64,000 nucleotides of DNA from Candidatus Manganitrophaceae bacterium. Lineage in GTDB: Bacteria; Nitrospirota; Nitrospiria; SBBL01; Manganitrophaceae. Shown piece by piece: positions 1 to 64,000 of the stretch (the stretch's first letter is position 1; each line of letters starts with the position of its first letter). The notes under the pieces were generated by a model. It had not been told where the DNA came from and made no database searches. It saw only the letters and a list, made by a program, of their open reading frames with translations. The stretch spans positions 1-64,000 of the forward strand of contig JACQEZ010000013.1 of NCBI GenBank assembly GCA_016200325.1, given 5' to 3'. The position numbers were made by a program, and so were the translations under genes.

Positions 1-855
1 ATTTTGGTAACCGGGGGAGCGGGGTTTTTAGGCTCGCATTTGTGTGAAGCGCTGCTGGGGCAGGGGCATGAAGTGCTCTCGCTGGACAACTACTTCACCG
101 GCAGCAAAGAGAACATCGCCCCTTTCCTGCAGCATCCACGCTTTGAGGCCATTCGCCACGACATCATCCATCCCATCGATTTAGAGATCGATGCCATCTA
201 CAACCTTGCCTGCCCCGCCTCGCCTGTACATTATCAGTTCGATCCGGTTCGCACCGTACAAGCCAACGTACTGGGGGTGACGAACATGCTGGAGCTGGCC
301 AAGCGGACCAAAGCGCGCATTCTGCAGGCATCGACCTCGGAAGTCTACGGAGACCCCAAGCAGCACCCACAGACCGAAGGGTACTGGGGACATGTCAACC
401 CCATCGGCATTCGAAGCTGCTATGATGAAGGGAAAAGAGTAGCCGAAACCTTGATGATGGACTATCATCGGCAGTATCGGATCGATATTCGCATTGTGAG
501 AATCTTCAACACCTATGGGCCGCGCATGGCGCCGGATGACGGCTCCTTCTGTTATGTCAGCGATATGATCGACGGACTGAATCGAATGATGGGAAAAGCG
601 AATTTTATCGGCCCGGTGAATCTCGGGAATCCGGAAGAGTTTACCGTCTTAGCATTGGCCGAGAAGGTCATCGCGCTGACCGGGAGCCGATCCAAAATCG
701 TCCATAAACCGCTCCCGCAAGACGATCCAATCAAGCGCCGCCCCGACATCACCCTAGCAAAGGAAAAGCTGAAATGGGCGCCCCTGATTCAAATCGACGA
801 AGGCCTGCAGAAGACGATTTCCTACTTCGATAAACTCCTCTCGGAAGGGAAGTGA
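1..855 (+). CDS. UDP-glucuronate decarboxylase-like epimerase (5' partial, internally deleted)
   Basis: This extended short-chain dehydrogenase resembles UDP-xylose synthase, which oxidises and decarboxylates UDP-glucuronate to UDP-xylose with bound NAD. The window starts inside the gene: the first visible codons read I-L-V-T ahead of the glycine-rich GGAGFLG NAD motif, so only a few N-terminal residues are missing. TSEVYG and the catalytic YDEGK (Y-x3-K) are present, followed by NTYGPRM and the C-terminal PVNLGNP and PQDDP motifs. The family normally has about 26 residues between the Asp-Gly after GPRM and SFCYV, ending in a Gly-Asp-Gly-Ser-Gln-Thr-Arg stretch. Here DDG is joined directly to SFCYV near base 541, in frame. 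The missing stretch normally supplies a substrate or active-site arginine, so activity is doubtful. It overlaps the following DUF3108 gene by one base. Confidence 0.85.
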
Positions 856-1730
856 TGCGCTTACAGAACATCCTTCTCTCTCGGAGAGGTCGGCGGTCTA
901 AAATGTGGGGGCTTCTTCTCTTCTCGCTTCTGCTGATGATCTCTTCGATTGAAGCCGGTGAGACGATTTCAATCCCTCCCGTCTCGCATCATCTGCCGAA
1001 CCCCGCTTTCGCGCCGGGCGAGCGGCTTGCGTATGAGATCAATTATATGGGAGCGGTCGCCGGAACCGCCGTCTTGGAGGTCCTGGAGAAGACCCAATTA
1101 AAGGGCCGGGAGGTCTACCATGTCGTCTCGACGGCTCAGTCGAATGATTTCGTCTCCCTCTTTTATACGGTGGATGATCGGGTCGAGTCGTACATCGATT
1201 GCGAGGGACTTTATTCTCACTACATCAAGTTAAAGCAACACCAGGGAAAGAAAAAAAGGGAGAAGATCATCTCGTTTGATCAGGTGCAGCATCGGGCGGT
1301 CCAATTGAAGCGCGATCAGCAGAAGGTTTTTGAGATTCCGCCCCAGGTTCAAGATTCATTGAGCTCGCTTTATTATTTCAGGATCAAGAGCCAGATTGAG
1401 GTAGGGAAGTCGGTCTTCATCGACGTCCATGAAAGCGAGAAAAACTGGAAATTGGAGATCCGCGGGTTGGCCCGGGAGCGGGTCACCACGCCGGTCGGCA
1501 CATTCGATACGATCAAAGTCCAGGCGATGGCCCAGTATGAAGGGATCTTCCTAGACAAGGGAGACGTGTTTATCTGGTTTACCGAGGATGAGAAGCGGAT
1601 TCCGGTCATGATGAAATCGAAGGTCAAAATCGGAACGATCACCGCCGTCCTCGCCTCGAGAAGGGATGGAAACGCGACGAACACCGTCCTCTCGAAGATT
1701 GAATCGAACGGGCCTCGCCTTAACAAATAG
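855..1730 (+). CDS. DUF3108 domain-containing exported protein
   Basis: About 291 residues. A hydrophobic segment near residues 17-34 looks like a signal peptide or membrane anchor, so the rest is probably periplasmic. The region from APGERLAYEINY to VMMKSKVKIGTI has the look of DUF3108, a beta-rich family of envelope proteins with unknown molecular function that is often found beside sugar-nucleotide or LPS genes. I chose the ATG at 855 because GGAAGGG lies a few bases upstream; a GTG at 852 is also possible. It overlaps the end of the upstream epimerase gene, so the two are probably cotranscribed. No catalytic motif is visible. Confidence 0.7.
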   Translation: MRLQNILLSRRGRRSKMWGLLLFSLLLMISSIEAGETISIPPVSHHLPNPAFAPGERLAYEINYMGAVAGTAVLEVLEKTQLKGREVYHVVSTAQSNDFVSLFYTVDDRVESYIDCEGLYSHYIKLKQHQGKKKREKIISFDQVQHRAVQLKRDQQKVFEIPPQVQDSLSSLYYFRIKSQIEVGKSVFIDVHESEKNWKLEIRGLARERVTTPVGTFDTIKVQAMAQYEGIFLDKGDVFIWFTEDEKRIPVMMKSKVKIGTITAVLASRRDGNATNTVLSKIESNGPRLNK

Positions 1731-1788
1731 TTCATTTGCTCCTCTTCTGCGACTTCCCCTCGCTTCTCTTTATTGATATATTGATCTG

Positions 1789-2007
1789 ATGAAAGCACTC
1801 TGTCCGATTTGTAAAAAAACGGTTGAATGGGAAGGAAACAGACATCGCCCGTTCTGTTCCGAACGGTGTAAGCGGGTCGACCTCGGCCAGTGGGCCAGCG
1901 GCACCTATCGCATCCCTTCCCCCCCGGAAGAAGAAACCGAACCGTCGGGCGAGACCGACGAGGAAGAGGGTTCTTCCGAGGGGAAAAACGGCAGACCCGG
2001 TTCGTGA
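1789..2007 (+). CDS. yacG: YacG-like zinc-binding DNA gyrase inhibitor
   Basis: A 72-residue protein with the YacG pattern: CPIC near the N-terminus and CSERCK about 20 residues later, forming one zinc site, followed by [14 protein letters not shown]. In E. coli, YacG binds GyrB and inhibits gyrase. The C-terminal 25 residues are low-complexity Glu/Ser/Gly, as in many family members. A distant GyrA-like protein is encoded at 47418, but nothing here links the two genes. Confidence 0.85.
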
Positions 2008-2109
2008 GGGGCAGGACAGATCACGGAACCGCTGCCGGGATCACCCTTCCCGTTGATTTCAACGGATCGATCGGTTATAATGCCGCTTGTTTTCTCTTCA
2101 AGACGGGAC

Positions 2110-2625
2110 ATGCCGAAGGTTACCTTTTACCCATATAATAAAAGCGGAGAGATTCCGGAGGGAACGAGTCTCCTCGATGCGGCCGAAAAGCTCGGTCTGG
2201 AGATGCGCCACGACTGCGGTGGGTTTGCGACCTGCAGCACCTGCCGGGTCTGGGTGGTGGAAGGGATGCCGAACCTGACCGAGATCGACCTCGACGAAGA
2301 AAACATGCTCGAGGAGGCGCATCTGCCGCAGCCGTTCCGTCTGTCGTGTCAGGCAAAGATCAAAGGGGAGGTTGCCGTCCGCGTCCCCAACGAAGAGATG
2401 GAATGGAGCCGGGGAGCGCTTCGGGAGCTGGAGGGACATCCTCCCGCCATTCGGGAGATCATCCGGATGATCGTGGAGAAGCGGGCCCGGAGCCAGGGAA
2501 TCTTGGTGATCCTTCCCGACACGGCGGTCCCCTTTGTTGCAGAAGCGAGCAAAGAGGTCGAGGCGATTGCCGACGATCCGGTCGGTCTCGCCGCGATGGT
2601 CAAACAGCTTTTCGAATCGGCTTAA
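2110..2625 (+). CDS. 2Fe-2S ferredoxin with C-terminal PCP_red-like domain
   Basis: About 171 residues. Residues 1-95 form a plant/adrenodoxin-type ferredoxin: CGGFATCSTC (C-x5-C-x2-C) and a distal SCQ cysteine would ligate one 2Fe-2S cluster. Residues 100-150 follow the PCP_red pattern known from the end of light-independent protochlorophyllide reductase subunits and from ferredoxin fusions (EW-x3-A-x3-L, then P-x3-R, E-x2-AR-x2-G). That assignment is by eye. The cytochrome b gene begins only 37 bases downstream, suggesting that the ferredoxin exchanges electrons with the membrane cytochrome. The start at 2110 is chosen because the conserved beta-strand MPKVTFYP begins there; an in-frame extension to 2053 is possible. 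Confidence 0.8.
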   Translation: MPKVTFYPYNKSGEIPEGTSLLDAAEKLGLEMRHDCGGFATCSTCRVWVVEGMPNLTEIDLDEENMLEEAHLPQPFRLSCQAKIKGEVAVRVPNEEMEWSRGALRELEGHPPAIREIIRMIVEKRARSQGILVILPDTAVPFVAEASKEVEAIADDPVGLAAMVKQLFESA

Positions 2626-2662
2626 ATCACAATTAGACATCGCTTCCCGACGATGTCTCTTC

Positions 2663-3913
2663 ATGCTATCAGGAGTAGAGCGCATTTCTTCGACCGTTCC
2701 AGGAAAACCGGAAAACAAACCGTCCCCATTCGGCCGATTCGATACCTGGCTGGGATTGAACCGACTTGACTTTCCCGTTCCCGAACATGGTCGCTCCGTT
2801 CTCTACTCCTTCGGCGGGATCGTCTTCATCGGCTTCGTGCTGATGGTCTTGACCGGCTTTATCCTCTCGCAGCTATACAATCCCCTCCCGCAGCAGGCCT
2901 ATCAAAGTCTCGAGCAGATCCAAAAGATCGGCTGGGCCAGTTATCTGCGCGCGCTTCATTTCTGGTTTGCGCAAGGGGTCCTCGCCGTCCTCATCCTCCA
3001 TACCACACGCGTATTCGTCACCGGCGCCTACAAGCAGCCCCGGCAGGTGACCTGGTGGATCGGCGTGGCGCTGTTGGCGACGATGATGATGGGATCGTAT
3101 TTCAGCGGGACGGTGCTGAAGTGGGATCAGGAAGGATCCGACGCGCTCGGCCATTACAAAGAGCTGCTCCGGATGCTGGGGCCGCTCGGCGCGCTGATGA
3201 CCGAATGGCTTCCCGGCAGCACCGTGATGAATCTCCGGGTCTATGTTTCCCACATCACTATCTTTCCGGTGATCATCGTTCTCCTCATCGTCGTGCATTT
3301 TTATCTGATCCATGTTTTGAACCTGTCGCCGACCTTTTGGGGGAAGTGGTCGAACGCGCCGTCCGTCCCCGAGCCGGAGGTGCGGGGGAAATTCAGCGAG
3401 CATGCTCGGACCATCGTTTTGGCATCGGTTTTCTACTATGGCGCCCTGGCGGTGTTGGCGATTTTTTTCCGCGCTCCCTTGCTCGGCGCCCCGTCGGGAC
3501 AGGAGGCGGCGATCAAGCCCCCCTGGCCGTTTCTCTGGATGTATTGGTTCGAGAATGTCTGGGGCATCGGCGCGGTCCTCTATATCACCACGGCGCTCTT
3601 CGGTTTTCTCCTCTTGGTTCCCTTGATCGATCGCGGACAGGAGCGAAAGCTCGACGCCCGGAAAGGGATCTTGGGCCTCGGCGGCCTCATCGCCCTCGCT
3701 CTGTTCGGCCTGACCCTTTATGGTTGGATCATCCCCCCCCAACTCCATCAACATTCGCACTCCCATGAAGAGGGTGCCGCGGAGGGGACAATGGATCATG
3801 AAGAGGAAGACCATCATCACGATGAAGGCGATCATCCCCACGCGCCCGCCGCTTCTGAATCGACCTCCGAAGATCATCATCATGATGACGCTCCGGCCGA
3901 TCACCACGATTAA
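2663..3913 (+). CDS. b6-type cytochrome b, fused N- and C-terminal domains, His-rich tail
   Basis: About 416 residues. The first four-helix domain carries two histidine pairs for two b hemes. In helix B the pair is separated by 13 residues (LHFWF...LHTTR). In helix D it is separated by 14 (SHITIF...VVHFY), the spacing typical of cytochrome b6 rather than mitochondrial cytochrome b. The second domain (PPWPFLWMYWFENVWG, then further hydrophobic helices) corresponds to subunit IV, with PPWPF at the place of the quinol-site PEWY-type motif. The last 60 or so residues are a hydrophilic tail full of His, Asp and Glu (HQHSHSH, DHEEEDHHHDEGDH, DHHHDD), possibly metal-binding. No Rieske protein or cytochrome c1 lies nearby; the partner is the ferredoxin gene just upstream. 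ATG 2663 is chosen because the conserved region starts about 30 residues later; an upstream in-frame ATG at 2534 would overlap the ferredoxin gene. Confidence 0.85.
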   Translation: MLSGVERISSTVPGKPENKPSPFGRFDTWLGLNRLDFPVPEHGRSVLYSFGGIVFIGFVLMVLTGFILSQLYNPLPQQAYQSLEQIQKIGWASYLRALHFWFAQGVLAVLILHTTRVFVTGAYKQPRQVTWWIGVALLATMMMGSYFSGTVLKWDQEGSDALGHYKELLRMLGPLGALMTEWLPGSTVMNLRVYVSHITIFPVIIVLLIVVHFYLIHVLNLSPTFWGKWSNAPSVPEPEVRGKFSEHARTIVLASVFYYGALAVLAIFFRAPLLGAPSGQEAAIKPPWPFLWMYWFENVWGIGAVLYITTALFGFLLLVPLIDRGQERKLDARKGILGLGGLIALALFGLTLYGWIIPPQLHQHSHSHEEGAAEGTMDHEEEDHHHDEGDHPHAPAASESTSEDHHHDDAPADHHD

Positions 3914-3966
3914 TTTCCTCCATTTGTGAGCTTCCTTTCATTCTTTTTTCATTCCTTCCCGATTCG

Positions 3967-3996
3967 TTGACTTCTATTTTCTCATTGTGCTAGGTT
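3967..3996 (+). promoter_or_regulatory. Candidate sigma70 promoter of the cold-shock gene
   Basis: TTGACT at 3967-3972 is followed 18 bases later by TAGGTT at 3991-3996. This would start transcription near 4003 and leave a leader of about 150 bases before the cold-shock ATG at 4154. It lies in the gap after the cytochrome b gene. Confidence 0.45.
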
Positions 3997-4002
3997 TAAT
4001 TT

Positions 4003-4153
4003 AATCTAATTAGGGAAGCCGGTTCGAAAGATTTTTAATCGGAGTCGCCGAGCGATCGGCGCTGTGAAGAGATACTCGATTCAGCAGGCGGCAGTGCTCT
4101 TCCTGCCAAGGAGAATGAAGATAGGTAAGAGCGAAACGAAGGAGGAAAGCTCC
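4003..4153 (+). other. Long 5' leader of cold-shock mRNA with hairpin
   Basis: About 150 untranslated bases precede the cold-shock ATG. They include a perfect hairpin, CGCCGA-GCGA-TCGGCG (4046-4061), and a weaker one around GGCAG/CTGCC near 4090-4110. Long structured leaders act as temperature sensors in cspA mRNAs of enteric bacteria. A similar role here is inference. Confidence 0.35.
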
Positions 4154-4357
4154 ATGATAAACGGACGTGTCAAATGGTTCGACGCCAACAAAGGGTTTGG
4201 ATTCATCACTCGCGATGATGGCGGCGATGTGTTTGTCCACTACACAGCGATTCAAGGTGAAGGTTACCGGAAGCTTGAAGAGGGTCAAAAAGTTCAATTC
4301 GATGTTGAACAGGGGAAGAAAGGCCCGCAGGCGGTGAACGTCAGCCTCGCTGCATAG
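4154..4357 (+). CDS. Cold-shock protein (CspA family)
   Basis: A 67-residue single cold-shock domain. RNP1 (KGFGFI) and RNP2 (VFVHY) are intact, so it should bind single-stranded RNA and DNA and act as an RNA chaperone. The start is the ATG at 4154, preceded by GGAGGAAAG; longer in-frame extensions contain no conserved sequence. A strong intrinsic terminator follows, so the gene is monocistronic. Confidence 0.93.
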
Positions 4358-4370
4358 CGGAACGACAATG

Positions 4371-4411
4371 AAAAGGCCCCGGGGAAAAACCCCGGGGCCT
4401 TTTTTGTTTTT
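4371..4411 (+). terminator. Intrinsic terminator after the cold-shock gene
   Basis: A GC-rich perfect stem (AAGGCCCCGGGG / CCCCGGGGCCTT, loop AAAAA) is followed by a run of T residues interrupted by a single G. It ends 12 bases before the -35 element of the guaB promoter. Confidence 0.92.
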
Positions 4412-4422
4412 AACCACCGCCC

Positions 4423-5956
<1,534 letters not shown>

Positions 5957-5992
5957 TGGCGTCCGCCTCCCCCGCGCCGCGACACAGGTCTG

Positions 5993-7537
5993 ATGTCATC
6001 CGCCACGGCTAAAATCCTCATCCTCGATTTTGGATCTCAATATACCCAATTAATCGCCCGCCGGGTTCGCGAGAGCCATGTCTACTCCGAAATCGTCCCC
6101 TATCATTTTCCGCTTGCTCAGATCGAGGCGCAGCGGCCGGCCGGTCTGATCCTCTCCGGCGGACCGGCGAGCGTCTACGACAAAAATGCCCCTCTCTGCG
6201 ATCCTGGAATTTTTAAGCTCTCCATCCCGATTTTAGGGATCTGTTACGGCATGCAGCTGATGACGCACCTCTTGGGCGGCCGGGTCGCCCGCGCGGCGAA
6301 GCGCGAATACGGCCGGGCCGATCTGTGGGTCGAAGAGGCGTCCGACCTCCTCAAGGGGCTGCCCGATCGAAACCCCGTCTGGATGAGCCACGGCGATCGA
6401 ATCGAGACGCTTCCCCCCGGTTTTCAATCGATCGCACGGACCGACAACTCTCCCGCCGCAGCGATGAGAGACCCCCGGCGTCACTTCTACGCGCTTCAAT
6501 TTCATCCGGAGGTGGTTCATACCGTCCAAGGGATGCAGATCCTTCAAAACTTCCTTTATCGGGTCGCCGGCTGTAGTCCGACCTGGGATATGGGGTCGTT
6601 CCTGAAGGAAGCCGAGAGTACGATTGCGGCGCAGGTGGGGGAGGGGCATGCGCTCTGCGCGTTGAGCGGCGGGGTCGATTCCAGCGTGGCGGCGGTCTTG
6701 GTTCAGCGGGTGATCGGGAAACGGCTCACCTGCATCTTCGTCGATAACGGGCTGTTACGAAAAGGGGAGGCGAAGCGCGTCCTCGACACCTTTAAGAAAA
6801 ACCTCAAGCTCAATATTCGCTTCGTCGACGCCTCGGATCGGTTCCTCCGACAGCTCTCCACCAACAGCCACCCCGAGCGGAAGCGGAAGATCATCGGAAG
6901 AGAGTTCATCCGTATCTTCGACGAAGAGGCGAAAAAAGTCGGTCGGGTCGACTTCCTCGTTCAAGGGACCCTTTATCCCGACGTGATTGAAAGCGTCTCG
7001 GTGAAAGGGCCGTCGGCGACGATCAAGACCCATCACAATGTCGGCGGGCTGCCGAAGCGGATGCGGTTGAAGCTGGTCGAGCCGCTTCGGATGCTCTTCA
7101 AAGACGAGGTCCGGCGGCTCGGTGTCGAGCTCGGCATTCCGGAGGTCCTCCTCTACCGCCATCCTTTTCCCGGACCCGGTCTGGCGGTCCGCGTGTTGGG
7201 AAAGGTCACGCATGAAAAACTCGATCGGCTCCGCGACGCCGACGCCATCTTCGAAGAGGAGATCCGTGCCGCAGGATTGTATCAATCGATCTGGCAGGCG
7301 TTTGCCGTTTTCCTTCCGGTGCAGAGTGTCGGGGTGATGGGGGATGAGCGGACGTATGAGAACGCCATCGCGCTGCGCGCCGTGACCAGCCAAGACGGGA
7401 TGACGGCCGATTGGGCCGATCTCCCGCACGATGTTCTCAAGCGGATCTCCAGTCGGATCATCAATGAGGTCAAAGGAATCAACCGCGTTGTCTATGACAT
7501 CTCTTCCAAACCTCCAAGCACGATCGAGTGGGAGTAG
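5993..7537 (+). CDS. guaA: GMP synthase (glutamine-hydrolysing)
   Basis: A 514-residue enzyme that aminates XMP to GMP. The N-terminal class I glutaminase has its nucleophile in GICYGMQ (about residue 84) and the His-Glu pair in FHPEV. The ATP pyrophosphatase domain carries the SGGVDSS PP-loop, and the C-terminal dimerisation domain ends in PPSTIEWE, as is standard. It forms an operon with guaB. Confidence 0.97.
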
Positions 7538-7706
7538 GGCGGAATGACCGAGCGGTCCGTTGCCACGGCAGGCTCTCTATTGCTTGCGAAATAACCCGGT
7601 CTTTTCTCGTCTGACTTCCATCCCCGTTCGTTCCGTTATTCCGGTCACCCACCTCCTGGAATTGATTCAGTCGATGAAAACAGATTCAGGGGACATCTCC
7701 CGTCAT

Positions 7707-7724
7707 TCGGGTGCAGGAACCCGA
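7707..7724 (+). promoter_or_regulatory. Dyad, candidate enhancer site for the NtrC-type regulator
   Basis: TCGGGT-N6-ACCCGA is a perfect 6-6-6 inverted repeat centred about 84 bases before the start site expected from the sigma54 element at 7773. A dyad of the same geometry with an identical right arm occurs at 10788-10805 before the efflux operon. Confidence 0.5.
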
Positions 7725-7772
7725 TAAAGAGGGTTTCGGCTCACGTTGCATCGAAGGAGATGCATCAATAAC

Positions 7773-7788
7773 AGGTCTCGCCTTTGCA
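7773..7788 (+). promoter_or_regulatory. Candidate sigma54 (-24/-12) promoter of the sensor-regulator operon
   Basis: GG at 7774-7775 and GC at 7786-7787 are separated by exactly 10 bases, and the -12 box TTGCA is perfect. The -24 box is weaker (AGGTCTC against TGGCACG). Predicted transcription start is near 7799. Confidence 0.45.
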
Positions 7789-7876
7789 AGCGTCTGCAGG
7801 GGGAAGAAGCGCGCCGGGTTTCAGTCGGTTGATTCCGCCCGCATCGAGAGGCAAGAGGCGCTCAGGAAAGCTCAAC

Positions 7877-9397
7877 ATGATTCAAAAGTCTTATCGGGCG
7901 AAGTTGATCTTTGTGGTCTTGCTCCTTCTCTTCTCCACGACGGTCTCTTTTTTCTTTCTCGACTCCCATATTGAACGGAGCATGCTGATCGATCAGATTC
8001 AGCAGCGCGCCCTTCTTCTCGGGAAAACCCTCCAGATTAATCTGACGCAGCTGATTTTAAAGACCCGCCAAACCGATCTGGCCCATATCTCGGACACGGA
8101 AAAAAATCAGATCCGCGATTTTATTAGGCAATTCGGGGAAGAAGAGATCCGCCTCGACCTCTACAATGAAAATGAGGGATTTCATGATCTCTTTATTTTC
8201 GACGAAGATCACCGGGTGATCATCGATTATCCGGTGTCGAAAGAAGGGCGGGTCCTCCCCAAAAGCGAACGGCTGAGCCGGCAAACCCTCGATAAACTCC
8301 AACACAATGAAATTTATGCGGAGATTAAGGAACTCCAGGGGGGGACCTACCTCTTTATTACCCTCGCCCTATTCAATGAAAAGGTTCCGTTCGGCTTTGC
8401 CAGAATCGAAATGGCCCTCGACGAATCGCTGACGCTGATCCGAAAAACCCGGGTCATCAGCCTTCTCGTCGCCGGGGGGCTTTTCTGTGTCGGGACCGGA
8501 ATTGCAATCGTTTTGGCGAGGAACCTGACCTCTCCGATCAATCAGCTCGCCGAGGCGGCGGCCCTGATCGGGAAAGGGGAGTTCGGGCTCAAGCTCCAGG
8601 AAGGAAGGCGAGATGAGATCGGTCAGCTGATGATCGCGTTCAACCGGATGGGGGAGGACCTAAAGCGGTTCGAGGAGACCCGCAAGCGGATGGAGACGCT
8701 GGAGATCGCGAGCCAGTTCTCCGCCAAGATGGCGCATGAAATCCGCAATCCGCTCAACTCGATCGGCCTAATTATCGATCATGTGAGGGACTCTTTCCGA
8801 CCGAGAGAGGGAGAGCGGGCCCAAAAATTTATCGGACTGATCGACGACATCAAAGGCGAGGTCGGCCGGCTCAATAAGATTGTCGAAGATTTTCTCCGCT
8901 TTGCCGGGCCGCGCCGACTGGAGCTGCAGTCGACCGATCTTCGCGAAGTCATCGGCGAAGTGGTCCGGCTCACCGAGACGGAGGCGTTGAATCATGGAAT
9001 CGACGTCGAAGTACGGCACGATCCCTCGCTTCCGATGATCAAGGCCGATTATAGTCAGCTACGGCAGGCGATCTTGAACCTCTTCATCAATGCCATTCAG
9101 GCGATGCCGAGCGGAGGGCGGTTAAAGATATCGACCCGTCCGGAAGCCGTTCAGAACGGAAGGGAGGTGGTCGCGGTGGAATTCAAAGATACCGGCATCG
9201 GGATTGCACCGGAAAATCTTCCCCATCTTTTTGAGCCGTATTTCACCACCAAAGTAAACGGCTTCGGATTGGGATTGGCCATCGTCTCCAGGATCATCGA
9301 GGCGCACGGCGGGAACATCCGGGTCGAAAGTCAGCTTGGCGAGGGGGCGCGCTTTATCCTCACCTTGCCCATTGAAAGAGAGGCGGTCCATGTCTAG
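7877..9397 (+). CDS. Sensor histidine kinase (NtrB/ZraS-like)
   Basis: About 506 residues. TM1 lies near residues 9-27, then a periplasmic sensor of about 150 residues, then TM2 near 190-212. A HAMP linker follows (LTSPINQLAEAA ... GKGEFG ... DEIGQL). The HisKA box is HEIRNPLNS, and the ATPase domain shows the N box (NLFINAIQAMPSGG), DTGIGIAP and GFGLGLAI. This class phosphorylates NtrC-family regulators, and one is encoded next with an 8-base overlap. The metal efflux operon downstream suggests the signal is a periplasmic metal ion, but no His-rich metal motif is obvious in the sensor region. ATG 7877 follows AGGAAAG; longer in-frame starts lack conserved sequence. Confidence 0.9.
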   Translation: MIQKSYRAKLIFVVLLLLFSTTVSFFFLDSHIERSMLIDQIQQRALLLGKTLQINLTQLILKTRQTDLAHISDTEKNQIRDFIRQFGEEEIRLDLYNENEGFHDLFIFDEDHRVIIDYPVSKEGRVLPKSERLSRQTLDKLQHNEIYAEIKELQGGTYLFITLALFNEKVPFGFARIEMALDESLTLIRKTRVISLLVAGGLFCVGTGIAIVLARNLTSPINQLAEAAALIGKGEFGLKLQEGRRDEIGQLMIAFNRMGEDLKRFEETRKRMETLEIASQFSAKMAHEIRNPLNSIGLIIDHVRDSFRPREGERAQKFIGLIDDIKGEVGRLNKIVEDFLRFAGPRRLELQSTDLREVIGEVVRLTETEALNHGIDVEVRHDPSLPMIKADYSQLRQAILNLFINAIQAMPSGGRLKISTRPEAVQNGREVVAVEFKDTGIGIAPENLPHLFEPYFTTKVNGFGLGLAIVSRIIEAHGGNIRVESQLGEGARFILTLPIEREAVHV

Positions 9398-10763
9398 GCA
9401 CCAAGTTTTGATTATCGACGATGAAAAGGTTCAAGCGGCGATTCTTCAGGAGATCCTCACCAGCGAAGGAATCGGCGTGACCGCTCTTTCCGATTCGGCC
9501 AAAGCGCTTGAGTTGGTCAAAGAGGTTGACTTTGATCTGGTCGTCACCGATTTGCGGATGCCCCGTATCGGCGGGCTGGAGCTGTTAAGAAGCATGAAGA
9601 CGCTGAAGCCTTCGCTCACGGTGATCGTCATGACCGCCTATGGAACGATCGAGACGGCGGTTCAAGCGATGCGCGAGGGGGCCTATGATTATGTGACGAA
9701 GCCCTTTTCCAAAGACGAATTTGTCATGACGGTCAAACGGGCCTTCAAGAGCATCGAGATGGAGAATGAGAACCGCTATTTGAAGGGGGAGCTCGGTTTA
9801 AAATACCAGGCGGGGAATATTCTGGGGAAGAGTCAAGCGATGCAGAATGTCCTCCGGATGGTCCGCCGGGTCTCTTCGGACGACAAAGCGACCATCCTCA
9901 TCACCGGCGAGACGGGGACCGGCAAGAGCGTCGTCGCCCGGACGATCCACTACAACAGCGCCCGGAAAGAGGAGCCTTTTGTCGAAGTCAACTGCGCGGC
10001 GATTCCGGAAGGGCTCTTAGAGAGTGAATTCTTCGGCCATGAGAAGGGGGCGTTCACCGGTGCGACCGCCCACCGGGTGGGGCGGTTTGAATTGGCCGAC
10101 CGGGGTACCCTCTTTCTCGACGAGGTGGCCGAGATGAATGGACAACTGCAGGGAAAATTCCTTCATGTCGTCGAAACCCGCGCCTTTGAGCGGGTCGGCG
10201 GGACCAAGACGGTCAAAGTCGACGTCCGCATTATCGCGGCGACCAACCGGGACCTTCAGGAAGAGGTCCGGACCGGCCGATTCCGAGGCGATCTTTTTTA
10301 TCGGCTCAATGTCATCCCGATCCATCTCCCACCGCTTCGAGAGCGGCTCGAGGACATTCCGATTCTGGTGGAGCACTTCTTGGAGAAGTTTCGGCAAGAA
10401 GGAAGACGGCATGTCCAAATCTCTCCGGAAGCGACGCAAAAGCTGATGGAATATGATTATCCCGGAAATGTACGGGAGCTCGAGAATCTCTTGGAGCGGG
10501 CGGTGATCCTTTGCGACGGCGGGATCATCAGTCCGGACGAGCTTTACCTGATGCCGAAAGAGAAGTCCGTTTCAGCCGAACCGTCGCCCCGGACCTTTAA
10601 GATGGTCGGCCGCCAGGCGATCGAGAATGCCGAGAAGGGGGTGATTCTGGAGGCGCTTCGAAGGCATCACTGGAATAAATCGCGCGTTGCGGAAGAGCTC
10701 CAGATAGACTATAAAACCCTCCGGTTGAAAATCAAGCGTTACGAAATCGACCGAGAATATTAG
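9390..10763 (+). CDS. Sigma54-dependent response regulator (NtrC/ZraR family)
   Basis: About 457 residues in three domains. The receiver (1-120) has phospho-acceptor Asp in VTDLRMP. The AAA+ domain (about 140-380) has Walker A GETGTGKS, the sigma54-contacting loop GAFTGA, and Walker B TLFLDE. A C-terminal Fis-type helix-turn-helix contains NKSRVAEELQI. The gene overlaps the kinase gene, and the kinase/regulator pair is followed by an RND operon. Activation of sigma54 RNA polymerase at 7773 and 10875 from the dyads at 7707 and 10788 is inferred. No rpoN gene is in the window. Confidence 0.93.
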   Translation: MSRHQVLIIDDEKVQAAILQEILTSEGIGVTALSDSAKALELVKEVDFDLVVTDLRMPRIGGLELLRSMKTLKPSLTVIVMTAYGTIETAVQAMREGAYDYVTKPFSKDEFVMTVKRAFKSIEMENENRYLKGELGLKYQAGNILGKSQAMQNVLRMVRRVSSDDKATILITGETGTGKSVVARTIHYNSARKEEPFVEVNCAAIPEGLLESEFFGHEKGAFTGATAHRVGRFELADRGTLFLDEVAEMNGQLQGKFLHVVETRAFERVGGTKTVKVDVRIIAATNRDLQEEVRTGRFRGDLFYRLNVIPIHLPPLRERLEDIPILVEHFLEKFRQEGRRHVQISPEATQKLMEYDYPGNVRELENLLERAVILCDGGIISPDELYLMPKEKSVSAEPSPRTFKMVGRQAIENAEKGVILEALRRHHWNKSRVAEELQIDYKTLRLKIKRYEIDREY

Positions 10764-10787
10764 GGGTAGGGGCTCCCCTTCCGATTT

Positions 10788-10805
10788 TCGGTGCTTTCCA
10801 CCCGA
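10788..10805 (+). promoter_or_regulatory. Dyad upstream of the efflux operon, candidate regulator site
   Basis: TCGGTG-CTTTCC-ACCCGA, centred about 104 bases upstream of the predicted start site. The right arm equals that of the 7707-7724 dyad and the spacer is also 6 bases; the left arm is imperfect. Confidence 0.45.
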
Positions 10806-10874
10806 ACCTACTTTGCCAACAGCAGATCTGCTTCGAAATTACGGCACTCGGCCACTCATTCCGTGAATCGAGGT

Positions 10875-10890
10875 CGGCATATCCCTTGCA
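10875..10890 (+). promoter_or_regulatory. Candidate sigma54 (-24/-12) promoter of the efflux operon
   Basis: CGGCATA-N4-TTGCA: GG at 10876-10877 and GC at 10888-10889 with the required 10 bases between them, and a perfect TTGCA -12 box. Predicted start is near 10901, about 19 bases before the first efflux gene ATG. Confidence 0.55.
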
Positions 10891-10919
10891 AACAGTTGCA
10901 CGATGTGGTCGTGAGAAAA

Positions 10920-12179
10920 ATGCCTTCCTATATACAGCAGGCCGTTTGTGCTTTCGTTGTCCTCTGGGTGCTCCTCTCGGGTGAGGGTCGGGGGTTCGCG
11001 GAGGCGCCGACGTTACGGCTCACGCTGGAGGATTCAATCCGGCTGGCCCGCGAACGGAACTTCGCCGTTGCAACCGCGCGCTTGAACATCGCCGCGAGTC
11101 GGGCCGACCGAATCAGCGCCGGGCTCCTTCCCAATCCCGTTCTGAGCCTGAACGATACTTTTGTTGATCTTCAAATGCCTCGCAACGGCTCGCAGGTGAC
11201 GGCCCGGATCGACCAGCCGATTGAGACCTTCGGGAAGCGAAGGTATCGGATCGAAGCCTCCGAACGTGCGGTCGAGTCGTCCGACTTTCAACACCGCCAT
11301 CAGGTTCGGCAGCTCACACTGGAGGTGGAGACCACCTTCTATCGGATCTTGATGCTGCAGAAAAATCTCCGCCTGGCTGAAGGGAGCGCGGAGCGCTTTG
11401 CAGAGATCCTCCGGGTGAATACGCTCCGTTATCGGAAAGGAGATATTTCGGAGGCCGAGCTGATCAAGATCCGGCTGCAACAGCTCGATTACCAGAACGA
11501 CATTCTCTCGGTCCGGTCGGAAATTCAGGAGCAGGAGAAGAAGTTAAAGGAGCTTCTGGTCCTCGATCCCTCCGCTCCGGTCGAACTGGCCGGGGAGCTG
11601 GAATATCAGGAGCGGAGGGTCGATTTAGAGAACCTTAAAAAAGAGGCGGTCCTGTCACGGCCCGATATGCAGGAAGTGGAAAGCGAATTGCGGCGGGTGG
11701 AGAGCGAAGCGAGGCTGGCGCGGGCGATGCGTTATCCGAATGTGTCGGTGGGGATGGAATACGATACCGTCGGTCCCGATTATCACGGCATGGTGGGGGC
11801 CGGGTTGAGCGTTTCGCTCCCTCTTTTTGATCGAAACCAAGGGGAGGTTCGAAAGGCCAATGTCCGGGTCGAGACAACGAGACTCTCCCGGCAAGAAAAG
11901 GAACATCAAATTCTCCTCGATGCGGAGTACGCTTATCGCGATTTTCTTCAGAAGCGCCTTCAGGTCCTCTTCTTCGAATCGCAGGTCCTTCGCGATGCCG
12001 CCTCTTCGAGGGAGATTGCCGAGCGGGCCTACACGAAGGGGGGGGCGAGCCTCCTGGACCTCTTCGACTCGGAGCGAACGTATAACACCACGCAGCGAAA
12101 TTATCACGAAGCGCTCTTCCAATATCAAATCAGCCTCTTTCAACTCGATTTTGTTTCTGGGAAGGAGATTCTTCGATGA
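10920..12179 (+). CDS. TolC-family outer-membrane efflux protein (CzcC/CusC-like)
   Basis: About 419 residues. A signal peptide occupies about residues 1-27, followed by two outer-membrane efflux repeats rich in coiled coil; the second ends with a SLLDLFDSERTYNTTQ segment typical of CzcC. It should form the outer-membrane channel of a tripartite metal pump with the next two genes. ATG 10920 fits the signal peptide; GTG 10911 is an alternative. Its stop overlaps the adaptor ATG by four bases. Confidence 0.88.
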   Translation: MPSYIQQAVCAFVVLWVLLSGEGRGFAEAPTLRLTLEDSIRLARERNFAVATARLNIAASRADRISAGLLPNPVLSLNDTFVDLQMPRNGSQVTARIDQPIETFGKRRYRIEASERAVESSDFQHRHQVRQLTLEVETTFYRILMLQKNLRLAEGSAERFAEILRVNTLRYRKGDISEAELIKIRLQQLDYQNDILSVRSEIQEQEKKLKELLVLDPSAPVELAGELEYQERRVDLENLKKEAVLSRPDMQEVESELRRVESEARLARAMRYPNVSVGMEYDTVGPDYHGMVGAGLSVSLPLFDRNQGEVRKANVRVETTRLSRQEKEHQILLDAEYAYRDFLQKRLQVLFFESQVLRDAASSREIAERAYTKGGASLLDLFDSERTYNTTQRNYHEALFQYQISLFQLDFVSGKEILR

Positions 12180-13342
12180 AGCGAAATGATCTTGTTATCC
12201 TGTCGGTTTTCCTCGGAGCGCTCCTCTTGCTCTTTTTGCTCTCCTCGTGCGGCCGAACCCCGGCAAGCACCGCTGCCGGCGAAGAGCTTCCCGTGGAGGA
12301 GAAGAAGCCGCCCAAATTGACCGAGAGCGCCGCCAAAGGGGTGATGATCCGAGAGGTGGTCTCCCGGCCGGGCCGGATGGAGATTCTCGTCTCCGGAAAA
12401 ATTCAATATAAAGAAGATCGGGTCAGCAAGGTCTCTTCTCCGGTATCCGGCCGGGCGTCCCGGATCGTCGCAAAATTAGGAGATCGGGTCTCCGAGGGGG
12501 CCCCGCTGATCGTTATCGAAAGTCCGGATGCGGTCTCGGCCTACTCCGATTTCCTTCGAGCCCGTTCCGACCTCGCCTTTTCGGAAAGGGGTTTTCATCT
12601 GGCCGAAGATCTCTTCGAGACCAAGGCGATCTCTCAGAAAGATCTGCAGCAGGCGAAGAACGATTATCTCAAGGCGCAGACCGAGCTCAACCGCGCCAAA
12701 TCGCGCCTCGTGATGTTTTCGCTCGATCCGGAGCGAATTGCAGAGAGCGGCAATCCCTCGGCGCAGGCGCTCTTTGAGTTGAAGGCGCCGATCTCCGGCG
12801 TCATCGTAGAGAAAAATATCACGCGGGGCCAGGCGGTCGGGACCGATCCGGCACAGATCCTCTTTACCGTCGCCGATCTTTCCACTGTCGACTTTGTCGG
12901 CCAGATTTTTGAGAAAGATGTCGCGCGGATCGCCCTCAACGCGGAGGTGGCTGTGACGGTCGACGCTTATCCGAACGAGCGGTTTATCGGAAAAGTCCGA
13001 TATATCGGCGATCAGGTCGACCCCGCCACCCGAACCATTCAGGTCCGAGGAGAGGTTCCGAATCCGGGCGGACGCTTGAAGCCGGAGATGTTTGCGCGGA
13101 TCGCTGTTCAGGCCGCCTCCGCGGAGAAGATCGTGACCGTCCCCTTCAGCGCCGTTGTGGAGGAGGGGGGCAAAAGCTATGTGTTTCGGGTGGCCGCCGA
13201 TCAGACGTTCGATCGCAAAGCGGTCACCCTCGGTCCGCAATGGGGCTCTGAAGTTCAGATATTGGAAGGGTTGAAGAGCGGTGATCGGGTGGTCATCAAC
13301 GGGGTGTTGCTATTGAAAGCAGCCTTCGACGCCGGCTCTTGA
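12176..13342 (+). CDS. RND periplasmic adaptor lipoprotein (CzcB/CusB-like)
   Basis: A 388-residue membrane-fusion protein. The N-terminus ends in a lipobox (LSSC), so it is probably lipid-anchored in the inner membrane facing the periplasm. The biotinyl-lipoyl halves (GDRVSEGAPL; LKAPISGVIVEKNI) flank an alpha-hairpin, then come beta-barrel and membrane-proximal domains (RVAADQTFDRKAVTLG). It bridges the RND pump and the TolC-like channel. It lacks the Met-rich metal motif of classical CusB. Confidence 0.9.
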   Translation: MKRNDLVILSVFLGALLLLFLLSSCGRTPASTAAGEELPVEEKKPPKLTESAAKGVMIREVVSRPGRMEILVSGKIQYKEDRVSKVSSPVSGRASRIVAKLGDRVSEGAPLIVIESPDAVSAYSDFLRARSDLAFSERGFHLAEDLFETKAISQKDLQQAKNDYLKAQTELNRAKSRLVMFSLDPERIAESGNPSAQALFELKAPISGVIVEKNITRGQAVGTDPAQILFTVADLSTVDFVGQIFEKDVARIALNAEVAVTVDAYPNERFIGKVRYIGDQVDPATRTIQVRGEVPNPGGRLKPEMFARIAVQAASAEKIVTVPFSAVVEEGGKSYVFRVAADQTFDRKAVTLGPQWGSEVQILEGLKSGDRVVINGVLLLKAAFDAGS

Positions 13343-13393
13343 GCCGGTGAGCAATCTCAGTATCGACCGCAGTCCATCTGGAGAAAAATAGGT

Positions 13394-16300
13394 TTGGTCA
13401 GACGGATTATTCAATTTGCATTGCAACAGCCGCTCTTGATGGCTTTGTTGACCGTCTCTTTTATCGCAGCGGGGATCCTGGCGTTTCGGTCCCTTCCGAT
13501 CGAGGCCTTCCCCGACGTCACCGACGTTCAGGTGACGGTCATCACCCTCTTTCCGGGCCATGCGCCGGAGGAGGTGGAGAAGCAGATTACGGTTCCGCTG
13601 GAGACCGGACTGAGCGGTCTCCCTCACTCCGTTAAGATGTTCTCGCATACCCAATTCGGTCTCTCTTACATTATCCTGACCTTCGATGATCAGGTTACCG
13701 ATTATTTCGCCCGGCAGCAGGTGCTGGAACGGCTTCAAGGGGCCGACCTCCCCCCCGGCGTCCAGCCGGGTCTGGCCCCCCTCTCCACCCCCATCGGGGA
13801 GATCTACCGATATCGGGTAAAAGGGGAGAATGCTTCTGCGACCGAGCTCAGGTCGATTCAGGACTGGGTGATCACCCGCCACTTGAAGATGATCCCCGGC
13901 GTCGCCGATGTCGTGAGCCTCGGCGGGTTTATCAAACAATATGAAGTCGAGCTCGATCCGCTTCGGATGAAGGCCTACCACGTTTCGCTGCAGCAGGTCT
14001 ATGCCGCCCTCGGTCAAGGGAACAGCAACGGCGGAGGAAACTATCTGGAGCAGGGAGAGCAGCAGTTTTTGATCCGCGGGATCGGTCTGCTCCGATCGAG
14101 CGAGGACATCGGAAATGTTCTGGTGGCGGAGCACGACGGCACCCCGCTGTTCATCCGGGACCTTGCACGAATTCGTGTCGGTGCGGTTCCCCGCCAGGGG
14201 ATCGTCGGCCAGGATCAAGAGGACGATATCGTCACCGGGATCGTGGTGATGCGAAAAGGGGAGAATCCCTCCGAGGTCCTTGCCGACGTAAAAAATAAAA
14301 TGGAGACGCTCAACCGGTCGATCCTTCCCAAAGGGGTTCAGATCGTCTCCTTTTATGATCGAAGCTGGCTGATCAATACAACGCTGAAGACCGTCTTTAA
14401 AAATTTGATCGAGGGCGCCGTTCTGGTAACGATCGTTCTCTTCCTCTTCCTCGGCCGTTTCAGGCCAGCGCTGATCGTCGCGGCGATGATTCCCCTTGCA
14501 TTACTTGCGACCTTTATCGGCCTGAGGTTAAGGGGGATACCGGCCAATCTGCTCTCCCTTGGAGCGATGGATTTCGGGATCATCGTCGACGGCGCGGTGA
14601 TCGTGGTAGAGAATATCTTCAGCGCCCTCTCCCACCAGACGGGAAATCGAGACCGGGATTCGGCACGCGCCGCGGTACTGGAGGCGACCGCGCAGGTCGG
14701 ACGACCTACTTTCTTCTCGATGGTCATCATCATCCTAGCGCATCTGCCGATCTTTACCCTTCAGCGGCAAGAGGGACGGATTTTTGCGCCGATGGCCTAC
14801 ACCATTATTTCGGCATTGGTCGGATCCCTTCTCTTCTCCCTCACCCTCGTTCCGCTCCTTTCATTTTTTCTGCTTCGCGCGGGGGAGGCGGAAAAAGAGA
14901 ACTTGCTTCTCCGGACCTGCAAGCGGATCTACCGGCCGTTATTGACCTCGGCATTGCGCCATAAAAAAGCGGTCCTTGGCGTTGCCATTGGAATGTTGGT
15001 GATCAGTCTGCTCTGCGTGCCGCGACTCGGGAGCGAATTTCTTCCGGAATTAAATGAGGGGACCCTCTGGGTCAATGTCAATCTTCCCCCCGGCATTTCA
15101 GTCACTGAAGTATCGCGGGTCTGCGCCTTGATCCGTGAGACGATCCGAAAGGTGCCGGAGGTGAAGACGGTCATCTCAAAAGCGGGCCGGCCTGAGGATG
15201 GAACCGATCCGAAATTAATCAACATGGCCGAGTTCTTCGTCGATGTAAAACCGCCGGCGGAATGGCGGGCGGGGATGACAAAAGAAAGCATCATTTCCGA
15301 GATCGAGCAATCGATGAAACCGTTGCCCGGAATCGAGCCGAGTTTCTCTCAGCCCATCCGCGACAATATCTTGGAGAGCATTTCACAAATCGACGGGCAG
15401 ATCATCATCAAGGTTTTCAGCCAAGAGAGAGAAGGACTGCAAGAGAAAGCACAAGAGGTCCTGCGGACGGTCGCCGGCGTGCGAGGGGTGGCGCGCGCCT
15501 TCATCGACCGGGCCGGCCAGATACCTCAATTGCAGATCGAGGTTGATCGGGCGCGGGCCGGCCGCTATGGGCTGAACGTCTCCGAGTTCCAGGACTTTAT
15601 CGAAACGGCGCTCGGCGGACGGGTCGCCACGGAAATCTGGGAAGGCGAGCGGCGCTTCGGGGTCGTCGTCCGGCTCCCTGAGGAGGGCCGCAGCAATGTC
15701 GAAGCGGTCCGCAACCTCCTAATCGACACCCCCAACGGGCTACGCATCCCGCTCGATCAAGTCGCCACGATCCATGTGGAGCGGGGAAGCATGAACATCA
15801 GCCGGGAATCGGGAACACGGGTGGCGGCGGTCGGCATCTTCATCCGAAACAGGGATATGGGGAGTGTCGTTCAGGAGATGCAGGAGCGGGTCGGACGGCT
15901 TTCTTTCCCCCCCGGTTATTGGTTGACCTGGGGGGGAGAATTCGAGAATCAGCAGCGGGCGATGGCGCGCCTTCGGGTGATCGTTCCGGTCAGCATTTTT
16001 TTAATTTTTGTGCTATTATTCAATGCTTTTAAATCGGCCAAACATGCATTGTTGATTCTGTTGAACGTTCCGTTTGCCCTCATCGGCGGCATCTTCGCCC
16101 TGCTAATCACCGGCATTCCGCTCAGCGTGTCGGCGGCGGTCGGCTTCATCGCGCTCTTCGGTCAAGCGGTTCTCAACGGGGTGGTCATGGTCAGCTATTT
16201 TAACGAGCAGCGGCGTCCCGGGGAGAGCCGGTTCGAGACGGTGGTGCGCGGGGCCCTCGATCGCCTTCGGACCGTCTTGATGACGGCATTGCTTGCGATG

Positions 16301-16519
16301 TTGGGGCTCCTGCCGATGGCCCTCTCTCACGGGATCGGGTCGGAGGTGCAGAAGCCGTTGGCGGTGGTCATTATCGGCGGACTCCTTTCGGCGACGCTGT
16401 TGACATTAATTGTTCTCCCTGTGTTATATTTGCTGGTCGAACGGGAAAAGGGGACGCCGCGCCTGGAGGAACAGCGGGCCGATGCGGCGGTGGAACCGGA
16501 GCGGGTGAAGGTTCATTGA
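13394..16519 (+). CDS. Heavy-metal RND efflux transporter (CzcA/CusA family)
   Basis: A 1041-residue proton-driven pump with 12 predicted membrane helices and two large periplasmic loops. The TM4 signature DFGIIVDGAVIVVEN has the Asp-x5-Asp-x6-Glu arrangement that marks divalent-metal CzcA-type pumps; the substrate (Zn/Co/Cd/Ni versus Cu/Ag) cannot be settled by eye. The start is TTG 13394 after GGAGAAAAATAGG, about 50 bases beyond the adaptor gene. It is the last gene of the operon controlled by the candidate promoter at 10875. Confidence 0.93.
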   Translation: MVRRIIQFALQQPLLMALLTVSFIAAGILAFRSLPIEAFPDVTDVQVTVITLFPGHAPEEVEKQITVPLETGLSGLPHSVKMFSHTQFGLSYIILTFDDQVTDYFARQQVLERLQGADLPPGVQPGLAPLSTPIGEIYRYRVKGENASATELRSIQDWVITRHLKMIPGVADVVSLGGFIKQYEVELDPLRMKAYHVSLQQVYAALGQGNSNGGGNYLEQGEQQFLIRGIGLLRSSEDIGNVLVAEHDGTPLFIRDLARIRVGAVPRQGIVGQDQEDDIVTGIVVMRKGENPSEVLADVKNKMETLNRSILPKGVQIVSFYDRSWLINTTLKTVFKNLIEGAVLVTIVLFLFLGRFRPALIVAAMIPLALLATFIGLRLRGIPANLLSLGAMDFGIIVDGAVIVVENIFSALSHQTGNRDRDSARAAVLEATAQVGRPTFFSMVIIILAHLPIFTLQRQEGRIFAPMAYTIISALVGSLLFSLTLVPLLSFFLLRAGEAEKENLLLRTCKRIYRPLLTSALRHKKAVLGVAIGMLVISLLCVPRLGSEFLPELNEGTLWVNVNLPPGISVTEVSRVCALIRETIRKVPEVKTVISKAGRPEDGTDPKLINMAEFFVDVKPPAEWRAGMTKESIISEIEQSMKPLPGIEPSFSQPIRDNILESISQIDGQIIIKVFSQEREGLQEKAQEVLRTVAGVRGVARAFIDRAGQIPQLQIEVDRARAGRYGLNVSEFQDFIETALGGRVATEIWEGERRFGVVVRLPEEGRSNVEAVRNLLIDTPNGLRIPLDQVATIHVERGSMNISRESGTRVAAVGIFIRNRDMGSVVQEMQERVGRLSFPPGYWLTWGGEFENQQRAMARLRVIVPVSIFLIFVLLFNAFKSAKHALLILLNVPFALIGGIFALLITGIPLSVSAAVGFIALFGQAVLNGVVMVSYFNEQRRPGESRFETVVRGALDRLRTVLMTALLAMLGLLPMALSHGIGSEVQKPLAVVIIGGLLSATLLTLIVLPVLYLLVEREKGTPRLEEQRADAAVEPERVKVH

Positions 16520-16619
16520 CGGGATGGTTTTTGCGGCGAAACGCTGCGCCCTAATGACCGATCTCGATTGACTTATTTCGTTGACTCACATTCATTGGAC
16601 CACCGGGGAAGGGATCAGG

Positions 16620-17276
16620 ATGCTGCATTGCTTCTGTGATTTTGATGGAACAATCACGGTTCGGGATACGACCGATGCGGTGCTCGAGCAATTCGCCGAT
16701 CCGAAATATTTGGAATGGGAGCAGAAGTGGGAGGCGGGGGAGATCTCCGCGCGAGAGTGCATGGCGCAGCAAGTCCGATTGATTCGGGCGACACCGGAAG
16801 CGGTTCGCGCTTTTGTTCGGGAGATCCCGGTCGATCCGGGAATCCATGCGTTGGTCCAATCGTGCCGCCTCCTGGGAGGAACGTTCACGATTGTGAGCGA
16901 CGGGATCGATTTTCTCATGGAGGAGATCTTGCGCGTCCACCGTCTCGATTCGCTGCCGCACTATGCGAACCATCTTCGTTGGGAACAGCCGATGCAGCAA
17001 GTGCTGACCTTCCCTCACGGAAAAGACGACTGCCGGGGGGGCTGCGGACTCTGCAAATGCGCTCAGATGGATCAGCATGCCGGCGCGGAGGGCGCGGAGA
17101 GGTGGACGGTCTATGTCGGCGACGGCCTCTCCGACCGCTGCGTCGTCCATGAGGCCGATCAGGTTTTCGCAAAAGGGAAGCTGCATACGTATTGCTCCGA
17201 GAAGGGGATTATTCATACCGAGTTCGAGTCGCTCAGCGAGGTGGCGGCGGCGCTGGCCCAGACCGCCCGCGTATAA
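16620..17276 (+). CDS. HAD-IB phosphatase (MtnX-like)
   Basis: About 218 residues. HAD motif I is DFDGT, motif II lies in TIVSDGIDF, and motif III/IV is GDGLSDRC. The closest family I recognise is MtnX-like / phosphoserine-phosphatase-like subclass IB. An internal segment contains clustered cysteines (CRGGCGLCKC), a C-x3-C-x2-C-x-C pattern suggesting a bound metal. It is the first gene of a tight same-strand cluster running to 24391, so it probably acts on a phosphorylated intermediate of that pathway rather than in methionine salvage; no other methionine-salvage gene is nearby. ATG 16620 is chosen over a TTG at 16581 because the conserved fold starts at once. Confidence 0.75.
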   Translation: MLHCFCDFDGTITVRDTTDAVLEQFADPKYLEWEQKWEAGEISARECMAQQVRLIRATPEAVRAFVREIPVDPGIHALVQSCRLLGGTFTIVSDGIDFLMEEILRVHRLDSLPHYANHLRWEQPMQQVLTFPHGKDDCRGGCGLCKCAQMDQHAGAEGAERWTVYVGDGLSDRCVVHEADQVFAKGKLHTYCSEKGIIHTEFESLSEVAAALAQTARV

Positions 17277-17308
17277 AAGCGCGTATATAAAGAAGGAAAG
17301 GGGAGATT

Positions 17309-18685
17309 GTGGGGAACCATTCGGAAGAGGAATTAAGACGTCTGGAGGAAAAATATTGCTCCTACGGCGACACGGTTCATTACGCCGCGACGCCGAAGTT
17401 TTTCAAGTCGGCCGAGGGAAGCTTCCTCTACGACCGGGAGTCGCATCCGTATCTCGATCTGCAGATGTGGTACTCCGCGGTGAACTTCGGATACCGGAAT
17501 AAGGCGATCGCCGATTCGTTAAAGCAGCAGATCGATACCCTTCCCCAGCTCGCCTGTCAGTATCTTCATGAGGAGAAGGTCCTTCTGGCCGAGGAGCTGG
17601 CCGAAGAGTGCGCGAGGGCGTTCGGCATGGAGGGGCGAATTCAGTTTAACGTCGGCGGCTCTCAGGCGGTCGAAGATTCGATGAAGTTGGTCCGGAATGC
17701 CACTGGGAAGAGCCTCTTCATGGCGTTCATGGGAGGGTATCACGGCCGGACGCTGGGGGCGTCGGAGATCACCTCCAGCTATCGATATCGACGGCGGTAC
17801 GGCCATTTTTCAAACCGCGCCCATTTCGTCCCCTTCCCTTATTGTTTCCGGTGTCCCTATGGGAAAACGTTGGACAGCTGCGACTATTATTGTGTTCAGC
17901 AGTTCGAGCGGCTCTTCGACAGCGAGTACCATTCTTTCTGGGATGCCAAAGCGCAGGAGCCCGAGTTCGTCGCCTTCTACGTCGAGGCGGTGCAGGGGAC
18001 CGGCGGGTATGTGATTCCACCCCCCGAATACTTTCCCCGGTTGCAGAAAATCCTCAATGAGCGTAAGATTCTCCTCGTGGACGACGAGATCCAGATGGGT
18101 TTTTTCCGGACCGGAAAGTTTTGGGCGATCGAGCACTTCGGCGTCAAGCCGAACATCGTCGTGTTCGGAAAAGCGATGACCAACGGCATGAACCCGATCT
18201 CCGGTGTCTGGGCCGAAGAGAAGCTGATCTCCCCGGAGCGGTTTCCTCCCGGCTCGACCCATTCGACCTTCGCCTCCAACCCGCTCGGCACGACCGCGGC
18301 CTTGGCGACGATGGAGTGGATCCGGGCGCAGGATTATGAGAAGACGGTTCGGGAGAAGGGGGCTCATTTCCTCGCGCGCCTTCGGGAGTTGAAGGAGCGT
18401 CATCAGACGATCGGCGATGTCGATGGGCTGGGACTCGCCCTGCGGATCGAAGTCACACAGCCGGATCGGTATACTCCGAACCGGTCGCTGACCGATCGCA
18501 TTTTCGAGGCCGGCATGGAAGGGGGAATTCCAACCTCCCTGGGACCGATCGGTTTGGTCCTCGATGTCGGCGGCTATTATAAGAATGTCCTGACCCTCGC
18601 CCCTTCCCTCGAAATCAGCTATGAGGAGATCGATTTGGCGTTTGAAGCGCTCGACTACCTTTTTAAGAAATATTCGGCGGAGTGA
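17309..18685 (+). CDS. Class III PLP-dependent aminotransferase
   Basis: A 458-residue fold-type I aminotransferase of the acetylornithine/4-aminobutyrate/diaminobutyrate group. The PLP phosphate loop is GGSQAVED, LLVDDEIQMGFFRTG carries the cofactor Asp, and the Schiff-base Lys is in VFGKAMTNG. An unusual Cys-containing insert (CFRCPYGKTLDSCDYYC) sits between residues 175 and 200. Class III enzymes typically transfer an omega-amino group. GTG 17309 is preceded by AAGGAAAGGGGAG. It overlaps the downstream hydrolase gene start, indicating a translationally coupled operon. Confidence 0.85.
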   Translation: MGNHSEEELRRLEEKYCSYGDTVHYAATPKFFKSAEGSFLYDRESHPYLDLQMWYSAVNFGYRNKAIADSLKQQIDTLPQLACQYLHEEKVLLAEELAEECARAFGMEGRIQFNVGGSQAVEDSMKLVRNATGKSLFMAFMGGYHGRTLGASEITSSYRYRRRYGHFSNRAHFVPFPYCFRCPYGKTLDSCDYYCVQQFERLFDSEYHSFWDAKAQEPEFVAFYVEAVQGTGGYVIPPPEYFPRLQKILNERKILLVDDEIQMGFFRTGKFWAIEHFGVKPNIVVFGKAMTNGMNPISGVWAEEKLISPERFPPGSTHSTFASNPLGTTAALATMEWIRAQDYEKTVREKGAHFLARLRELKERHQTIGDVDGLGLALRIEVTQPDRYTPNRSLTDRIFEAGMEGGIPTSLGPIGLVLDVGGYYKNVLTLAPSLEISYEEIDLAFEALDYLFKKYSAE

Positions 18686-19650
18686 GTCGGATGCATCTGC
18701 TGGAGGGGAAGGAGAGCGCGCTGGCGCGGATGCCGGGGGCGAGATCGACCGACATTCTCCTTGCCGCGCCTTCGTCCGAAACGTTGATCTACCTCATTCA
18801 CGGTGTGACAGGGACGCCGCTGGAGATGAAATACCTCGGACGGAGGCTTTTTCGGCACGGCTGGAACGTCTATCTTCCGACCCTTCCGGGACACTGCTCG
18901 CGCTATCGCGAGATGGTCGATTCGGATGAAAAGGAGTGGCTGAGCCATGTCGAGATGCAGTTGTCCTATGCGCGCCTGCACTGCCGGAATTTGTTCGTGG
19001 CCGGGCTGAGCGCCGGGGCGCTCCTGGCGCTCGAAGCGTCCTTGCGGGTTCCGGTGGAGGGGATCGGCGTCTTCTCTCCCACCCTTTTCTACGATGGATG
19101 GAATGTCCCTTGGACATTGAAGCTCCTCCCCTTTGGAATTAAATGTCTCCCGAATTTTCTGCAGCGGTGGTTCTTTCACATCGACGGGGCCCCTTATGGA
19201 ATCAAGGACCCGGCCCTTCAGGGCCGGATTCGGGAGGCATATCATCCGGTGGCCTTAATGAAGGGGACGCTGGGGCGGTATTTTCCCCGTGCCCATGGAT
19301 CGGTCCAGTCGCCGGAGCGAAGCCGCTCCTCCGAGGCGGTCGGTTATCCCCTCTTTTCGCTCAAGACGCTGGCCGATCTGGATCGAATGTATGCTCAGGT
19401 GCGCGACCATCTCCATCGGGTCACCGCTCCCACACTGATTCTTCAGGCGAAGGAGGACGATTTCACCAGCCCGAAAAATGCGGAGTTTATCTATCGAGCG
19501 ATCGCGTCGGAGGAAAAAGAGCTCATCCTTCTCGACGATTGCTATCATGTCATCACGGTCGACAAGCAGAGAGACCGGGTGGCGGAAGAAATGGCGCGGT
19601 TTGTCGAGAGACAGAGCCGCCCGTCGGAAAACGATGACTTGGACGTTTAA
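18682..19650 (+). CDS. Alpha/beta hydrolase (esterase/lysophospholipase-like)
   Basis: A 322-residue serine hydrolase. The nucleophile elbow is GLSAGA, the acid is probably in AKEDDFTSP and the catalytic His in DCYHVITVD. The oxyanion HG appears in LIHGVTGTP. Family members include carboxylesterases and monoglyceride lipases; in this operon it could act as an editing or product-releasing thioesterase for the ACP, which is inference. GTG 18682 overlaps the preceding stop; ATG 18691 is the alternative. Confidence 0.8.
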   Translation: MSRMHLLEGKESALARMPGARSTDILLAAPSSETLIYLIHGVTGTPLEMKYLGRRLFRHGWNVYLPTLPGHCSRYREMVDSDEKEWLSHVEMQLSYARLHCRNLFVAGLSAGALLALEASLRVPVEGIGVFSPTLFYDGWNVPWTLKLLPFGIKCLPNFLQRWFFHIDGAPYGIKDPALQGRIREAYHPVALMKGTLGRYFPRAHGSVQSPERSRSSEAVGYPLFSLKTLADLDRMYAQVRDHLHRVTAPTLILQAKEDDFTSPKNAEFIYRAIASEEKELILLDDCYHVITVDKQRDRVAEEMARFVERQSRPSENDDLDV

Positions 19651-19665
19651 AAAAGGAGGGGGGAG

Positions 19666-20907
19666 ATGACACCGCGTCGTGTGGTGGTGACCGGTCTCGG
19701 AATCGTCTCCTCGGTCGGCGTCGGAAAGGACCTGTTCTGGTCGTCCCTCCTGGAGGGTCGATCGGGCATCCGGCCGATTCAACGCTTTGATGCGTCCAAC
19801 TATTCGAGCCGGATGGCGGGCGAGGTCTCGGGATTCGACCCCTTGAACTATCTTACTGCGCGGGAAACCCCCAAGATGGCGCCGGTCACGCAATATGCGA
19901 TGGCCGCTGCAAAGATGGCGGTCGGAGATGCGCAGCTCGATCTCACCCAAGCGCCGGGAGAGCGGGTTGCCGTCGCGATCGGGACCGGGCTGGGGGGGAT
20001 GGGGGTTTATGAAGAGCAGCTCCGGATCTTAATCGATACCGGCAATCCTCGCCGAATTCATCCTTGGGCGGTCCCGTTGGCGACCGCCAATGCCGCCGCG
20101 GCCGAGATCTCGATCGCCTTTGGCATTACCGGGCCGAACATGACGATTTCAACCGCCTGCTCCTCGGGGGCCCATGCGGTTGGCTATGGCCTCGACCTGA
20201 TCCGGCTTGGACGGGCCGATAAAGTGATCGCCGGCGGGGCCGAGGCCTGTCTCCTTCCGGGTGTCTTCGGCGCGTTTTGCTCGCTGCGTGTTCTCTCTTC
20301 TCGAAACGATGCCCCGGAGAGGGCCAGTCGGCCGTTCGACCGAAAACGGGATGGCTTCGTCATGGGAGAAGGGGCCGCCGTCTTGATTTTGGAAGAGTAC
20401 GACGCGGCCCGACGGCGGGGGGCGCCGATCTATGCTGAAGTCGCCGGCTACGGGTTGCTCTCCGAGGCGGCGCACATGGTCAGCCCCGATCTTTCGGGGA
20501 GCGGTCAGGCGCGGGTCATGTCGGATGCCCTTCGCGACGCGGGGCTCTCCCTGGACGAGGTCGATTACATCAACACGCATGGAACCTCCACCCTGACGAA
20601 CGACCTGGTGGAGACCCGGGCGATCAAGATGCTCTTTGGCCAGAGGGCCCACCAGATTTCAGCCAACGCGACCAAGTCGATGCTCGGCCACACGATCGGC
20701 GCGGCGGGGGCGATTGAAGCGGTCGTCTGCGCGCTCACTTTAAAGCACGGCCTGATTCACCCGACGGTCAACTTGGAAGAGCCCGATCCGGAATGCGATT
20801 TGGACTATACGCCGAACAAAGCACGGGAGCGAAGGGTCAAGCTGGCCTTGTCCAATTCGTTCGGTTTTGGAAGCAACAACGCCTGCCTGGCAATGAAGGC
20901 GGTTTAA
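19666..20907 (+). CDS. Beta-ketoacyl-ACP synthase II family (FabF-like)
   Basis: A 413-residue thiolase-fold condensing enzyme. The catalytic Cys is in STACSSGAH and the two His residues in NTHGTST and MLGHTIGAAG, so the triad is complete. It should extend an acyl chain using malonyl-ACP. The carrier protein is encoded 15 bases downstream. The usual fab neighbours (fabD, fabG, fabH) are absent, so this may be a dedicated condensing enzyme rather than the housekeeping FabF. AAAGGAGGGGGG precedes the ATG. Confidence 0.92.
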   Translation: MTPRRVVVTGLGIVSSVGVGKDLFWSSLLEGRSGIRPIQRFDASNYSSRMAGEVSGFDPLNYLTARETPKMAPVTQYAMAAAKMAVGDAQLDLTQAPGERVAVAIGTGLGGMGVYEEQLRILIDTGNPRRIHPWAVPLATANAAAAEISIAFGITGPNMTISTACSSGAHAVGYGLDLIRLGRADKVIAGGAEACLLPGVFGAFCSLRVLSSRNDAPERASRPFDRKRDGFVMGEGAAVLILEEYDAARRRGAPIYAEVAGYGLLSEAAHMVSPDLSGSGQARVMSDALRDAGLSLDEVDYINTHGTSTLTNDLVETRAIKMLFGQRAHQISANATKSMLGHTIGAAGAIEAVVCALTLKHGLIHPTVNLEEPDPECDLDYTPNKARERRVKLALSNSFGFGSNNACLAMKAV

Positions 20908-20922
20908 AAGGGGAATAAAAGA

Positions 20923-21192
20923 ATGGAAGGAATCGATCAGATTGAAGGACAGATCAAAGCGGGGCTGGCAAGCAAGCTCGGCCTGAAGTCGAAGGACGTC
21001 GTGAACAATGCCCGGTTGGTCGAGGATCTCGGACTCGACTCCCTCGACACCTTCGACCTCCTGTTTGATCTGGAGAAGGAGTATGGGGTGGAGATCCCGA
21101 GCGTCGATGCACTCGGCTTTGTGACGGTCGGGGACGTGGTCGCCTATGTTCAAAAGCGGATCGGCGCGACCCCGGCCGAAGGCGCCGCCTGA
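20923..21192 (+). CDS. Acyl carrier protein
   Basis: An 89-residue four-helix carrier. The phosphopantetheine Ser is in DLGLDSLDTFD, followed by DLEKEYGVEIPS. It is slightly longer than housekeeping AcpP and the first helix region differs from the usual fatty-acid ACP sequence. Position between FabF and a FemAB-like acyltransferase implies that it delivers an acyl group to a specialised product. Confidence 0.92.
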   Translation: MEGIDQIEGQIKAGLASKLGLKSKDVVNNARLVEDLGLDSLDTFDLLFDLEKEYGVEIPSVDALGFVTVGDVVAYVQKRIGATPAEGAA

Positions 21193-21278
21193 TCGGACGA
21201 TCCGCTCCAGCGGTGCCGTCGAATGCTTCCCGGCCTGCGTGACGGCCCCCGTTTCTTCCTGCCGATGGAGAGAACCTT

Positions 21279-22433
21279 TTGAAGGCCGATATCGTTTTAA
21301 AGTCGCCTGCCTCTGATGTGCAATTATTTTTAAATCTAATTGAACCGCATTTTTTGGTTGAGGCCTTTCTCGATCATCCGCCGGTGGGATTTTCCCCGCT
21401 CCGGTTCGGGGCGCCCGCCCGGCCGACGCCGGCCTTCCTGATGTCGTTTGGTCTTCTCACCTCGCTCGACTCTTCTAAAAAACGGCTGCTCCGATCGCTC
21501 CCGCTCCTGAGAAATCTAGAGAACCTGCTTCGGATGCCGGCCCTCTTCGTCGGGACGACCGTTTCGGAATATGCGCTCTATCCGCCGTCGCTCGATCCGA
21601 TCCCTTGGATCGAGGCGCTCCTTGAAGCATCGAAGCAGCGGGGGAGCCGACTGATCATCCTCAAGGACCTCCCCTCCGACTCGCCGCTTCTTTCCGAGGA
21701 GGAGAACCGCTTCGCGGCCGATCTTCTCTCCCGTTGCGTCGAGCGCGGCTTCTTTCCGCTCTGGGGACAGGCGCTCGCCTATGTGAAGGTTGATTTCGAC
21801 TCGATGGAGAGCTATCTTCAACGCCAGTCGGCCGCGCGGCGGAAGAACCTGCGGCGAAAGCTGAAGGCATCCGCATCAATCGAGGTCGAAGCGCTGCCGA
21901 CGGGAGACGAGCGCCTCTGCGATCCGGCGTTTGTCGAAACGCTTTTCACCCTCTATATGGACGTCTATAGGCAGAGTGAGATTCACTTCGACCAATTGAC
22001 CCTCCCGTTCTTCCGAGCGATTTTACAAAGCGGTGAGGCAAACGGCGTCGTCTTTCTTTATCGACAGGAAGGGAAGCTCATCGGCTTCAACCTCTGTTTC
22101 GTTCAGGGGGGAAATCTGATCGACAAATATATCGGATTTCTCTATCCGGAGGCGCGTGCGGCGAACCTCTATTTCGTCAGCTGGTTCCACAATTTGGAGT
22201 ATGCCATCCGGCATCGGCTGAAATTTTATGTTGCCGGATGGACCGATCCGGAGGTAAAGCGTTTCCTGGGGGCATCTTTTACTTTCACGCGACATGCGGT
22301 CTATCTCCACAATCCGCTCCTTCGAGCGCTCTTGAAGCGGGTGGGTCGACTGTTCGAAGCCGACAGCAATCAACTGAGGGCGCAGCGCGGGCCCTCGGCC
22401 CTCGAAGCGGACAGCGAAGAGCGGGGTCGATGA
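21279..22433 (+). CDS. FemAB/GNAT-like acyltransferase
   Basis: A 384-residue protein resembling the Acetyltransf_6 / peptidoglycan-biosynthesis FemAB-like group. The second half contains the GNAT-type stretch with KLIGFNLCFV and KFYVAGWTDPEVKRFLGA, where an acyl-thioester site would lie. In this operon the natural donor is the acyl-ACP, which would be joined to an amine; the acceptor is unknown. TTG 21279 follows GGAGAG at good spacing. It overlaps the next gene (ATGA). Confidence 0.65.
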   Translation: MKADIVLKSPASDVQLFLNLIEPHFLVEAFLDHPPVGFSPLRFGAPARPTPAFLMSFGLLTSLDSSKKRLLRSLPLLRNLENLLRMPALFVGTTVSEYALYPPSLDPIPWIEALLEASKQRGSRLIILKDLPSDSPLLSEEENRFAADLLSRCVERGFFPLWGQALAYVKVDFDSMESYLQRQSAARRKNLRRKLKASASIEVEALPTGDERLCDPAFVETLFTLYMDVYRQSEIHFDQLTLPFFRAILQSGEANGVVFLYRQEGKLIGFNLCFVQGGNLIDKYIGFLYPEARAANLYFVSWFHNLEYAIRHRLKFYVAGWTDPEVKRFLGASFTFTRHAVYLHNPLLRALLKRVGRLFEADSNQLRAQRGPSALEADSEERGR

Positions 22434-22786
22434 CGCCGCTGGCGACCCTCTTCTGGGCGTTGAACCTTCTCTTCGACACGGTCGGGCAGCTCTCTTTCAA
22501 GGAAGCATCGGTCCGGCGGGGAGACCGGGAGGGGATCGCCGGCTGGAGACAGATGCTCTCCGCGCGGTGGATCTGGATCGGCATCTTTTCTTTTGCAGCT
22601 GAATTTCTTCTCTGGCTCGCCTTTTTGTCATTGGTCCCCTTGTCGCTCGCGATCTTAGTCGGGAGCGTGAATATCCTTACGGTGATGATCGGCGGCCGGA
22701 TCTTTTTTGGAGAGGCGCTGACCCCCCGCCGGATCGGCGCCGCCCTGTTGATTGCCACCGGAATGATCTTTGTGGGGTGGGGGTGA
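22430..22786 (+). CDS. Small four-helix transporter subunit (SMR/EamA-like), first of pair
   Basis: 118 residues with four predicted membrane helices. TM1 carries FDTVGQLSFK, and TM4 AALLIATGMIFVGWG is EamA-like. It resembles ArnE/ArnF and EmrE-type half-transporters, which work as dimers; an acidic Asp replaces the classic TM1 Glu of EmrE. Its start overlaps the acyltransferase stop, and the second subunit starts at its own stop, so the two probably form a heterodimer that moves the operon product or a precursor across the inner membrane. Confidence 0.75.
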   Translation: MTPLATLFWALNLLFDTVGQLSFKEASVRRGDREGIAGWRQMLSARWIWIGIFSFAAEFLLWLAFLSLVPLSLAILVGSVNILTVMIGGRIFFGEALTPRRIGAALLIATGMIFVGWG

Positions 22787-23157
22787 TGCGGCGGTTCTAT
22801 CTCTTCGGTTTTCTTCTTTTAATCTGTTTCGACACCCTCGGCCAGGTCGGGTTTAAGCTCGCGGCGGTCCGGACCGCCCCCGCCACGTTCGATGCCGACT
22901 GGCTCGTCCGGATCTTCTTAGAGCGGTGGATCTACCTTTCAGTCGCCGGGTATCTCGGCGCCTTTTTTACTTGGATGACCTTGTTGCGCCATGCCCCCAT
23001 CGGTCCCGCCTTCGCCGCCTCCCACTCGGAAATCGTTCCGGTCTTATTGATTTCTGTTTTTTTTCTGGGAGAACGCCTCTCCGGCTTGCAGATCATGGGA
23101 GGTCTCCTGATCGCCGCCGGCCTCGGCCTGTTGGCGATGCGGCGGGAGGAGGGTTAA
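22786..23157 (+). CDS. Small four-helix transporter subunit (SMR/EamA-like), second of pair
   Basis: About 123 residues, four predicted helices, TM1 with FDTLGQVGFK closely matching the first subunit (FDTVGQLSFK), so the pair arose by duplication. The ATG overlaps the preceding TGA by one base (TGATG), implying translational coupling. The longest loop lies between TM1 and TM2. Confidence 0.75.
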   Translation: MRRFYLFGFLLLICFDTLGQVGFKLAAVRTAPATFDADWLVRIFLERWIYLSVAGYLGAFFTWMTLLRHAPIGPAFAASHSEIVPVLLISVFFLGERLSGLQIMGGLLIAAGLGLLAMRREEG

Positions 23158-23158
23158 C

Positions 23159-24391
23159 TTGAGAGAGCCGTTTATCTGCCGCGAGCTTCCCCCCACTGCG
23201 GGGCTTCCGCTCTATTGGCGTGATTTTTTTGGTCCGGAAGGGCGACCCTTGGAAGACGGACTGGTCGAATTTCTGGGGGTGCCGGCCGTCCAGCTGGAGT
23301 GCTCCGGGACCTCCGGCTTGGTACTCGCGTTTGAAGCGCTCAAGCGCTGCAGCCCCCGGCGGACGGTGGTTTTGCCGGGTTATACCTGTCCCCTCGTCCC
23401 GTTGGCCGCGGCACGTGCCGGACTCCAGATTAAGCTGTGCGATATCCGGCCCGATCGGTTTGACTTTGATCTGAGCCATCTCTCTGCGATCTCCAACTCG
23501 GAGACCCTCTGCATCGTACCGACCCATCTCGGCGGCCTCACGACCCTCCTTCCCGGCGTGCTGGAAATTGCGCGGCGGGTCGGCGCATACGTGATCGAGG
23601 ATGCAGCCCAGGCGTTGGGGGCGACTTGGAACGGCCGTCCGGTCGGAACCTTCGGCGATATCGGGATCTACAGCCTCGCCTGCGGAAAGGGACTGACCCT
23701 TTATGAAGGGGGTGTCCTGGTGGCCCGAGATGAATCGATCCGGACGTTGTTGCGCGATATCAGCCGCAAAGAGGTCCTTCCTCACCGGTGGATGGAGTGG
23801 CTCCGCCTGGCCCAGCTATTCGGTTACCGGCTCTTCTATAATCCGTTGGGGCTGTGGCTGACCTACGGTCTTCCGCTTCGGCGCTGGCTGAAGCGGGGCG
23901 ATCCAATCCGGGCGGTCGGCGATCGCTTCGATGAGGATATTCCGATACACCCGCTCGGCGCCTGGCGGAAGGAGATCGGCGCCGCCGCGCTGGAGCGGCT
24001 TCCGGCGGCGCTCGCCTCACAGAGAGAGCGGGCACGGGATCGCATTCTGCAATTAAGTAAGATCGCGGGCCTTCGGGTGATCGAAGATCTCCCGGAGGCG
24101 ACCGGAACGTGGCCTTTCATCATGGTCCTGTTCGATTCGGCGTCGGCCTGCCGCCGCGCCCTCTCCCGCCTCTGGCCGGCCGGTCTCGGGGTCACCCGCC
24201 TCTTCGTCCATCCCTTGACCGGCTATCCGCAGTTGGAAGAAATTGTTCCCCGCGCTTCGCTTCCCCACGCCGAATCGTTTGCCGCCCGGTGCCTGACAAT
24301 TACAAATAGCCCCTGGCTGACCGAACCGGAGTTCCAGTCGATCTGGGAGGTTCTGGCCGATTCTGCGGCGACCCCCGAGCGTCGTTCCTGA
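23159..24391 (+). CDS. DegT/DnrJ/EryC1/StrS-type aminotransferase
   Basis: A 410-residue fold-type I PLP enzyme. IEDAAQALGATWNG is the family motif with the cofactor Asp. The Schiff-base lysine is probably in SLACGKGLTLYEGG, which deviates from the usual SF-H-x-K-x-x-T-x-GEGG. Members aminate keto-sugars or other carbonyl compounds, and some act as decarboxylases or dehydratases. It closes the operon: the start TTG 23159 is adjacent to the preceding stop, and the ureohydrolase gene converges from the other strand 24 bases on. Confidence 0.8.
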   Translation: MREPFICRELPPTAGLPLYWRDFFGPEGRPLEDGLVEFLGVPAVQLECSGTSGLVLAFEALKRCSPRRTVVLPGYTCPLVPLAAARAGLQIKLCDIRPDRFDFDLSHLSAISNSETLCIVPTHLGGLTTLLPGVLEIARRVGAYVIEDAAQALGATWNGRPVGTFGDIGIYSLACGKGLTLYEGGVLVARDESIRTLLRDISRKEVLPHRWMEWLRLAQLFGYRLFYNPLGLWLTYGLPLRRWLKRGDPIRAVGDRFDEDIPIHPLGAWRKEIGAAALERLPAALASQRERARDRILQLSKIAGLRVIEDLPEATGTWPFIMVLFDSASACRRALSRLWPAGLGVTRLFVHPLTGYPQLEEIVPRASLPHAESFAARCLTITNSPWLTEPEFQSIWEVLADSAATPERRS

Positions 24392-24415
24392 TCCCTGCCG
24401 AACCGAGATCCCGCT

Positions 24416-25276
24416 CTATGACAGAATGAGCGCGGCGAGTTTTTGATTGAACCGCTGCTGTTGTTGCTGCTGTTTCTCCAGGTCGGTCGGAAGGGGCGGA
24501 GATTGGCCGTCGAGCCGCGTCAACATTCTTTTCCAGAAGGTGCGGTAGGTGTAGGAGGAGATCTCTCCGGTGACATCGGCCGCGACGAGGAACGGTTTTA
24601 ACACGGCCACGGCGGCGAGGAGGCTCTCTCCTTCCAATCGGCCTTGGTCCCAGTTCGTCTGGACCGTTTCCGGGGAGAGCACATCTTTGTCGATCGAGAG
24701 ATAGACCGGGTGTCGATCCGACTTGAGGAGATCTTCCATCAATCGACGGAGGGTATCGACATCGCTCTCGGACGATTGGATGGAGGAGAGGCCGAGGAGG
24801 CGTGCCAGCCGGGGAGGGGGAGAAAAGCAGACGTAGCGAAGCTTGCCGGAGTAGAGCGGACGGAGATAGTTCTCCAGCAGGTGGCGCGATTGAATGTCGT
24901 TTGAGGTGATACCGATCACCACGACCCGGGAGACAAACGGCAGCCGGCAGACGTGACGGACCCAGGAGCCGCAGTGAATGCCCCAGGGGTAGCGCATGTT
25001 GTCGGGGTGATTGTCGAAAACGATCACCTGCATCGGCCCGAGCGCTTCAAGCCGCTTGATTAGAAGATAGCTGACATGATGAAAGTCGCCGCTGCCGAGG
25101 AAGGTCAGTCGCGGAAGGCCGAGCGGCGCCGACTGGAGTGTCGCTTCGAGCTCCTTCAGGTCGCGCAATGTGCAGCCGTACCGAATCCGCTCCTCCCAGT
25201 CCTGAAGGGAGAAGGAGCGGACGTTCGGGAGGGGGAGTACCGAGCGGTCGAAATCTAAGAGGGCCGATTGATCCAT
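24416..25276 (-). CDS. Arginase/agmatinase-family protein (ureohydrolase fold)
   Basis: A 286-residue ureohydrolase-like protein. Candidate metal ligands are in GSGDFHH, DNHPDN (for the usual DAHxD) and SIDKDVLSP (for SxDxDxxDP), so a binuclear Mn site is plausible. Spacing and the missing Asp-Pro in the last motif make it divergent, closer to uncharacterised arginase-family proteins than to true arginase. The C-terminus contains a run of seven residues that are all Gln except the lead charge (EKQQQQQQ). It converges on the DegT gene, and a functional link to that amine-rich operon is possible. Confidence 0.75.
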   Translation of the reverse strand: MDQSALLDFDRSVLPLPNVRSFSLQDWEERIRYGCTLRDLKELEATLQSAPLGLPRLTFLGSGDFHHVSYLLIKRLEALGPMQVIVFDNHPDNMRYPWGIHCGSWVRHVCRLPFVSRVVVIGITSNDIQSRHLLENYLRPLYSGKLRYVCFSPPPRLARLLGLSSIQSSESDVDTLRRLMEDLLKSDRHPVYLSIDKDVLSPETVQTNWDQGRLEGESLLAAVAVLKPFLVAADVTGEISSYTYRTFWKRMLTRLDGQSPPLPTDLEKQQQQQQRFNQKLAALILS

Positions 25277-25297
25277 GTCTCTTCAAAAGGAGGGGGC

Positions 25298-25366
25298 GAG
25301 AAGGCCATCCCGAGAAGGCTATCCCGAGAAGGCTATCCCGAGAAGGCTATCCCGAGAAGGCTATCC
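25298..25366. repeat. 14-bp tandem repeat, about 4.9 copies
   Basis: The unit GAGAAGGCTATCCC is repeated head to tail at 25298, 25312, 25326, 25340 and 25354 (the last copy lacks one base; the first has C for T at position 9). It sits directly upstream of the ureohydrolase start on the minus strand and is non-coding. Copy number probably varies between strains. Confidence 0.95.
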
Positions 25367-25419
25367 AATGTGCATCGATCTTCCGAGGACTATACAACAG
25401 CCCGGCCCCGCTTGCAATC

Positions 25420-25995
25420 TCACCCCCCCCGGCGTGTCGCCGCTGCGAAGAGAGAGAAGATCCCGAAAAGAAAGAAGAGGCCCGCCGCCGTCCGCCGAAT
25501 CCATTGGGTCTGAACTCTTTCGGAAAATTTTTCCCCAAAAAAGACGGCGAGCCCATCGCTTGCCAGCATGCCGAGGGTCGTCCCGACGGTGACAAAGAGG
25601 ACCGATTGATATTTCGCGGCCAATGCGGCGGTGGCGAGCTGGGTTTTGTCGCCGATCTCGGCCAGAAAGAAAAGAGAGGCGGTGGTGACAAAGGTCCCGA
25701 AGCGGGTGGGCCGCTCCGTCTCTTCGAAGCGATCGGGCTTCAACGCCCAGACGCCGAAGAGAAGAAAGCTGACCCCGACCGCTCCCGACAGAAATGAAGG
25801 GGATATCCGCTCGGCCATCCAGGCGCCGAGCGAGGAAGCGAGCGCATGATTCAAGACGGTGGCAACGAGAATTCCGGCCATGATGCTCCATCGGTCTCGA
25901 AATCGGGCGGCCAGGGAGAAGGCGAGGAGCTGCGTTTTATCCCCCATCTCTCCGAGCGCAACCAATAGAAAAGAGATGAAAATGATATTAATCAA
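25420..25995 (-). CDS. TMEM165/GDT1 (UPF0016) family cation exporter
   Basis: 191 residues, six predicted helices in two homologous halves. Each half has the family motif E-x-G-D-K-T (GEMGDKTQL near residue 15; AEIGDKTQL near residue 111), with an acidic loop between. Bacterial members (MneA) export manganese; eukaryotic members exchange Mn or Ca for protons. It is transcribed toward the ureohydrolase gene; the 144-base gap holds the tandem repeat. A manganese riboswitch would fit upstream, but I could not recognise one. Confidence 0.9.
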   Translation of the reverse strand: MINIIFISFLLVALGEMGDKTQLLAFSLAARFRDRWSIMAGILVATVLNHALASSLGAWMAERISPSFLSGAVGVSFLLFGVWALKPDRFEETERPTRFGTFVTTASLFFLAEIGDKTQLATAALAAKYQSVLFVTVGTTLGMLASDGLAVFFGEKFSERVQTQWIRRTAAGLFFLFGIFSLFAAATRRGG

Positions 25996-26199
25996 TCAAG
26001 GCTCCGTCTCCTTCTCCCCTTCGATCGGGCCGACAGAAGCGGCCGCCTGCCGCGCTTGTTCCCCGTGGGGGGAATATGCGATCATAGAGTATCATTCTAT
26101 TTGTCTTTTTCATCCTTCTTGAGAGAAATTATCACGGGAGGCGTTTGAATTCAATCGGAGATTGACCCGGTCGGTCGATCTTACAGGAGCAGGTAGGAG

Positions 26200-29100
26200 A
26201 TGTCGCAGAACGAACCGCTCAGAGAAGCGCAGATCGATTCCTTTGTCGGTGAATGGATGGAGCGCTTGTCCCAAAGAGAGATCGGTCCGACCTCGACGTA
26301 TCGGATCCAATTCAACCATCGCTTTCGGTTTCAAGATGCGACGGCGATGATCCCCTATCTCGCCGATCTGGGGGTGTCCGATCTGTATGCCTCCCCCTAC
26401 CTGCAGGCCCGGCCGCAGAGCCTCCACGGTTATGATATCTGCAATCACAACGCGCTCAATGCCGAGATCGGAAGCGAGGCCGACCATGCCGAGATGATCG
26501 CCGTCCTCCGGTCGCACCGGCTCGGCCATCTCCTCGACATCGTTCCGAACCACATGGGGCTGGCCGAGAATCAGTGGTGGCTCGACGTCCTTGAGAACGG
26601 CCAACGCTCGCCGTATGCCCACTACTTTGATATCGATTGGCATCCGATTAAAAAGGAGCTCGACGGCAAAGTGCTCCTCCCGGTGCTCGGCGATCAGTAC
26701 GGGCGGGTCTTGGAAAGCCAACAGCTGAAGCTCGTCTTCTCGGAAGGGGCCTTTCGGATCGGTTACTATGACCATCGCTTTCCGGTGTCGCCTCGGACCT
26801 ATCCGGCCATTTTAAGATGCCGGCTGGAGCAGTTGGACGAGGCGCTCTCCGACGATCCGGAGAACCTCCAGGAGTACTACGGGATCACGCTCGCATTGCT
26901 CCATCTGCCGGAAGAGATTCAATCCGACCCGAAGCGGGTTGCAGAGGAGCGCCGCCAGATCGACTGGATCAAGCGGCGGCTGGAAAAACTTTATCGGACG
27001 CATGAAAAGATTCGAACCTTCGTCGATGAGAATGTCGCCCTCTTCAATGGGAAGCCAGGGGATCCGCGCAGCCTCGATCCGCTCGATCAGCTCCTCAATG
27101 CACAAGCGTATCGGCTCGCTTACTGGCGGGTCGCGGCGGATGAAATCAATTACCGGCGCTTCTTCGATGTCAATGAGCTCGCCTCCATCGCGATGGAGCG
27201 AAAGGAGGTCTTCGAGGAGACGCATCGCTTGATCTTCCGGCTGATCGAAGAGGGGAAGCTCGACGGGCTTCGTCTCGATCATCCCGACGGCCTCTACGAT
27301 CCGATCGATTATTTTCGGCGGCTTCAGAAGCGTTGCTTGATGCTGCAGGGGATGAGGTCGCTCCCCGAAGGGACCTCCGACGAGGTCCGAAGGAAGGTGG
27401 AAGAGAAGTTCGCCGAGGCGGCCGACCGCTTTCTCGCCGGCCGGCCCCGCTCGGCCGCGCCCCTTCCGTTTTACGTCGTCGTCGAGAAGATCTTAAGCAA
27501 GGGGGAGCGGCTGCCGGAGCGCTGGCCGGTGCAGGGGACGGTCGGCTATGAATACCTCAACGCGATCAACGGCCTCTTTGTCGACGGCCAACAGGCAAAA
27601 CGTTTTCACGAGATCTATTCCCGCTTTATCGGGATGCGGTTACGCTTCTCCGACGTCGTTTATGAGCGGAAGAAATTTATCATGAACACCACGATGGCGA
27701 GTGAGATCAACGTCCTCTCCCATCGGCTGAACCGTCTCTCGGAGAAAGACCGCCTCTCGCGCGACTTTACCCTCTACAGCCTGCGCGATGCGATCCGGGA
27801 GGTGATCGCCTGTTTTCCGATTTACCGGACCTACATCACCCAGCAGGAACAGTTGGAAGAGCACGACCGAAAGTTCATTCAGGTGGCGGTGACGAAAGCG
27901 AAGCAGCGGAGCCCCGCGACCGATATTTCAATCTTCGACTACCTCAAGCGGATCCTCTTGATGCAGGTCCCCGAATATTTTACCGAGGCCGACCGGATGG
28001 AGCAGCTCGCCTTTGTTCAGAGGTTCCAACAATGTACCGGCCCGATCATGGCGAAGGGGTTGGAGGATACCGCTTTCTATGTCTACAACCGGCTTGTCTC
28101 GCTCAACGAGGTGGGGGGAGACCCGGAGACCTTTGGGGTTTCGATCTCCGATTTTCACCGGCAAAATGCAGAACGGCTGGAGCGGTGGCCTTCCTCGATG
28201 CTGACCACCTCGACGCACGACACAAAGCGAAGCGAAGATGTGCGGGCGCGGATTGATGTCCTCTCGGAGATTCCCGACGAGTGGGAGGCCGCCGTCACCC
28301 GGTGGGCCGAGCTGAATCATTCGAAGAAGTCCGAGGTGGAAGGGGCGCCGGCCCCCGATGCCAATGAGGAGTATCTCCTCTATCAAACGTTAATCGGCGT
28401 CTGGCCGCCGGAGTATTTGTCACCGAGTGAACACGACGCCTTCAAACAGCGGATTCAAGCCTATATGACCAAAGCATCGAAGGAGGCGAAGGTCAACACC
28501 AGCTGGATCAGCCCCAACGAGGCGTACGACCGCGCCCTCGCCTCTTTTACGGAAGCGATCCTCGACACCGCCCAGCGAAATCCTTTTTTGGAAGATTTTA
28601 AAAAGCTCCAGAAAAAGGTAGCCCACTTTGGGATCTTCAACAGCCTCTCTCAGCTCCTCTTGAAGGTCGCCTCGCCGGGCATACCCGATTTTTATCAAGG
28701 ATGCGAGCTGTTCGATTTCAGTCTGGTCGATCCCGACAACCGCCGGCCGGTCGATTATACCTTCCGGGCTCAGCTGTTGTCGGCGCTGATGAAAGAGATC
28801 CCCTCCGGCGGCCCCTCTCCCTCCTTTATTCAGGCCCTCCTCAGTGAAAAGGGGGATCGGCTGAAGTTGTATGTCGCCTGGCGGGCGCTACAATGTCGGC
28901 GCGCGAACCGGGCCCTCTTTTTGAAGGGGGTCTACCTGCCGCATGAGACGATCGGGCCGGCGCGCGACCACCTGCTCGCTTTCTCCAGGCGGTCGAAGGC
29001 GGGACGGGTCGTGGCGGCGGTCCCCCGGCTCTTGGTGTCGTTGCTCGAACATCGCCCGGGCGATCCGATCGGCGCGGTCTGGGAGGGGAGCGGCATCCTG

Positions 29101-29247
29101 ATCGAAGACGAACTCCCGGGGAGCCGTTATCGCAATGCGCTTACCGGCGAGACGGTTGAAGTGCGGCGCGAAGAGGGAAAGACGGTCCTTTCATTGTCGG
29201 AGGTTTTTTCGACCTTTCCTTTAGCCCTGTTGGTCCGGCAAGAATAA
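26200..29247 (+). CDS. treY: Malto-oligosyltrehalose synthase
   Basis: A 1015-residue GH13 enzyme that converts the reducing end of maltodextrins to a trehalosyl unit. Signatures include TYRIQFN at the start of the barrel, DIVPNHMG, RRFFDVNELASIAME with the catalytic region, and LDGLRLDHPDGLYDP. It is a little longer than many TreY proteins. The usual partner TreZ is not in this window. MalQ at 54629 could share the glucan pool. GGAGCAGGTAGGAG precedes the ATG. Confidence 0.95.
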   Translation: MSQNEPLREAQIDSFVGEWMERLSQREIGPTSTYRIQFNHRFRFQDATAMIPYLADLGVSDLYASPYLQARPQSLHGYDICNHNALNAEIGSEADHAEMIAVLRSHRLGHLLDIVPNHMGLAENQWWLDVLENGQRSPYAHYFDIDWHPIKKELDGKVLLPVLGDQYGRVLESQQLKLVFSEGAFRIGYYDHRFPVSPRTYPAILRCRLEQLDEALSDDPENLQEYYGITLALLHLPEEIQSDPKRVAEERRQIDWIKRRLEKLYRTHEKIRTFVDENVALFNGKPGDPRSLDPLDQLLNAQAYRLAYWRVAADEINYRRFFDVNELASIAMERKEVFEETHRLIFRLIEEGKLDGLRLDHPDGLYDPIDYFRRLQKRCLMLQGMRSLPEGTSDEVRRKVEEKFAEAADRFLAGRPRSAAPLPFYVVVEKILSKGERLPERWPVQGTVGYEYLNAINGLFVDGQQAKRFHEIYSRFIGMRLRFSDVVYERKKFIMNTTMASEINVLSHRLNRLSEKDRLSRDFTLYSLRDAIREVIACFPIYRTYITQQEQLEEHDRKFIQVAVTKAKQRSPATDISIFDYLKRILLMQVPEYFTEADRMEQLAFVQRFQQCTGPIMAKGLEDTAFYVYNRLVSLNEVGGDPETFGVSISDFHRQNAERLERWPSSMLTTSTHDTKRSEDVRARIDVLSEIPDEWEAAVTRWAELNHSKKSEVEGAPAPDANEEYLLYQTLIGVWPPEYLSPSEHDAFKQRIQAYMTKASKEAKVNTSWISPNEAYDRALASFTEAILDTAQRNPFLEDFKKLQKKVAHFGIFNSLSQLLLKVASPGIPDFYQGCELFDFSLVDPDNRRPVDYTFRAQLLSALMKEIPSGGPSPSFIQALLSEKGDRLKLYVAWRALQCRRANRALFLKGVYLPHETIGPARDHLLAFSRRSKAGRVVAAVPRLLVSLLEHRPGDPIGAVWEGSGILIEDELPGSRYRNALTGETVEVRREEGKTVLSLSEVFSTFPLALLVRQE

Positions 29248-29487
29248 AGACAAGCGCTCCGAAAGGGGATCGCGGATCGTGTTCGAATTCTGATGAAGAA
29301 TCGAGGTAGAGCGCCATCACCGGATGCGGCCGGCAAGGGACGACGCGCTTCGGGCGTTTCCCTTGACATGGCGTTTAAGATCACAGTACGCTTCTGTCAC
29401 CCGATCTCACGGATAGGGCTGATTGAGGATCCGATTCGGCGATAGATTTTTATTTCCCGATCAGCCTCTCCCTTAAAGAAGAGAGCG

Positions 29488-30552
29488 ATGCGTGAACGAC
29501 GTTGGGAGTCTCAATCGACGATCACCTTTGATGAGATGGCCGTCCTCTGCAGCACCCTTCGGGGGTTCGGCCTCGAGGTCAAAGAGATTGAGAAAGAGGT
29601 CTCCTGCTATTTTGAAGAATTTTGGATTGATGCGCTGGAGGAGATCGATCGACTCGAGGAGTGGACCGTCGATGAGGTGACGCTGGTCCAGGTCGATTCC
29701 CAATGGAAGGGAGACTTCTTCGTCCTGTCGGCGCACCATTACGATCTCTTCCGTCGTTATCTTTCGATGGAAGCCTATCTCTCGCTCTGCCATCCCTGGC
29801 AGGTCCCGGCCGATCTGAAGGCAAAGCTGCATCACGCGGAGGCGATGTTCTGGATCGGGTTCCGGCAGGACCACGGCTTCATCCGCGTCCGCCTGGTTCC
29901 AAATGAAGTCATTACGCCGGGTGAGAAGCGGGGAGAATCAAAGCGGTTCACCTGGATGAGCGAGCGGGCGGCCCTCTTTTCCTCGGCCATTGAAGCGCTC
30001 GACCTTCCCCTCTTCGTCGACTGGGAGAAGGGGGCGCTGTCGATCTCCTCGGAAGATCCCGCCACGCCGATCTCCTGCTCCTGGCCCGATGCGTTCGGAC
30101 CGTGTCAATTCGAGTTCATCACCGCCGATCCCTATGAGCTGTTGGTCCCAGCGGCGCGGCTGGTCTCAAAGTTCGGCGCCCGTCCGGCGACGATCCGGAC
30201 TTTCTTTTCCGGTTTCTCGCGCGAGGTCCTCCAGATGTTCCACCGCCTTCAACCCGAGGGACGGCTTCTCTATCGCGGCTATGTCCAGGCGCCGCTGAGC
30301 GACCTTCCGAAAATCGTTCAGGCGGTCGAGCCGAGTGGACGGGTTTTGGCGAACCTCTGCGAGTTTAGAACGACGCAGCTGCTGCCGAAGGGGGAGGAAG
30401 CCTATGCGGTGATCGGGGTGATCGGAAGCGGATTGGGATTTAAGATTGAGATCCGTCTCAACCGCGCCCCGCTCCCGGAAGAGCGGATGGAGGAGTGGCT
30501 GGAAGGTTTAACGGGGCTGGCGATGCGCTATGCGCCGCTCTCGTCTTATTAA
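29488..30552 (+). CDS. Unrecognised 354-residue protein
   Basis: I do not recognise a family. The protein is acidic, soluble-looking and without signal peptide or membrane segment. It contains an evenly spread mix of beta-type and helical segments and ends EEWLEGLTGLAMRYAP. Codon use matches neighbours, so it is likely expressed. It lies 240 bases after treY and 100 before the convergent arsC-like gene, so it may be monocistronic. Confidence 0.6.
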   Translation: MRERRWESQSTITFDEMAVLCSTLRGFGLEVKEIEKEVSCYFEEFWIDALEEIDRLEEWTVDEVTLVQVDSQWKGDFFVLSAHHYDLFRRYLSMEAYLSLCHPWQVPADLKAKLHHAEAMFWIGFRQDHGFIRVRLVPNEVITPGEKRGESKRFTWMSERAALFSSAIEALDLPLFVDWEKGALSISSEDPATPISCSWPDAFGPCQFEFITADPYELLVPAARLVSKFGARPATIRTFFSGFSREVLQMFHRLQPEGRLLYRGYVQAPLSDLPKIVQAVEPSGRVLANLCEFRTTQLLPKGEEAYAVIGVIGSGLGFKIEIRLNRAPLPEERMEEWLEGLTGLAMRYAPLSSY

Positions 30553-30652
30553 AAGCGCCGGATCTGCCTGAACAGACCGATGGCCGAAAGCGCCGCTAAG
30601 CGCTAAGCAAGATAGACCCGGTCAGAAGGTCCTTTCCGAACCCGCCGCACCC

Positions 30653-31081
30653 TTACAGCGTTTGCGAAAATTCTTCGATCCGCTTTTGGAGCATCTCGCG
30701 GACCTCTTTGAATGCGATCTGCTTTCCTTCCGTGTTGCTTTTGAATCCATAGTGGGTGGTCATCATCACCGGATCGGGGACCGGCCAGTGAAGCCGCTGG
30801 ACGGTCGGGGGGAGGGCCGGGAGACTCTTTGCGGAGGTGTTGCAAAGGGTGACGATGATGTCCATCTCTTTCCATGGCACATGGTTGATCGATTTGGTTT
30901 TCTGCTGGGAGATGTCGATTCCGATCTCGGCCATCGTTTTGACGGCGAGCGGATTTACCGCCATCGGCTGGATTCCGGCGCTGTGGACCTCGAACCGGTC
31001 GCCGAGGGTTTTCTTCACCATTCCTTCCGCCATCTGGCTTCGGCTGGCGTTGGTCGCACACAAAAACAAAATCTTTTTCAT
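30653..31081 (-). CDS. ArsC-like low-molecular-weight phosphatase
   Basis: 142 residues with the LMW protein-tyrosine-phosphatase loop C-A-T-N-A-S-R (C-x5-R) near the N-terminus and Asp in the WPVPDPV general-acid region. It resembles thioredoxin-coupled arsenate reductases, which shuttle a disulfide across three cysteines. Cys in TLCNTS matches the second, but the third is absent (the region reads KSLPALPP). It may use another thiol partner or be a phosphatase. No arsR or ars transporter is nearby. AAGGATAG precedes the ATG, and a hairpin lies immediately upstream. Confidence 0.75.
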   Translation of the reverse strand: MKKILFLCATNASRSQMAEGMVKKTLGDRFEVHSAGIQPMAVNPLAVKTMAEIGIDISQQKTKSINHVPWKEMDIIVTLCNTSAKSLPALPPTVQRLHWPVPDPVMMTTHYGFKSNTEGKQIAFKEVREMLQKRIEEFSQTL

Positions 31082-31101
31082 TTCTATCCTTTGGTCAAGG
31101 A

Positions 31102-31141
31102 GGCTGACGAAAATCAGTTCGTACCCCGATTTTCATCAGCC
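31102..31141 (-). promoter_or_regulatory. Long hairpin upstream of the arsC-like gene
   Basis: GGCTGA-C-GAAAATC, a 12-base loop, then GATTTTC-A-TCAGCC: 13 paired bases with one mismatch. It ends 20 bases before the arsC-like start on the minus strand. It could be a protein-binding operator, an mRNA leader structure or a weak terminator; no T run follows on the minus strand. Confidence 0.5.
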
Positions 31142-31289
31142 GCAATAATGAGGCTGGTCAAAAGAATAGCCTGGTTTCGGGGTCGGGTCAAGAAGAAAGT
31201 CGGTCCCTTCCGGCTGGAAGCGGCGTGGCGGATGTGGTATGATGCCGAGGGCTTAAACGAGGCGAGGCAGGTTGGTATAGAGGAGGGCC

Positions 31290-31574
31290 ATGGGCGGGGC
31301 GACGCAGCAGAAGATTGAACGGAAGATGAAAGAGGCGCTGGGGGCGGTTTTCGTCGAGGTGATCGATGAGAGCTGGAAACACGCCGGACATGCCGGGGCG
31401 GCCTCGGGGGGAGGCCACTTTATCCTTCAGGTCGTTTCCGACCGGTTTGAGGGGGTCTCTCTTCTTAATCGAAACCGGCTTGTCTTCTCGGTCTTAAAGG
31501 AAGAGATGGGGGCCGAGATCCATGCGTTGTCGATCAAGGCGATCACCCCTCAAGAGTGGAAGGGGATCTCATGA
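31290..31574 (+). CDS. BolA family protein
   Basis: 94 residues with the BolA/IbaG fold: an N-terminal helix (KIERKMKEAL), the conserved His region (SGGGHFILQVVSDRFEG), and the FxxxxxxxRxxxVFSVL-like helix ending near EIHALSIKAITP. BolA proteins form [2Fe-2S]-bridged complexes with monothiol glutaredoxins and affect iron handling and morphology. TAGAGGAGGGCC precedes the ATG. Confidence 0.88.
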   Translation: MGGATQQKIERKMKEALGAVFVEVIDESWKHAGHAGAASGGGHFILQVVSDRFEGVSLLNRNRLVFSVLKEEMGAEIHALSIKAITPQEWKGIS

Positions 31575-31628
31575 TCGGCCTGCGCCGAAGTAGACAAATC
31601 CGGCATGCCGAATCGGCCGCTCAATCCA

Positions 31629-31657
31629 TTGACTTTTTTTGCCGGAACTGTTACGGT
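31629..31657 (+). promoter_or_regulatory. Candidate sigma70 promoter of ald
   Basis: TTGACT at 31629-31634, 17-base spacer, TACGGT at 31652-31657. The expected start site (about 31664) leaves only about 8 bases before the ald ATG, with no Shine-Dalgarno match, so the transcript may be near-leaderless. Confidence 0.45.
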
Positions 31658-31670
31658 ACCTCCTCCGTAA
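31651..31670 (+). promoter_or_regulatory. Candidate operator dyad overlapping -10 and start of ald
   Basis: TTACGG-N8-CCGTAA is a perfect inverted repeat lying between the -10 hexamer and the ATG at 31672. The position suits a repressor. Confidence 0.45.
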
Positions 31671-31671
31671 G

Positions 31672-32780
31672 ATGAAAATCGGCGTACCCAAAGAGATCAA
31701 AGATCACGAATATCGCGTCAGCGTCATCCCCGCCGGCGTCGGTATGCTTCGAAGAGGGGGCCATCCGGTGTGGGTCGAGGCGGGGGCCGGGGAGGGGAGC
31801 GGGATTCCCGACGCCGCTTATCGAAAGGCCGGCGCCCGGATCGTCACCTCCAGGGAAAAGCTCTTTGATGAAGCGGAGCTGATCGTCAAGGTCAAGGAGC
31901 CGCTCGCGAGCGAATATGATCTCTTTCATCCCGGCCAGATCCTTTTTACCTATCTTCATCTGGCGGCGGAGCCGGCGCTCCTAGAGGCGTTGCTCAAGGG
32001 AAGGGTCACGGCGATCGCATATGAGACGATCGCGCTGGCCGACGGCAACCGGCCGCTGCTCCGTCCGATGAGCGAGGTGGCCGGTCGAATGGCGGTTCTC
32101 GTCGGCGCACATTATCTTCAGCGGCCGTCGGGCGGCATCGGGCTTTTGCTCTCCGGGCTGGCCGGGGTTGAAAAGGGACGGGTGACGGTTCTCGGCGGCG
32201 GCGTGGTTGGAAAGAACGCAGCCCAGGTGGCGCTCTCTCTCGGCGCGGTTGTAACGGTGATCGATGAGAACGCGGCGCGCCGGGCTTCTCTCGACGATTT
32301 TTTCCGAGGGCAAGTAACGACACTTCCTCCCTACCGGGATGAAATCGCCGCGCACGTTGCGGCGAGTGATCTGGTCATCGGGGCGGTCGCCCGGTCTGCG
32401 GAGAAGGCCCCGCACCTGGTCACGCGGCAGATGATCTCCAAAATGAGGAAGGGATCGGTCGTCGTCGATGTCTCGATCGATCAGGGAGGCTGCTTCGAGA
32501 CCTCTCGGCCGACGAGCCACTCGAAGCCGACCTACGAGGTGGACGGCGTCATTCATTACTGTGTCGCCAACATGCCGGGCGCGGTGCCGAGGAGCTCGAC
32601 CTTTGCATTGGCCGGTGTGACCTTTCCCTATCTGGAAGCGCTGGCCCGGTTCGGCTTGAAGCGGGCCGTTGCATCCGATCCGGCTTTGGCAAACGGCGTC
32701 AATCTTTATGACGGCAAGATTGTTCATCCGGACGTGGCAAAAGTTTTTGGTAAGAAAGCAGTCTCATTAAGTGAGTTTTT

Positions 32781-32790
<10 letters not shown>
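31672..32790 (+). CDS. ald: Alanine dehydrogenase
   Basis: 372 residues, standard length. It reversibly deaminates L-alanine to pyruvate with NAD. The N-terminal signature [17 protein letters not shown] and NAD motif [12 protein letters not shown] are clear, and the TSHSKPTYE region binds nucleotide. The last ten bases, including the stop codon, overlap the 5' end of tRNA-Pro, so the two are probably transcribed together and processed. Start ATG 31672 is the conserved start. Confidence 0.95.
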
Positions 32791-32857
<67 letters not shown>

Positions 32858-32903
32858 CTTTTGATAACAAATCATCCGCCATGATCGATCCTCTCCATAC
32901 ACT

Positions 32904-33185
32904 ATGTCGGAGATCCTCTCAAGCCACATCTATGTCAGCGGAAGGGTGCAGGGGGTCGGATATCGAGATTTCGCGCAACGACAGGCGGTTTCTCTCCACC
33001 TCAACGGCTATGTTCGAAACCTAACCGACGGACGGGTCGAGCTCGAAGTGGAAGGGGAGCGGGGCCAGATCGAACAGCTCATCCAGGCCCTCCGGAGAGG
33101 TCCTTCCCGGTCGAAGGTGACCGCCGTCGATGCGACATGGGCTCCCACCTCAAGGCGATTTTCAGATTTCTCGATTCGGTATTAA
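32904..33185 (+). CDS. acyP: Acylphosphatase
   Basis: 93 residues, ferredoxin-like acylphosphatase fold. The catalytic Arg lies in [11 protein letters not shown] and the Asn in GYVRNLTDG, both intact. It hydrolyses carboxyl-phosphate bonds. Usual length; 46 bases after the tRNA. Confidence 0.93.
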
Positions 33186-33192
33186 AAACCGC

Positions 33193-33220
33193 TTGTCTTC
33201 CCCTTTGTTTCTACTATAAT
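33193..33220 (+). promoter_or_regulatory. Candidate sigma70 promoter of the sigma factor gene
   Basis: TTGTCT at 33193-33198, 16-base spacer and a perfect TATAAT at 33215-33220, 26 bases before the sigma factor ATG. The -35 box overlaps the acylphosphatase 3' flank. Confidence 0.6.
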
Positions 33221-33245
33221 AAAAGAAACCTCCGAGGGTAATCGT

Positions 33246-34202
33246 ATGAACGAAGAGTGGGTAGAAGAGGAGAAAGAAAACGCCGACGACGAGGCCGAAG
33301 AGGCTGAATCGGACCTCCCTGGGGCGGAAGGGACTCCCTCGTATGAAGAGGAAGAAGAGGACCGGTACGCCCCGCCGGCCGATGCGGTGAAGACCTATCT
33401 CCGGGATATCCGGCGGTCGACCCTCCTGACCTTCAAGGACGAGGTGATGCTCGCCAAGAAGATCGGAAAGGGGGATGAAGCGGCCCGGCAGCGGATGATC
33501 GAATCGAACCTTCGCCTCGTTGTCAGCATCGGCAAACGATATATGAACCGCGGGCTTCCCTTCTCGGACATAATCGAAGAGGGGAACATCGGCTTGATTA
33601 AAGCGGTCGAGAAGTACAATTACCGGAAGGGCTTTCGGTTCTCGACCTATGCATCGTGGTGGATTCGTCAATCGATTGAGCGGGCGATCATCAATCAAAG
33701 CAAGCTGATCCGTCTGCCGGTTCACGTGGTGGAGCGGGTCAATCATTACCTCTCTCACGTCGAAGATTTGGTTCAGGAGCTCGGCCGAGAGCCGGGACAG
33801 GAAGAGATCTCCAAGAAGATGCGGATTCATCCGGAAGATGTCGATCACCTTCAGCAGCTTCTCCGGAAGACCTACTCGCTCGACAGCCCGATTGCGGCGA
33901 ATAAAGAGACGGCGCTCCGCGACGTGATTGAAGATACCAGCCAGATCTCTCCGATCAACAAAGCCGAGGGGGTCCGCCGAAGGGAAGACATTCTCAGCTG
34001 GATGACGAATTTAAAAGAGAACGAGCGGCAGGTGCTTGTGCTTCGATTCGGTCTGGAGGGGGACGAGCCGCACACGCTCGAGGAGATCGGAAAAGTCTTC
34101 GGGCTGACGCGGGAGCGGGTCCGCCAGATCGAGTCGAGCGCCCTCCGAAAGCTGAGGACCATTATTGCCGAGAAGACGATCGGCCCCGATGAAATTCTGT
34201 AG
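33246..34202 (+). CDS. RpoS-like group 2 sigma factor
   Basis: 318 residues. After a very acidic 45-residue N-terminus comes region 1.2 ([11 protein letters not shown]), region 2 ([27 protein letters not shown] split over the core- and -10-binding parts), region 3, and region 4 ending in [12 protein letters not shown]. Region 1.1 of primary sigma is missing, so it is an alternative, RpoS-type factor that should recognise sigma70-like promoters under stress or slow growth. The operon may continue into apt 33 bases later. Confidence 0.9.
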
Positions 34203-34235
34203 AGGCCGCCTATTCCGCAGCGTGAGGAAGCGACG

Positions 34236-34751
34236 ATGGACTTAAAATCAAAGATTCGCGAAGTTCCGAACTTTCCCAAAGAAGGAATTCTCTTCTACGA
34301 CATCACCACCCTTCTCAAAGATCCGCTCGCCTTTCAAGAGGTGATTCGACAGCTCGCCGCCCCCTTTATCGATAAGAAAATAAAAAAAGTGGTCGGGATC
34401 GAATCGCGGGGGTTTATCTTCGGCGCGCCGCTGGCCGAGCGGCTCGGCGCCGGATTGGTCCCCGTTCGCAAGCCGGGGAAACTTCCCGCGGCCAAGATCG
34501 AAGAGAAGTATAATCTCGAATATGGCTCCGACAGCTTGGCGATTCACAAAGATGCGATCTCACCCGGAGAGCGGGTGTTGATCGCAGACGACCTCCTCGC
34601 CACCGGCGGGACGGCGCTGACCACCGCCAATCTGATCCGGCAGCTGGGGGGGGATATCCAAGGAGCGGTCTTCGTCGTCGAGCTTGCCGGGTTGAAAGGA
34701 CGCGAGAAGCTAAAGGGCTTTCCAATTACTTCGCTGGTCGTATACGACTGA
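34236..34751 (+). CDS. apt: Adenine phosphoribosyltransferase
   Basis: 171 residues, type I phosphoribosyltransferase; salvages adenine to AMP. The PRPP loop is VLIADDLLATGGTA, and the N-terminal hood begins with KIREVPNFPKEGILFYDITTL in the normal way. Confidence 0.96.
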   Translation: MDLKSKIREVPNFPKEGILFYDITTLLKDPLAFQEVIRQLAAPFIDKKIKKVVGIESRGFIFGAPLAERLGAGLVPVRKPGKLPAAKIEEKYNLEYGSDSLAIHKDAISPGERVLIADDLLATGGTALTTANLIRQLGGDIQGAVFVVELAGLKGREKLKGFPITSLVVYD

Positions 34752-34818
34752 GCGATCCCGCCGACCCTGACGCCGTTCTCACTCCGATAAAATTTTAGAT
34801 CGAGTTTTTCGGGGGCAC

Positions 34819-34846
34819 TTGCATCTTTGTGCTTTTATGTTATCCT
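34819..34846 (+). promoter_or_regulatory. Candidate promoter of the small lipoprotein gene
   Basis: TTGCAT at 34819-34824, 16-base spacer and TATCCT at 34841-34846, 28 bases before ATG 34874. Confidence 0.35.
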
Positions 34847-34873
34847 TAGGTACGTTTTGGAAAAGGGGGATTC

Positions 34874-35281
34874 ATGAAGAGATCGCTCTTATTTTTTCTT
34901 TTGGGATGGGCGCTCGTCGGATGCGGCGGGGGAAATAGCGGAAGCGATGTCACGATCACCCTCGCTGGGACGGTCACACAAGGGGCGACCAGCGGTGGAC
35001 AAGGGAACCCGGCGCCTTCCGCAGTCGTCACCATCAACGAGACACACCAGAGCGCGACGATTACCTCGGCGAATAATGGAACGTACAGCATCGGGAGTGT
35101 CCCTGTGGGCGGCACCTTTACCGTTCAAGTAACCGAGCCGAACAATGCGTTGATCAACGTCAGCTGCGGTATCCGGATACCCGATTCGACCACGATCCAG
35201 GTCACCAGCAGTCCCGATGTATGCAGCGCCGGCACCTCGCCGGCGATTGGAACACTCATACTCAATATCACCCTTCCGTAA
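34874..35281 (+). CDS. Putative lipoprotein with carboxypeptidase-regulatory-like fold
   Basis: 135 residues. A signal peptide ends in lipobox LVGC, followed by a glycine-rich linker. The rest (VTITLAGTVTQG ... TSANNGTYSIGSVPVGGTFTVQV) looks like a single CarboxypepD_reg/transthyretin-like beta sandwich, common in surface proteins. No specific function can be assigned. Confidence 0.7.
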   Translation: MKRSLLFFLLGWALVGCGGGNSGSDVTITLAGTVTQGATSGGQGNPAPSAVVTINETHQSATITSANNGTYSIGSVPVGGTFTVQVTEPNNALINVSCGIRIPDSTTIQVTSSPDVCSAGTSPAIGTLILNITLP

Positions 35282-35294
35282 TCCCAGGAGGCAG

Positions 35295-35675
35295 ATGAGC
35301 GCAGCTCAAAAGCGGGTCTTTATCATCGACGATTCGGAGACCGTTCGAAAAAACCTCACCGGCATATTAACCCGGGGAGGATATCAGGTCTTTGATGTGT
35401 CCGACGGCTCGCAGGGGCTCAAGCGGCTGTCGCAGGAGCGGTTCGACGTTCTGTTGCTCGACATCGAAATGCCCGGCCTCAACGGCTTTGAGCTCCTTCG
35501 GATCATCCAGGCGGGAAACTTGGCCCAGGGTGCGCCGATTTTGGTGATCACCGGAAAACAAAATGACCTCTCGGCGGTCCATGAGGTGAAGAAATATGGC
35601 GCCGCCGGATTTATCGACAAGTCTGCTTCTCCAGAAGACCTTCTCTTCCGTATTTCTCGCGCGTTGTCTTCCTAA
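35295..35675 (+). CDS. Receiver-only response regulator
   Basis: 126 residues, one CheY-like receiver. Acidic pair in FIIDDSE, phospho-acceptor Asp in LLLDIEMPG, Thr/Ser-Lys switch (VITGK; FIDKS). There is no output domain, so it acts by protein contact or in a phosphorelay. CCAGGAGGCAG precedes ATG 35295; no kinase gene is adjacent. Confidence 0.9.
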   Translation: MSAAQKRVFIIDDSETVRKNLTGILTRGGYQVFDVSDGSQGLKRLSQERFDVLLLDIEMPGLNGFELLRIIQAGNLAQGAPILVITGKQNDLSAVHEVKKYGAAGFIDKSASPEDLLFRISRALSS

Positions 35676-35696
35676 AATCGAACCGCTCCGTGAGAA

Positions 35697-36584
35697 TCAA
35701 CCTCTTGGGTGGTTCTTGAGGTGGGTCTCTTTCAACTTCTCCCGCGCCACGTGGGTATAGATCTGCGTGGTGGAGATGTCGGCATGGCCCAGCATCATCT
35801 GCACCGAGCGAAGATCGGCCCCCCCTTCCAGAAGATGGCTCGCAAAGGAATGCCGGAGCATGTGGGGGGTGATCGCGCGCCGAATGCCGGCCTTTCTCGC
35901 ATACGCTCTCAGCTGCATCCAGAAAGCCTGGCGGCTCATCCGCTTCCCTAAACGATTTAGAAAAAGAAAAGGGCTCTCCTTGCCTTTCAGCAGAAGGGAC
36001 CGCGATCCGGCTAAATAGCCGTTGAGCTTCTCCCGCGCACAGCGGCCGATCGGGACGATCCGCTCTTTTGATCCCTTGCCGCGGGTGATCAGGTAACCGG
36101 TTTCCAAATTGATCCCGTCGATCGGAAGCGAGACCAACTCAGAGACGCGGAGGCCGGTGGCATAGAGGAGCTCGATCATCGCATCGTTTCTCAGCCCGAT
36201 GGCGTCGGCCCCCTTGGAGAGGTTGAGGAGGGCGTCGACCTCGGTCGTATGGAGGACCTTGGGGAGACGAAAGGCCTGGCGAGGGGAGTGGATATGCGCC
36301 AGCGGCTCATGGTGGAGCATCCCTTCCATCGTCAAGAAATGAAAAAAAGTCCGGAGGGTGGAGAGGAGCCGTGCCGTCGACGACGCCGAGAGTCCTTGCC
36401 GCTTCAGCTCGGAGAGGAAGAGAAGGCTCTCCTTTCGCTGAACTTGGTCGAGGCGGGAGAAGGAGTGGCGCCGAAGGAAATCGGAGAATTTCTGGAGGTC
36501 GAGCGAATAGGCCGACAAGGTATTGCGGGAGAGCCCTTTTTCGACGGAGAGGAAGTTGAGAAATCGATCAATGAGGTCATCCAT
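35697..36584 (-). CDS. xerD: Tyrosine recombinase XerD-like
   Basis: About 295 residues. The SAM-like N-terminal core-binding domain (LIDRFLNFLSVEKGLSRNT) is followed by the catalytic domain. The catalytic residues are Arg in GLRVSEL, Lys in RGKGSKERI, H-x-x-R in HMLRHSFA, His in LGHADIST and Tyr in TQIYTHV, all present. It resolves chromosome dimers at dif with XerC. ATG 36584 gives the normal length; an upstream in-frame ATG at 36620 is less likely. Confidence 0.9.
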   Translation of the reverse strand: MDDLIDRFLNFLSVEKGLSRNTLSAYSLDLQKFSDFLRRHSFSRLDQVQRKESLLFLSELKRQGLSASSTARLLSTLRTFFHFLTMEGMLHHEPLAHIHSPRQAFRLPKVLHTTEVDALLNLSKGADAIGLRNDAMIELLYATGLRVSELVSLPIDGINLETGYLITRGKGSKERIVPIGRCAREKLNGYLAGSRSLLLKGKESPFLFLNRLGKRMSRQAFWMQLRAYARKAGIRRAITPHMLRHSFASHLLEGGADLRSVQMMLGHADISTTQIYTHVAREKLKETHLKNHPRG

Positions 36585-36809
36585 CTTCGAGATTCTAACC
36601 AAAAACGCCTTTCTTGACAACCCTTACCGATTCTTCTATCATCAGGAGGCCTGCCGGAGGCCGCCAGAGACGGCCCCGTGACGGCGCTTCCGGGGGTGGG
36701 GACCTTTACCAACAGCACCCTGTCTTGAACGAATTTCCCGGTTCATCTCAGCGGATCGCCGGCCCGTCTTAAGTTTTTCTTGCCGATCCGGTCTTTGAGG
36801 AGCGCTCTT

Positions 36810-38768
36810 TTGAAGAGAAGTTTTTTTTTGAGCTTCATATCGATTCTTTTTTTATCCGTCTCGGTCGGATCGGCCGAGAACCCCGCTAAAACGACGCCGG
36901 TCCCTCCCCCCACCGCGCAGACGCCAAATCTGCCCGCGGTTGTACCTCCACCCAGCATCTCCTCGGAAGAGAAATCACTCTTTGAGCAGGCCAATACCGC
37001 CTCCGCTTCGGGCAACACCGAGGCGGCCCTTGGTCTTTTCGATCAATTTATTTTGAAATTCCCCAACAGCCTTCTTCTTCCCGACATCTATCTTGAATTG
37101 GCGAAGATCTATGCCGACCGGGGGGAGATGAAACGGGCGATCGAGACGCTCAAGACGGTCTTGGATCGCTTCCCTACCTATTTTCGCGTCAACGATGCCC
37201 GGCTTCAATTGAGCAATCTCTATCTCACGATGGGGGAGTTGAAGGAGGTGATGGGGCTCTGGTCCGAGCTCCCCGATCAAGAGGCGTCGAAGGTTGAGAT
37301 CTATGAGCGGGTCGCTCAGGCCTATTTGGAACAGAGAGAGTTTGTCGAAGCGCTCCAAGTATTGATGCAGAAGCGGCAGTTGGTGATCGATCCCGATGCG
37401 GGGGGCGCGGTCCGCGAAGAGATTGTCTCGATCGTCAAGGAGAAACTGCCGGAGAGAGAGCTGCAGGCGATCATCAAACAGTTCACCCCCTCTTTTCCGG
37501 CCGACGAAGCGCTCGTCCGTCTGATTGCGCTTTATGACGGCCGCGGCGATTACTACCGTGAGGAGCGGGAGATCAAGCGGTTGCTCTCCACTTTTCCGAA
37601 CCATCCCTTTTCGACCGAAGCAAGACGTCTTTCCACCCAGGTCCGCGAGAAGATCAAGGCGAATCGATATCTCATCGGGGTGGTCCTCCCCCTGTCGGGA
37701 AAATTGGCCCCGTATGGAAACAATGCGCTGAACGGCGCCCAGCTGGCGGTCCAGCAGTTTAAAGAGCTGCTGCCGGGGGCCTCCGTCGGGGTGGTCGTTA
37801 GAGACCTCGACGAAGAGCCGTCCCGCTCGGTCAGCGCGCTGGAGCAGTGGCTGGATGATTTCCGCCCCGTGGCCCTGGTCGGTCCTCTTCTCAGCAAAGA
37901 GGTCGATCGGATGGTGCCGGTCATCGAAAAAACCGATCTTGCGCTCATCACGCCGGGGGCGACCTCTTCTCGGCTCGCCTCCCTCGGAAAATCGGTTTTC
38001 AGAAATGCGATGACCTCCCGTTTCCAGTGCCGTGCGATCGCCGCTCATGCCGTCACCGGAATGAATCTCAAGCGTTTTGCCATCCTTTTTCCGAATGAGA
38101 GTGCTGGGAAAGAATGGGCGAAGTGTTTTTCCGAAGAGGTCGGCCGGTTGGGAGGAGAGATCGTCCATGCCGAGCCGTATTCGTTGAGCGACACCGATTT
38201 CTCCCCGACGATCCGCCGCATGAAGGAGGCCGATCTTAAAAAGAACGGGGTCGCGGAGGTCGTTCAGGAGGGGAGGAAAAAAAAGGAGCTGACCTATTTC
38301 CCCGGTTTCGATGCGATCTTTCTGCCGGGGGATGCCGACAAGGCGGGATTGATGATCCCCCAGCTCGCCTTCCACAATATCCGAGACATTCCCCTTTTAG
38401 GGACGAGCGGGTGGGATACCCCGGAGTTTTTGAAGTTGGTCGGCTCTTACGCCGAAGGAGCCACCTTTGTCGATGGCTTTTTCTTGGAGAGTGTCGACCC
38501 GGCGATTCGTAAATTCGTCGCACAGTACCGAGCAAAATTTCAACAGGAGCCCGATCTCTTCGCAGCCCAGGCCTTCGATGCGACCCATCTGATCTTGGCG
38601 ACGCTGGAGGGGGGCGCGCTGACCCCCCGCGACGTGAAGACGATGCTTGCAAAGACAAAAGACTTCCCCGGTGTTTCGGGATTCATCGCCGAAATACGGG
38701 ATGGAGAGGCGGTCAAGAAACCGTTTTTAATTCAAGTGCAGCGAGGAAAGCTGGTACAGCTGAATTAA
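36810..38768 (+). CDS. LpoA-like penicillin-binding protein activator / periplasmic binding protein
   Basis: About 652 residues. A signal peptide is followed by a Pro-rich linker, a TPR-type helical region (about residues 55-290 in the protein, with repeats such as AALGLFDQFILKFPNS and RAIETLKTVLDRFPT) and a LivJ-type type I periplasmic binding fold (about 295-650, starting IGVVLPLSGKLAPYGN). The TPR plus LivJ order is that of LpoA, which activates the PBP1A transpeptidase, but the N-terminus lacks a clear lipobox Cys. TTG 36810 with GAGGAG upstream is my choice; TTG 36780 is possible. Confidence 0.8.
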   Translation: MKRSFFLSFISILFLSVSVGSAENPAKTTPVPPPTAQTPNLPAVVPPPSISSEEKSLFEQANTASASGNTEAALGLFDQFILKFPNSLLLPDIYLELAKIYADRGEMKRAIETLKTVLDRFPTYFRVNDARLQLSNLYLTMGELKEVMGLWSELPDQEASKVEIYERVAQAYLEQREFVEALQVLMQKRQLVIDPDAGGAVREEIVSIVKEKLPERELQAIIKQFTPSFPADEALVRLIALYDGRGDYYREEREIKRLLSTFPNHPFSTEARRLSTQVREKIKANRYLIGVVLPLSGKLAPYGNNALNGAQLAVQQFKELLPGASVGVVVRDLDEEPSRSVSALEQWLDDFRPVALVGPLLSKEVDRMVPVIEKTDLALITPGATSSRLASLGKSVFRNAMTSRFQCRAIAAHAVTGMNLKRFAILFPNESAGKEWAKCFSEEVGRLGGEIVHAEPYSLSDTDFSPTIRRMKEADLKKNGVAEVVQEGRKKKELTYFPGFDAIFLPGDADKAGLMIPQLAFHNIRDIPLLGTSGWDTPEFLKLVGSYAEGATFVDGFFLESVDPAIRKFVAQYRAKFQQEPDLFAAQAFDATHLILATLEGGALTPRDVKTMLAKTKDFPGVSGFIAEIRDGEAVKKPFLIQVQRGKLVQLN

Positions 38769-38789
38769 CCCTCCTATCTCCGAGGATCT

Positions 38790-40208
38790 ATGTTTAAAAA
38801 AGTGCTGATTGCCAATCGAGGGGAGATCGCCCTTCGGATCATCCGGGCCTGCAAAGAGCTCTCGATCCCAACCGTTGCGATCCACTCGGAGGCCGACGCG
38901 ACCACCCTCTATGTGAAAAAGGCCGATGAGTCGTGCCTGGTCGGCCCCGGTCCGATCGAAGGATATCTCAATATCTACCGCATTATCGATCTCGCCAAGC
39001 AAAAAGGGGTCGATGCGATCCATCCCGGCTATGGATTCTTGGCGGAAAACGCCGAATTCGCTCAAGCCTGCCAAGAGAGCGGCTTGGCCTTTATCGGGCC
39101 GCCGGCTTCCGCGATCCGCGCGATGGGGGACAAGGTCTCCGCGCGACAGAAGATGAAGGAGATCGGCGTTCCGATCGTCCCAGGCCTGATCGAGCCGATT
39201 ACTTCTTTGGCGGATGCCGTCCGATTTGCCGAGGAGATCGGCTATCCGGTGATGCTGAAGGCCTCGGCCGGCGGAGGGGGGCGCGGCCTTCGGATCTGCA
39301 AGGAAGGGGAGGAGCTGAAAAAATTCTTCCCGATCGCACAGGCGGAGGCGAAAGCGGCCTTCGGAAAAGACGCCGTCTATCTGGAGAAATACATCCATGC
39401 CCCCCACCACATCGAATTCCAAATTTTGGCCGATCGACACGGGAATGTGATTCACCTCGGCGAGCGCGATTGCTCCATCCAGCGGCGGCATCAGAAGCTG
39501 ATCGAGATCGCCCCGTCGCTTTTATTGGACGAGCGGCTTCGTCGGGAGATGGGGGAAGCGGCGGTGGCCGCGGCGCGGTCGGTGAATTATACCAGCGCCG
39601 GAACGATCGAATTTTTGGTCGATACCAGAGGCCGCTACTATTTTCTGGAGATGAACACGCGGATTCAGGTGGAGCACACCGTCACCGAGGAGATCACCGG
39701 CGTCGATATCGTGAAGGAGATGATCCGGATTGCGGCGGGGGAGCCGGTCTCCCTTCGGCAGGAAGAGATCTTCTTAAGAGGGCATGCGATCGAATGCCGG
39801 ATCAACGCCGAAGACCCTCAGAAGAATTTTGTCCCGACCCCGGGAAAGATCACCGCCTATTATTCGCCGGGGGGCATCGGCGTCCGAATCGACGGAAATG
39901 TTTATTCGGGATATGTGGTCCCCCCCTACTATGACTCGCTTCTGGCCAAGCTCACCGTCCGGGCCCGCACCTGGGACGGGGCGGTGCAGCGGATGCGCCG
40001 GGCGCTCGATGAGTATGTGATCCGGGGGGTCAAAACGACGATTCCCTTCTACAAACGGATCATGGAGGACCCCGATTTTCGGACCGGCCGGTTCGACACC
40101 ACCTATATCGAATCGCATATCGAAAAGTTAAATATCGAAACCGAGTACAACCGAATGGACAAAGTGGCCGCCATCGCCGCGGTGATCGCCGCCCATTCGA
40201 AGAGATGA
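38790..40208 (+). CDS. pycA: Pyruvate carboxylase subunit A / biotin carboxylase
   Basis: 472 residues with biotin carboxylase domains: N-terminal [18 protein letters not shown]-grasp glycine loop [13 protein letters not shown], and [15 protein letters not shown]. It carboxylates biotin with bicarbonate and ATP. It is followed directly by a carboxyltransferase/biotin carrier gene, which indicates the two-subunit pyruvate carboxylase rather than acetyl-CoA carboxylase. Confidence 0.92.
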
Positions 40209-40217
40209 AGGAGAGCC

Positions 40218-42089
40218 ATGCCGCCGACTGCGAAACCTAAGCCGATTCGAATTATGGACACCACCTTGCGCGACGGACATCAGTCGCTGATCGCGACCCG
40301 ACTGCGGACCGAAGACATGCTCCCGATTGCGCCGAAAATCGATCAGGTCGGATATGCCTCCGTGGAGATGTGGGGGGGGGCGACGTTTGATGCCGCCATC
40401 CGGTATCTTCGTGAAGATCCGTGGGAGCGGGTTCGCCAGCTGAAAAAGTTGATGCCGCGGACGCCGTTCCAGATGCTTCTTCGCGGCCAGAACCTGGTCG
40501 GATACCGGCATTATGCCGATGACGTCGTCGAGCGATTCGTCGAGCGGGCCATCGCCAACGGCATTAACATCCTTCGGATCTTCGACGCCTTAAATGACCT
40601 CAGAAACTTGAAGGCCGCGGTCAAGGCGACGCTCAAATATGGGGGGAAGGTCGAAGGGACGCTCTGTTATACCCTCAGCCCGGTCCATAACAACGATCTC
40701 TTCGTCGAGATGTCGAAACGGCTGGAAGACATGGGCTCCGATGCGATCTGCATCAAAGACATGGCGGGGCTCCTCTCCCCCTATGCCGCGTATGATCTGA
40801 TCACCAAGATGAAGCGGGCGGTCAGCGTGCCGATCCACCTCCACAGCCACGACACCAGCGCGATGGCCCTCTCGACCTATCTCAAAGCGATGGAGGCGGG
40901 GGTCGATATCATCGATACCGCGATCTCGTCGATGGCCTCCGGGACCTCCCATCCGCCGGTCGAGACGATCGTCAATGTGCTCCGCGGGACGGAATACGAT
41001 CCCGGTTTTGACCTCGTGATTCTGGCGGAGATCGCCGACTACTTCAAAGTGGTTCGAAAGAAATATAAAGAGTTCGAGTCCGATTACACCGGCGTCGATC
41101 CGCATGTCTTGATCTATCAAGTGCCGGGGGGGATGATCTCCAACATGGCGCTGCAGCTCTCCGAGCAGAAGGCGCTCCACCGGATGAACGAGGTGCTGCA
41201 GGAGGTCCCGAAGGTCCGTGAAGATTTCGGTTTTCCCCCGTTGGTCACGCCGACCAGCCAGATCGTCGGAACCCAGGCGACCCTGAATGTCTTGACCGGC
41301 GAGCGCTACAAGGTGATTACCACCGAGACCAAAAACTATCTCAAGGGGCTTTACGGAAAGCCGTCGGGGGTGGTCAACGAGCAGGTCCGGAAGCGGGCGA
41401 TCGGGGAGGAAGAGGTGGTCACCGGCCGGCCGGCCGACCTGATTGAGCCGGAGCTCGACCGCGCCCGAACCGAAATGAAGGGGGTCTCGCAGGAGATTGA
41501 GGACCTGATTACCTATACCCTCTTTCCTAAAGTGGCACTTGACTTTTTTGCAAAGAAGACCGATCTTATGAGTAAGGCCGAGACCCCAAGTAAAGAGAAG
41601 CCCCTCGCCGCCGTGCCAGCCCCCTCCCCTTTACTGGCCCCCAGCGAGTACAACGTCAAGGTGCACGGAGAAACTTTCCATGTGAAGGTCGGAGGAATGG
41701 GACATCCTGCGGAAGGGGGGCGACCGTACTTCATCTACATCGACGGACAGCTGGAAGAGGTGATGGTCGAGTCGCTCTTGGAGGTCGTCCCGAGCGCCGA
41801 GGGGCGGATTGACGCGAAGGCGGGGGGACGCTCGACCCGTCCGAAGGCGGCGCATGAGGGGGATGTGACGACCCCGATGCCGGGGGCGGTCGTCGGGATT
41901 AAGGTGAAGGTCGGCGATCGGGTGAAGGCGGGCCAGACCGTTTTGATCGTAGAAGCGATGAAGATGCAGAGTGAAGTTCATACTCCGATCGCAGGGGAGG
42001 TCAAAGCAATCTATGTCTCCGAGGGAGACCGCGTCAACCCCGATGAGGTGTTGGTCGAAATTCGGGGAGAAGGAGAAATCACGGCGTGA
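40218..42089 (+). CDS. pycB: Pyruvate carboxylase subunit B / oxaloacetate decarboxylase alpha-type
   Basis: 623 residues. The HMGL-like TIM barrel (MDTTLRDGHQSL, metal-binding HSHDTS, catalytic Lys in CIKDMAG) transfers carboxyl groups between biotin and pyruvate. After a conserved carboxylase domain and an Ala/Pro-rich linker, the biotinyl domain carries the biotin Lys in VEAMKMQ. The absence of the membrane beta and gamma subunits of the sodium pump argues for anaplerotic pyruvate carboxylation. It overlaps the next gene by four bases. Confidence 0.92.
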   Translation: MPPTAKPKPIRIMDTTLRDGHQSLIATRLRTEDMLPIAPKIDQVGYASVEMWGGATFDAAIRYLREDPWERVRQLKKLMPRTPFQMLLRGQNLVGYRHYADDVVERFVERAIANGINILRIFDALNDLRNLKAAVKATLKYGGKVEGTLCYTLSPVHNNDLFVEMSKRLEDMGSDAICIKDMAGLLSPYAAYDLITKMKRAVSVPIHLHSHDTSAMALSTYLKAMEAGVDIIDTAISSMASGTSHPPVETIVNVLRGTEYDPGFDLVILAEIADYFKVVRKKYKEFESDYTGVDPHVLIYQVPGGMISNMALQLSEQKALHRMNEVLQEVPKVREDFGFPPLVTPTSQIVGTQATLNVLTGERYKVITTETKNYLKGLYGKPSGVVNEQVRKRAIGEEEVVTGRPADLIEPELDRARTEMKGVSQEIEDLITYTLFPKVALDFFAKKTDLMSKAETPSKEKPLAAVPAPSPLLAPSEYNVKVHGETFHVKVGGMGHPAEGGRPYFIYIDGQLEEVMVESLLEVVPSAEGRIDAKAGGRSTRPKAAHEGDVTTPMPGAVVGIKVKVGDRVKAGQTVLIVEAMKMQSEVHTPIAGEVKAIYVSEGDRVNPDEVLVEIRGEGEITA

Positions 42090-42787
42090 ACCATATCATT
42101 CAGCAGATTTCGATCATGGCGCTGCCGCTTCTCTTTGCCATTACCCTGCATGAGGCGGCGCATGCATGGGTGGCCGATAAGAAAGGGGATGCCACCGCCC
42201 GGATGCTGGGACGGATTACGCTCAATCCCTGGATCCACACCGACCTTTTCGGGACGATCATCATCCCGATGCTTCTTTTTGTGACGACCGGTTTTATCTT
42301 CGGCTATGCCAAGCCGGTGCCGGTCAATGCCCTCAATCTCCGCCGGCCGAAACAAGACATGGCCTGGGTGGCGGTCGCCGGCCCGGGGATGAACCTGCTT
42401 CTCGCCATTGTCAGCGGCATCCTCTATCGGGCGATCCTCCTCCTCTATCCTCAGCTACATACGTTGGCAGGTGGAAATTTCTCCGGCTCGGACGGGTTGA
42501 TCTCTTCGATTTTGGTTCCGCTGCTTTTAATGCTCCGATTTTCGGTCGATATTAATATCTTGTTGATGGTCTTTAATCTGATTCCCATCCCTCCGCTCGA
42601 CGGCGGACGGGTCTTGGTCGGCATCTTGCCGGATCGACAATCGCGACTGATCGGCCGGATGGAGCCTTATGGAATGTTCTTTTTGATGGTTCTGGTTTTC
42701 TTCGATCCGTTCGGAATGATGCGGCGCTTTGTTTGGCCGCTCGTCTCTATCTTTTCAGGATATATCTTCGGCGAGTGGGTCGTTTAA
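42086..42787 (+). CDS. Site-2-protease-type M50 membrane metallopeptidase
   Basis: 233 residues, about six predicted helices. The zinc motif HEAAH sits in the first helix and the third ligand Asp in NLIPIPPLDGGR. It belongs to the YwhC/YwmF-like group; substrate unknown. GTG 42086 overlaps the pycB stop. Whether it shares a function with the carboxylase is unclear. Confidence 0.88.
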   Translation: MNHIIQQISIMALPLLFAITLHEAAHAWVADKKGDATARMLGRITLNPWIHTDLFGTIIIPMLLFVTTGFIFGYAKPVPVNALNLRRPKQDMAWVAVAGPGMNLLLAIVSGILYRAILLLYPQLHTLAGGNFSGSDGLISSILVPLLLMLRFSVDINILLMVFNLIPIPPLDGGRVLVGILPDRQSRLIGRMEPYGMFFLMVLVFFDPFGMMRRFVWPLVSIFSGYIFGEWVV

Positions 42788-42817
42788 AAAAAAGAAGCGG
42801 GCCGAATGGCCCGCTTC
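42786..42817 (-). terminator. Intrinsic terminator for minus-strand genes (possibly bidirectional)
   Basis: Stem GAAGCGGGCC/GGCCCGCTTC with loop GAAT at 42794-42817. On the minus strand it is followed by eight T residues, terminating the 26-residue peptide/PRC-barrel transcript. On the plus strand it follows the M50 stop but lacks a T run. Confidence 0.8.
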
Positions 42818-42869
42818 GCTGCCTTCTTGATTCCCTGTCTCTCCTGCTTTTATAGATCTGCCGCTGAGA

Positions 42870-42950
42870 TTAAAAAACCCGGGTCAGCAATAGCCAGATC
42901 AAAATGAGACTAAAGGGAACTCCTAAAAGCCACGCGACAAAGTATCTCAT
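42870..42950 (-). CDS. 26-residue hydrophobic membrane peptide
   Basis: A short reading frame of 26 codons, MRYFVAWLLGVPF then SLILIWLLLTRVF, giving one membrane helix with a basic end. A strong AAAGGAGAGACA lies just before the ATG. It is 18 bases downstream of the PRC-barrel gene and 52 bases upstream of a terminator on the same strand. Small WLLGVP-type membrane peptides of this kind occur in stress operons of environmental bacteria, as far as I recall; function unknown. Confidence 0.65.
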   Translation of the reverse strand: MRYFVAWLLGVPFSLILIWLLLTRVF

Positions 42951-42968
42951 TGTCTCTCCTTTCGATGA

Positions 42969-44027
42969 TCAAGCGCTTCTTTGGAGCCGGTCCTCTTTCT
43001 GTGTCGGAGGGGAAGGTCTTTTCGAGAAAACCTCCGCCGAGGCCGACTCCGTTTCCTTGCGCCGGAGCGCAAAGAAATTTTCTTTGACGACGGAATCGAG
43101 CAAGACATCCAACATATCCGATTCCTTCGCCTGCTGCACTGCACGATAGGTGATCATCTCGCCTTGTTGCAAGATCACATTGTCCAACGGATCGAGGATG
43201 GTTCGGGCGACCCTGCGGCCGACCGCCTCCTTGATCCGATAATGCAATCTCCGCTCGTGAAGCCAAGCAAAATAGGCCTCTGTCTTGAGCCGGATTCTTT
43301 CCAACTCCTCCGAGAGGGCCCCCTGGAAACGGGAGGCGTTTCTTCGGCCCCGCTCGAATCCCGATTGGCTCCGGATCCGGAGCTGTTCAATCTGCTCCTG
43401 GGCCGATTTTCCCCAGGAGTCCTTTTTCTCCCGAGCCGTGGTGCCCCACAAACCCGATCTCCCCCGGGCCCGCTCGAGAGACTCGGCGCCGGCCTCTTTT
43501 ATATTTTGATAAGTGGCGGCCAGCCCCCCTTTTTGTGTGGAAACGGCTCCGAGTCCTTCTTCCGAGATGACGACGGCATGTCGGCCGATCTGCTTAATAT
43601 GGCCGTAGTCGAGATATTTTTTGCCCTCAGCCGTGTCTTGAAAGAGACCCTGGGTGATATCGACGCCGAGCACCTCGCCGGTCTGCGCGTCGATCTCCAG
43701 ATCATAAACCGTCCCTAAATCGTGTCCTTTCTCGGACATCACCTTTTTGCCGGTCAGATTAAAGCTTTCCTTTAAGAACTGGGGATCGAACGGCTCCGAT
43801 GTTCCGATCGGCCGTCCTCTTTTTAGAACGATCGCATCCGGACCGATGTTTTCGACGTTTTCAAAGGGGATGATCTGCGGCTTTCGGAGAAGCCCCCCTT
43901 CCTTCAGAACCAGGCCGATCACCTTTCGTTGGCTCGGATCGAGGATCAGATTTTTGACTTCACCGATCTTCTCGCCCCGGTCCAAGGAGTAGATCGGCCT
44001 TCCAATCAGCGCTCTTCCAGAAATCAT
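42969..44027 (-). CDS. PRC-barrel domain protein
   Basis: 352 residues. Two consecutive PRC-barrel domains at about residues 1-80 (GRALIGRPIYSLDRGEKIGEV) and 90-175 (GKKVMSEKGHDLGTVYDLEID). A charged helical linker rich in Arg/Glu/Gln follows, then a C-terminal helical part containing an AVGRRVARTILDPLDNVI segment. PRC barrels bind RNA or proteins in ribosome maturation and photosystem assembly; this double version is often annotated as stress related. GAGGAGG precedes the ATG, which overlaps the upstream gene stop (ATGA). Confidence 0.8.
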   Translation of the reverse strand: MISGRALIGRPIYSLDRGEKIGEVKNLILDPSQRKVIGLVLKEGGLLRKPQIIPFENVENIGPDAIVLKRGRPIGTSEPFDPQFLKESFNLTGKKVMSEKGHDLGTVYDLEIDAQTGEVLGVDITQGLFQDTAEGKKYLDYGHIKQIGRHAVVISEEGLGAVSTQKGGLAATYQNIKEAGAESLERARGRSGLWGTTAREKKDSWGKSAQEQIEQLRIRSQSGFERGRRNASRFQGALSEELERIRLKTEAYFAWLHERRLHYRIKEAVGRRVARTILDPLDNVILQQGEMITYRAVQQAKESDMLDVLLDSVVKENFFALRRKETESASAEVFSKRPSPPTQKEDRLQRSA

Positions 44028-44401
44028 GAAAACCTCCTCTGCCGTGTGTAAGGAACGGCTCTAAAATAACCTCTCTCCCGCGTCAATGCCCGGATCAGAA
44101 GGGGAGAGAGCAGGATTAAGAGGAGGATCAGAAGGGTCACTCCGGTCGCAAAGGGGGTCAGGGAGAGAAGAAGTCCAGCGCCGGACCGATTAAACCATCC
44201 GTGGATTTGGCTTTTTGGAGGCGGTGTCGGTGCACTGTTCGATTCCGGATTGGACGGATCGCCATTGCGCTCTATGGAAGGGGTTGCGTTCGGCGCCGTC
44301 TGGGCGGCCACCTCTCCCCAGGCGACCGTTGTCCCAAGCCATACCAAAAGGAGCAAGGCCGGGATGAAAGCCCGCGGTTCATCTAAAAACCATCTCTTCA
44401 T
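44024..44401 (-). CDS. Exported/membrane protein of unknown function
   Basis: 125 residues. An N-terminal hydrophobic signal-type segment (about residues 12-30) is followed by a Pro/Asn/Ser-rich spacer and one strong transmembrane helix (about 82-108, LTPFATGVTLLILLLILLSP). The likely topology places a short C-terminal basic tail in the cytoplasm. It is translationally coupled to the PRC-barrel gene, so the pair probably work together at the membrane. Confidence 0.6.
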   Translation of the reverse strand: MKRWFLDEPRAFIPALLLLVWLGTTVAWGEVAAQTAPNATPSIERNGDPSNPESNSAPTPPPKSQIHGWFNRSGAGLLLSLTPFATGVTLLILLLILLSPLLIRALTRERGYFRAVPYTRQRRFS

Positions 44402-44741
44402 ACGATCTCTCCAAACCTCTATTGGCCCCTTCAGCGTCTTTTAGCCGACCCCACGGAGGAGGACCCTCGGGAGTCTCTAAGCATCGGATCGACCATCGGA
44501 CGTTCTGAGGTGCCGTTTTGCGACGCGTTCATTACCATCTATGACTATCGTAGCAAATCAGGGGAAAGGCAAACAAGGGGATCGGCTCAGGGCCCTCTCG
44601 ATGTCATACAAAGAGGGGTGTCGGGCAAGAGACAGGGAGGGGTTCAATAGGATCTTGTTCGAACGATCTTGTTCGAAAAAGTTAAAGAAAAAGGTGAGGA
44701 TGGAGGGTTTATCGCCTTCGGGCAGGTATCGCCGTCCGGCG
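44402..44741. other. Intergenic region with short direct repeat
   Basis: 340 bases between two minus-strand genes without a convincing reading frame. It holds a 13-bp direct repeat (44651-44677). The part nearest 44402 probably carries the promoter of the membrane/PRC operon, but I could not pick a clear -35/-10 pair. Confidence 0.4.
44651..44677. repeat. 13-bp direct repeat containing TTCGAA palindromes
   Basis: GATCTTGTTCGAA occurs at 44651-44663 and again at 44665-44677, one base apart. Each copy ends in the palindrome TTCGAA. Confidence 0.85.
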
Positions 44742-44942
44742 TTAGTCGGCTTCGGGCTCGCTGCCCCCTTGGCGATGGACGACCTTGTCCTCATCGAACA
44801 TCTCGCGGAGGTCTTCTTCGAGTTCCTCGCTGTCGTTTCGAATTAATCGAAGGGGGATGTGGGTTGCTTCTTTTTTCTCTTCGGGTTTCTTTACTTCAGG
44901 CTTCTTATCTGATTTCTCTTCTTTCTCTTTCTCATCGCTCAT
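44742..44942 (-). CDS. Small, highly charged protein
   Basis: 66 residues. The first 28 are Lys/Glu/Asp-rich and low complexity; the second half (THIPLRLIRNDSEELEEDLREMF) could form a beta-strand and helix. AAGGAGGTTGTC before the ATG strongly supports translation. Function unknown. Confidence 0.6.
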   Translation of the reverse strand: MSDEKEKEEKSDKKPEVKKPEEKKEATHIPLRLIRNDSEELEEDLREMFDEDKVVHRQGGSEPEAD

Positions 44943-45067
44943 GACAACCTCCTCAAAGGCTTGTATTCAACTTATTATACATCGATTCGGACCCTCTTGG
45001 CATCAAGAATGTGAGGGAAAAAAGAAAGGTAAGCAAAGCCGGATGAAGGGGTGACGTTCAGGCGCTT

Positions 45068-45132
45068 AAAAAAGAAACCCGGAAGCAGATCTTGCGATCT
45101 TAATGCGGCTACAGCTTCCGCGCTTCCGGGTT
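45068..45132 (-). terminator. Intrinsic terminator of the candidate ncRNA
   Basis: On the minus strand an 11-bp stem (AACCCGGAAGC / GCTTCCGGGTT) encloses internal hairpins, including AGATC-GCAA-GATCT, and is followed by a run of T with one C. Confidence 0.75.
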
Positions 45133-45384
45133 CGGTGGCGCCGGGGACCTGCGTCCCTAGCATCGACCAACTGTTAGGCGTGACGCGTCTATCAGGACGC
45201 CGCCACCTCACATGCCGTAGGGTTCATACTGCCCACTGGACCACCTCCTTCCACCGGCGCGCCGCACATCGACAGGGCCCAGACCCCGTCCCCCCTCCGA
45301 AGGGCACGCCGATTGCCGCCCGGAGAGTCGCCCCCCCATGCGTAAAACCGCCGGGGACTTGGAAAGGTGTGTCGCCTTTCCTTA
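45068..45384 (-). ncRNA. Candidate structured non-coding RNA, about 317 nt
   Basis: No protein-coding sense is visible, yet the stretch has a promoter, nested stems and a terminator on the minus strand. The 5' end has hairpin GGAAAGG/CCTTTCC (45361-45381). A multibranch element is closed by GGTGGCG/CGCCACC (45201-45207 with 45134-45140) and encloses two hairpins, GCGTC-N6-GACGC (45185-45200) and GGGAC-N4-GTCCC (45144-45157). Further stems include ACGGGG/CCCTGT and CCC-TTCGGA-GGG. An eleven-codon frame (45227 down to 45192, two stops) follows a perfect anti-SD complement, AAGGAGGTG, at non-standard distance. I checked it against 6S, tmRNA, RNase P, SRP RNA and cobalamin riboswitches and saw none of their conserved cores. 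It lies between maf and a small gene, both minus strand. Confidence 0.55.
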
Positions 45385-45390
45385 GTCGTT

Positions 45391-45419
45391 ACTATAACAC
45401 AGAAAAAATCGATTTGCAC
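45391..45419 (-). promoter_or_regulatory. Promoter of the candidate ncRNA
   Basis: On the minus strand GTGCAA (45414-45419) is followed after 17 bases by TATAGT (45391-45396), a one-mismatch -10 hexamer. Predicted start is near 45384, immediately before the first hairpin. Confidence 0.55.
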
Positions 45420-45446
45420 CCCCCCAAGGGGTTCTCCTGATCGGTC

Positions 45447-46097
45447 TTAAAAGGTCTTCCAGTTCATGAACGTTTTTTCCCGATAGAGTCGCTCCGGATC
45501 GAGGGGAACGGCGATCCGCCGACTCTGCAAAAAGGAGACGATCGGCCTGAGCGGCAGCCCAACGGCGGCAAGATAATCCCCCTCCAACCGTTCAATGAAT
45601 CGACGTCCTTCACCTTGCAGAGAGTAGGCCCCCGCCTTGTCGAGCGGCTCGCCGGTGGCGACATACGCCTCGATCTCCGCCGTCTTCATCGGCTTAAGGG
45701 TGACATCGATCGTCTCGACTGCCATTTGCGCCGGAGGCTGAAGCGGGTCGATCAGGCAGACGGCGGTCCAGATCCGATGCGTCCGTCCACTCAAAAGCTG
45801 CAAGATCTGTTTCGCCTCTTCGGTGTCGCGCGGTTTTCCGATCTTTTTCCCCTCACAGTCGATGAGGGTGTCGCTTCCGATGAGAATGCTCTCCGGAAAT
45901 TCGTCCAGCACCGATCGCGCTTTTCCTTCGGCGAACGCCGTCACCTCTTCCATGATCGACCGGTGGGCGCTTAGGATCTCCTCAAAGCGGGGGGAGACGG
46001 TTTGGAAGGGAAGCCCAAGGAGGGTGAGGATCTCTTTTCGGCGGGGCGACGTGGAGGCGAGAACGATCGCTCGCGTCCGGCCCGAATCGGAGGTCAT
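45447..46097 (-). CDS. maf: Maf-type nucleoside triphosphate pyrophosphatase
   Basis: 216 residues. N-terminal LASTSPRRKEIL and the ILIGSDT/ EAKQILQLLSGR motifs are standard. It hydrolyses non-canonical or methylated nucleotides such as dTTP/UTP analogues and affects septum formation. It overlaps the upstream dus gene by four bases (ATGA). Confidence 0.93.
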   Translation of the reverse strand: MTSDSGRTRAIVLASTSPRRKEILTLLGLPFQTVSPRFEEILSAHRSIMEEVTAFAEGKARSVLDEFPESILIGSDTLIDCEGKKIGKPRDTEEAKQILQLLSGRTHRIWTAVCLIDPLQPPAQMAVETIDVTLKPMKTAEIEAYVATGEPLDKAGAYSLQGEGRRFIERLEGDYLAAVGLPLRPIVSFLQSRRIAVPLDPERLYREKTFMNWKTF

Positions 46098-47200
46098 CGA
46101 CAGGAGACTTCGCTGACAAAGGGGGAGAGGAGCGCCTCGACTTCATCGGCGCTCCGAACCCGCACCAGCTTCTCGCGTAATTGGCTGGCGCCGGGGAAGC
46201 CCTTGCAGTACCAGCCGAGGTGTTTTCGCATCTCGGCGAACCGGGAGGGGAGACGGATTTCCTGAAAGAGACGGGCATGCTCCAGCGCAGCATGAAGTCG
46301 TTCCAAAGGGGAGGCCGGAGATTCCGCGATCGGCTGGAGAAGTTCCTCCGACAGCGCGGCGCGCAGGGCCGACTTGTATTTAAAGATCCAAGGATTGCCG
46401 AGGGCCGCTCGGCCGATGAGGACCCCGTCGACGCCGCTTTCCTGAATGCGCCGGGCCGCCTCGTTCAATGATCGAAGGTCGCCGTTTCCCAAGATCAACG
46501 TTCCGGAGCCGCGCGCGGTGGCGGCGGCCCGGCCGATGGCCCCCCAGTCGGCTGCGCCGCGATAGCCCTGGTTCAGGGTCCGGCCGTGGATTGAAATCGC
46601 CGCCGGTTTTTCTTCGAGGAGTTGCTCGACCCATTCCTCGATGACGATCCGGTCGACCCCAAGCCGGGTTTTGACCGAGATCGGGAGGGGCCGCCGCGCC
46701 GCCGGAGGGGATTGCCCCGCCGCTTTTCTGGTTAAGAGCCATGCTTCTATTTTAGGCTGCATTCCGAGAAGGGCGAGTGGCGCGCCGTCGACCCAATCTG
46801 CGATGCCGGCCCGCGCCGCTTGCAAAATGGCCTTGGCGCGGGCAGGGTCTTTAATCAGGCCGGCGCCGCAGCCGCGGGAGGAGACCGCTTTCGCCGGGCA
46901 GCCCATGTTGATGTCGACGCCGTCGAAGCCGAGCTCACAGACGAGCTGTGCGATGGCGTAAAACGACTCGGGTCTGGCGCCATAGATCTGTGCCACGATC
47001 GGCCGCTCGACGTCATCGAAGATCAACCCGCCGAGCTCGCTCTCCGCGCCATGGAGAATTCCCTCGACGCTGGTGAACTCTGTCACAATTAAATCGGGAC
47101 GGCCGTGGGTGGCGACAATCCGGCGGAAGCAGGCGTCGGTGACGCCGTCCATGGGAGAGAGGGCGATGATCGGTTTGGGGGTGGTGTTCCAGAAGTTCAA
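46094..47200 (-). CDS. tRNA-dihydrouridine synthase
   Basis: About 368 residues, FMN-binding TIM barrel. Signatures are LSPMDGVTDACFRR, the active-site Cys in NMGCPAKAVSSRGCGAGL, SVKTRLGV, HGRTLNQGY and GVLIGRAALGNPW. It reduces uridines in the D loop of tRNA. TTG 47200 is chosen because GGAG lies 7 bases upstream and conservation starts at about the tenth residue; an ATG further upstream at 47359 would add about 53 non-conserved residues. It overlaps maf. Confidence 0.9.
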   Translation of the reverse strand: MNFWNTTPKPIIALSPMDGVTDACFRRIVATHGRPDLIVTEFTSVEGILHGAESELGGLIFDDVERPIVAQIYGARPESFYAIAQLVCELGFDGVDINMGCPAKAVSSRGCGAGLIKDPARAKAILQAARAGIADWVDGAPLALLGMQPKIEAWLLTRKAAGQSPPAARRPLPISVKTRLGVDRIVIEEWVEQLLEEKPAAISIHGRTLNQGYRGAADWGAIGRAAATARGSGTLILGNGDLRSLNEAARRIQESGVDGVLIGRAALGNPWIFKYKSALRAALSEELLQPIAESPASPLERLHAALEHARLFQEIRLPSRFAEMRKHLGWYCKGFPGASQLREKLVRVRSADEVEALLSPFVSEVSCR

Positions 47201-47417
47201 GGAGAGGCTCCGATTTGGATCTTCTTTTATACCACAGTCGGGGGTTGGCTTCAAATGAAGAGTGGATCGAGCATCCGCCCCGGACCGTCCTACCGGGGCA
47301 GCCTCTTTCCTGCTGTTTCCTCTCGTTTTAGGGAAGGGTGCGAAGAAAGGGCATGACAAGGGAAAAGGGAGTGAGATAGAATAGCCTCTTCGAATTGGGT
47401 TTCAACAAGGGGGGAAC

Positions 47418-48551
47418 ATGCAAGGGGGGAGTATGGAGGGTTTTCTTTTTTTGGATGGGTTGACGGCGCTGCAGCGGCGGCTGATCGATATCTGTCGGGC
47501 GGAGGCGGCGAACGACCGGGTATTCATTAATGCGAAGGACATCCTCCGGGTCTTGGCGTTGCAAGATTGGAAGATGGATGAGAGCGACTTCGAATACGAT
47601 TCCGATAACCTGAGCGCGAATGTCGAACCGATCGAATCTTATCCGCCCCGGAGTATCGGCTATGCTTATCGAATGATCCAGCAGATGGGGCTTCCATGGC
47701 GCTGCCGCTACCCCCAATTCGAGCTGCGCGGGATGTATGGCGATTCGCACGATGAGGTGCCGCAGGGACCGGAGTATATGGAGGTTCGGCTGTCGCGCTT
47801 TTCTCATATCGTCATGCCGGTCGGGAAGCCGCCGCTTCTTCCCCTCTCCCTGCTCAACGGGGCGATCCTCCCCGACGGGACGCAGATTCCGGCGCATCAT
47901 CTGGAAGAGCTTTGGACGGCGTTTGAGCAGGTCCGGCAGGAGCCGACCCTCCCTCTCGAGACGTTGATGGAGTTTATTCCCGGCCCCGACTTTGCCTCCG
48001 CCGGCGTGGTCGGGGGTCCGGAGGCGATTCGGTCCCTCTATGCAAATGGAAGAGGCGATCTGGTCCTCCGAGCCGATGTCCAAACCGAAATGGAAGGGGC
48101 CCGGACGCGTCTCTCGATTCACTCCCTCCCTCCCGGTGTTTTGGTGAAGACGGTGATCGAACAGCTCCGCGCGTTGGTTGAAGAGGGAACGCTTCAGCTC
48201 TACTCTCTCAAAAACGGGTCGGAGCGAGACCGGATCCGGATCATTCTCGACGCACCCGGGCGCTCGTCTCCGGAGGCCCTCAAGGAGATCCTCTTTAACA
48301 AGACCGATCTCGAAAAGCGGATTCTCTTTCACTGCTCCGCCTCCGACGCGGCCGGCTGGAAGGGGGGAACCTCCTTGGTTGAGACGCTCAGGCAAGCGGC
48401 CGCCCGCTGTACCCTCTCTTGGCAGCGCAACGATGACGAACCGATCGAGCATGTTCCGCTGCTGAAGGAGATCCAGGAGTTCGGCGGCTATAAGAGCCCC
48501 TTGAGCGACCTGATCGATTCGCGACGAAGCCGGCTCTTACGCCTTTCGTGA
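47418..48551 (+). CDS. Degenerate GyrA/ParC-like protein (no C-terminal domain)
   Basis: 377 residues. The middle part clearly follows the GyrA/ParC cleavage-domain order: RYPQFELRGMYGD matches the GQGNFGS area, GPEYMEVRLSRF matches the catalytic RYTE area, IPAHHLEEL and LMEFIPGPDFASAGVV match IPPHNLTEV and LMEHIPGPDFPT, and ANGRGDLVLRADVQTE and SERDRIRIIL follow the tower. The Tyr is present but the preceding Arg is Glu, the HPHGD motif is missing, and the coiled coil, C-gate and beta-pinwheel are absent. The protein probably cannot cleave DNA as gyrase does; it may be a structural or regulatory paralogue. Two starts (47418, 47433) both have an AAGGGGGG-type site. Confidence 0.7.
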   Translation: MQGGSMEGFLFLDGLTALQRRLIDICRAEAANDRVFINAKDILRVLALQDWKMDESDFEYDSDNLSANVEPIESYPPRSIGYAYRMIQQMGLPWRCRYPQFELRGMYGDSHDEVPQGPEYMEVRLSRFSHIVMPVGKPPLLPLSLLNGAILPDGTQIPAHHLEELWTAFEQVRQEPTLPLETLMEFIPGPDFASAGVVGGPEAIRSLYANGRGDLVLRADVQTEMEGARTRLSIHSLPPGVLVKTVIEQLRALVEEGTLQLYSLKNGSERDRIRIILDAPGRSSPEALKEILFNKTDLEKRILFHCSASDAAGWKGGTSLVETLRQAAARCTLSWQRNDDEPIEHVPLLKEIQEFGGYKSPLSDLIDSRRSRLLRLS

Positions 48552-48621
48552 GCAATCGGACCCTGTTTGTAGGGAGGGGGCTTTCAAGTTTAATCAAGCG
48601 ACCGCAGAGGATGTCTCGATC

Positions 48622-49518
48622 GTGACGGCGCGGGGAAAGGCGGAGTGGCTCCTCTTTGCCACGACCTTTATTTGGGGGGGAACCTTCGTCATCATCAAGG
48701 CCGGTCTGGCCGACATCTCTCCACTCCTGATGATCGCGCTCCGATTTACCCTGGCCACCCTGGTGCTTCTCCCGTTTTGTCTTCGCGCCGCACTGAAGAC
48801 CGACCGCAAGACATTCCTGTGGGGCTTCATTCTGGGGTTTCTCGTTTTTCTCGGCTTTCTCCTTCAGACGGCCGGTCTGGCCGAAACCACCGCATCGAAC
48901 TCGGCTTTCATCACCACCCTGATGGTCGTCTTTACCCCCCTCTTTCAGTTTCTGATTCTAAAGCGGCGTCCAAGAGGGGCGAGCCTGATCGGCGTGCTGA
49001 TCGTCTGCGTCGGTCTCTGGCTTCTGACGGCGCCGGCGGGAGGGGCCTTAAACCGGGGGGATCTCTTCACCTTTTTCTGCGCGCTCGATTTCGGCCTCTT
49101 TATCGTCTTGCTCGATTGGACGACCCGGCGCCATGATCCCCTGCTGCTGACCTTTTTCCAGATCCTCGGGCCGGCGCTGTATGGCTGGGCGACCCTTTTT
49201 CTTCTGGAAGTCCCCCGCTTTCGGCCGACTCCCGCCGTCTGGATCGCGCTCGGCTACACCGCCGTTTTGGCGACGGTCGTCACCGGCTATATTCAGACCC
49301 GGTATCAGCGCGACACGACGCCGACCCGGGCGGCGCTTCTTTTTTCGCTCGAGCCGCTCTGGGCGGCGCTCCTCGGATTTTTTTATCTTGGAGAGAGAAT
49401 GGGGGGAAGGGGGATGGTGGGGGGCGCACTGATCTTGGCGGGGATTTTATTCTCCGAGCGCTCCGAGGCGATCCTTTTACGGGGCGAGCAGCTGATTCAG
49501 TGGATTCGGAAGCGTTAA
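48622..49518 (+). CDS. DMT-superfamily transporter (two EamA domains)
   Basis: 298 residues, ten predicted helices in two EamA repeats (FIWGGTFVIIKAGLAD at the start; the second repeat ends with FYLGERMGGRGMVGGALIL). Substrate unknown. GTG 48622 is the start since an earlier ATG is out of frame. Confidence 0.88.
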   Translation: MTARGKAEWLLFATTFIWGGTFVIIKAGLADISPLLMIALRFTLATLVLLPFCLRAALKTDRKTFLWGFILGFLVFLGFLLQTAGLAETTASNSAFITTLMVVFTPLFQFLILKRRPRGASLIGVLIVCVGLWLLTAPAGGALNRGDLFTFFCALDFGLFIVLLDWTTRRHDPLLLTFFQILGPALYGWATLFLLEVPRFRPTPAVWIALGYTAVLATVVTGYIQTRYQRDTTPTRAALLFSLEPLWAALLGFFYLGERMGGRGMVGGALILAGILFSERSEAILLRGEQLIQWIRKR

Positions 49519-49535
49519 TGAAAGAGGGTGAGCGG

Positions 49536-50435
49536 TTAACGGCCGATTTCGGCGAGCGGCTCTTCGGTCACGACCAGCGGCCCGCGCGGGTTGGGGAGAA
49601 AGGTGTTGGCGGTCGGGAGCGCCTCCCGGTCGGGGGTGGTATCGCACTCCGGCGTTGTGACGAACCCCCAATGTTGATTGTCGCGGCAGACATTTTCCAG
49701 GACCATCGCCTCGGCATGATAAAACATCAGCATGCCGCTGAGCATGTTGTTCCGGCAGAGATTGCGGACCAGATCGGGCCGGCTCTCCGGGTCTCGGACG
49801 GCGATGCTGAAGTGGTGGTTGGCGTAACATTCATTTTTAGAGAGATACGGACGGGCCCCGGCGAAGATGAAGATCCCCGATTCGCGGTTGAAGCAGACCT
49901 CGTTCTCGATGAGCGTCGGACGGCATTGCGGACCGTAGATCACAATGCCGGAGAGGACCCCTTCCATGATCCGGCACCGGGTGAGGGTGCAGACCGAGTC
50001 GAGGATGTTGATCGCCGAATGGGGATCGCTGCCGATGTATCGAAAGGTCATGCCGCTGATCAGCCCCTCCGGAAGATGTTGCAGATAGAGCGGCCCGCCG
50101 CGGCGGCTGAAGATTTGGACCTGATCGAGCCCGGCGCCGATCAGCCGGACCGGTTTGTGCGTTAGGAAAATCTTATCCTCATAGAGGCCGGGCCGAACGA
50201 AAACCTGATCCTCCGCCCGCGCCTCTTTGAGCGCGGCGCTCGGCCTCGGAAAGGCGCCCGGATCGGATGAGTCGACGATGAGCGTCCTCCCCCCGGCCGG
50301 ATTTTCCGGCGGCTCTCCGTCCGACGGCGGGGCGGCCGCCGGATCGGCCGAGAAGGGGAGGCGCCGGTCGTTTGCGGCCTTCGGGTCTCGTTCGTCTACC
50401 GGTTCCTCTTCTTCTTTCATTTTGATGGGACTCAT
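49536..50435 (-). CDS. Right-handed parallel beta-helix (NosD/pectate-lyase-like) protein
   Basis: 299 residues. A charged, Pro-rich N-terminal 45 residues with no signal peptide, then LIVDSSDPGAFPRPSAALKEA and repeated beta-helix coils of about 22 residues (GLISGMTFRYIGSD, GVLSGIVIYGP, CFNRESGIFIFAG, CYANHHFSIAV, NNMLSGMLMF). Similar solenoids bind carbohydrates or act as F-box-11-like scaffolds. The absence of a signal peptide suggests a cytoplasmic role. Divergent from the methyltransferase gene. Confidence 0.8.
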   Translation of the reverse strand: MSPIKMKEEEEPVDERDPKAANDRRLPFSADPAAAPPSDGEPPENPAGGRTLIVDSSDPGAFPRPSAALKEARAEDQVFVRPGLYEDKIFLTHKPVRLIGAGLDQVQIFSRRGGPLYLQHLPEGLISGMTFRYIGSDPHSAINILDSVCTLTRCRIMEGVLSGIVIYGPQCRPTLIENEVCFNRESGIFIFAGARPYLSKNECYANHHFSIAVRDPESRPDLVRNLCRNNMLSGMLMFYHAEAMVLENVCRDNQHWGFVTTPECDTTPDREALPTANTFLPNPRGPLVVTEEPLAEIGR

Positions 50436-50470
50436 GGTTTAAAAGGTTTTCATCGGATAGAGGCAAAATA

Positions 50471-51124
50471 ATGCAATCTCCTCCCCTAAAGCAAGAGAGA
50501 AAAAAAAGAGAGGACAATCAAAAGTGGGATACGCTGGCGGCCTACACGGCGCAGGCCGATCTCTATCTTGCGGAATGGGACCGCAGAAAATACCGCATTC
50601 CCCCTCTCCTCGAGGTCTGGGCGCGGGCGCTTCCGGAGGGAGCGCGGCTTCTCGATCTCGGATGTGGGCCGGCCCAAGACAGCCGTTATCTTCGGAGCGT
50701 CGGATTCCGTCCGGTCGGTGTCGACGGCACCTGGCCGTTTCTCCTTCGCGCCCGCCGGCATTCGCGCCGGCTCTCCCTGGTGCAGGCCGATTTCGAGGCG
50801 CTGCCCTTTCGCATCGACACGTTCGACGGCCTCTGGGCGGCCGCTTCGCTGATCCATCTTCCGAAAAAAAGACTCCAGGGTGTGCTGTCCGCGGCGAGAG
50901 CGCTGACGCACCGCGGCGGAACGCTGGCGGCGACCTTTGCCCATGGAAGCGGGGAGGGTCCGCTGCGTCAAGGGTGGATTCCAGGAAGGTATTTTTCTTA
51001 TTGGGAGAAAGAAGCGTTGGCGGAGGCGGTCCGAAAAGCCGGATGGAAGATCCTCTTTCTGAAGACGGTCCGCCATCAGGAGCGAAGAGGCCGCTGGCTG
51101 AACCTGATCGCCGAAAGAGGCTGA
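50471..51124 (+). CDS. Class I SAM-dependent methyltransferase
   Basis: 217 residues. Motif I is RLLDLGCGPAQDS, motif II ends with GVDGTWPF, and motif IV lies in LWAAASLIHLP. The preceding region (KWDTLAAYTAQADLYLAEWD) is typical of small-molecule methyltransferases of the Methyltransf_11/25 type. Substrate unknown. Confidence 0.85.
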   Translation: MQSPPLKQERKKREDNQKWDTLAAYTAQADLYLAEWDRRKYRIPPLLEVWARALPEGARLLDLGCGPAQDSRYLRSVGFRPVGVDGTWPFLLRARRHSRRLSLVQADFEALPFRIDTFDGLWAAASLIHLPKKRLQGVLSAARALTHRGGTLAATFAHGSGEGPLRQGWIPGRYFSYWEKEALAEAVRKAGWKILFLKTVRHQERRGRWLNLIAERG

Positions 51125-51194
51125 AGAACCCGGCGCTTTTTCTTGACAGTTCGGTGTGAATACGTTAAGTCTTAGGAAAACAAGAGGAGGTTCG

Positions 51195-51749
51195 GTGTCG
51201 CATTTTCAGAATGATTCGAATTTGGTTTGGCTGGACCTTGAAATGACCGGGCTCGACCCGGACCGCTGCACGATTATCGAGATCGCGACGATTATCACCG
51301 ACAGCCAGTTGAACATCATGGCGGAAGGGCCGTCGATCGCGATCGGTGAAGGTCCGGAAGCGCTCAGCACGATGGAGAAGTGGAGTCGCGACACGCATAC
51401 GAAATCGGGTCTGCTCAAGCGGGTGCAGTCCTCAACGATTTCGATGCGGCAGGCGGAGGAGTCGACGATCGAGTTCATCCGTCATTACTGTCCCGAGCGA
51501 ACGTCCCCGTTGTGTGGAAATTCCATCGGGCATGATCGGCGCTTTCTCGAGCGCTATATGCCGACCTTGTTCAACTACCTCCATTACCGGAATATCGATG
51601 TCAGCACGGTAAAGGAATTGGTCCGGCGGTGGTATCCAAACGGACCCCCGCCGCCCATGAAGAAAGGTAATCATCTCGCCTTAGACGATATTCGCGAATC
51701 GATTAACGAGCTTATTTTTTATCGGAACTACTACTTTGTTAAGCAGTAG
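51195..51749 (+). CDS. orn: Oligoribonuclease
   Basis: About 184 residues, DEDDh exonuclease. First pair of acidic residues in LVWLDLEMTG, third in NSIGHDRRFL, and the HLALDDI motif supplies the catalytic His and last Asp. It degrades 2-5 nt RNAs and pGpG from c-di-GMP. GTG 51195 is preceded by AGAGGAGG; an upstream in-frame ATG at 51156 lacks that support. Confidence 0.93.
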   Translation: MSHFQNDSNLVWLDLEMTGLDPDRCTIIEIATIITDSQLNIMAEGPSIAIGEGPEALSTMEKWSRDTHTKSGLLKRVQSSTISMRQAEESTIEFIRHYCPERTSPLCGNSIGHDRRFLERYMPTLFNYLHYRNIDVSTVKELVRRWYPNGPPPPMKKGNHLALDDIRESINELIFYRNYYFVKQ

Positions 51750-51794
51750 TGAAGAGGTGGGCTACATCATGATCAGGAGGGGTGCGCCTCTTTC

Positions 51795-52055
51795 TCAATC
51801 TTCAACCTCGACAGAAAGGATCCGCTCCTTTTCTTTGTAAAAACGCATCGCATCTTCCGCATGTAGGTCTTCAACCGACACCCGCACTTCTCGCCATTCT
51901 CCCTCTGCATGAGGTTGATCAATCGAATGACTGCAAGGCTGCGACGGATCGTTGACGACGGCCCCTTCTACAAATCCTTTCGGCTGTTCGATATCAATCC
52001 AAGCATCATCGCCGAGTGTTCCAGAGATATCCAATTCTAACCAGAGTTTTTTCAA
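51795..52055 (-). CDS. Small protein of unknown function
   Basis: About 86 residues with TTG 52055 as start (AAAGGGAGGG upstream); an in-frame ATG at 52085 would add 10 residues. The sequence (KKLWLELDISGTLGDDAWIDI ... EVRVSVEDLHAEDAMRF) looks like a small mixed alpha/beta domain. I recognise no family. Confidence 0.5.
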   Translation of the reverse strand: MKKLWLELDISGTLGDDAWIDIEQPKGFVEGAVVNDPSQPCSHSIDQPHAEGEWREVRVSVEDLHAEDAMRFYKEKERILSVEVED

Positions 52056-52159
52056 AAGCCCCTCCCTTTCTACCAACGCCATCAAGCAGGATCTTTCGGA
52101 ACGCTTGAGAGCCTACAAGATTTTCATTCATCTTTCAAGAAAAAAATAGAAAAAATCCC

Positions 52160-53221
52160 TCAAAAAAGAGTTTGCTGCAGCGGCTGAGAGGAACGAAACG
52201 CATCGGTCGAGAGCGCCGGCCCTCGGCCCGCTATCCCGTTTTTGCGACACGTCATCTCAAACAGATTGCGAATCTGCGCTGCAAAAATTCCCTCTCCCTC
52301 CATTCGGGAGTTGAACTGAGGGTCGTTCAGTTTTCCGCCGCGCACCGATTGAATCCGATGGAGTACCTTGTTCTTTCGGTCGGGAAAGTGTCTCTCGAGC
52401 CACGCCTCGAAAAGAGGGGCGACCGCGTAGGGAAGGCGAAGCGGAACCATTCCGGCAAAGCGGGCGCCCGCTTTTACCGCCGCGCCGATGATGTTTGGAA
52501 TTTCGTGGTCGGTCAGACCGGGAATGACCGGCGCGACGAGCACCCCGCAGGGAATCCCCCCTGCGGCCAAGATCGAAAGCGCTTCAAGCTTCTTCTCGGG
52601 GGGCGAGGTTCTCGGCTCCAGGACGTGGCAGAGATCCGCGTCGAGCGTCGTGATCGATAAAAAGACCGCCGCCGCTCGATGTTGCGCGAGGGCGGACAAC
52701 AGATCGAGGTCGCGAACGACCCGCCGGTTTTTCGTAATGAGGACCACCGGGTTTCTGAACTCGAGAAGGACCTCCAGACATCGACGGGTCAGCTGAAGCT
52801 TTCCTTCGATCGGCTGATACGGATCGGTCACCCCGCTCATCGCGAGCACTTGCGGCTTCCACTTCTTCTGTTCAAGCTCTTTCCGCAGCAGAAGCGGCGC
52901 GTCTTCCTTTACCATGATCTTCGTCTCGAAATCGAGACCGGCGGAGTAACCGAGGTACTCGTGCGTCGGCCGCGCGTAGCAGTAGGCGCATCCATGCTCG
53001 CATCCCCGATAAGGATTCAGGCTCGCATCGAAGCCAACATCGGGGCTGTTGTTGTATGCGATGATCGTCCGGGAGGTATCCCGGATGAACTCCGTTGCCG
53101 GTGCGCGCGCGCCGGCCTCCTCCTCACAGATCCGGTGAAGGGTCTCAAACCGGTTCGGAGGATTGTCGGCGCTCCCGCGGCCTCGAATCGTCCGATTGAT
53201 GATCGGAAGGGTCTCGTCCAT
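52160..53221 (-). CDS. Radical SAM protein, PA0069/SplB-like family
   Basis: 353 residues. The 4Fe-4S/SAM cluster motif is C-E-H-G-C-A-Y-C (C-x3-C-x2-C) in LNPYRGCEHGCAYC. The flanking Thr/Ser and LAMSGVTDPYQPIE motif are typical of the SplB-like group annotated PA0069, which is of unknown substrate. A zinc-ribbon gene lies upstream on the same strand. Confidence 0.88.
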   Translation of the reverse strand: MDETLPIINRTIRGRGSADNPPNRFETLHRICEEEAGARAPATEFIRDTSRTIIAYNNSPDVGFDASLNPYRGCEHGCAYCYARPTHEYLGYSAGLDFETKIMVKEDAPLLLRKELEQKKWKPQVLAMSGVTDPYQPIEGKLQLTRRCLEVLLEFRNPVVLITKNRRVVRDLDLLSALAQHRAAAVFLSITTLDADLCHVLEPRTSPPEKKLEALSILAAGGIPCGVLVAPVIPGLTDHEIPNIIGAAVKAGARFAGMVPLRLPYAVAPLFEAWLERHFPDRKNKVLHRIQSVRGGKLNDPQFNSRMEGEGIFAAQIRNLFEMTCRKNGIAGRGPALSTDAFRSSQPLQQTLF

Positions 53222-53452
53222 CGGTTTCCTGGCATAGGGTATAAATAAAGCCTACCCTTCTTGTCGGAAACTTGTCAATCATAATTGCAGTGTTGGCAAT
53301 CTCGGCGAGATTCTTTAGATCCACCCTCGAACCGCATCATCGGAGAGGCGCAACGACGGGGATCCGGGCCGGATCGCGCGCCCGGCAGGCGCGTCGAATT
53401 CAAGATCGTTCGACGGATCGAACGGCGGCAAATGGCACTGCGGACGGACCGG

Positions 53453-53650
53453 TCAAGCGGCCACCTTGACGTGTCTTCCTCTTCCCTGTAGAGGTCGAGT
53501 CGGGTGGGTTCTGTTGTAAGCAATCACCGGATCGAGAATCTCTCCGCAGGAGAGACAGCGGTAGCCGAAGAAATGGATGACCCCTGTATCGTCGGCCAAA
53601 TCTTGAAATCGCTCTTCAATCATGACACTTTTGCAGCGTGGACATTCCAT
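53453..53650 (-). CDS. Small zinc-ribbon protein
   Basis: 65 residues. Two pairs of cysteines (CPRC and CLSC) form one treble-clef or zinc-ribbon site. The C-terminus is basic. AGGAGGAATAC precedes the ATG. Function unknown; it may have a nucleic-acid or regulatory role. Confidence 0.75.
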   Translation of the reverse strand: MECPRCKSVMIEERFQDLADDTGVIHFFGYRCLSCGEILDPVIAYNRTHPTRPLQGRGRHVKVAA

Positions 53651-53688
53651 TGTATTCCTCCTCCCCTCGCGTAGATCCGTTCATTGCG

Positions 53689-54285
53689 TCAGCGAATTCC
53701 GGGGCCTCTAATGAGGCATTCCAGACTTTTCATGCAATGCCGATAAACCTGCCCCGACTTTTTGGTTTTTGCCAGAAGGATCCCCCCTTCCAAAACCGCG
53801 ACGACGAAGGTGGCCATCTGTTTCGGATCGACCGATTTTTTGATCTCCCCTTCCTTCTGTGCCTCTTTTAAGAGCTGTTCCACCTCTCGCGCCCAGGCGT
53901 CAAAAATGGCATCGAGCTTCCGTCGAAAGCCGTCGTGATGATCGGCCAATTCAAGGGCGAGATTCCCCAGCGGGCAGCCCCCTTTGAACCGGGCGCTTTT
54001 TAAGCGTCTTTCCTGCGCTTGAAAGAGCCCGAAAAGGCGGCTTAGCGCGCTTCCCTTTCCGCGGAGCGTCTCCTGGAAAAACGGAATCATCACCGACCCG
54101 TACATATCGATGACGGACAGCCCGAGCGCCTCCTTGCTCTTGAAATGAAAGTAGAGATTCCCCTTTTTCACCCGGCACGCCTTAAGAATATCGTCAATAC
54201 TCGTGCCGTGGTACCCTCTTAAATAAAACAGGTCGCACGCGGTTTCAAGTATCTTTCTTTTCGTTTCGTCGCCCTTGGCGCCCAT
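53689..54285 (-). CDS. TetR/AcrR-family transcriptional regulator
   Basis: 198 residues. The N-terminal HTH (KRKILETACDLFYLRGY, then RVKKGNLYFHFKSKEAL) is standard. The ligand domain has GGCPLGNLALEL, the signature of the AcuR/TetR_C_11-like group. A near-perfect palindrome overlapping the region immediately before its ATG suggests autorepression. No obvious target gene is divergent; the adjacent 320 bases are empty. Confidence 0.92.
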   Translation of the reverse strand: MGAKGDETKRKILETACDLFYLRGYHGTSIDDILKACRVKKGNLYFHFKSKEALGLSVIDMYGSVMIPFFQETLRGKGSALSRLFGLFQAQERRLKSARFKGGCPLGNLALELADHHDGFRRKLDAIFDAWAREVEQLLKEAQKEGEIKKSVDPKQMATFVVAVLEGGILLAKTKKSGQVYRHCMKSLECLIRGPGIR

Positions 54286-54287
54286 AA

Positions 54288-54305
54288 AAACTGACCGGTC
54301 GGTTT
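54288..54305. promoter_or_regulatory. Palindromic operator at the TetR start
   Basis: AAACTGACCGGTCGGTTT is an 18-bp inverted repeat with one mismatched pair, centred between 54296 and 54297, three bases before the TetR ATG. The ACCGACCGGTC-like core is typical of TetR operators. Confidence 0.65.
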
Positions 54306-54628
54306 ATTTTCTGCCAATGTACAGGAAGGTCCCGGGGGATGTCAAGAGCCGGCCCGCGCCCGGCCCACGTCGGATTGCGGCGGAGAGGAGTCGGGGCCGG
54401 CACCTCGGCGCCGGGCTTCTTTGCCGTCCATCCGCCGGCGCCTGCCCGCCGGGGTGAACCCCGCTCCCTCGGCGGTCGAATGCTGCGCGACCCTGCAAGG
54501 TGAGCGCGTCTGCGCACGCGCACCCGCTCCATCTTCTGGGAGATCGAACCGTCCACCTGAAGCGGTCGAGAATAGGTCTCATTCTGAAAACAGACGCAGG
54601 GGTTCAAGGCCCTAGACGCGCCGTTCTC
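54306..54628. other. Gene-poor GC-rich gap between tetR and malQ
   Basis: About 320 bases with no convincing coding frame, no tRNA and no clear terminator. It is richer in C/G clusters than the neighbouring genes. It holds the tetR promoter region next to 54306. Confidence 0.4.
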
Positions 54629-56284
54629 TTATTCGGCTGAGGAAGGGGAGATTTGCCGTTCGCCGCCGTGCCAGCGGTCATGGCGGTCGATGAAGGATTT
54701 GAGGCTTTCGAGCTGCTCTTTGAAGGGGGAAGTGTGCTGGAGCTCTCGTAAGGGGGAGGGGAGGCGGAAGCGCCAATTATGGCGGCCGACGGTGGCGGGG
54801 ATATTGATCTGGTCCGGCAGCCCCAAAATATCTTGAATCGGAAAAACCACCAGGCCCGAGCCTGCATCGAGAAGTCGGGCCAGGATCGCCTGATGGAGGC
54901 GTTCCGAAAATGGATCGGCTGGGGAGAAATCGTTTTCTCCATTCAGCATCGCCAAAAAAGCGGCCCGCTCTTTCGGTGAGATTTCGTTCCACCAGCGAAG
55001 GAGGGTGCTGGTATCATGGGTCCCGGTGGTGGCGAGCGAGACAAAGGGATACGCTTTCGGATCACGATAGCGCAGATCGTCTTTCTCCCATCGGAGAATC
55101 TTATGCCCGGCGATTCCGAATGCGGTGAGCGATTCACGGACGAAGTCGGGGATGACGCCGAGATCTTCGGCGACCGGAATACAATCACCCGCTTCTTCGA
55201 TGATGGCGTTTAAAAACGCCGCGCCGCGCCGAATCTGCTCCGGCTCCTCGCTCGGCTCGAAATAGGGTTTCCCCTTCTGCGGGATCACCCAGACCCGATA
55301 GAATCCGACCACATGGTCGAGGCGAATCAGGTTGAAGAGTGCGCGGGCATGGCGGATGCGAAGACGCCACCAGAAGAAGTCTTTCCGCTCCATTTCTTTC
55401 CAATCAAAGAGCGGAAGGCCCCAGTCTTGTCCTTGGTCGTTGAACACATCGGGGGGGGCGCCGACCGAGTCGACCGCGCTGAACGCGTCGCGATGGGTCC
55501 AGATGTCGGCGCTGTCTTGGCTGACCAAGAAGGGAAGGTCCCCCATCATTAAGACATTTTTCTCGCGCGCGTACGCCCGGACCTGTTTCCACTGTTCCCA
55601 GAGTGCCCATTGGAGATATTTAAAAAAGAGAAGGCGCGTTTCGTTCTTCTGCTCGAGCGCTCGCATCGCCGCCGCATCCCGGTCTCGATAAACAAGGGGC
55701 CATTCCTTCCAATACCGCCATCCCTGTTGTTCTTTGAGCAGCCGAAAGAGAACATAATCATTCAGCCATTCTGCATGTTTTTCGATGAACTGTTGGAGCA
55801 ATCGGGCGCGCTCGCTTTTTTTAATCCATTCCTCCCGAAGAAAGGAGTCGAAGCTCTGCTCCAGAAGCGGGGCCTTGAGCGCCCGGATCTCCTCATAGCA
55901 GATCTCCTTGCTGTCGCGCAGGCGGCCGAGTTCCTGCTGAAAGGAGGGAGCGGTCAGGGTGTGAGCCGCTTCGCTTTGATTAAAATCGTCCCAGGCGAGC
56001 AGGGAGAGGTAGATCGGATCGAGCGCGAAGCCGCTGAGCGCCTGATACGGACTGGTCTCATAAGGAGAGGTTTCATAAATCGGAAGGATCTGCAAGAGGT
56101 GGAGATGATGATCCGACATCCAGTCGATGAGGGGGAGGAGATCGAGGATCTCCCCGACGCCGAAGCTCTCCGCGCTTCGAATCGAAAAAAGCGGGATCAT
56201 GACCCCGCAGACCCCTTTATTTAAGAAAGGCGATCGGCGGTTCGCACCAAATGATTTTTTGTCGGCGATTGAGACGTCCATCAT
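54629..56284 (-). CDS. malQ: 4-alpha-glucanotransferase
   Basis: 551 residues, GH77 amylomaltase. Signatures are GVMIPLFSIRSAESFGVGEI, the nucleophile-acid region IRLDHVVGFYRVWV, and EDLGVIPDFVRE, TGTHDTST. It transfers maltodextrin segments and, with TreY, fits glycogen and maltodextrin turnover. Confidence 0.94.
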   Translation of the reverse strand: MMDVSIADKKSFGANRRSPFLNKGVCGVMIPLFSIRSAESFGVGEILDLLPLIDWMSDHHLHLLQILPIYETSPYETSPYQALSGFALDPIYLSLLAWDDFNQSEAAHTLTAPSFQQELGRLRDSKEICYEEIRALKAPLLEQSFDSFLREEWIKKSERARLLQQFIEKHAEWLNDYVLFRLLKEQQGWRYWKEWPLVYRDRDAAAMRALEQKNETRLLFFKYLQWALWEQWKQVRAYAREKNVLMMGDLPFLVSQDSADIWTHRDAFSAVDSVGAPPDVFNDQGQDWGLPLFDWKEMERKDFFWWRLRIRHARALFNLIRLDHVVGFYRVWVIPQKGKPYFEPSEEPEQIRRGAAFLNAIIEEAGDCIPVAEDLGVIPDFVRESLTAFGIAGHKILRWEKDDLRYRDPKAYPFVSLATTGTHDTSTLLRWWNEISPKERAAFLAMLNGENDFSPADPFSERLHQAILARLLDAGSGLVVFPIQDILGLPDQINIPATVGRHNWRFRLPSPLRELQHTSPFKEQLESLKSFIDRHDRWHGGERQISPSSAE

Positions 56285-56510
56285 TATTAAAGGGTGATTA
56301 AACTGTTTTCAGCATAAGAAAATGAAGGAAGGAATGTCAAGTGCAAGGATCACGAAAAGGGTCCGCTGATCCTCCCCTCGATTGCGTCGCGTTGCCGTAA
56401 TTGAATATACTATAGAGAAGAAGAGGAACAACTGTCATCAGATTCTGTTCCGCTGATATATGGATAGCGTGATTTAACATGAGCATAAGCATAAACATAA
56501 GGAGGATAAG

Positions 56511-56660
56511 ATGATAGAGACAATCGTTGTGATCTTGCTTGTGTTGTGGCTCTTGGGGGTCATCGGCTCGTATACGTTGGGCGGGGCGCTCCATATTTTA
56601 TTGGTCGCCGCCCTCGTGCTGATTGTGCTCCGATTGGCCGGCGGCCGAAGGATCGCCTGA
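56511..56660 (+). CDS. DUF5670 / lmo0937-like small membrane protein
   Basis: 49 residues with two helices, IVVILLVLWLLGVIGSYTLGG and HILLVAALVLIVLRL, a pattern that fits the lmo0937 family of small stress-linked membrane proteins. AAGGAGGATAAG lies directly before the ATG, and a TTGCGT-N18-TATACT promoter may lie upstream near 56380-56410. Confidence 0.75.
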   Translation: MIETIVVILLVLWLLGVIGSYTLGGALHILLVAALVLIVLRLAGGRRIA

Positions 56661-56719
56661 ATCGGCGTCCTTCTCGACCTCGATCGGTCGGTTTGGACGT
56701 GAGGGACGGTGCAGCCGGA

Positions 56720-59353
56720 TCAGGCCGCCTTTTGTTGGTCCTCGGGATACCGGCGTGGGAGAAAGATCTTAAAGGTGGTTCCTTCTCCAAGGTGGCTTGA
56801 GACGCTGATCTCTCCCTTCAACACTTCGATCGAGCGTTTTACGATGGCCAGGCCGAGCCCGCTCCCTTTTATCTGGCGCGAAGCCTCTCCTTTTCCTTGC
56901 CAAAACGGTTCAAAGATGTGGGCAAGGTCGGGCTCGGCAATTCCGACCCCCGAATCGCTGATTTGGATCAGGATGCCGTTTCGCTCGGCGATCTCGGTCG
57001 CCGTGATATGGACAAAGCCATTCTCGGTAAATTTGGCGGCGTTGCTCAGCAGGTTTTGAAAGACCTGCCTCAAGCGGGTGTGATCGCAGTAGATCGTTTG
57101 AGGCGTATCGATGTCTATTTTGAGATGAATCTCTTTTTGGGCAAAGAGCGACTCGAGATTTGCGACGACTCTTTTGATAAATGGTTCGAGCTCGATCTCT
57201 TCGACATGGATCGCAATTTCTTTCGCTTCGAATTGGGCGAGATCGAGGATATCATTAATGAGCTGGCCGAGCAGCAGAGCATTCTCCTTCGTTCGGGTCA
57301 CCGGAAGGACCTGGCGGGGCTCTACCGGTCCGTAGGTTCCGTTGATGATCAGAGAGAGGTAACCGATAATCGAATTAATCGGGGTTCGTAACTCATGCGT
57401 GATAAATGAGAAGAACCGAGTCTGTCTCCGTTGAGACTCTTCCAGCTCGATGCTCTTGTTTCGAAGCGCCTCGTTGGCCCGCCGCATTCCTTCAAAAAGC
57501 CGAGCGACCTCAAGGAAAGGGGCGAGGTGATAGGTGAGCGGAACGACAAACTCGGTCGCCTGGGCGGGACGCGCCAGCGGCTGATCGCTCCAGAGGTTCA
57601 ACGTCCCGATTAATTTTCCCCGGACGACGAGCGGCAAAATCAGGTAGGACCGCACCCCGGTTTTGGCGAGTTTTCGCTCCGCCTCGGAGGCCTCTTTTTC
57701 GAGGAGGTCGGGTTCGATCAACGGTTCCTGCTTCATCGTCAACCGGGAGAGAAGATTCAAGTCGGTGATCGGCCAGGTGTAATTTTGCGGCAGCGGAATT
57801 CCCTTTCTCCCTTTGACCCGATAAAAATGAACCTCTCCCTCCTCTTTATAGATCGCGATGCTTGCCCAATCGAACGGGGTGTACTTCTGAATTTCTCTGA
57901 GGAGAAGGTCGAAGACCTGATCGACATCAGGGCTCAGATTAATCGCCTGGCTGATGGCGCCGAGCTGCTCCGCGTACCGGCTCACCTCCCTGAAGAGCTG
58001 CGCGTTTTTGAAGGCCACCGAGGCATTCGCGCCGAGGGTCTGGAGCATAAAGAGCTCCGACTGAGAATAGGGACTCCCATTTTGTTTCGGGCCGATGTGA
58101 CAGACGCCGATCAGCTGGTCTTCAAAGGTCAGCGGAATGGCGAGGCTGCTATTTAAATCCTTCATCTGATCGGCGATCGGTTTCGCCTTCTCATCGCGCT
58201 CGATCTCCTCGAAAAGGAGTATTTTTCTCTGTCGATCGAGCCGTCTGACCAGCGGGTGATCGCCGGGGATCAGGACATCGATCGAGTTTTCTTCGTGGCC
58301 GACCGTTCGGTGCAGTTGATAATTTCCCTTCCCGTCGGCTAGAAAAATCGAGAGGGAGGAGGGATGGAGCGATTTGATCAAGACGGCGAAGAATTTCTCG
58401 GTCAGGTCTTCAAGGTGGAGGAAGCGGACGGCGAGCTGACTGAACTCTGAAATCGACTTGAAGTGCTCGTATCGCTCCCGAAAAAGAGAGCGCTCCACCC
58501 ACTGCTGGGTCAGCGGTTTTATATTTGAGAAAAAGAGGAGAATGGCGGCGAAGAGGGCGAAGCTCGCAATGTTGGCCGCCCGGAGCGAGAGCACCCTCTG
58601 AAAGAATTCGGTCAAAAGAAAAAAGGGAATGGCGGTCGCGAGCAGGGTAAAGAGGTAGACGATCCCCCGTTGAAGGACGATTTCAATATCGAGAAATTGG
58701 TAACGCACGATGGCATAGGTGAGCATCGCGGCAAAGAGGGGAACGAGATAGGTGGCGTAAGCGCTCAGATAATATCTTTCAATGCTGAAGTCGGCCATGA
58801 AATTGGTGGTCCCCCCGGTAAAGCCGATCAGCGATGCCCAGAACACCAGCCGGACCTGCTTTCGCTCCAGCCCGGACGTGGTCCGGTAACGCCTTAAAAG
58901 AAGGTTAAAACCGTACAGAAGATCGACGGCGAAGAAAAGAATCAGGAAGGGATAAAGCGGTCCCGGATCGATAAAGTAAGAGGATTGATATCGCAGCGAG
59001 ACGCTTTTTACCATCCAGGGGGTCAAGTTGGTGACGAAGAGAAAGAGGGAGATGAGATAAGAAAGAAGGAGCGGCCGGTTCACCGGCAGCTTCATAAAAG
59101 AAAAAATAAAATGAAGAAAAAAGGTCGGAATGAAAACCGTTCCGGCGATCGTAAATCGGGCCCAAAAAAGGGCCGGGTCAGACTTCGTGGCGGTGAGGTA
59201 AAGCACCCGGCCGCCGGCCCAGATCAAGACGCTTCCTGCGAAGAGCGCAAAGGACCGGTTCACCCTTCCTTCAGGATGGTGAAGTAAGACACCGGCGCCG
59301 ATGAAAAAAACGGAAATAAAGGTGATTAGGGAAGACCAGGCGTAAGCATTCAT
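56720..59353 (-). CDS. Hybrid-type sensor histidine kinase with 7TM/GAF domains
   Basis: 877 residues. The N-terminal region (1-265) has about eight membrane helices, similar to the 7TM histidine-kinase N-terminus. Two GAF-type domains follow (about 315-455 and 470-620). HisKA has FFSFITHELRTPINS with the phospho-His, and the ATPase has NLLSNAAKF, SDSGVGIAE and GSGLGLAIV. There is no receiver domain or adjacent regulator. The signal is unknown; GAF domains suggest small-molecule or redox sensing. Confidence 0.92.
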   Translation of the reverse strand: MNAYAWSSLITFISVFFIGAGVLLHHPEGRVNRSFALFAGSVLIWAGGRVLYLTATKSDPALFWARFTIAGTVFIPTFFLHFIFSFMKLPVNRPLLLSYLISLFLFVTNLTPWMVKSVSLRYQSSYFIDPGPLYPFLILFFAVDLLYGFNLLLRRYRTTSGLERKQVRLVFWASLIGFTGGTTNFMADFSIERYYLSAYATYLVPLFAAMLTYAIVRYQFLDIEIVLQRGIVYLFTLLATAIPFFLLTEFFQRVLSLRAANIASFALFAAILLFFSNIKPLTQQWVERSLFRERYEHFKSISEFSQLAVRFLHLEDLTEKFFAVLIKSLHPSSLSIFLADGKGNYQLHRTVGHEENSIDVLIPGDHPLVRRLDRQRKILLFEEIERDEKAKPIADQMKDLNSSLAIPLTFEDQLIGVCHIGPKQNGSPYSQSELFMLQTLGANASVAFKNAQLFREVSRYAEQLGAISQAINLSPDVDQVFDLLLREIQKYTPFDWASIAIYKEEGEVHFYRVKGRKGIPLPQNYTWPITDLNLLSRLTMKQEPLIEPDLLEKEASEAERKLAKTGVRSYLILPLVVRGKLIGTLNLWSDQPLARPAQATEFVVPLTYHLAPFLEVARLFEGMRRANEALRNKSIELEESQRRQTRFFSFITHELRTPINSIIGYLSLIINGTYGPVEPRQVLPVTRTKENALLLGQLINDILDLAQFEAKEIAIHVEEIELEPFIKRVVANLESLFAQKEIHLKIDIDTPQTIYCDHTRLRQVFQNLLSNAAKFTENGFVHITATEIAERNGILIQISDSGVGIAEPDLAHIFEPFWQGKGEASRQIKGSGLGLAIVKRSIEVLKGEISVSSHLGEGTTFKIFLPRRYPEDQQKAA

Positions 59354-59440
59354 ATCAACCGGAGCGAGAGATTAATCAACGGGGCGCGGACTAAGTTTTA
59401 TAAGTATCACATCAAGGAAATAAAAATCCAGAGGCAAAAT

Positions 59441-59926
59441 TCAAGATTTTTTGGTTCGTAATGGATGGATCTGCAAAAGTGCATTTTTTATTTCTAAAGG
59501 AATCTCGATCAACTTTCCCTCTGCATCGGCGCAAGCGATGACCTGTCTTCCGCTGGAGAGCGGCTGGCCCGTCTCCACATTGACCATATTGAAGTCGAGT
59601 TGAAAGCTGGCCCGCTTGATCCATGGCGCCGTCAGGCTGATTTCGATCGGATCATACAGTTTCGATTCCCCTTTGTACTCCGCCGCCGCTTCGACGGTGA
59701 GAAGATGAAACCCTGTTTTGAAGAGCGCCGGATGGTTCGGAACGGCCACCCTTAAATACTCCTCGCGCACCTCTCCCTGCCACTCAAAGAACCGGGCGAA
59801 ATAGACGTTTCCTTGCGCATTGGTATCGGAGAGATAAACCCTTCTCCGAAAGATAAACTTCTTTTCGGCGTCTTCCCTAACCGAAATCTCTTTGGCGTTC
59901 GACACGGTCTTCAAATGGGCTGTCAT
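59441..59926 (-). CDS. Acyl-CoA thioesterase (4HBT/FadM-like)
   Basis: 161 residues, single hotdog domain. The active-site region is VYLSDTNAQGNVYFARFFEWQ, with Asp and Asn typical of the YbgC/FadM group. It hydrolyses acyl-CoA or acyl-ACP thioesters. Standard length; monocistronic. Confidence 0.85.
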   Translation of the reverse strand: MTAHLKTVSNAKEISVREDAEKKFIFRRRVYLSDTNAQGNVYFARFFEWQGEVREEYLRVAVPNHPALFKTGFHLLTVEAAAEYKGESKLYDPIEISLTAPWIKRASFQLDFNMVNVETGQPLSSGRQVIACADAEGKLIEIPLEIKNALLQIHPLRTKKS

Positions 59927-60198
59927 GGCTGACTCCTTGGCACTCTTTTATTTATTTAAGATCCGATCTGCCGCACTTCAAATGCTCTTTCAACGATTTA
60001 CGAACAAGGTCAGTGAGGTTGTGGGGGAGATCTGTGAACATCGATGAATGAGGACCGTGATCTGTTAAGATCCATGAAGAGGGATGTGAGACGCCACCTG
60101 CCGATTCATGTTACCAGGAACAGTAACAGAATTCAACTAGTCTATTTTGATTAACTTCCTCTGGCCAATTGAGAGTCATTGATGGATCCGATAAACCC
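59927..60198. other. Intergenic region with imperfect 30-bp-period repeat
   Basis: 272 bases without a gene. It holds the imperfect direct repeat at 60029-60083 and probably the promoter of the thioesterase gene near 59940-60000 (minus strand). Confidence 0.4.
60029..60083. repeat. Imperfect 25-bp direct repeat, 30-bp period
   Basis: GATCTGTGAACATCGATGAA at 60029 and GATCTGTTAAGATCCATGAA at 60059 match at most positions. Spacing of about three helical turns suits paired binding sites of a regulator of the thioesterase gene. Confidence 0.6.
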
Positions 60199-60254
60199 AA
60201 AAAGGCCGGTTACCGGAGGATTTCTATGGATTCTGGCTCCTCCGACAACCGGCC
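60199..60254 (-). terminator. Intrinsic terminator of the glsB gene
   Basis: On the minus strand the long stem GGCCGGTT.../AACCGGCC with inner CGGAGGA/TCCTCCG (60204-60254) is followed by a TTTTT run. It lies 18 bases past the stop of the gene at 60272. Confidence 0.85.
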
Positions 60255-60271
60255 GTCAAGGCGGTTTGGCC

Positions 60272-60529
60272 TCATGCAGTGCTTCGACCGATCATGAGGC
60301 GATAACCCCATAGCACGATGATCGCACCGACCACCGACATGATAAATCCGCCGGCTTGTTGGTCCGGTCCATACAACCCGACGGCGCGACCGAGAAAGCC
60401 GCCGATCAACGCACCGACGATCCCCAAAAGAATCGTCACCACAAAGCCGCCCGGATCATGTCCGGGCATTAAAAATTTTGCCACGATGCCGACAATGGCT
60501 CCAAAAACAATCCAGCCAAGTATGCCCAT
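60272..60529 (-). CDS. GlsB/YeaQ/YmgE family stress membrane protein
   Basis: 85 residues, three predicted helices with Gly-rich turns (LGIVGALIGGFLGRAVGLY). The family is often induced by stress or in stationary phase. AAGGAGGCGGGAT precedes the ATG. A strong terminator follows. Confidence 0.93.
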   Translation of the reverse strand: MGILGWIVFGAIVGIVAKFLMPGHDPGGFVVTILLGIVGALIGGFLGRAVGLYGPDQQAGGFIMSVVGAIIVLWGYRLMIGRSTA

Positions 60530-60736
60530 ATCCCGCCTCCTTTCTAATTTCTATCTAATTCCTAATTTGTAACTTGATGTTACCAAAAGGCGGAGGAGCT
60601 TGACTATCCTCCGAACGGGGGTCATTCGAAATGAGAGGGTGCAATCGGATCGGGGAGATGGTAAGAATACGATCAGGATCCGGCGCTGTTTTTTGGCGAA
60701 AGGCAAGCAGAAAGGAAAGGGTAGAAGGGTATAAAG

Positions 60737-60949
60737 ATGGCGTTCACGATTCTTCACCGATTCCAGTCCCGGATGGAGGCGGAGATGGCGGGGGAGATTT
60801 TATCACAGGCGCACATTCCTTATCTGATCCAATCGGAAGACATCGGCATTTTCGGGCCGGGTGCGAGTCCGACGCCGGCCGGCGCCCGCCTCCTGGTCCA
60901 TCCGGAAGATCTGGAGGAGGCCCGGACCCGCTTGTTGGGGATGATCTGA
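60737..60949 (+). CDS. DUF2007 domain protein
   Basis: 70 residues matching the putative signal-transducing DUF2007 pattern: TILHRFQSRMEAEMAGEIL, then IPYLIQSED and a C-terminal VHPEDLEEARTRLLG helix. Function unknown. It lies just ahead of scpA, separated by 164 bases in which TGTGGG/CCCACA and a T run (60991-61035) may form a weak terminator. Confidence 0.82.
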   Translation: MAFTILHRFQSRMEAEMAGEILSQAHIPYLIQSEDIGIFGPGASPTPAGARLLVHPEDLEEARTRLLGMI

Positions 60950-61113
60950 GGAGCGCCGATTCAAGAGAGCGAACTTCTGCATATCCCTTATGTGGGGTTC
61001 TCGGGATTCTTGCCCACATCCGGTTGGTTTTTTTTCTTGCCTATGAAAGCTTTAAATGATATAAAAATCTCAGATTATTCATCGGATAATCGGTTCTCAC
61101 CAGATTGGATTGA

Positions 61114-61851
61114 ATGGAATCAGAAGCGGCATATGAAGTAAAAGTAGATGCTTTTGAAGGGCCTCTCGAGCTTCTTCTTCATCTTATCAAGAAGAATGAA
61201 GTGAACGTTTACGACATCCCGATCGCACTGATCACTCAGCAATACCTCGAGACCCTCGACCTGATGAAGTCGCTGAATCTCTCCATCGCCGGAGAATTTT
61301 TGGTGATGGCGGCGACTTTAATCCACATCAAATCGAAAACACTCCTCCCCCCCTCCGAAACGGAAGAGGAAGAAGAGGGGGATCCCCGCGAGGAGCTGGT
61401 CGCGCGGCTATTGGAGTATCAGAAATTCAAAGACGCGGCGGAGCGATTCGAGGAGCGGGAAAATCTCTGGCGGGAGATTTTCCGAAGAGAGCCGAGCCTC
61501 TCTCCCGAGCTTCTTCCCGAAGAGGTCCCGCTGGTCGATTTGAGCCTCTATTCGCTCCTCGATGCATTAAAGGGGGTGCTGGCGCGCATCCCCGACAAGC
61601 GGGTTCTTCAGGTCACCATCGACGAGCTCACGGTAAAAGATCGGATGCAGTTCGTCATCGACCAGATGGAGCCGGTCGAGAGCTCCCTCTTCGACGATTT
61701 ATTCAAAGAGGTAAAAACTCGGCATGCAGTGGTCGTCACCTTTTTAGCGCTTCTGGAGTTGATTCGTCTCGGGCTGCTTCGTGTCGTACAAGGGGACGCG
61801 TGCGGGCCGCTGCGTCTGTTTAAGACCAAAAACCTGTCAGGAGAGGCGTAG
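61114..61851 (+). CDS. scpA: Segregation and condensation protein A
   Basis: 245 residues. N-terminal FEGPLELLLHLIKKNEVNVYDIPI and C-terminal winged-helix part are typical kleisin features. It bridges SMC heads together with ScpB, encoded immediately downstream. Confidence 0.95.
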   Translation: MESEAAYEVKVDAFEGPLELLLHLIKKNEVNVYDIPIALITQQYLETLDLMKSLNLSIAGEFLVMAATLIHIKSKTLLPPSETEEEEEGDPREELVARLLEYQKFKDAAERFEERENLWREIFRREPSLSPELLPEEVPLVDLSLYSLLDALKGVLARIPDKRVLQVTIDELTVKDRMQFVIDQMEPVESSLFDDLFKEVKTRHAVVVTFLALLELIRLGLLRVVQGDACGPLRLFKTKNLSGEA

Positions 61852-61855
61852 CCGT

Positions 61856-62581
61856 ATGGAAGACCATGAGATCAAACCGGTGATTGAGGCATTGATGTTT
61901 GTCTCGGGCGATCCGATCTCACTCGATCGGCTCCACGATGTCCTCACAGGCGTGGAGAAGCCGCGGCTCAAGGCGCTTCTGGGAGAGTTGATGGAAGAGT
62001 ACACCCGCTCGAATCGCGGTCTGCAGGTGGTCGAGATCGCCGGGGGCTATCAGCTGACGACGCGGATTGAGATGGCCCCTTGGATCAAAGAGATGGAGAA
62101 GATTAAATCGGCGGCGCGCCTCTCGAAGCCCGGTCTGGAGACGCTGGCGATCATCGCGTACAAACAGCCGGCGACCCGCGCCGAGATCGAGCAGATTCGC
62201 GGCGTCGATGCAGCCGGGGTGCTGAAAACCTTGATGGAGCGGAAGCTGGTCAAAATCGTCGGCAGAAAAGAGGTCGCCGGCCGACCGATGATGTATGGGA
62301 CGACCCGCGAGTTTCTACAGTATTTTGGACTTTCAGACCTCACCGCCCTTCCGACGCTCAAAGAGTTCTCAGAGGTCACCGGAGCGGAGCGGGAAGGGGA
62401 GTTGCCGACCGAAGAGTCCGCCGCGGCTGAAGCGGTTGCGCCCGAATCGTCCGAGAGCCCCGACGCAGGTCCCGACAGCGCTGCGGAAACGCTCTCCGAG
62501 CCCGACCGAGAGGCGCTCGAACCCGAGACGATCTTCAGCGGCTCGAACCCCTCTTCCGCCGGAGAGTCGTCCGAATCTTAA
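61856..62581 (+). CDS. scpB: Segregation and condensation protein B
   Basis: 241 residues. Two winged-helix domains (IKPVIEALMFVSGDPISLDRL; LETLAIIAYKQPATRAEIEQIRG) bind ScpA. An acidic C-terminal extension of about 55 residues (PESSESPDAGPDSAAE...) is extra. Start ATG 61856 lies four bases after the scpA stop; an earlier in-frame codon lacks conservation. Confidence 0.95.
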   Translation: MEDHEIKPVIEALMFVSGDPISLDRLHDVLTGVEKPRLKALLGELMEEYTRSNRGLQVVEIAGGYQLTTRIEMAPWIKEMEKIKSAARLSKPGLETLAIIAYKQPATRAEIEQIRGVDAAGVLKTLMERKLVKIVGRKEVAGRPMMYGTTREFLQYFGLSDLTALPTLKEFSEVTGAEREGELPTEESAAAEAVAPESSESPDAGPDSAAETLSEPDREALEPETIFSGSNPSSAGESSES

Positions 62582-62810
62582 CGGAGAACCAAGTTTTCCT
62601 GCGGAGACTCTCTCCTCCTTACTCCGCCTTTGTCCCTTTCTCTTTCCCTCCCTTTGCTCCGCCAAAGAGGGTGTCCCTGCGCCCCATCGATCCAGACCGG
62701 CAAGACCGCCCGTTCCGATCTAAATTCTCAATTCCATTAGCTTTCGGCCCATTGACAATGAAATTTTGAAGAGCCTAAAATAGGACAAATCTCTTTTGGG
62801 GAGGTCGTCG

Positions 62811-63593
62811 ATGTCGCTTAAAAAGTCTCTGTTATGGCTCCTGTTGTTTGTGCTTCCCGTTCTTTTTCCCGGAAAGGCGGCTGCCTATAACGAAGACAGC
62901 CGGTTTCACTTTGAGGCGCTCTTCGAGTATCTGACCCGTGATATTCGAGAGGACAACACGCAGTTCGCCGGTGAGAATTTTCCGGAGACGACCTCTTCGG
63001 CGCAATCGCTTCGCCTTCTCGGCAAGTTGAGCCTTCGCATCGTCGACCCCCTGGAGATCTATGGTCTGGCGGGGGGGAGTAACCTCGATGTCGATGATTT
63101 CCATTTTCACTCCGATTTCAGCGGCGCCTATGGCGGCGGGGTGCGGGTGGTTCTCTTTCGGGAGCGAGATCCGCGACGACCCTATCAAGTCTTTGCCGAT
63201 TATCGGTTTCTGCAATTCAAAGCGAACGACTCCGTTCTCTTTGACCCGACGATTATCGACAATGCCGGCAACGCCGTTCATCTCCTTCCCCCCAGCGGGG
63301 AGAGCGTCCAAGAGCGGATTCGCTGGCAGGAGCATACGGTGAAGCTCGGCTTCATGGCCCGGGATTATGAATTTGAGCCGTATGGAGGGGTTCGCTTCTC
63401 TTTAGTGAAAGGGCGGGACCATATCCCCACCTCCGTTCAGAAGCTGAATATAAAAGTAAACCAGGACGACATTTTCGGCGTGTTTCTTGGAACGTCGTAT
63501 TACCTGACCCCCTCGGACAAAGCGGCGCTCTTCGTCGAGGGGAGTCTGTTCGATCAATATTCGATTAGCGGAGGGTTCCGCGTCGGCTTTTAA
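62811..63593 (+). CDS. Outer-membrane beta-barrel protein
   Basis: About 260 residues. A signal peptide (to about residue 23, ending GKAAAYN) is followed by alternating beta-strands, and the C-terminus ends in Gly-Gly-Phe-Arg-Val-Gly-Phe, the typical Bam-recognised signature with terminal Phe. Function unknown. ATG 62811 has GGGGAGG nearby and gives a clean signal peptide. Confidence 0.82.
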   Translation: MSLKKSLLWLLLFVLPVLFPGKAAAYNEDSRFHFEALFEYLTRDIREDNTQFAGENFPETTSSAQSLRLLGKLSLRIVDPLEIYGLAGGSNLDVDDFHFHSDFSGAYGGGVRVVLFRERDPRRPYQVFADYRFLQFKANDSVLFDPTIIDNAGNAVHLLPPSGESVQERIRWQEHTVKLGFMARDYEFEPYGGVRFSLVKGRDHIPTSVQKLNIKVNQDDIFGVFLGTSYYLTPSDKAALFVEGSLFDQYSISGGFRVGF

Positions 63594-63601
63594 CAATCAA
63601 C

Positions 63602-64000
63602 ATGGTAAAAGAAATGTATAAAAAAATATTTTTAGCGGTTTTATTGGCCTGGACGGTCGCATTGACCGGATGCCACATGACGGAGGGCGCTTCAGTCCGC
63701 GCCGATTACTACGGCGACTACCCGTATCGAAGGGCGGCCCCCTATCCGTACTATCCCTATTATCCCTATTACAATCGGTATTATGATCCTTTCCTCTATC
63801 CCGCTTACGTATATGATCCCTACCCGTATTTCTTTTTCGGCGGCAGTTTCATCTACGGCACCAGCGACGTCTTTATTGTCAATCATCATCATCGGTCTAT
63901 CGGGCCGGGCTCCCGGAGCCTTCGCGGTTTCCGGGGGGGAGGCGGTGGGACGATTGCCCCTTCAAGCCCTTCACAGGGAGGAGGGGGTAGCAGTGGCGGC
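63602..64000 (+). CDS. Tyr/Pro-rich lipoprotein (3' end beyond window)
   Basis: At least 133 residues, cut by the window end. A signal peptide ends in lipobox LTGC. It is followed by a Tyr/Pro-rich stretch (PYYPYYPYYNRYYDP) and then Gly/Ser-rich low complexity with an HHH cluster. It probably sits in the outer membrane beside the beta-barrel protein encoded eight bases upstream. Confidence 0.75.
   Translation, partial: MVKEMYKKIFLAVLLAWTVALTGCHMTEGASVRADYYGDYPYRRAAPYPYYPYYPYYNRYYDPFLYPAYVYDPYPYFFFGGSFIYGTSDVFIVNHHHRSIGPGSRSLRGFRGGGGGTIAPSSPSQGGGGSSGG

Follow-up and report, generated by a model that had tools for sequence, protein, structure and literature searches.

A conserved, horizontally mobile ten-gene set in a Candidatus Manganitrophaceae bacterium with a predicted role in acylated amine synthesis and export

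Gene Content and Organization

Ten genes in the window, the whole 64,000-nucleotide stretch of Candidatus Manganitrophaceae DNA analysed here, form a real functional unit serving one pathway. The set is characterized by linkage and genome co-occurrence of its members, natural gene fusions, protein folds and intact catalytic residues. As a horizontally spread modular cluster, it may make and export an aminolipid-like amphiphile, namely an acylated amino-alcohol or diamine, a reading to which we give roughly even weight.

Families were assigned to the ten genes with Pfam and NCBIfam profiles. Nine genes lie on the positive strand from position 16620 to 24391, with no gap wider than 86 nt. The first encodes an MtnX/phosphoserine-phosphatase-like HAD-IB phosphatase (16620 to 17276; Pfam and NCBIfam), followed by an enzyme with the fold of class III PLP aminotransferases, AT3 (17309 to 18685; Aminotran_3, E 7e-74), and an alpha/beta hydrolase of thioesterase or acyltransferase type (18682 to 19650; Hydrolase_4). 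A FabF-type beta-ketoacyl-ACP synthase, KS (19666 to 20907; above cut-off for fabF, TIGR03150), precedes a dedicated acyl carrier protein, ACP (20923 to 21192; PP-binding), and a FemAB-like double-GNAT transferase (21279 to 22433; FemAB_like PF04339 and PF13480). Two SMR/EamA-like half-transporters of four helices each are next, subunit 1 (22430 to 22786; weak EamA and ArnE matches) and subunit 2 (22786 to 23157; EamA above cut-off), and the ninth gene encodes a DegT/ArnB-type aminotransferase with a PPTAG N-terminal motif (23159 to 24391; DegT PF01041, E 5e-42). AT3 and the hydrolase overlap by 4 nt, as do FemAB and SMR subunit 1, and the two SMR genes overlap by 1 nt. These open reading frames, their strand, spacing and families agree with the original prediction. 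That prediction had left the arginase/ureohydrolase-fold gene on the facing strand (24416 to 25276, negative strand; Arginase PF00491) outside the set, however its co-occurrence with the other genes and its kept order identify it as a conserved member.

Conservation and Co-Occurrence

All ten genes are found in the same order and orientation in relatives from another family, in which AT3, the best conserved of the ten proteins, is 86-87% identical. AT3 alone was used to recruit 95 distinct loci, approximately half of which are interrupted by contig ends; AT3 identity is about 60% or more in those retained from other phyla. The HAD phosphatase gene adjoins AT3 in 92 of the 95 loci and the hydrolase gene is present in 64. 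KS is absent from most loci and no hydrolase was detected near AT3 in about one-third, and the cluster may therefore make several related products. Conservation in distant genomes had been set beforehand as the test of a single pathway, and the other members of the set do reappear, with their order shuffled, in eight or more phyla. A nested pattern is seen in the 46 untruncated loci: FemAB always occurs with the SMR and hydrolase genes, and the DegT and arginase-like genes always occur with FemAB. The two SMR subunits are paired in relatives as well, and the presence of FemAB is statistically independent of the presence of ACP or KS across the loci.

The association extends beyond physical linkage. 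Among 396 Nitrospirota genomes, 20 with AT3 and 376 without, the HAD phosphatase is present in 20/20 and 1/376, respectively, the arginase-like gene in 12/20 and 1/376, and FemAB in 14/20 and 9/376, with unlinked cases included. A chance neighbourhood of unrelated genes, for which no evidence was found, is extremely improbable and was rejected, as it is contradicted by the conserved gene order, the shuffled recurrence in many phyla and the co-occurrence in genomes.

Genomic Context and Mobility

The set lies within a block of 18.6 kb between guaA and treY (approximately positions 7538 to 26072) that is absent from congeners; in three of these (G002, G004 and G005) about 140 bp separate guaA from treY. 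In addition to the ten genes, the block contains a two-component system, a CzcCBA-type RND efflux system that adjoins the set, and a GDT1 antiporter. The two-component system, consisting of a histidine kinase and an NtrC-type response regulator (7784 to 10763, positive strand; Pfam), is probably linked with the ten-gene set; two-component genes are about twice as dense near AT3 loci as further away. The RND efflux system and GDT1 were rejected as members, the former being near just one other locus and the latter near none of the other loci scanned. A GDT1 gene was seen nearby in one Rhizobium record. No direct repeats of at least 9 nt were found at the block ends and no tRNA at its borders, and a search of the block for mobile-element signatures found no integrase among the annotated genes. 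The distribution of the set is patchy, and several natural variants exist, some of them carried by plasmids in cultivable Rhizobium and Agrobacterium; two plasmid versions have MipA/OmpV neighbours. The gene set is horizontally mobile, a property that the original prediction missed.

Enzymes and Transporters of the Set

The Cys-His-Lys-His site of FabF/KASII enzymes is intact in KS (C165, H305, K337 and H342) and is kept in all KS proteins except three decayed tandem partners. KS is a second fabF-type copy; the genome has its own housekeeping fabF beside an ACP elsewhere, which led us to reject housekeeping fatty-acid synthesis as the role of the set. The DSL serine of the ACP is conserved, with other ACP-like genes present in the genome, and the hydrolase carries a G-x-S/C-x-G nucleophile elbow. 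KS and ACP show weak NCBIfam similarity to cispentacin enzymes. An acyl-AMP ligase, ACP and hydrolase are naturally fused in Legionella-group relatives, and in the Rhizobium version genes for a fatty-acid desaturase and a cyclopropane-fatty-acid synthase lie within the set; together with a FemAB-DegT fusion, these features point to acyl-chain chemistry acting on an amine, as had been proposed.

The proposed presence of amine-forming enzymes is likewise upheld. The PLP lysine of AT3, K288, is found in 100/100 family sequences. Where the usual C-terminal arginine binding the substrate carboxylate would be expected, 99/100 have a threonine (Thr429), whereas 5/5 aligned PDB relatives have a near-C-terminal arginine. 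AT3 lacks the arginine usual in its relatives and so, judging from sequence, may not be a standard transaminase; the claim that it is an ordinary glutamate-dependent aminotransferase is favoured by K288 and weakened by the threonine. In DegT, the PLP lysine K177 is conserved in 27/27, ArnB is among the PDB matches, and a natural FemAB-DegT fusion is found at one locus (L076). The catalytic residues of the HAD phosphatase (D7, D9, T11, S93, K146 and D168/D172) are conserved. Its scores against the MtnX NCBIfam equivalogs, 114 bits (cut-off 292) and 92 bits (cut-off 303), are far under the cut-offs and it is almost never found apart from AT3, and a role in MtnX methionine salvage was therefore dropped.

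The AlphaFold2 (AF2) model of FemAB (pLDDT 82) has a double-GNAT fold, with FemX, MprF and a streptothricin aminoacyl-tRNA-dependent synthase as nearest folds (Z 16-18 over 241-282 residues). Sequence searches against the PDB gave no significant match, similarity in sequence to MprF/FemX-type proteins is marginal, and in Pfam the gene matches PF04339 and PF13480 only, not PF13444. FemAB may move the chain made by FabF and ACP, as originally proposed. Its presence is independent of ACP/KS and its nearest folds are aminoacyl-tRNA-dependent transferases, so that an aminoacyl-tRNA is also a possible donor.

SMR subunit 1 has conserved D16-T17, Q20 and K24, with an acidic residue in helix 1, a position that is often Asn in lipid-type SMRs (PMC9574504). 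A pair resembling ArnE/F had been thought to flip a lipid-linked molecule; the paired small transporter stands, while the helix-1 acid suits a cationic substrate equally well or better. The AF2 model of the arginase-like protein (pLDDT 93.5) has a ureohydrolase fold (Z about 20). Its GSGDxHH, DxHPD and DKD metal-site motifs are invariant except for one Ser, and the binuclear metal ligands H66/H67, D88, H90, D92, D196 and D198 are invariant. The protein has no PDB sequence match, and no HDAC-like deacetylase fold is among the best 50 structure matches listed.

Proposed Pathway and Alternatives

We infer the substrates, step order and product as follows. AT3 and the HAD phosphatase would transaminate and then dephosphorylate a keto-phosphate to give a small amine, the logic of serine and histidinol formation. 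Serinol formation provides a precedent for this order of reactions (PMC3222319). DegT would add or make an amine, and the arginase-fold enzyme would free an amine by cleaving a guanidine or a similar C-N bond. The acyl chain would come from the dedicated KS/ACP, or be loaded by the acyl-AMP ligase in other hosts, and be taken off the ACP by the hydrolase; FemAB would then form an amide on the DegT-made amine, and the paired SMR proteins would export the cationic product. More tentatively, and with somewhat less than even confidence, we propose that the product belongs to a class of bacterial amphiphiles not described before: exported N-acylated amino-alcohols or diamines whose amine derives from a guanidine, all produced by a single modular pathway that has spread horizontally among eight or more phyla. 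No described pathway with this gene set was found in the open papers, in accordance with the original prediction, and no product has apparently been assigned to it so far. A set so conserved and mobile is probably maintained by selection in soil, groundwater, plant- and host-associated bacteria. Should its product prove to be a new aminolipid or surface amine, the short list of non-phosphorus bacterial lipids would gain a class.

The cluster could instead place amino groups on envelope lipids or polymers, by means of an amino-lipid carrier, an aminoacyl-tRNA-dependent FemAB and DegT, in an Arn/MprF/AlmEFG-like mixture that changes surface charge. We consider this unlikely: the fold of FemAB, the resemblance of DegT and the SMR pair to ArnB and ArnE/F, the MipA/OmpV neighbours and the two-component genes near many loci favour it, however the set has no undecaprenyl-phosphate glycosyltransferase, ArnA or ArnT-like gene, and the helix-1 residue is Asp rather than the Asn of many lipid-type SMRs. 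The Rhizobium desaturase and cyclopropane synthase also suggest a dedicated acyl product. Alternatively, the product might not be a membrane lipid but a secreted small-molecule amphiphile, for example a signal, surfactant or metallophore. This would account for the paired SMR exporter, the patchy and mobile occurrence, seen on plasmids and as an inserted block, and the CzcCBA-type efflux system adjacent here, but nothing in the set is specific to signalling or metal uptake and the RND neighbour recurs at a single other locus, making this quite improbable.

In iturin-type synthases, a class III aminotransferase domain converts beta-ketoacyl-ACP to beta-aminoacyl-ACP. A beta-amino fatty acid pathway, in which KS/ACP supply beta-ketoacyl-ACP for AT3 to convert in this way, draws on the class of AT3, the presence of KS and ACP without a dedicated ketoreductase, and the cispentacin similarity. 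It is nevertheless very unlikely: most loci pair AT3 with the HAD phosphatase without KS or ACP, and a partner as constant as HAD suggests that the substrate is small and phosphorylated.

Comparison with Known Systems

The proposed acylated amine pathway is like the OlsB/OlsA aminolipids (ornithine, glycine and glutamine lipids) in joining acyl-ACP chemistry to an amine to give an amphiphile. Characterized aminolipid N-acyltransferases belong to PF13444 and use ready amino acids as substrates (PMC11631085), whereas this set has FemAB_like PF04339 in place of PF13444 and adds a dedicated KS/ACP, two aminotransferases, a phosphatase, an arginase-fold enzyme and an exporter. Like Arn (Ara4N-lipid A), it places a DegT aminotransferase (ArnB) next to a small flippase of two paired proteins (ArnE/F). 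Unlike Arn, it involves acyl chemistry and combines HAD with a class III aminotransferase, and Pfam and NCBIfam found no ArnA, ArnC, ArnD or ArnT among the ten genes. The likeness to MprF/FemX lies in the fold of the FemAB protein, which here lacks the MprF membrane flippase domain. Exosortase A (XrtA)-associated genes combine ACP, ligase, hydrolase and FemAB in a similar way; in an NCBIfam scan neither FemAB nor the exosortase-associated hydrolase was matched, and with no NCBIfam support at all this reading was abandoned. RtxA serinol formation in the rhizobitoxine pathway resembles the set in reaction logic only: a keto-phosphate is transaminated and then dephosphorylated to give an amino alcohol (PMC3222319). 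It differs in that the set uses a separate HAD phosphatase.

Conserved gene set

An array of nine plus-strand genes at 16620-24391, originally predicted to form one operon, is borne out: no gap exceeds 86 nt, and three of the junctions overlap. An arginase-like gene faces the array at 24416-25276. The predicted family names also match the Pfam and NCBIfam assignments for the ten genes, which comprise an MtnX-like HAD-IB phosphatase (HAD), a class III aminotransferase (AT3), an alpha/beta hydrolase, a FabF-type synthase (KS) scoring above the NCBIfam equivalog cut-off, ACP, FemAB_like, DegT and Arginase family proteins, and two EamA/ArnE-like four-helix half-transporters (SMR). A short tandem repeat with a unit of approximately 16 nt (gagaaggctatcccga) is located at 25300-25366, just 5' of the arginase-fold gene.

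In three genomes that share the class but belong to a different family, the set genes occur in identical order, with the arginase-like gene also facing in the two whose contig is long enough. AT3 is 86-87% identical to its counterparts there, and the remaining proteins mostly 45-70%. Scanning genome contigs with AT3 as the only query, and adding phylum-wide matches, gave 95 distinct loci including the window. Role profiles based on the genes of the window identified HAD in 92 of these, the hydrolase in 64, SMR in 42, FemAB in 35, ACP in 34, KS in 31, the arginase-like gene in 26 and DegT in 24. The KS and ACP counts are the least specific since their profiles derive from large families. Because the scan kept the best 80 loci, the set is more widespread than these figures show, and the fractions should not be taken as population estimates. 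Loci with at least six roles are found in Nitrospirota, Acidobacteriota, Gemmatimonadota, Omnitrophota, Pseudomonadota, Desulfovibrio, Riflebacteria and a melainabacterium. The expectation that the set would stay together in distant genomes thus held, with order kept in another family and members recurring across phyla in shuffled order among the 95 loci.

Whole-genome co-occurrence, which is independent of position, supports the linked set. AT3 is present in 20 of 396 Nitrospirota genomes; a strong HAD match occurs in all 20 and one other (Fisher p 9e-33). Twelve of the 20 also have the arginase-like gene, as does that same extra HAD-bearing genome (p 6e-17), and FemAB is present in 14 of them plus nine genomes without AT3 (p 1e-15). 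None of these p values allows for kinship. The arginase-like gene and AT3 lie on different contigs in several genomes (G036, G255, G271 and G352). We regard it as very nearly certain that the ten genes constitute one functional unit or pathway. As originally noted, no named pathway has this set: no account of it was found in the open literature searched, and we class it as a new pathway of a kind already known. A recent review of aminolipids describes the N-acyltransferases as PF13444 enzymes and the participation of FAAL enzymes as not established (PMC11631085).

Modular organization and proposed function

Among 46 loci with sufficient flanking sequence in each direction, FemAB is always accompanied by SMR and hydrolase, DegT and the arginase-like gene are always accompanied by FemAB, and ACP and KS travel together, independent of FemAB. 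This nesting suggests a modular make-up, with HAD and AT3 as a core to which the hydrolase is added, one module for export and amide chemistry, and a separate one for acyl supply.

Several variants indicate that a genuine acyl chain is carried by ACP. Legionella-group loci encode a single 1000-residue protein combining acyl-AMP ligase, ACP and hydrolase; a desaturase for fatty acids and a cyclopropane-fatty-acid synthase are included in the Rhizobium plasmid version; in many Acidobacteria, the set has an AMP-binding ligase and an MGDG-synthase-like glycosyltransferase in its vicinity; and three Omnitrophota loci (L029, L047 and L075) carry a tandem KS pair beside HAD and AT3, in which the decayed partner, without catalytic Cys and His, resembles a chain-length factor. 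The Cys-His-Lys-His active site is kept in all other KS.

The product is best read as an acylated amino-alcohol or diamine that the cell exports, for which we infer all substrates; that it is an exported acylated amine at all is an even call. AT3 and HAD would perform transamination of a keto-phosphate followed by dephosphorylation, this constant pair resembling in its reaction logic the formation of serinol (PMC3222319). The ligase-ACP-hydrolase fusion suggests that the hydrolase removes the acyl chain from ACP, and fusion of FemAB and DegT in one Legionella-group locus suggests that FemAB acylates an amine made by DegT. The main weakness of the acylated-amine reading is the FemAB donor: FemAB occurs independently of ACP and KS, and its modeled fold (pLDDT 82) most resembles those of FemX, MprF and streptothricin-type aminoacyl-tRNA transferases, so the donor may be an aminoacyl-tRNA.

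The PLP lysine is conserved in AT3 (100/100) and DegT (27/27). A C-terminal AT3 position is Thr in 99 of 100 sequences, replacing an Arg present in all five aligned PDB relatives, so AT3 may have an atypical donor or reaction. The closest PDB relatives of HAD are MtnX and phosphoserine phosphatases, and its score is far under the NCBIfam MtnX equivalog cut-offs. The hydrolase has a G-x-S-x-G nucleophile elbow, with G-x-C-x-G instead in eight sequences. The arginase-like protein is modeled with a ureohydrolase fold (pLDDT 93.5, Z ~20) and invariant metal ligands. SMR helix 1 carries mostly Asp at what we infer to be the EmrE Glu position, which is Glu in proton-coupled cation exporters and often Asn in lipid-type SMRs (PMC9574504).

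Genomic context and variant loci

The set lies in an 18.6-kb block between guaA and treY (7538-26072) comprising a two-component system, a CzcCBA-type RND system, the ten genes and a GDT1 antiporter, compared with a guaA-treY gap of ~140 bp in three congeners (G002, G004 and G005). Five congeners are without FemAB. RND homologues in congeners are just 36-47% identical to that of the block. Insertion at this site is a simpler account than several independent losses, though the block showed neither an integrase nor any repeat or tRNA at its borders. The AT3 tree interleaves phyla, with a Gemmatimonadaceae sequence inside Thermoanaerobaculia and the Legionella group adjoining a chlamydial sequence, and plasmids of Rhizobium, Agrobacterium and Bartonella carry related genes.

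The histidine kinase, NtrC-type regulator and RND efflux genes (7784-16519) are directly upstream of the set, 100 nt from the HAD gene. The GDT1-family divalent cation antiporter gene (25423-25995) adjoins the arginase-fold gene; one is also near the Rhizobium version and absent near the other scanned loci. A Bartonella plasmid locus (L128, 11965-17968) has a reduced version of AT3, FemAB and arginase-like genes, followed on the opposite strand by AlgX-like and MBOAT O-acyltransferase genes; neither HAD nor hydrolase is annotated next to this version. Nine loci (L013, L014, L016, L017, L018, L111, L113, L115 and L117), all from Nitrospirota and from Nitrospira wherever the record names the genus, share a 455-aa protein close to the HAD-AT3-hydrolase core that ends in an Omp85-like domain.
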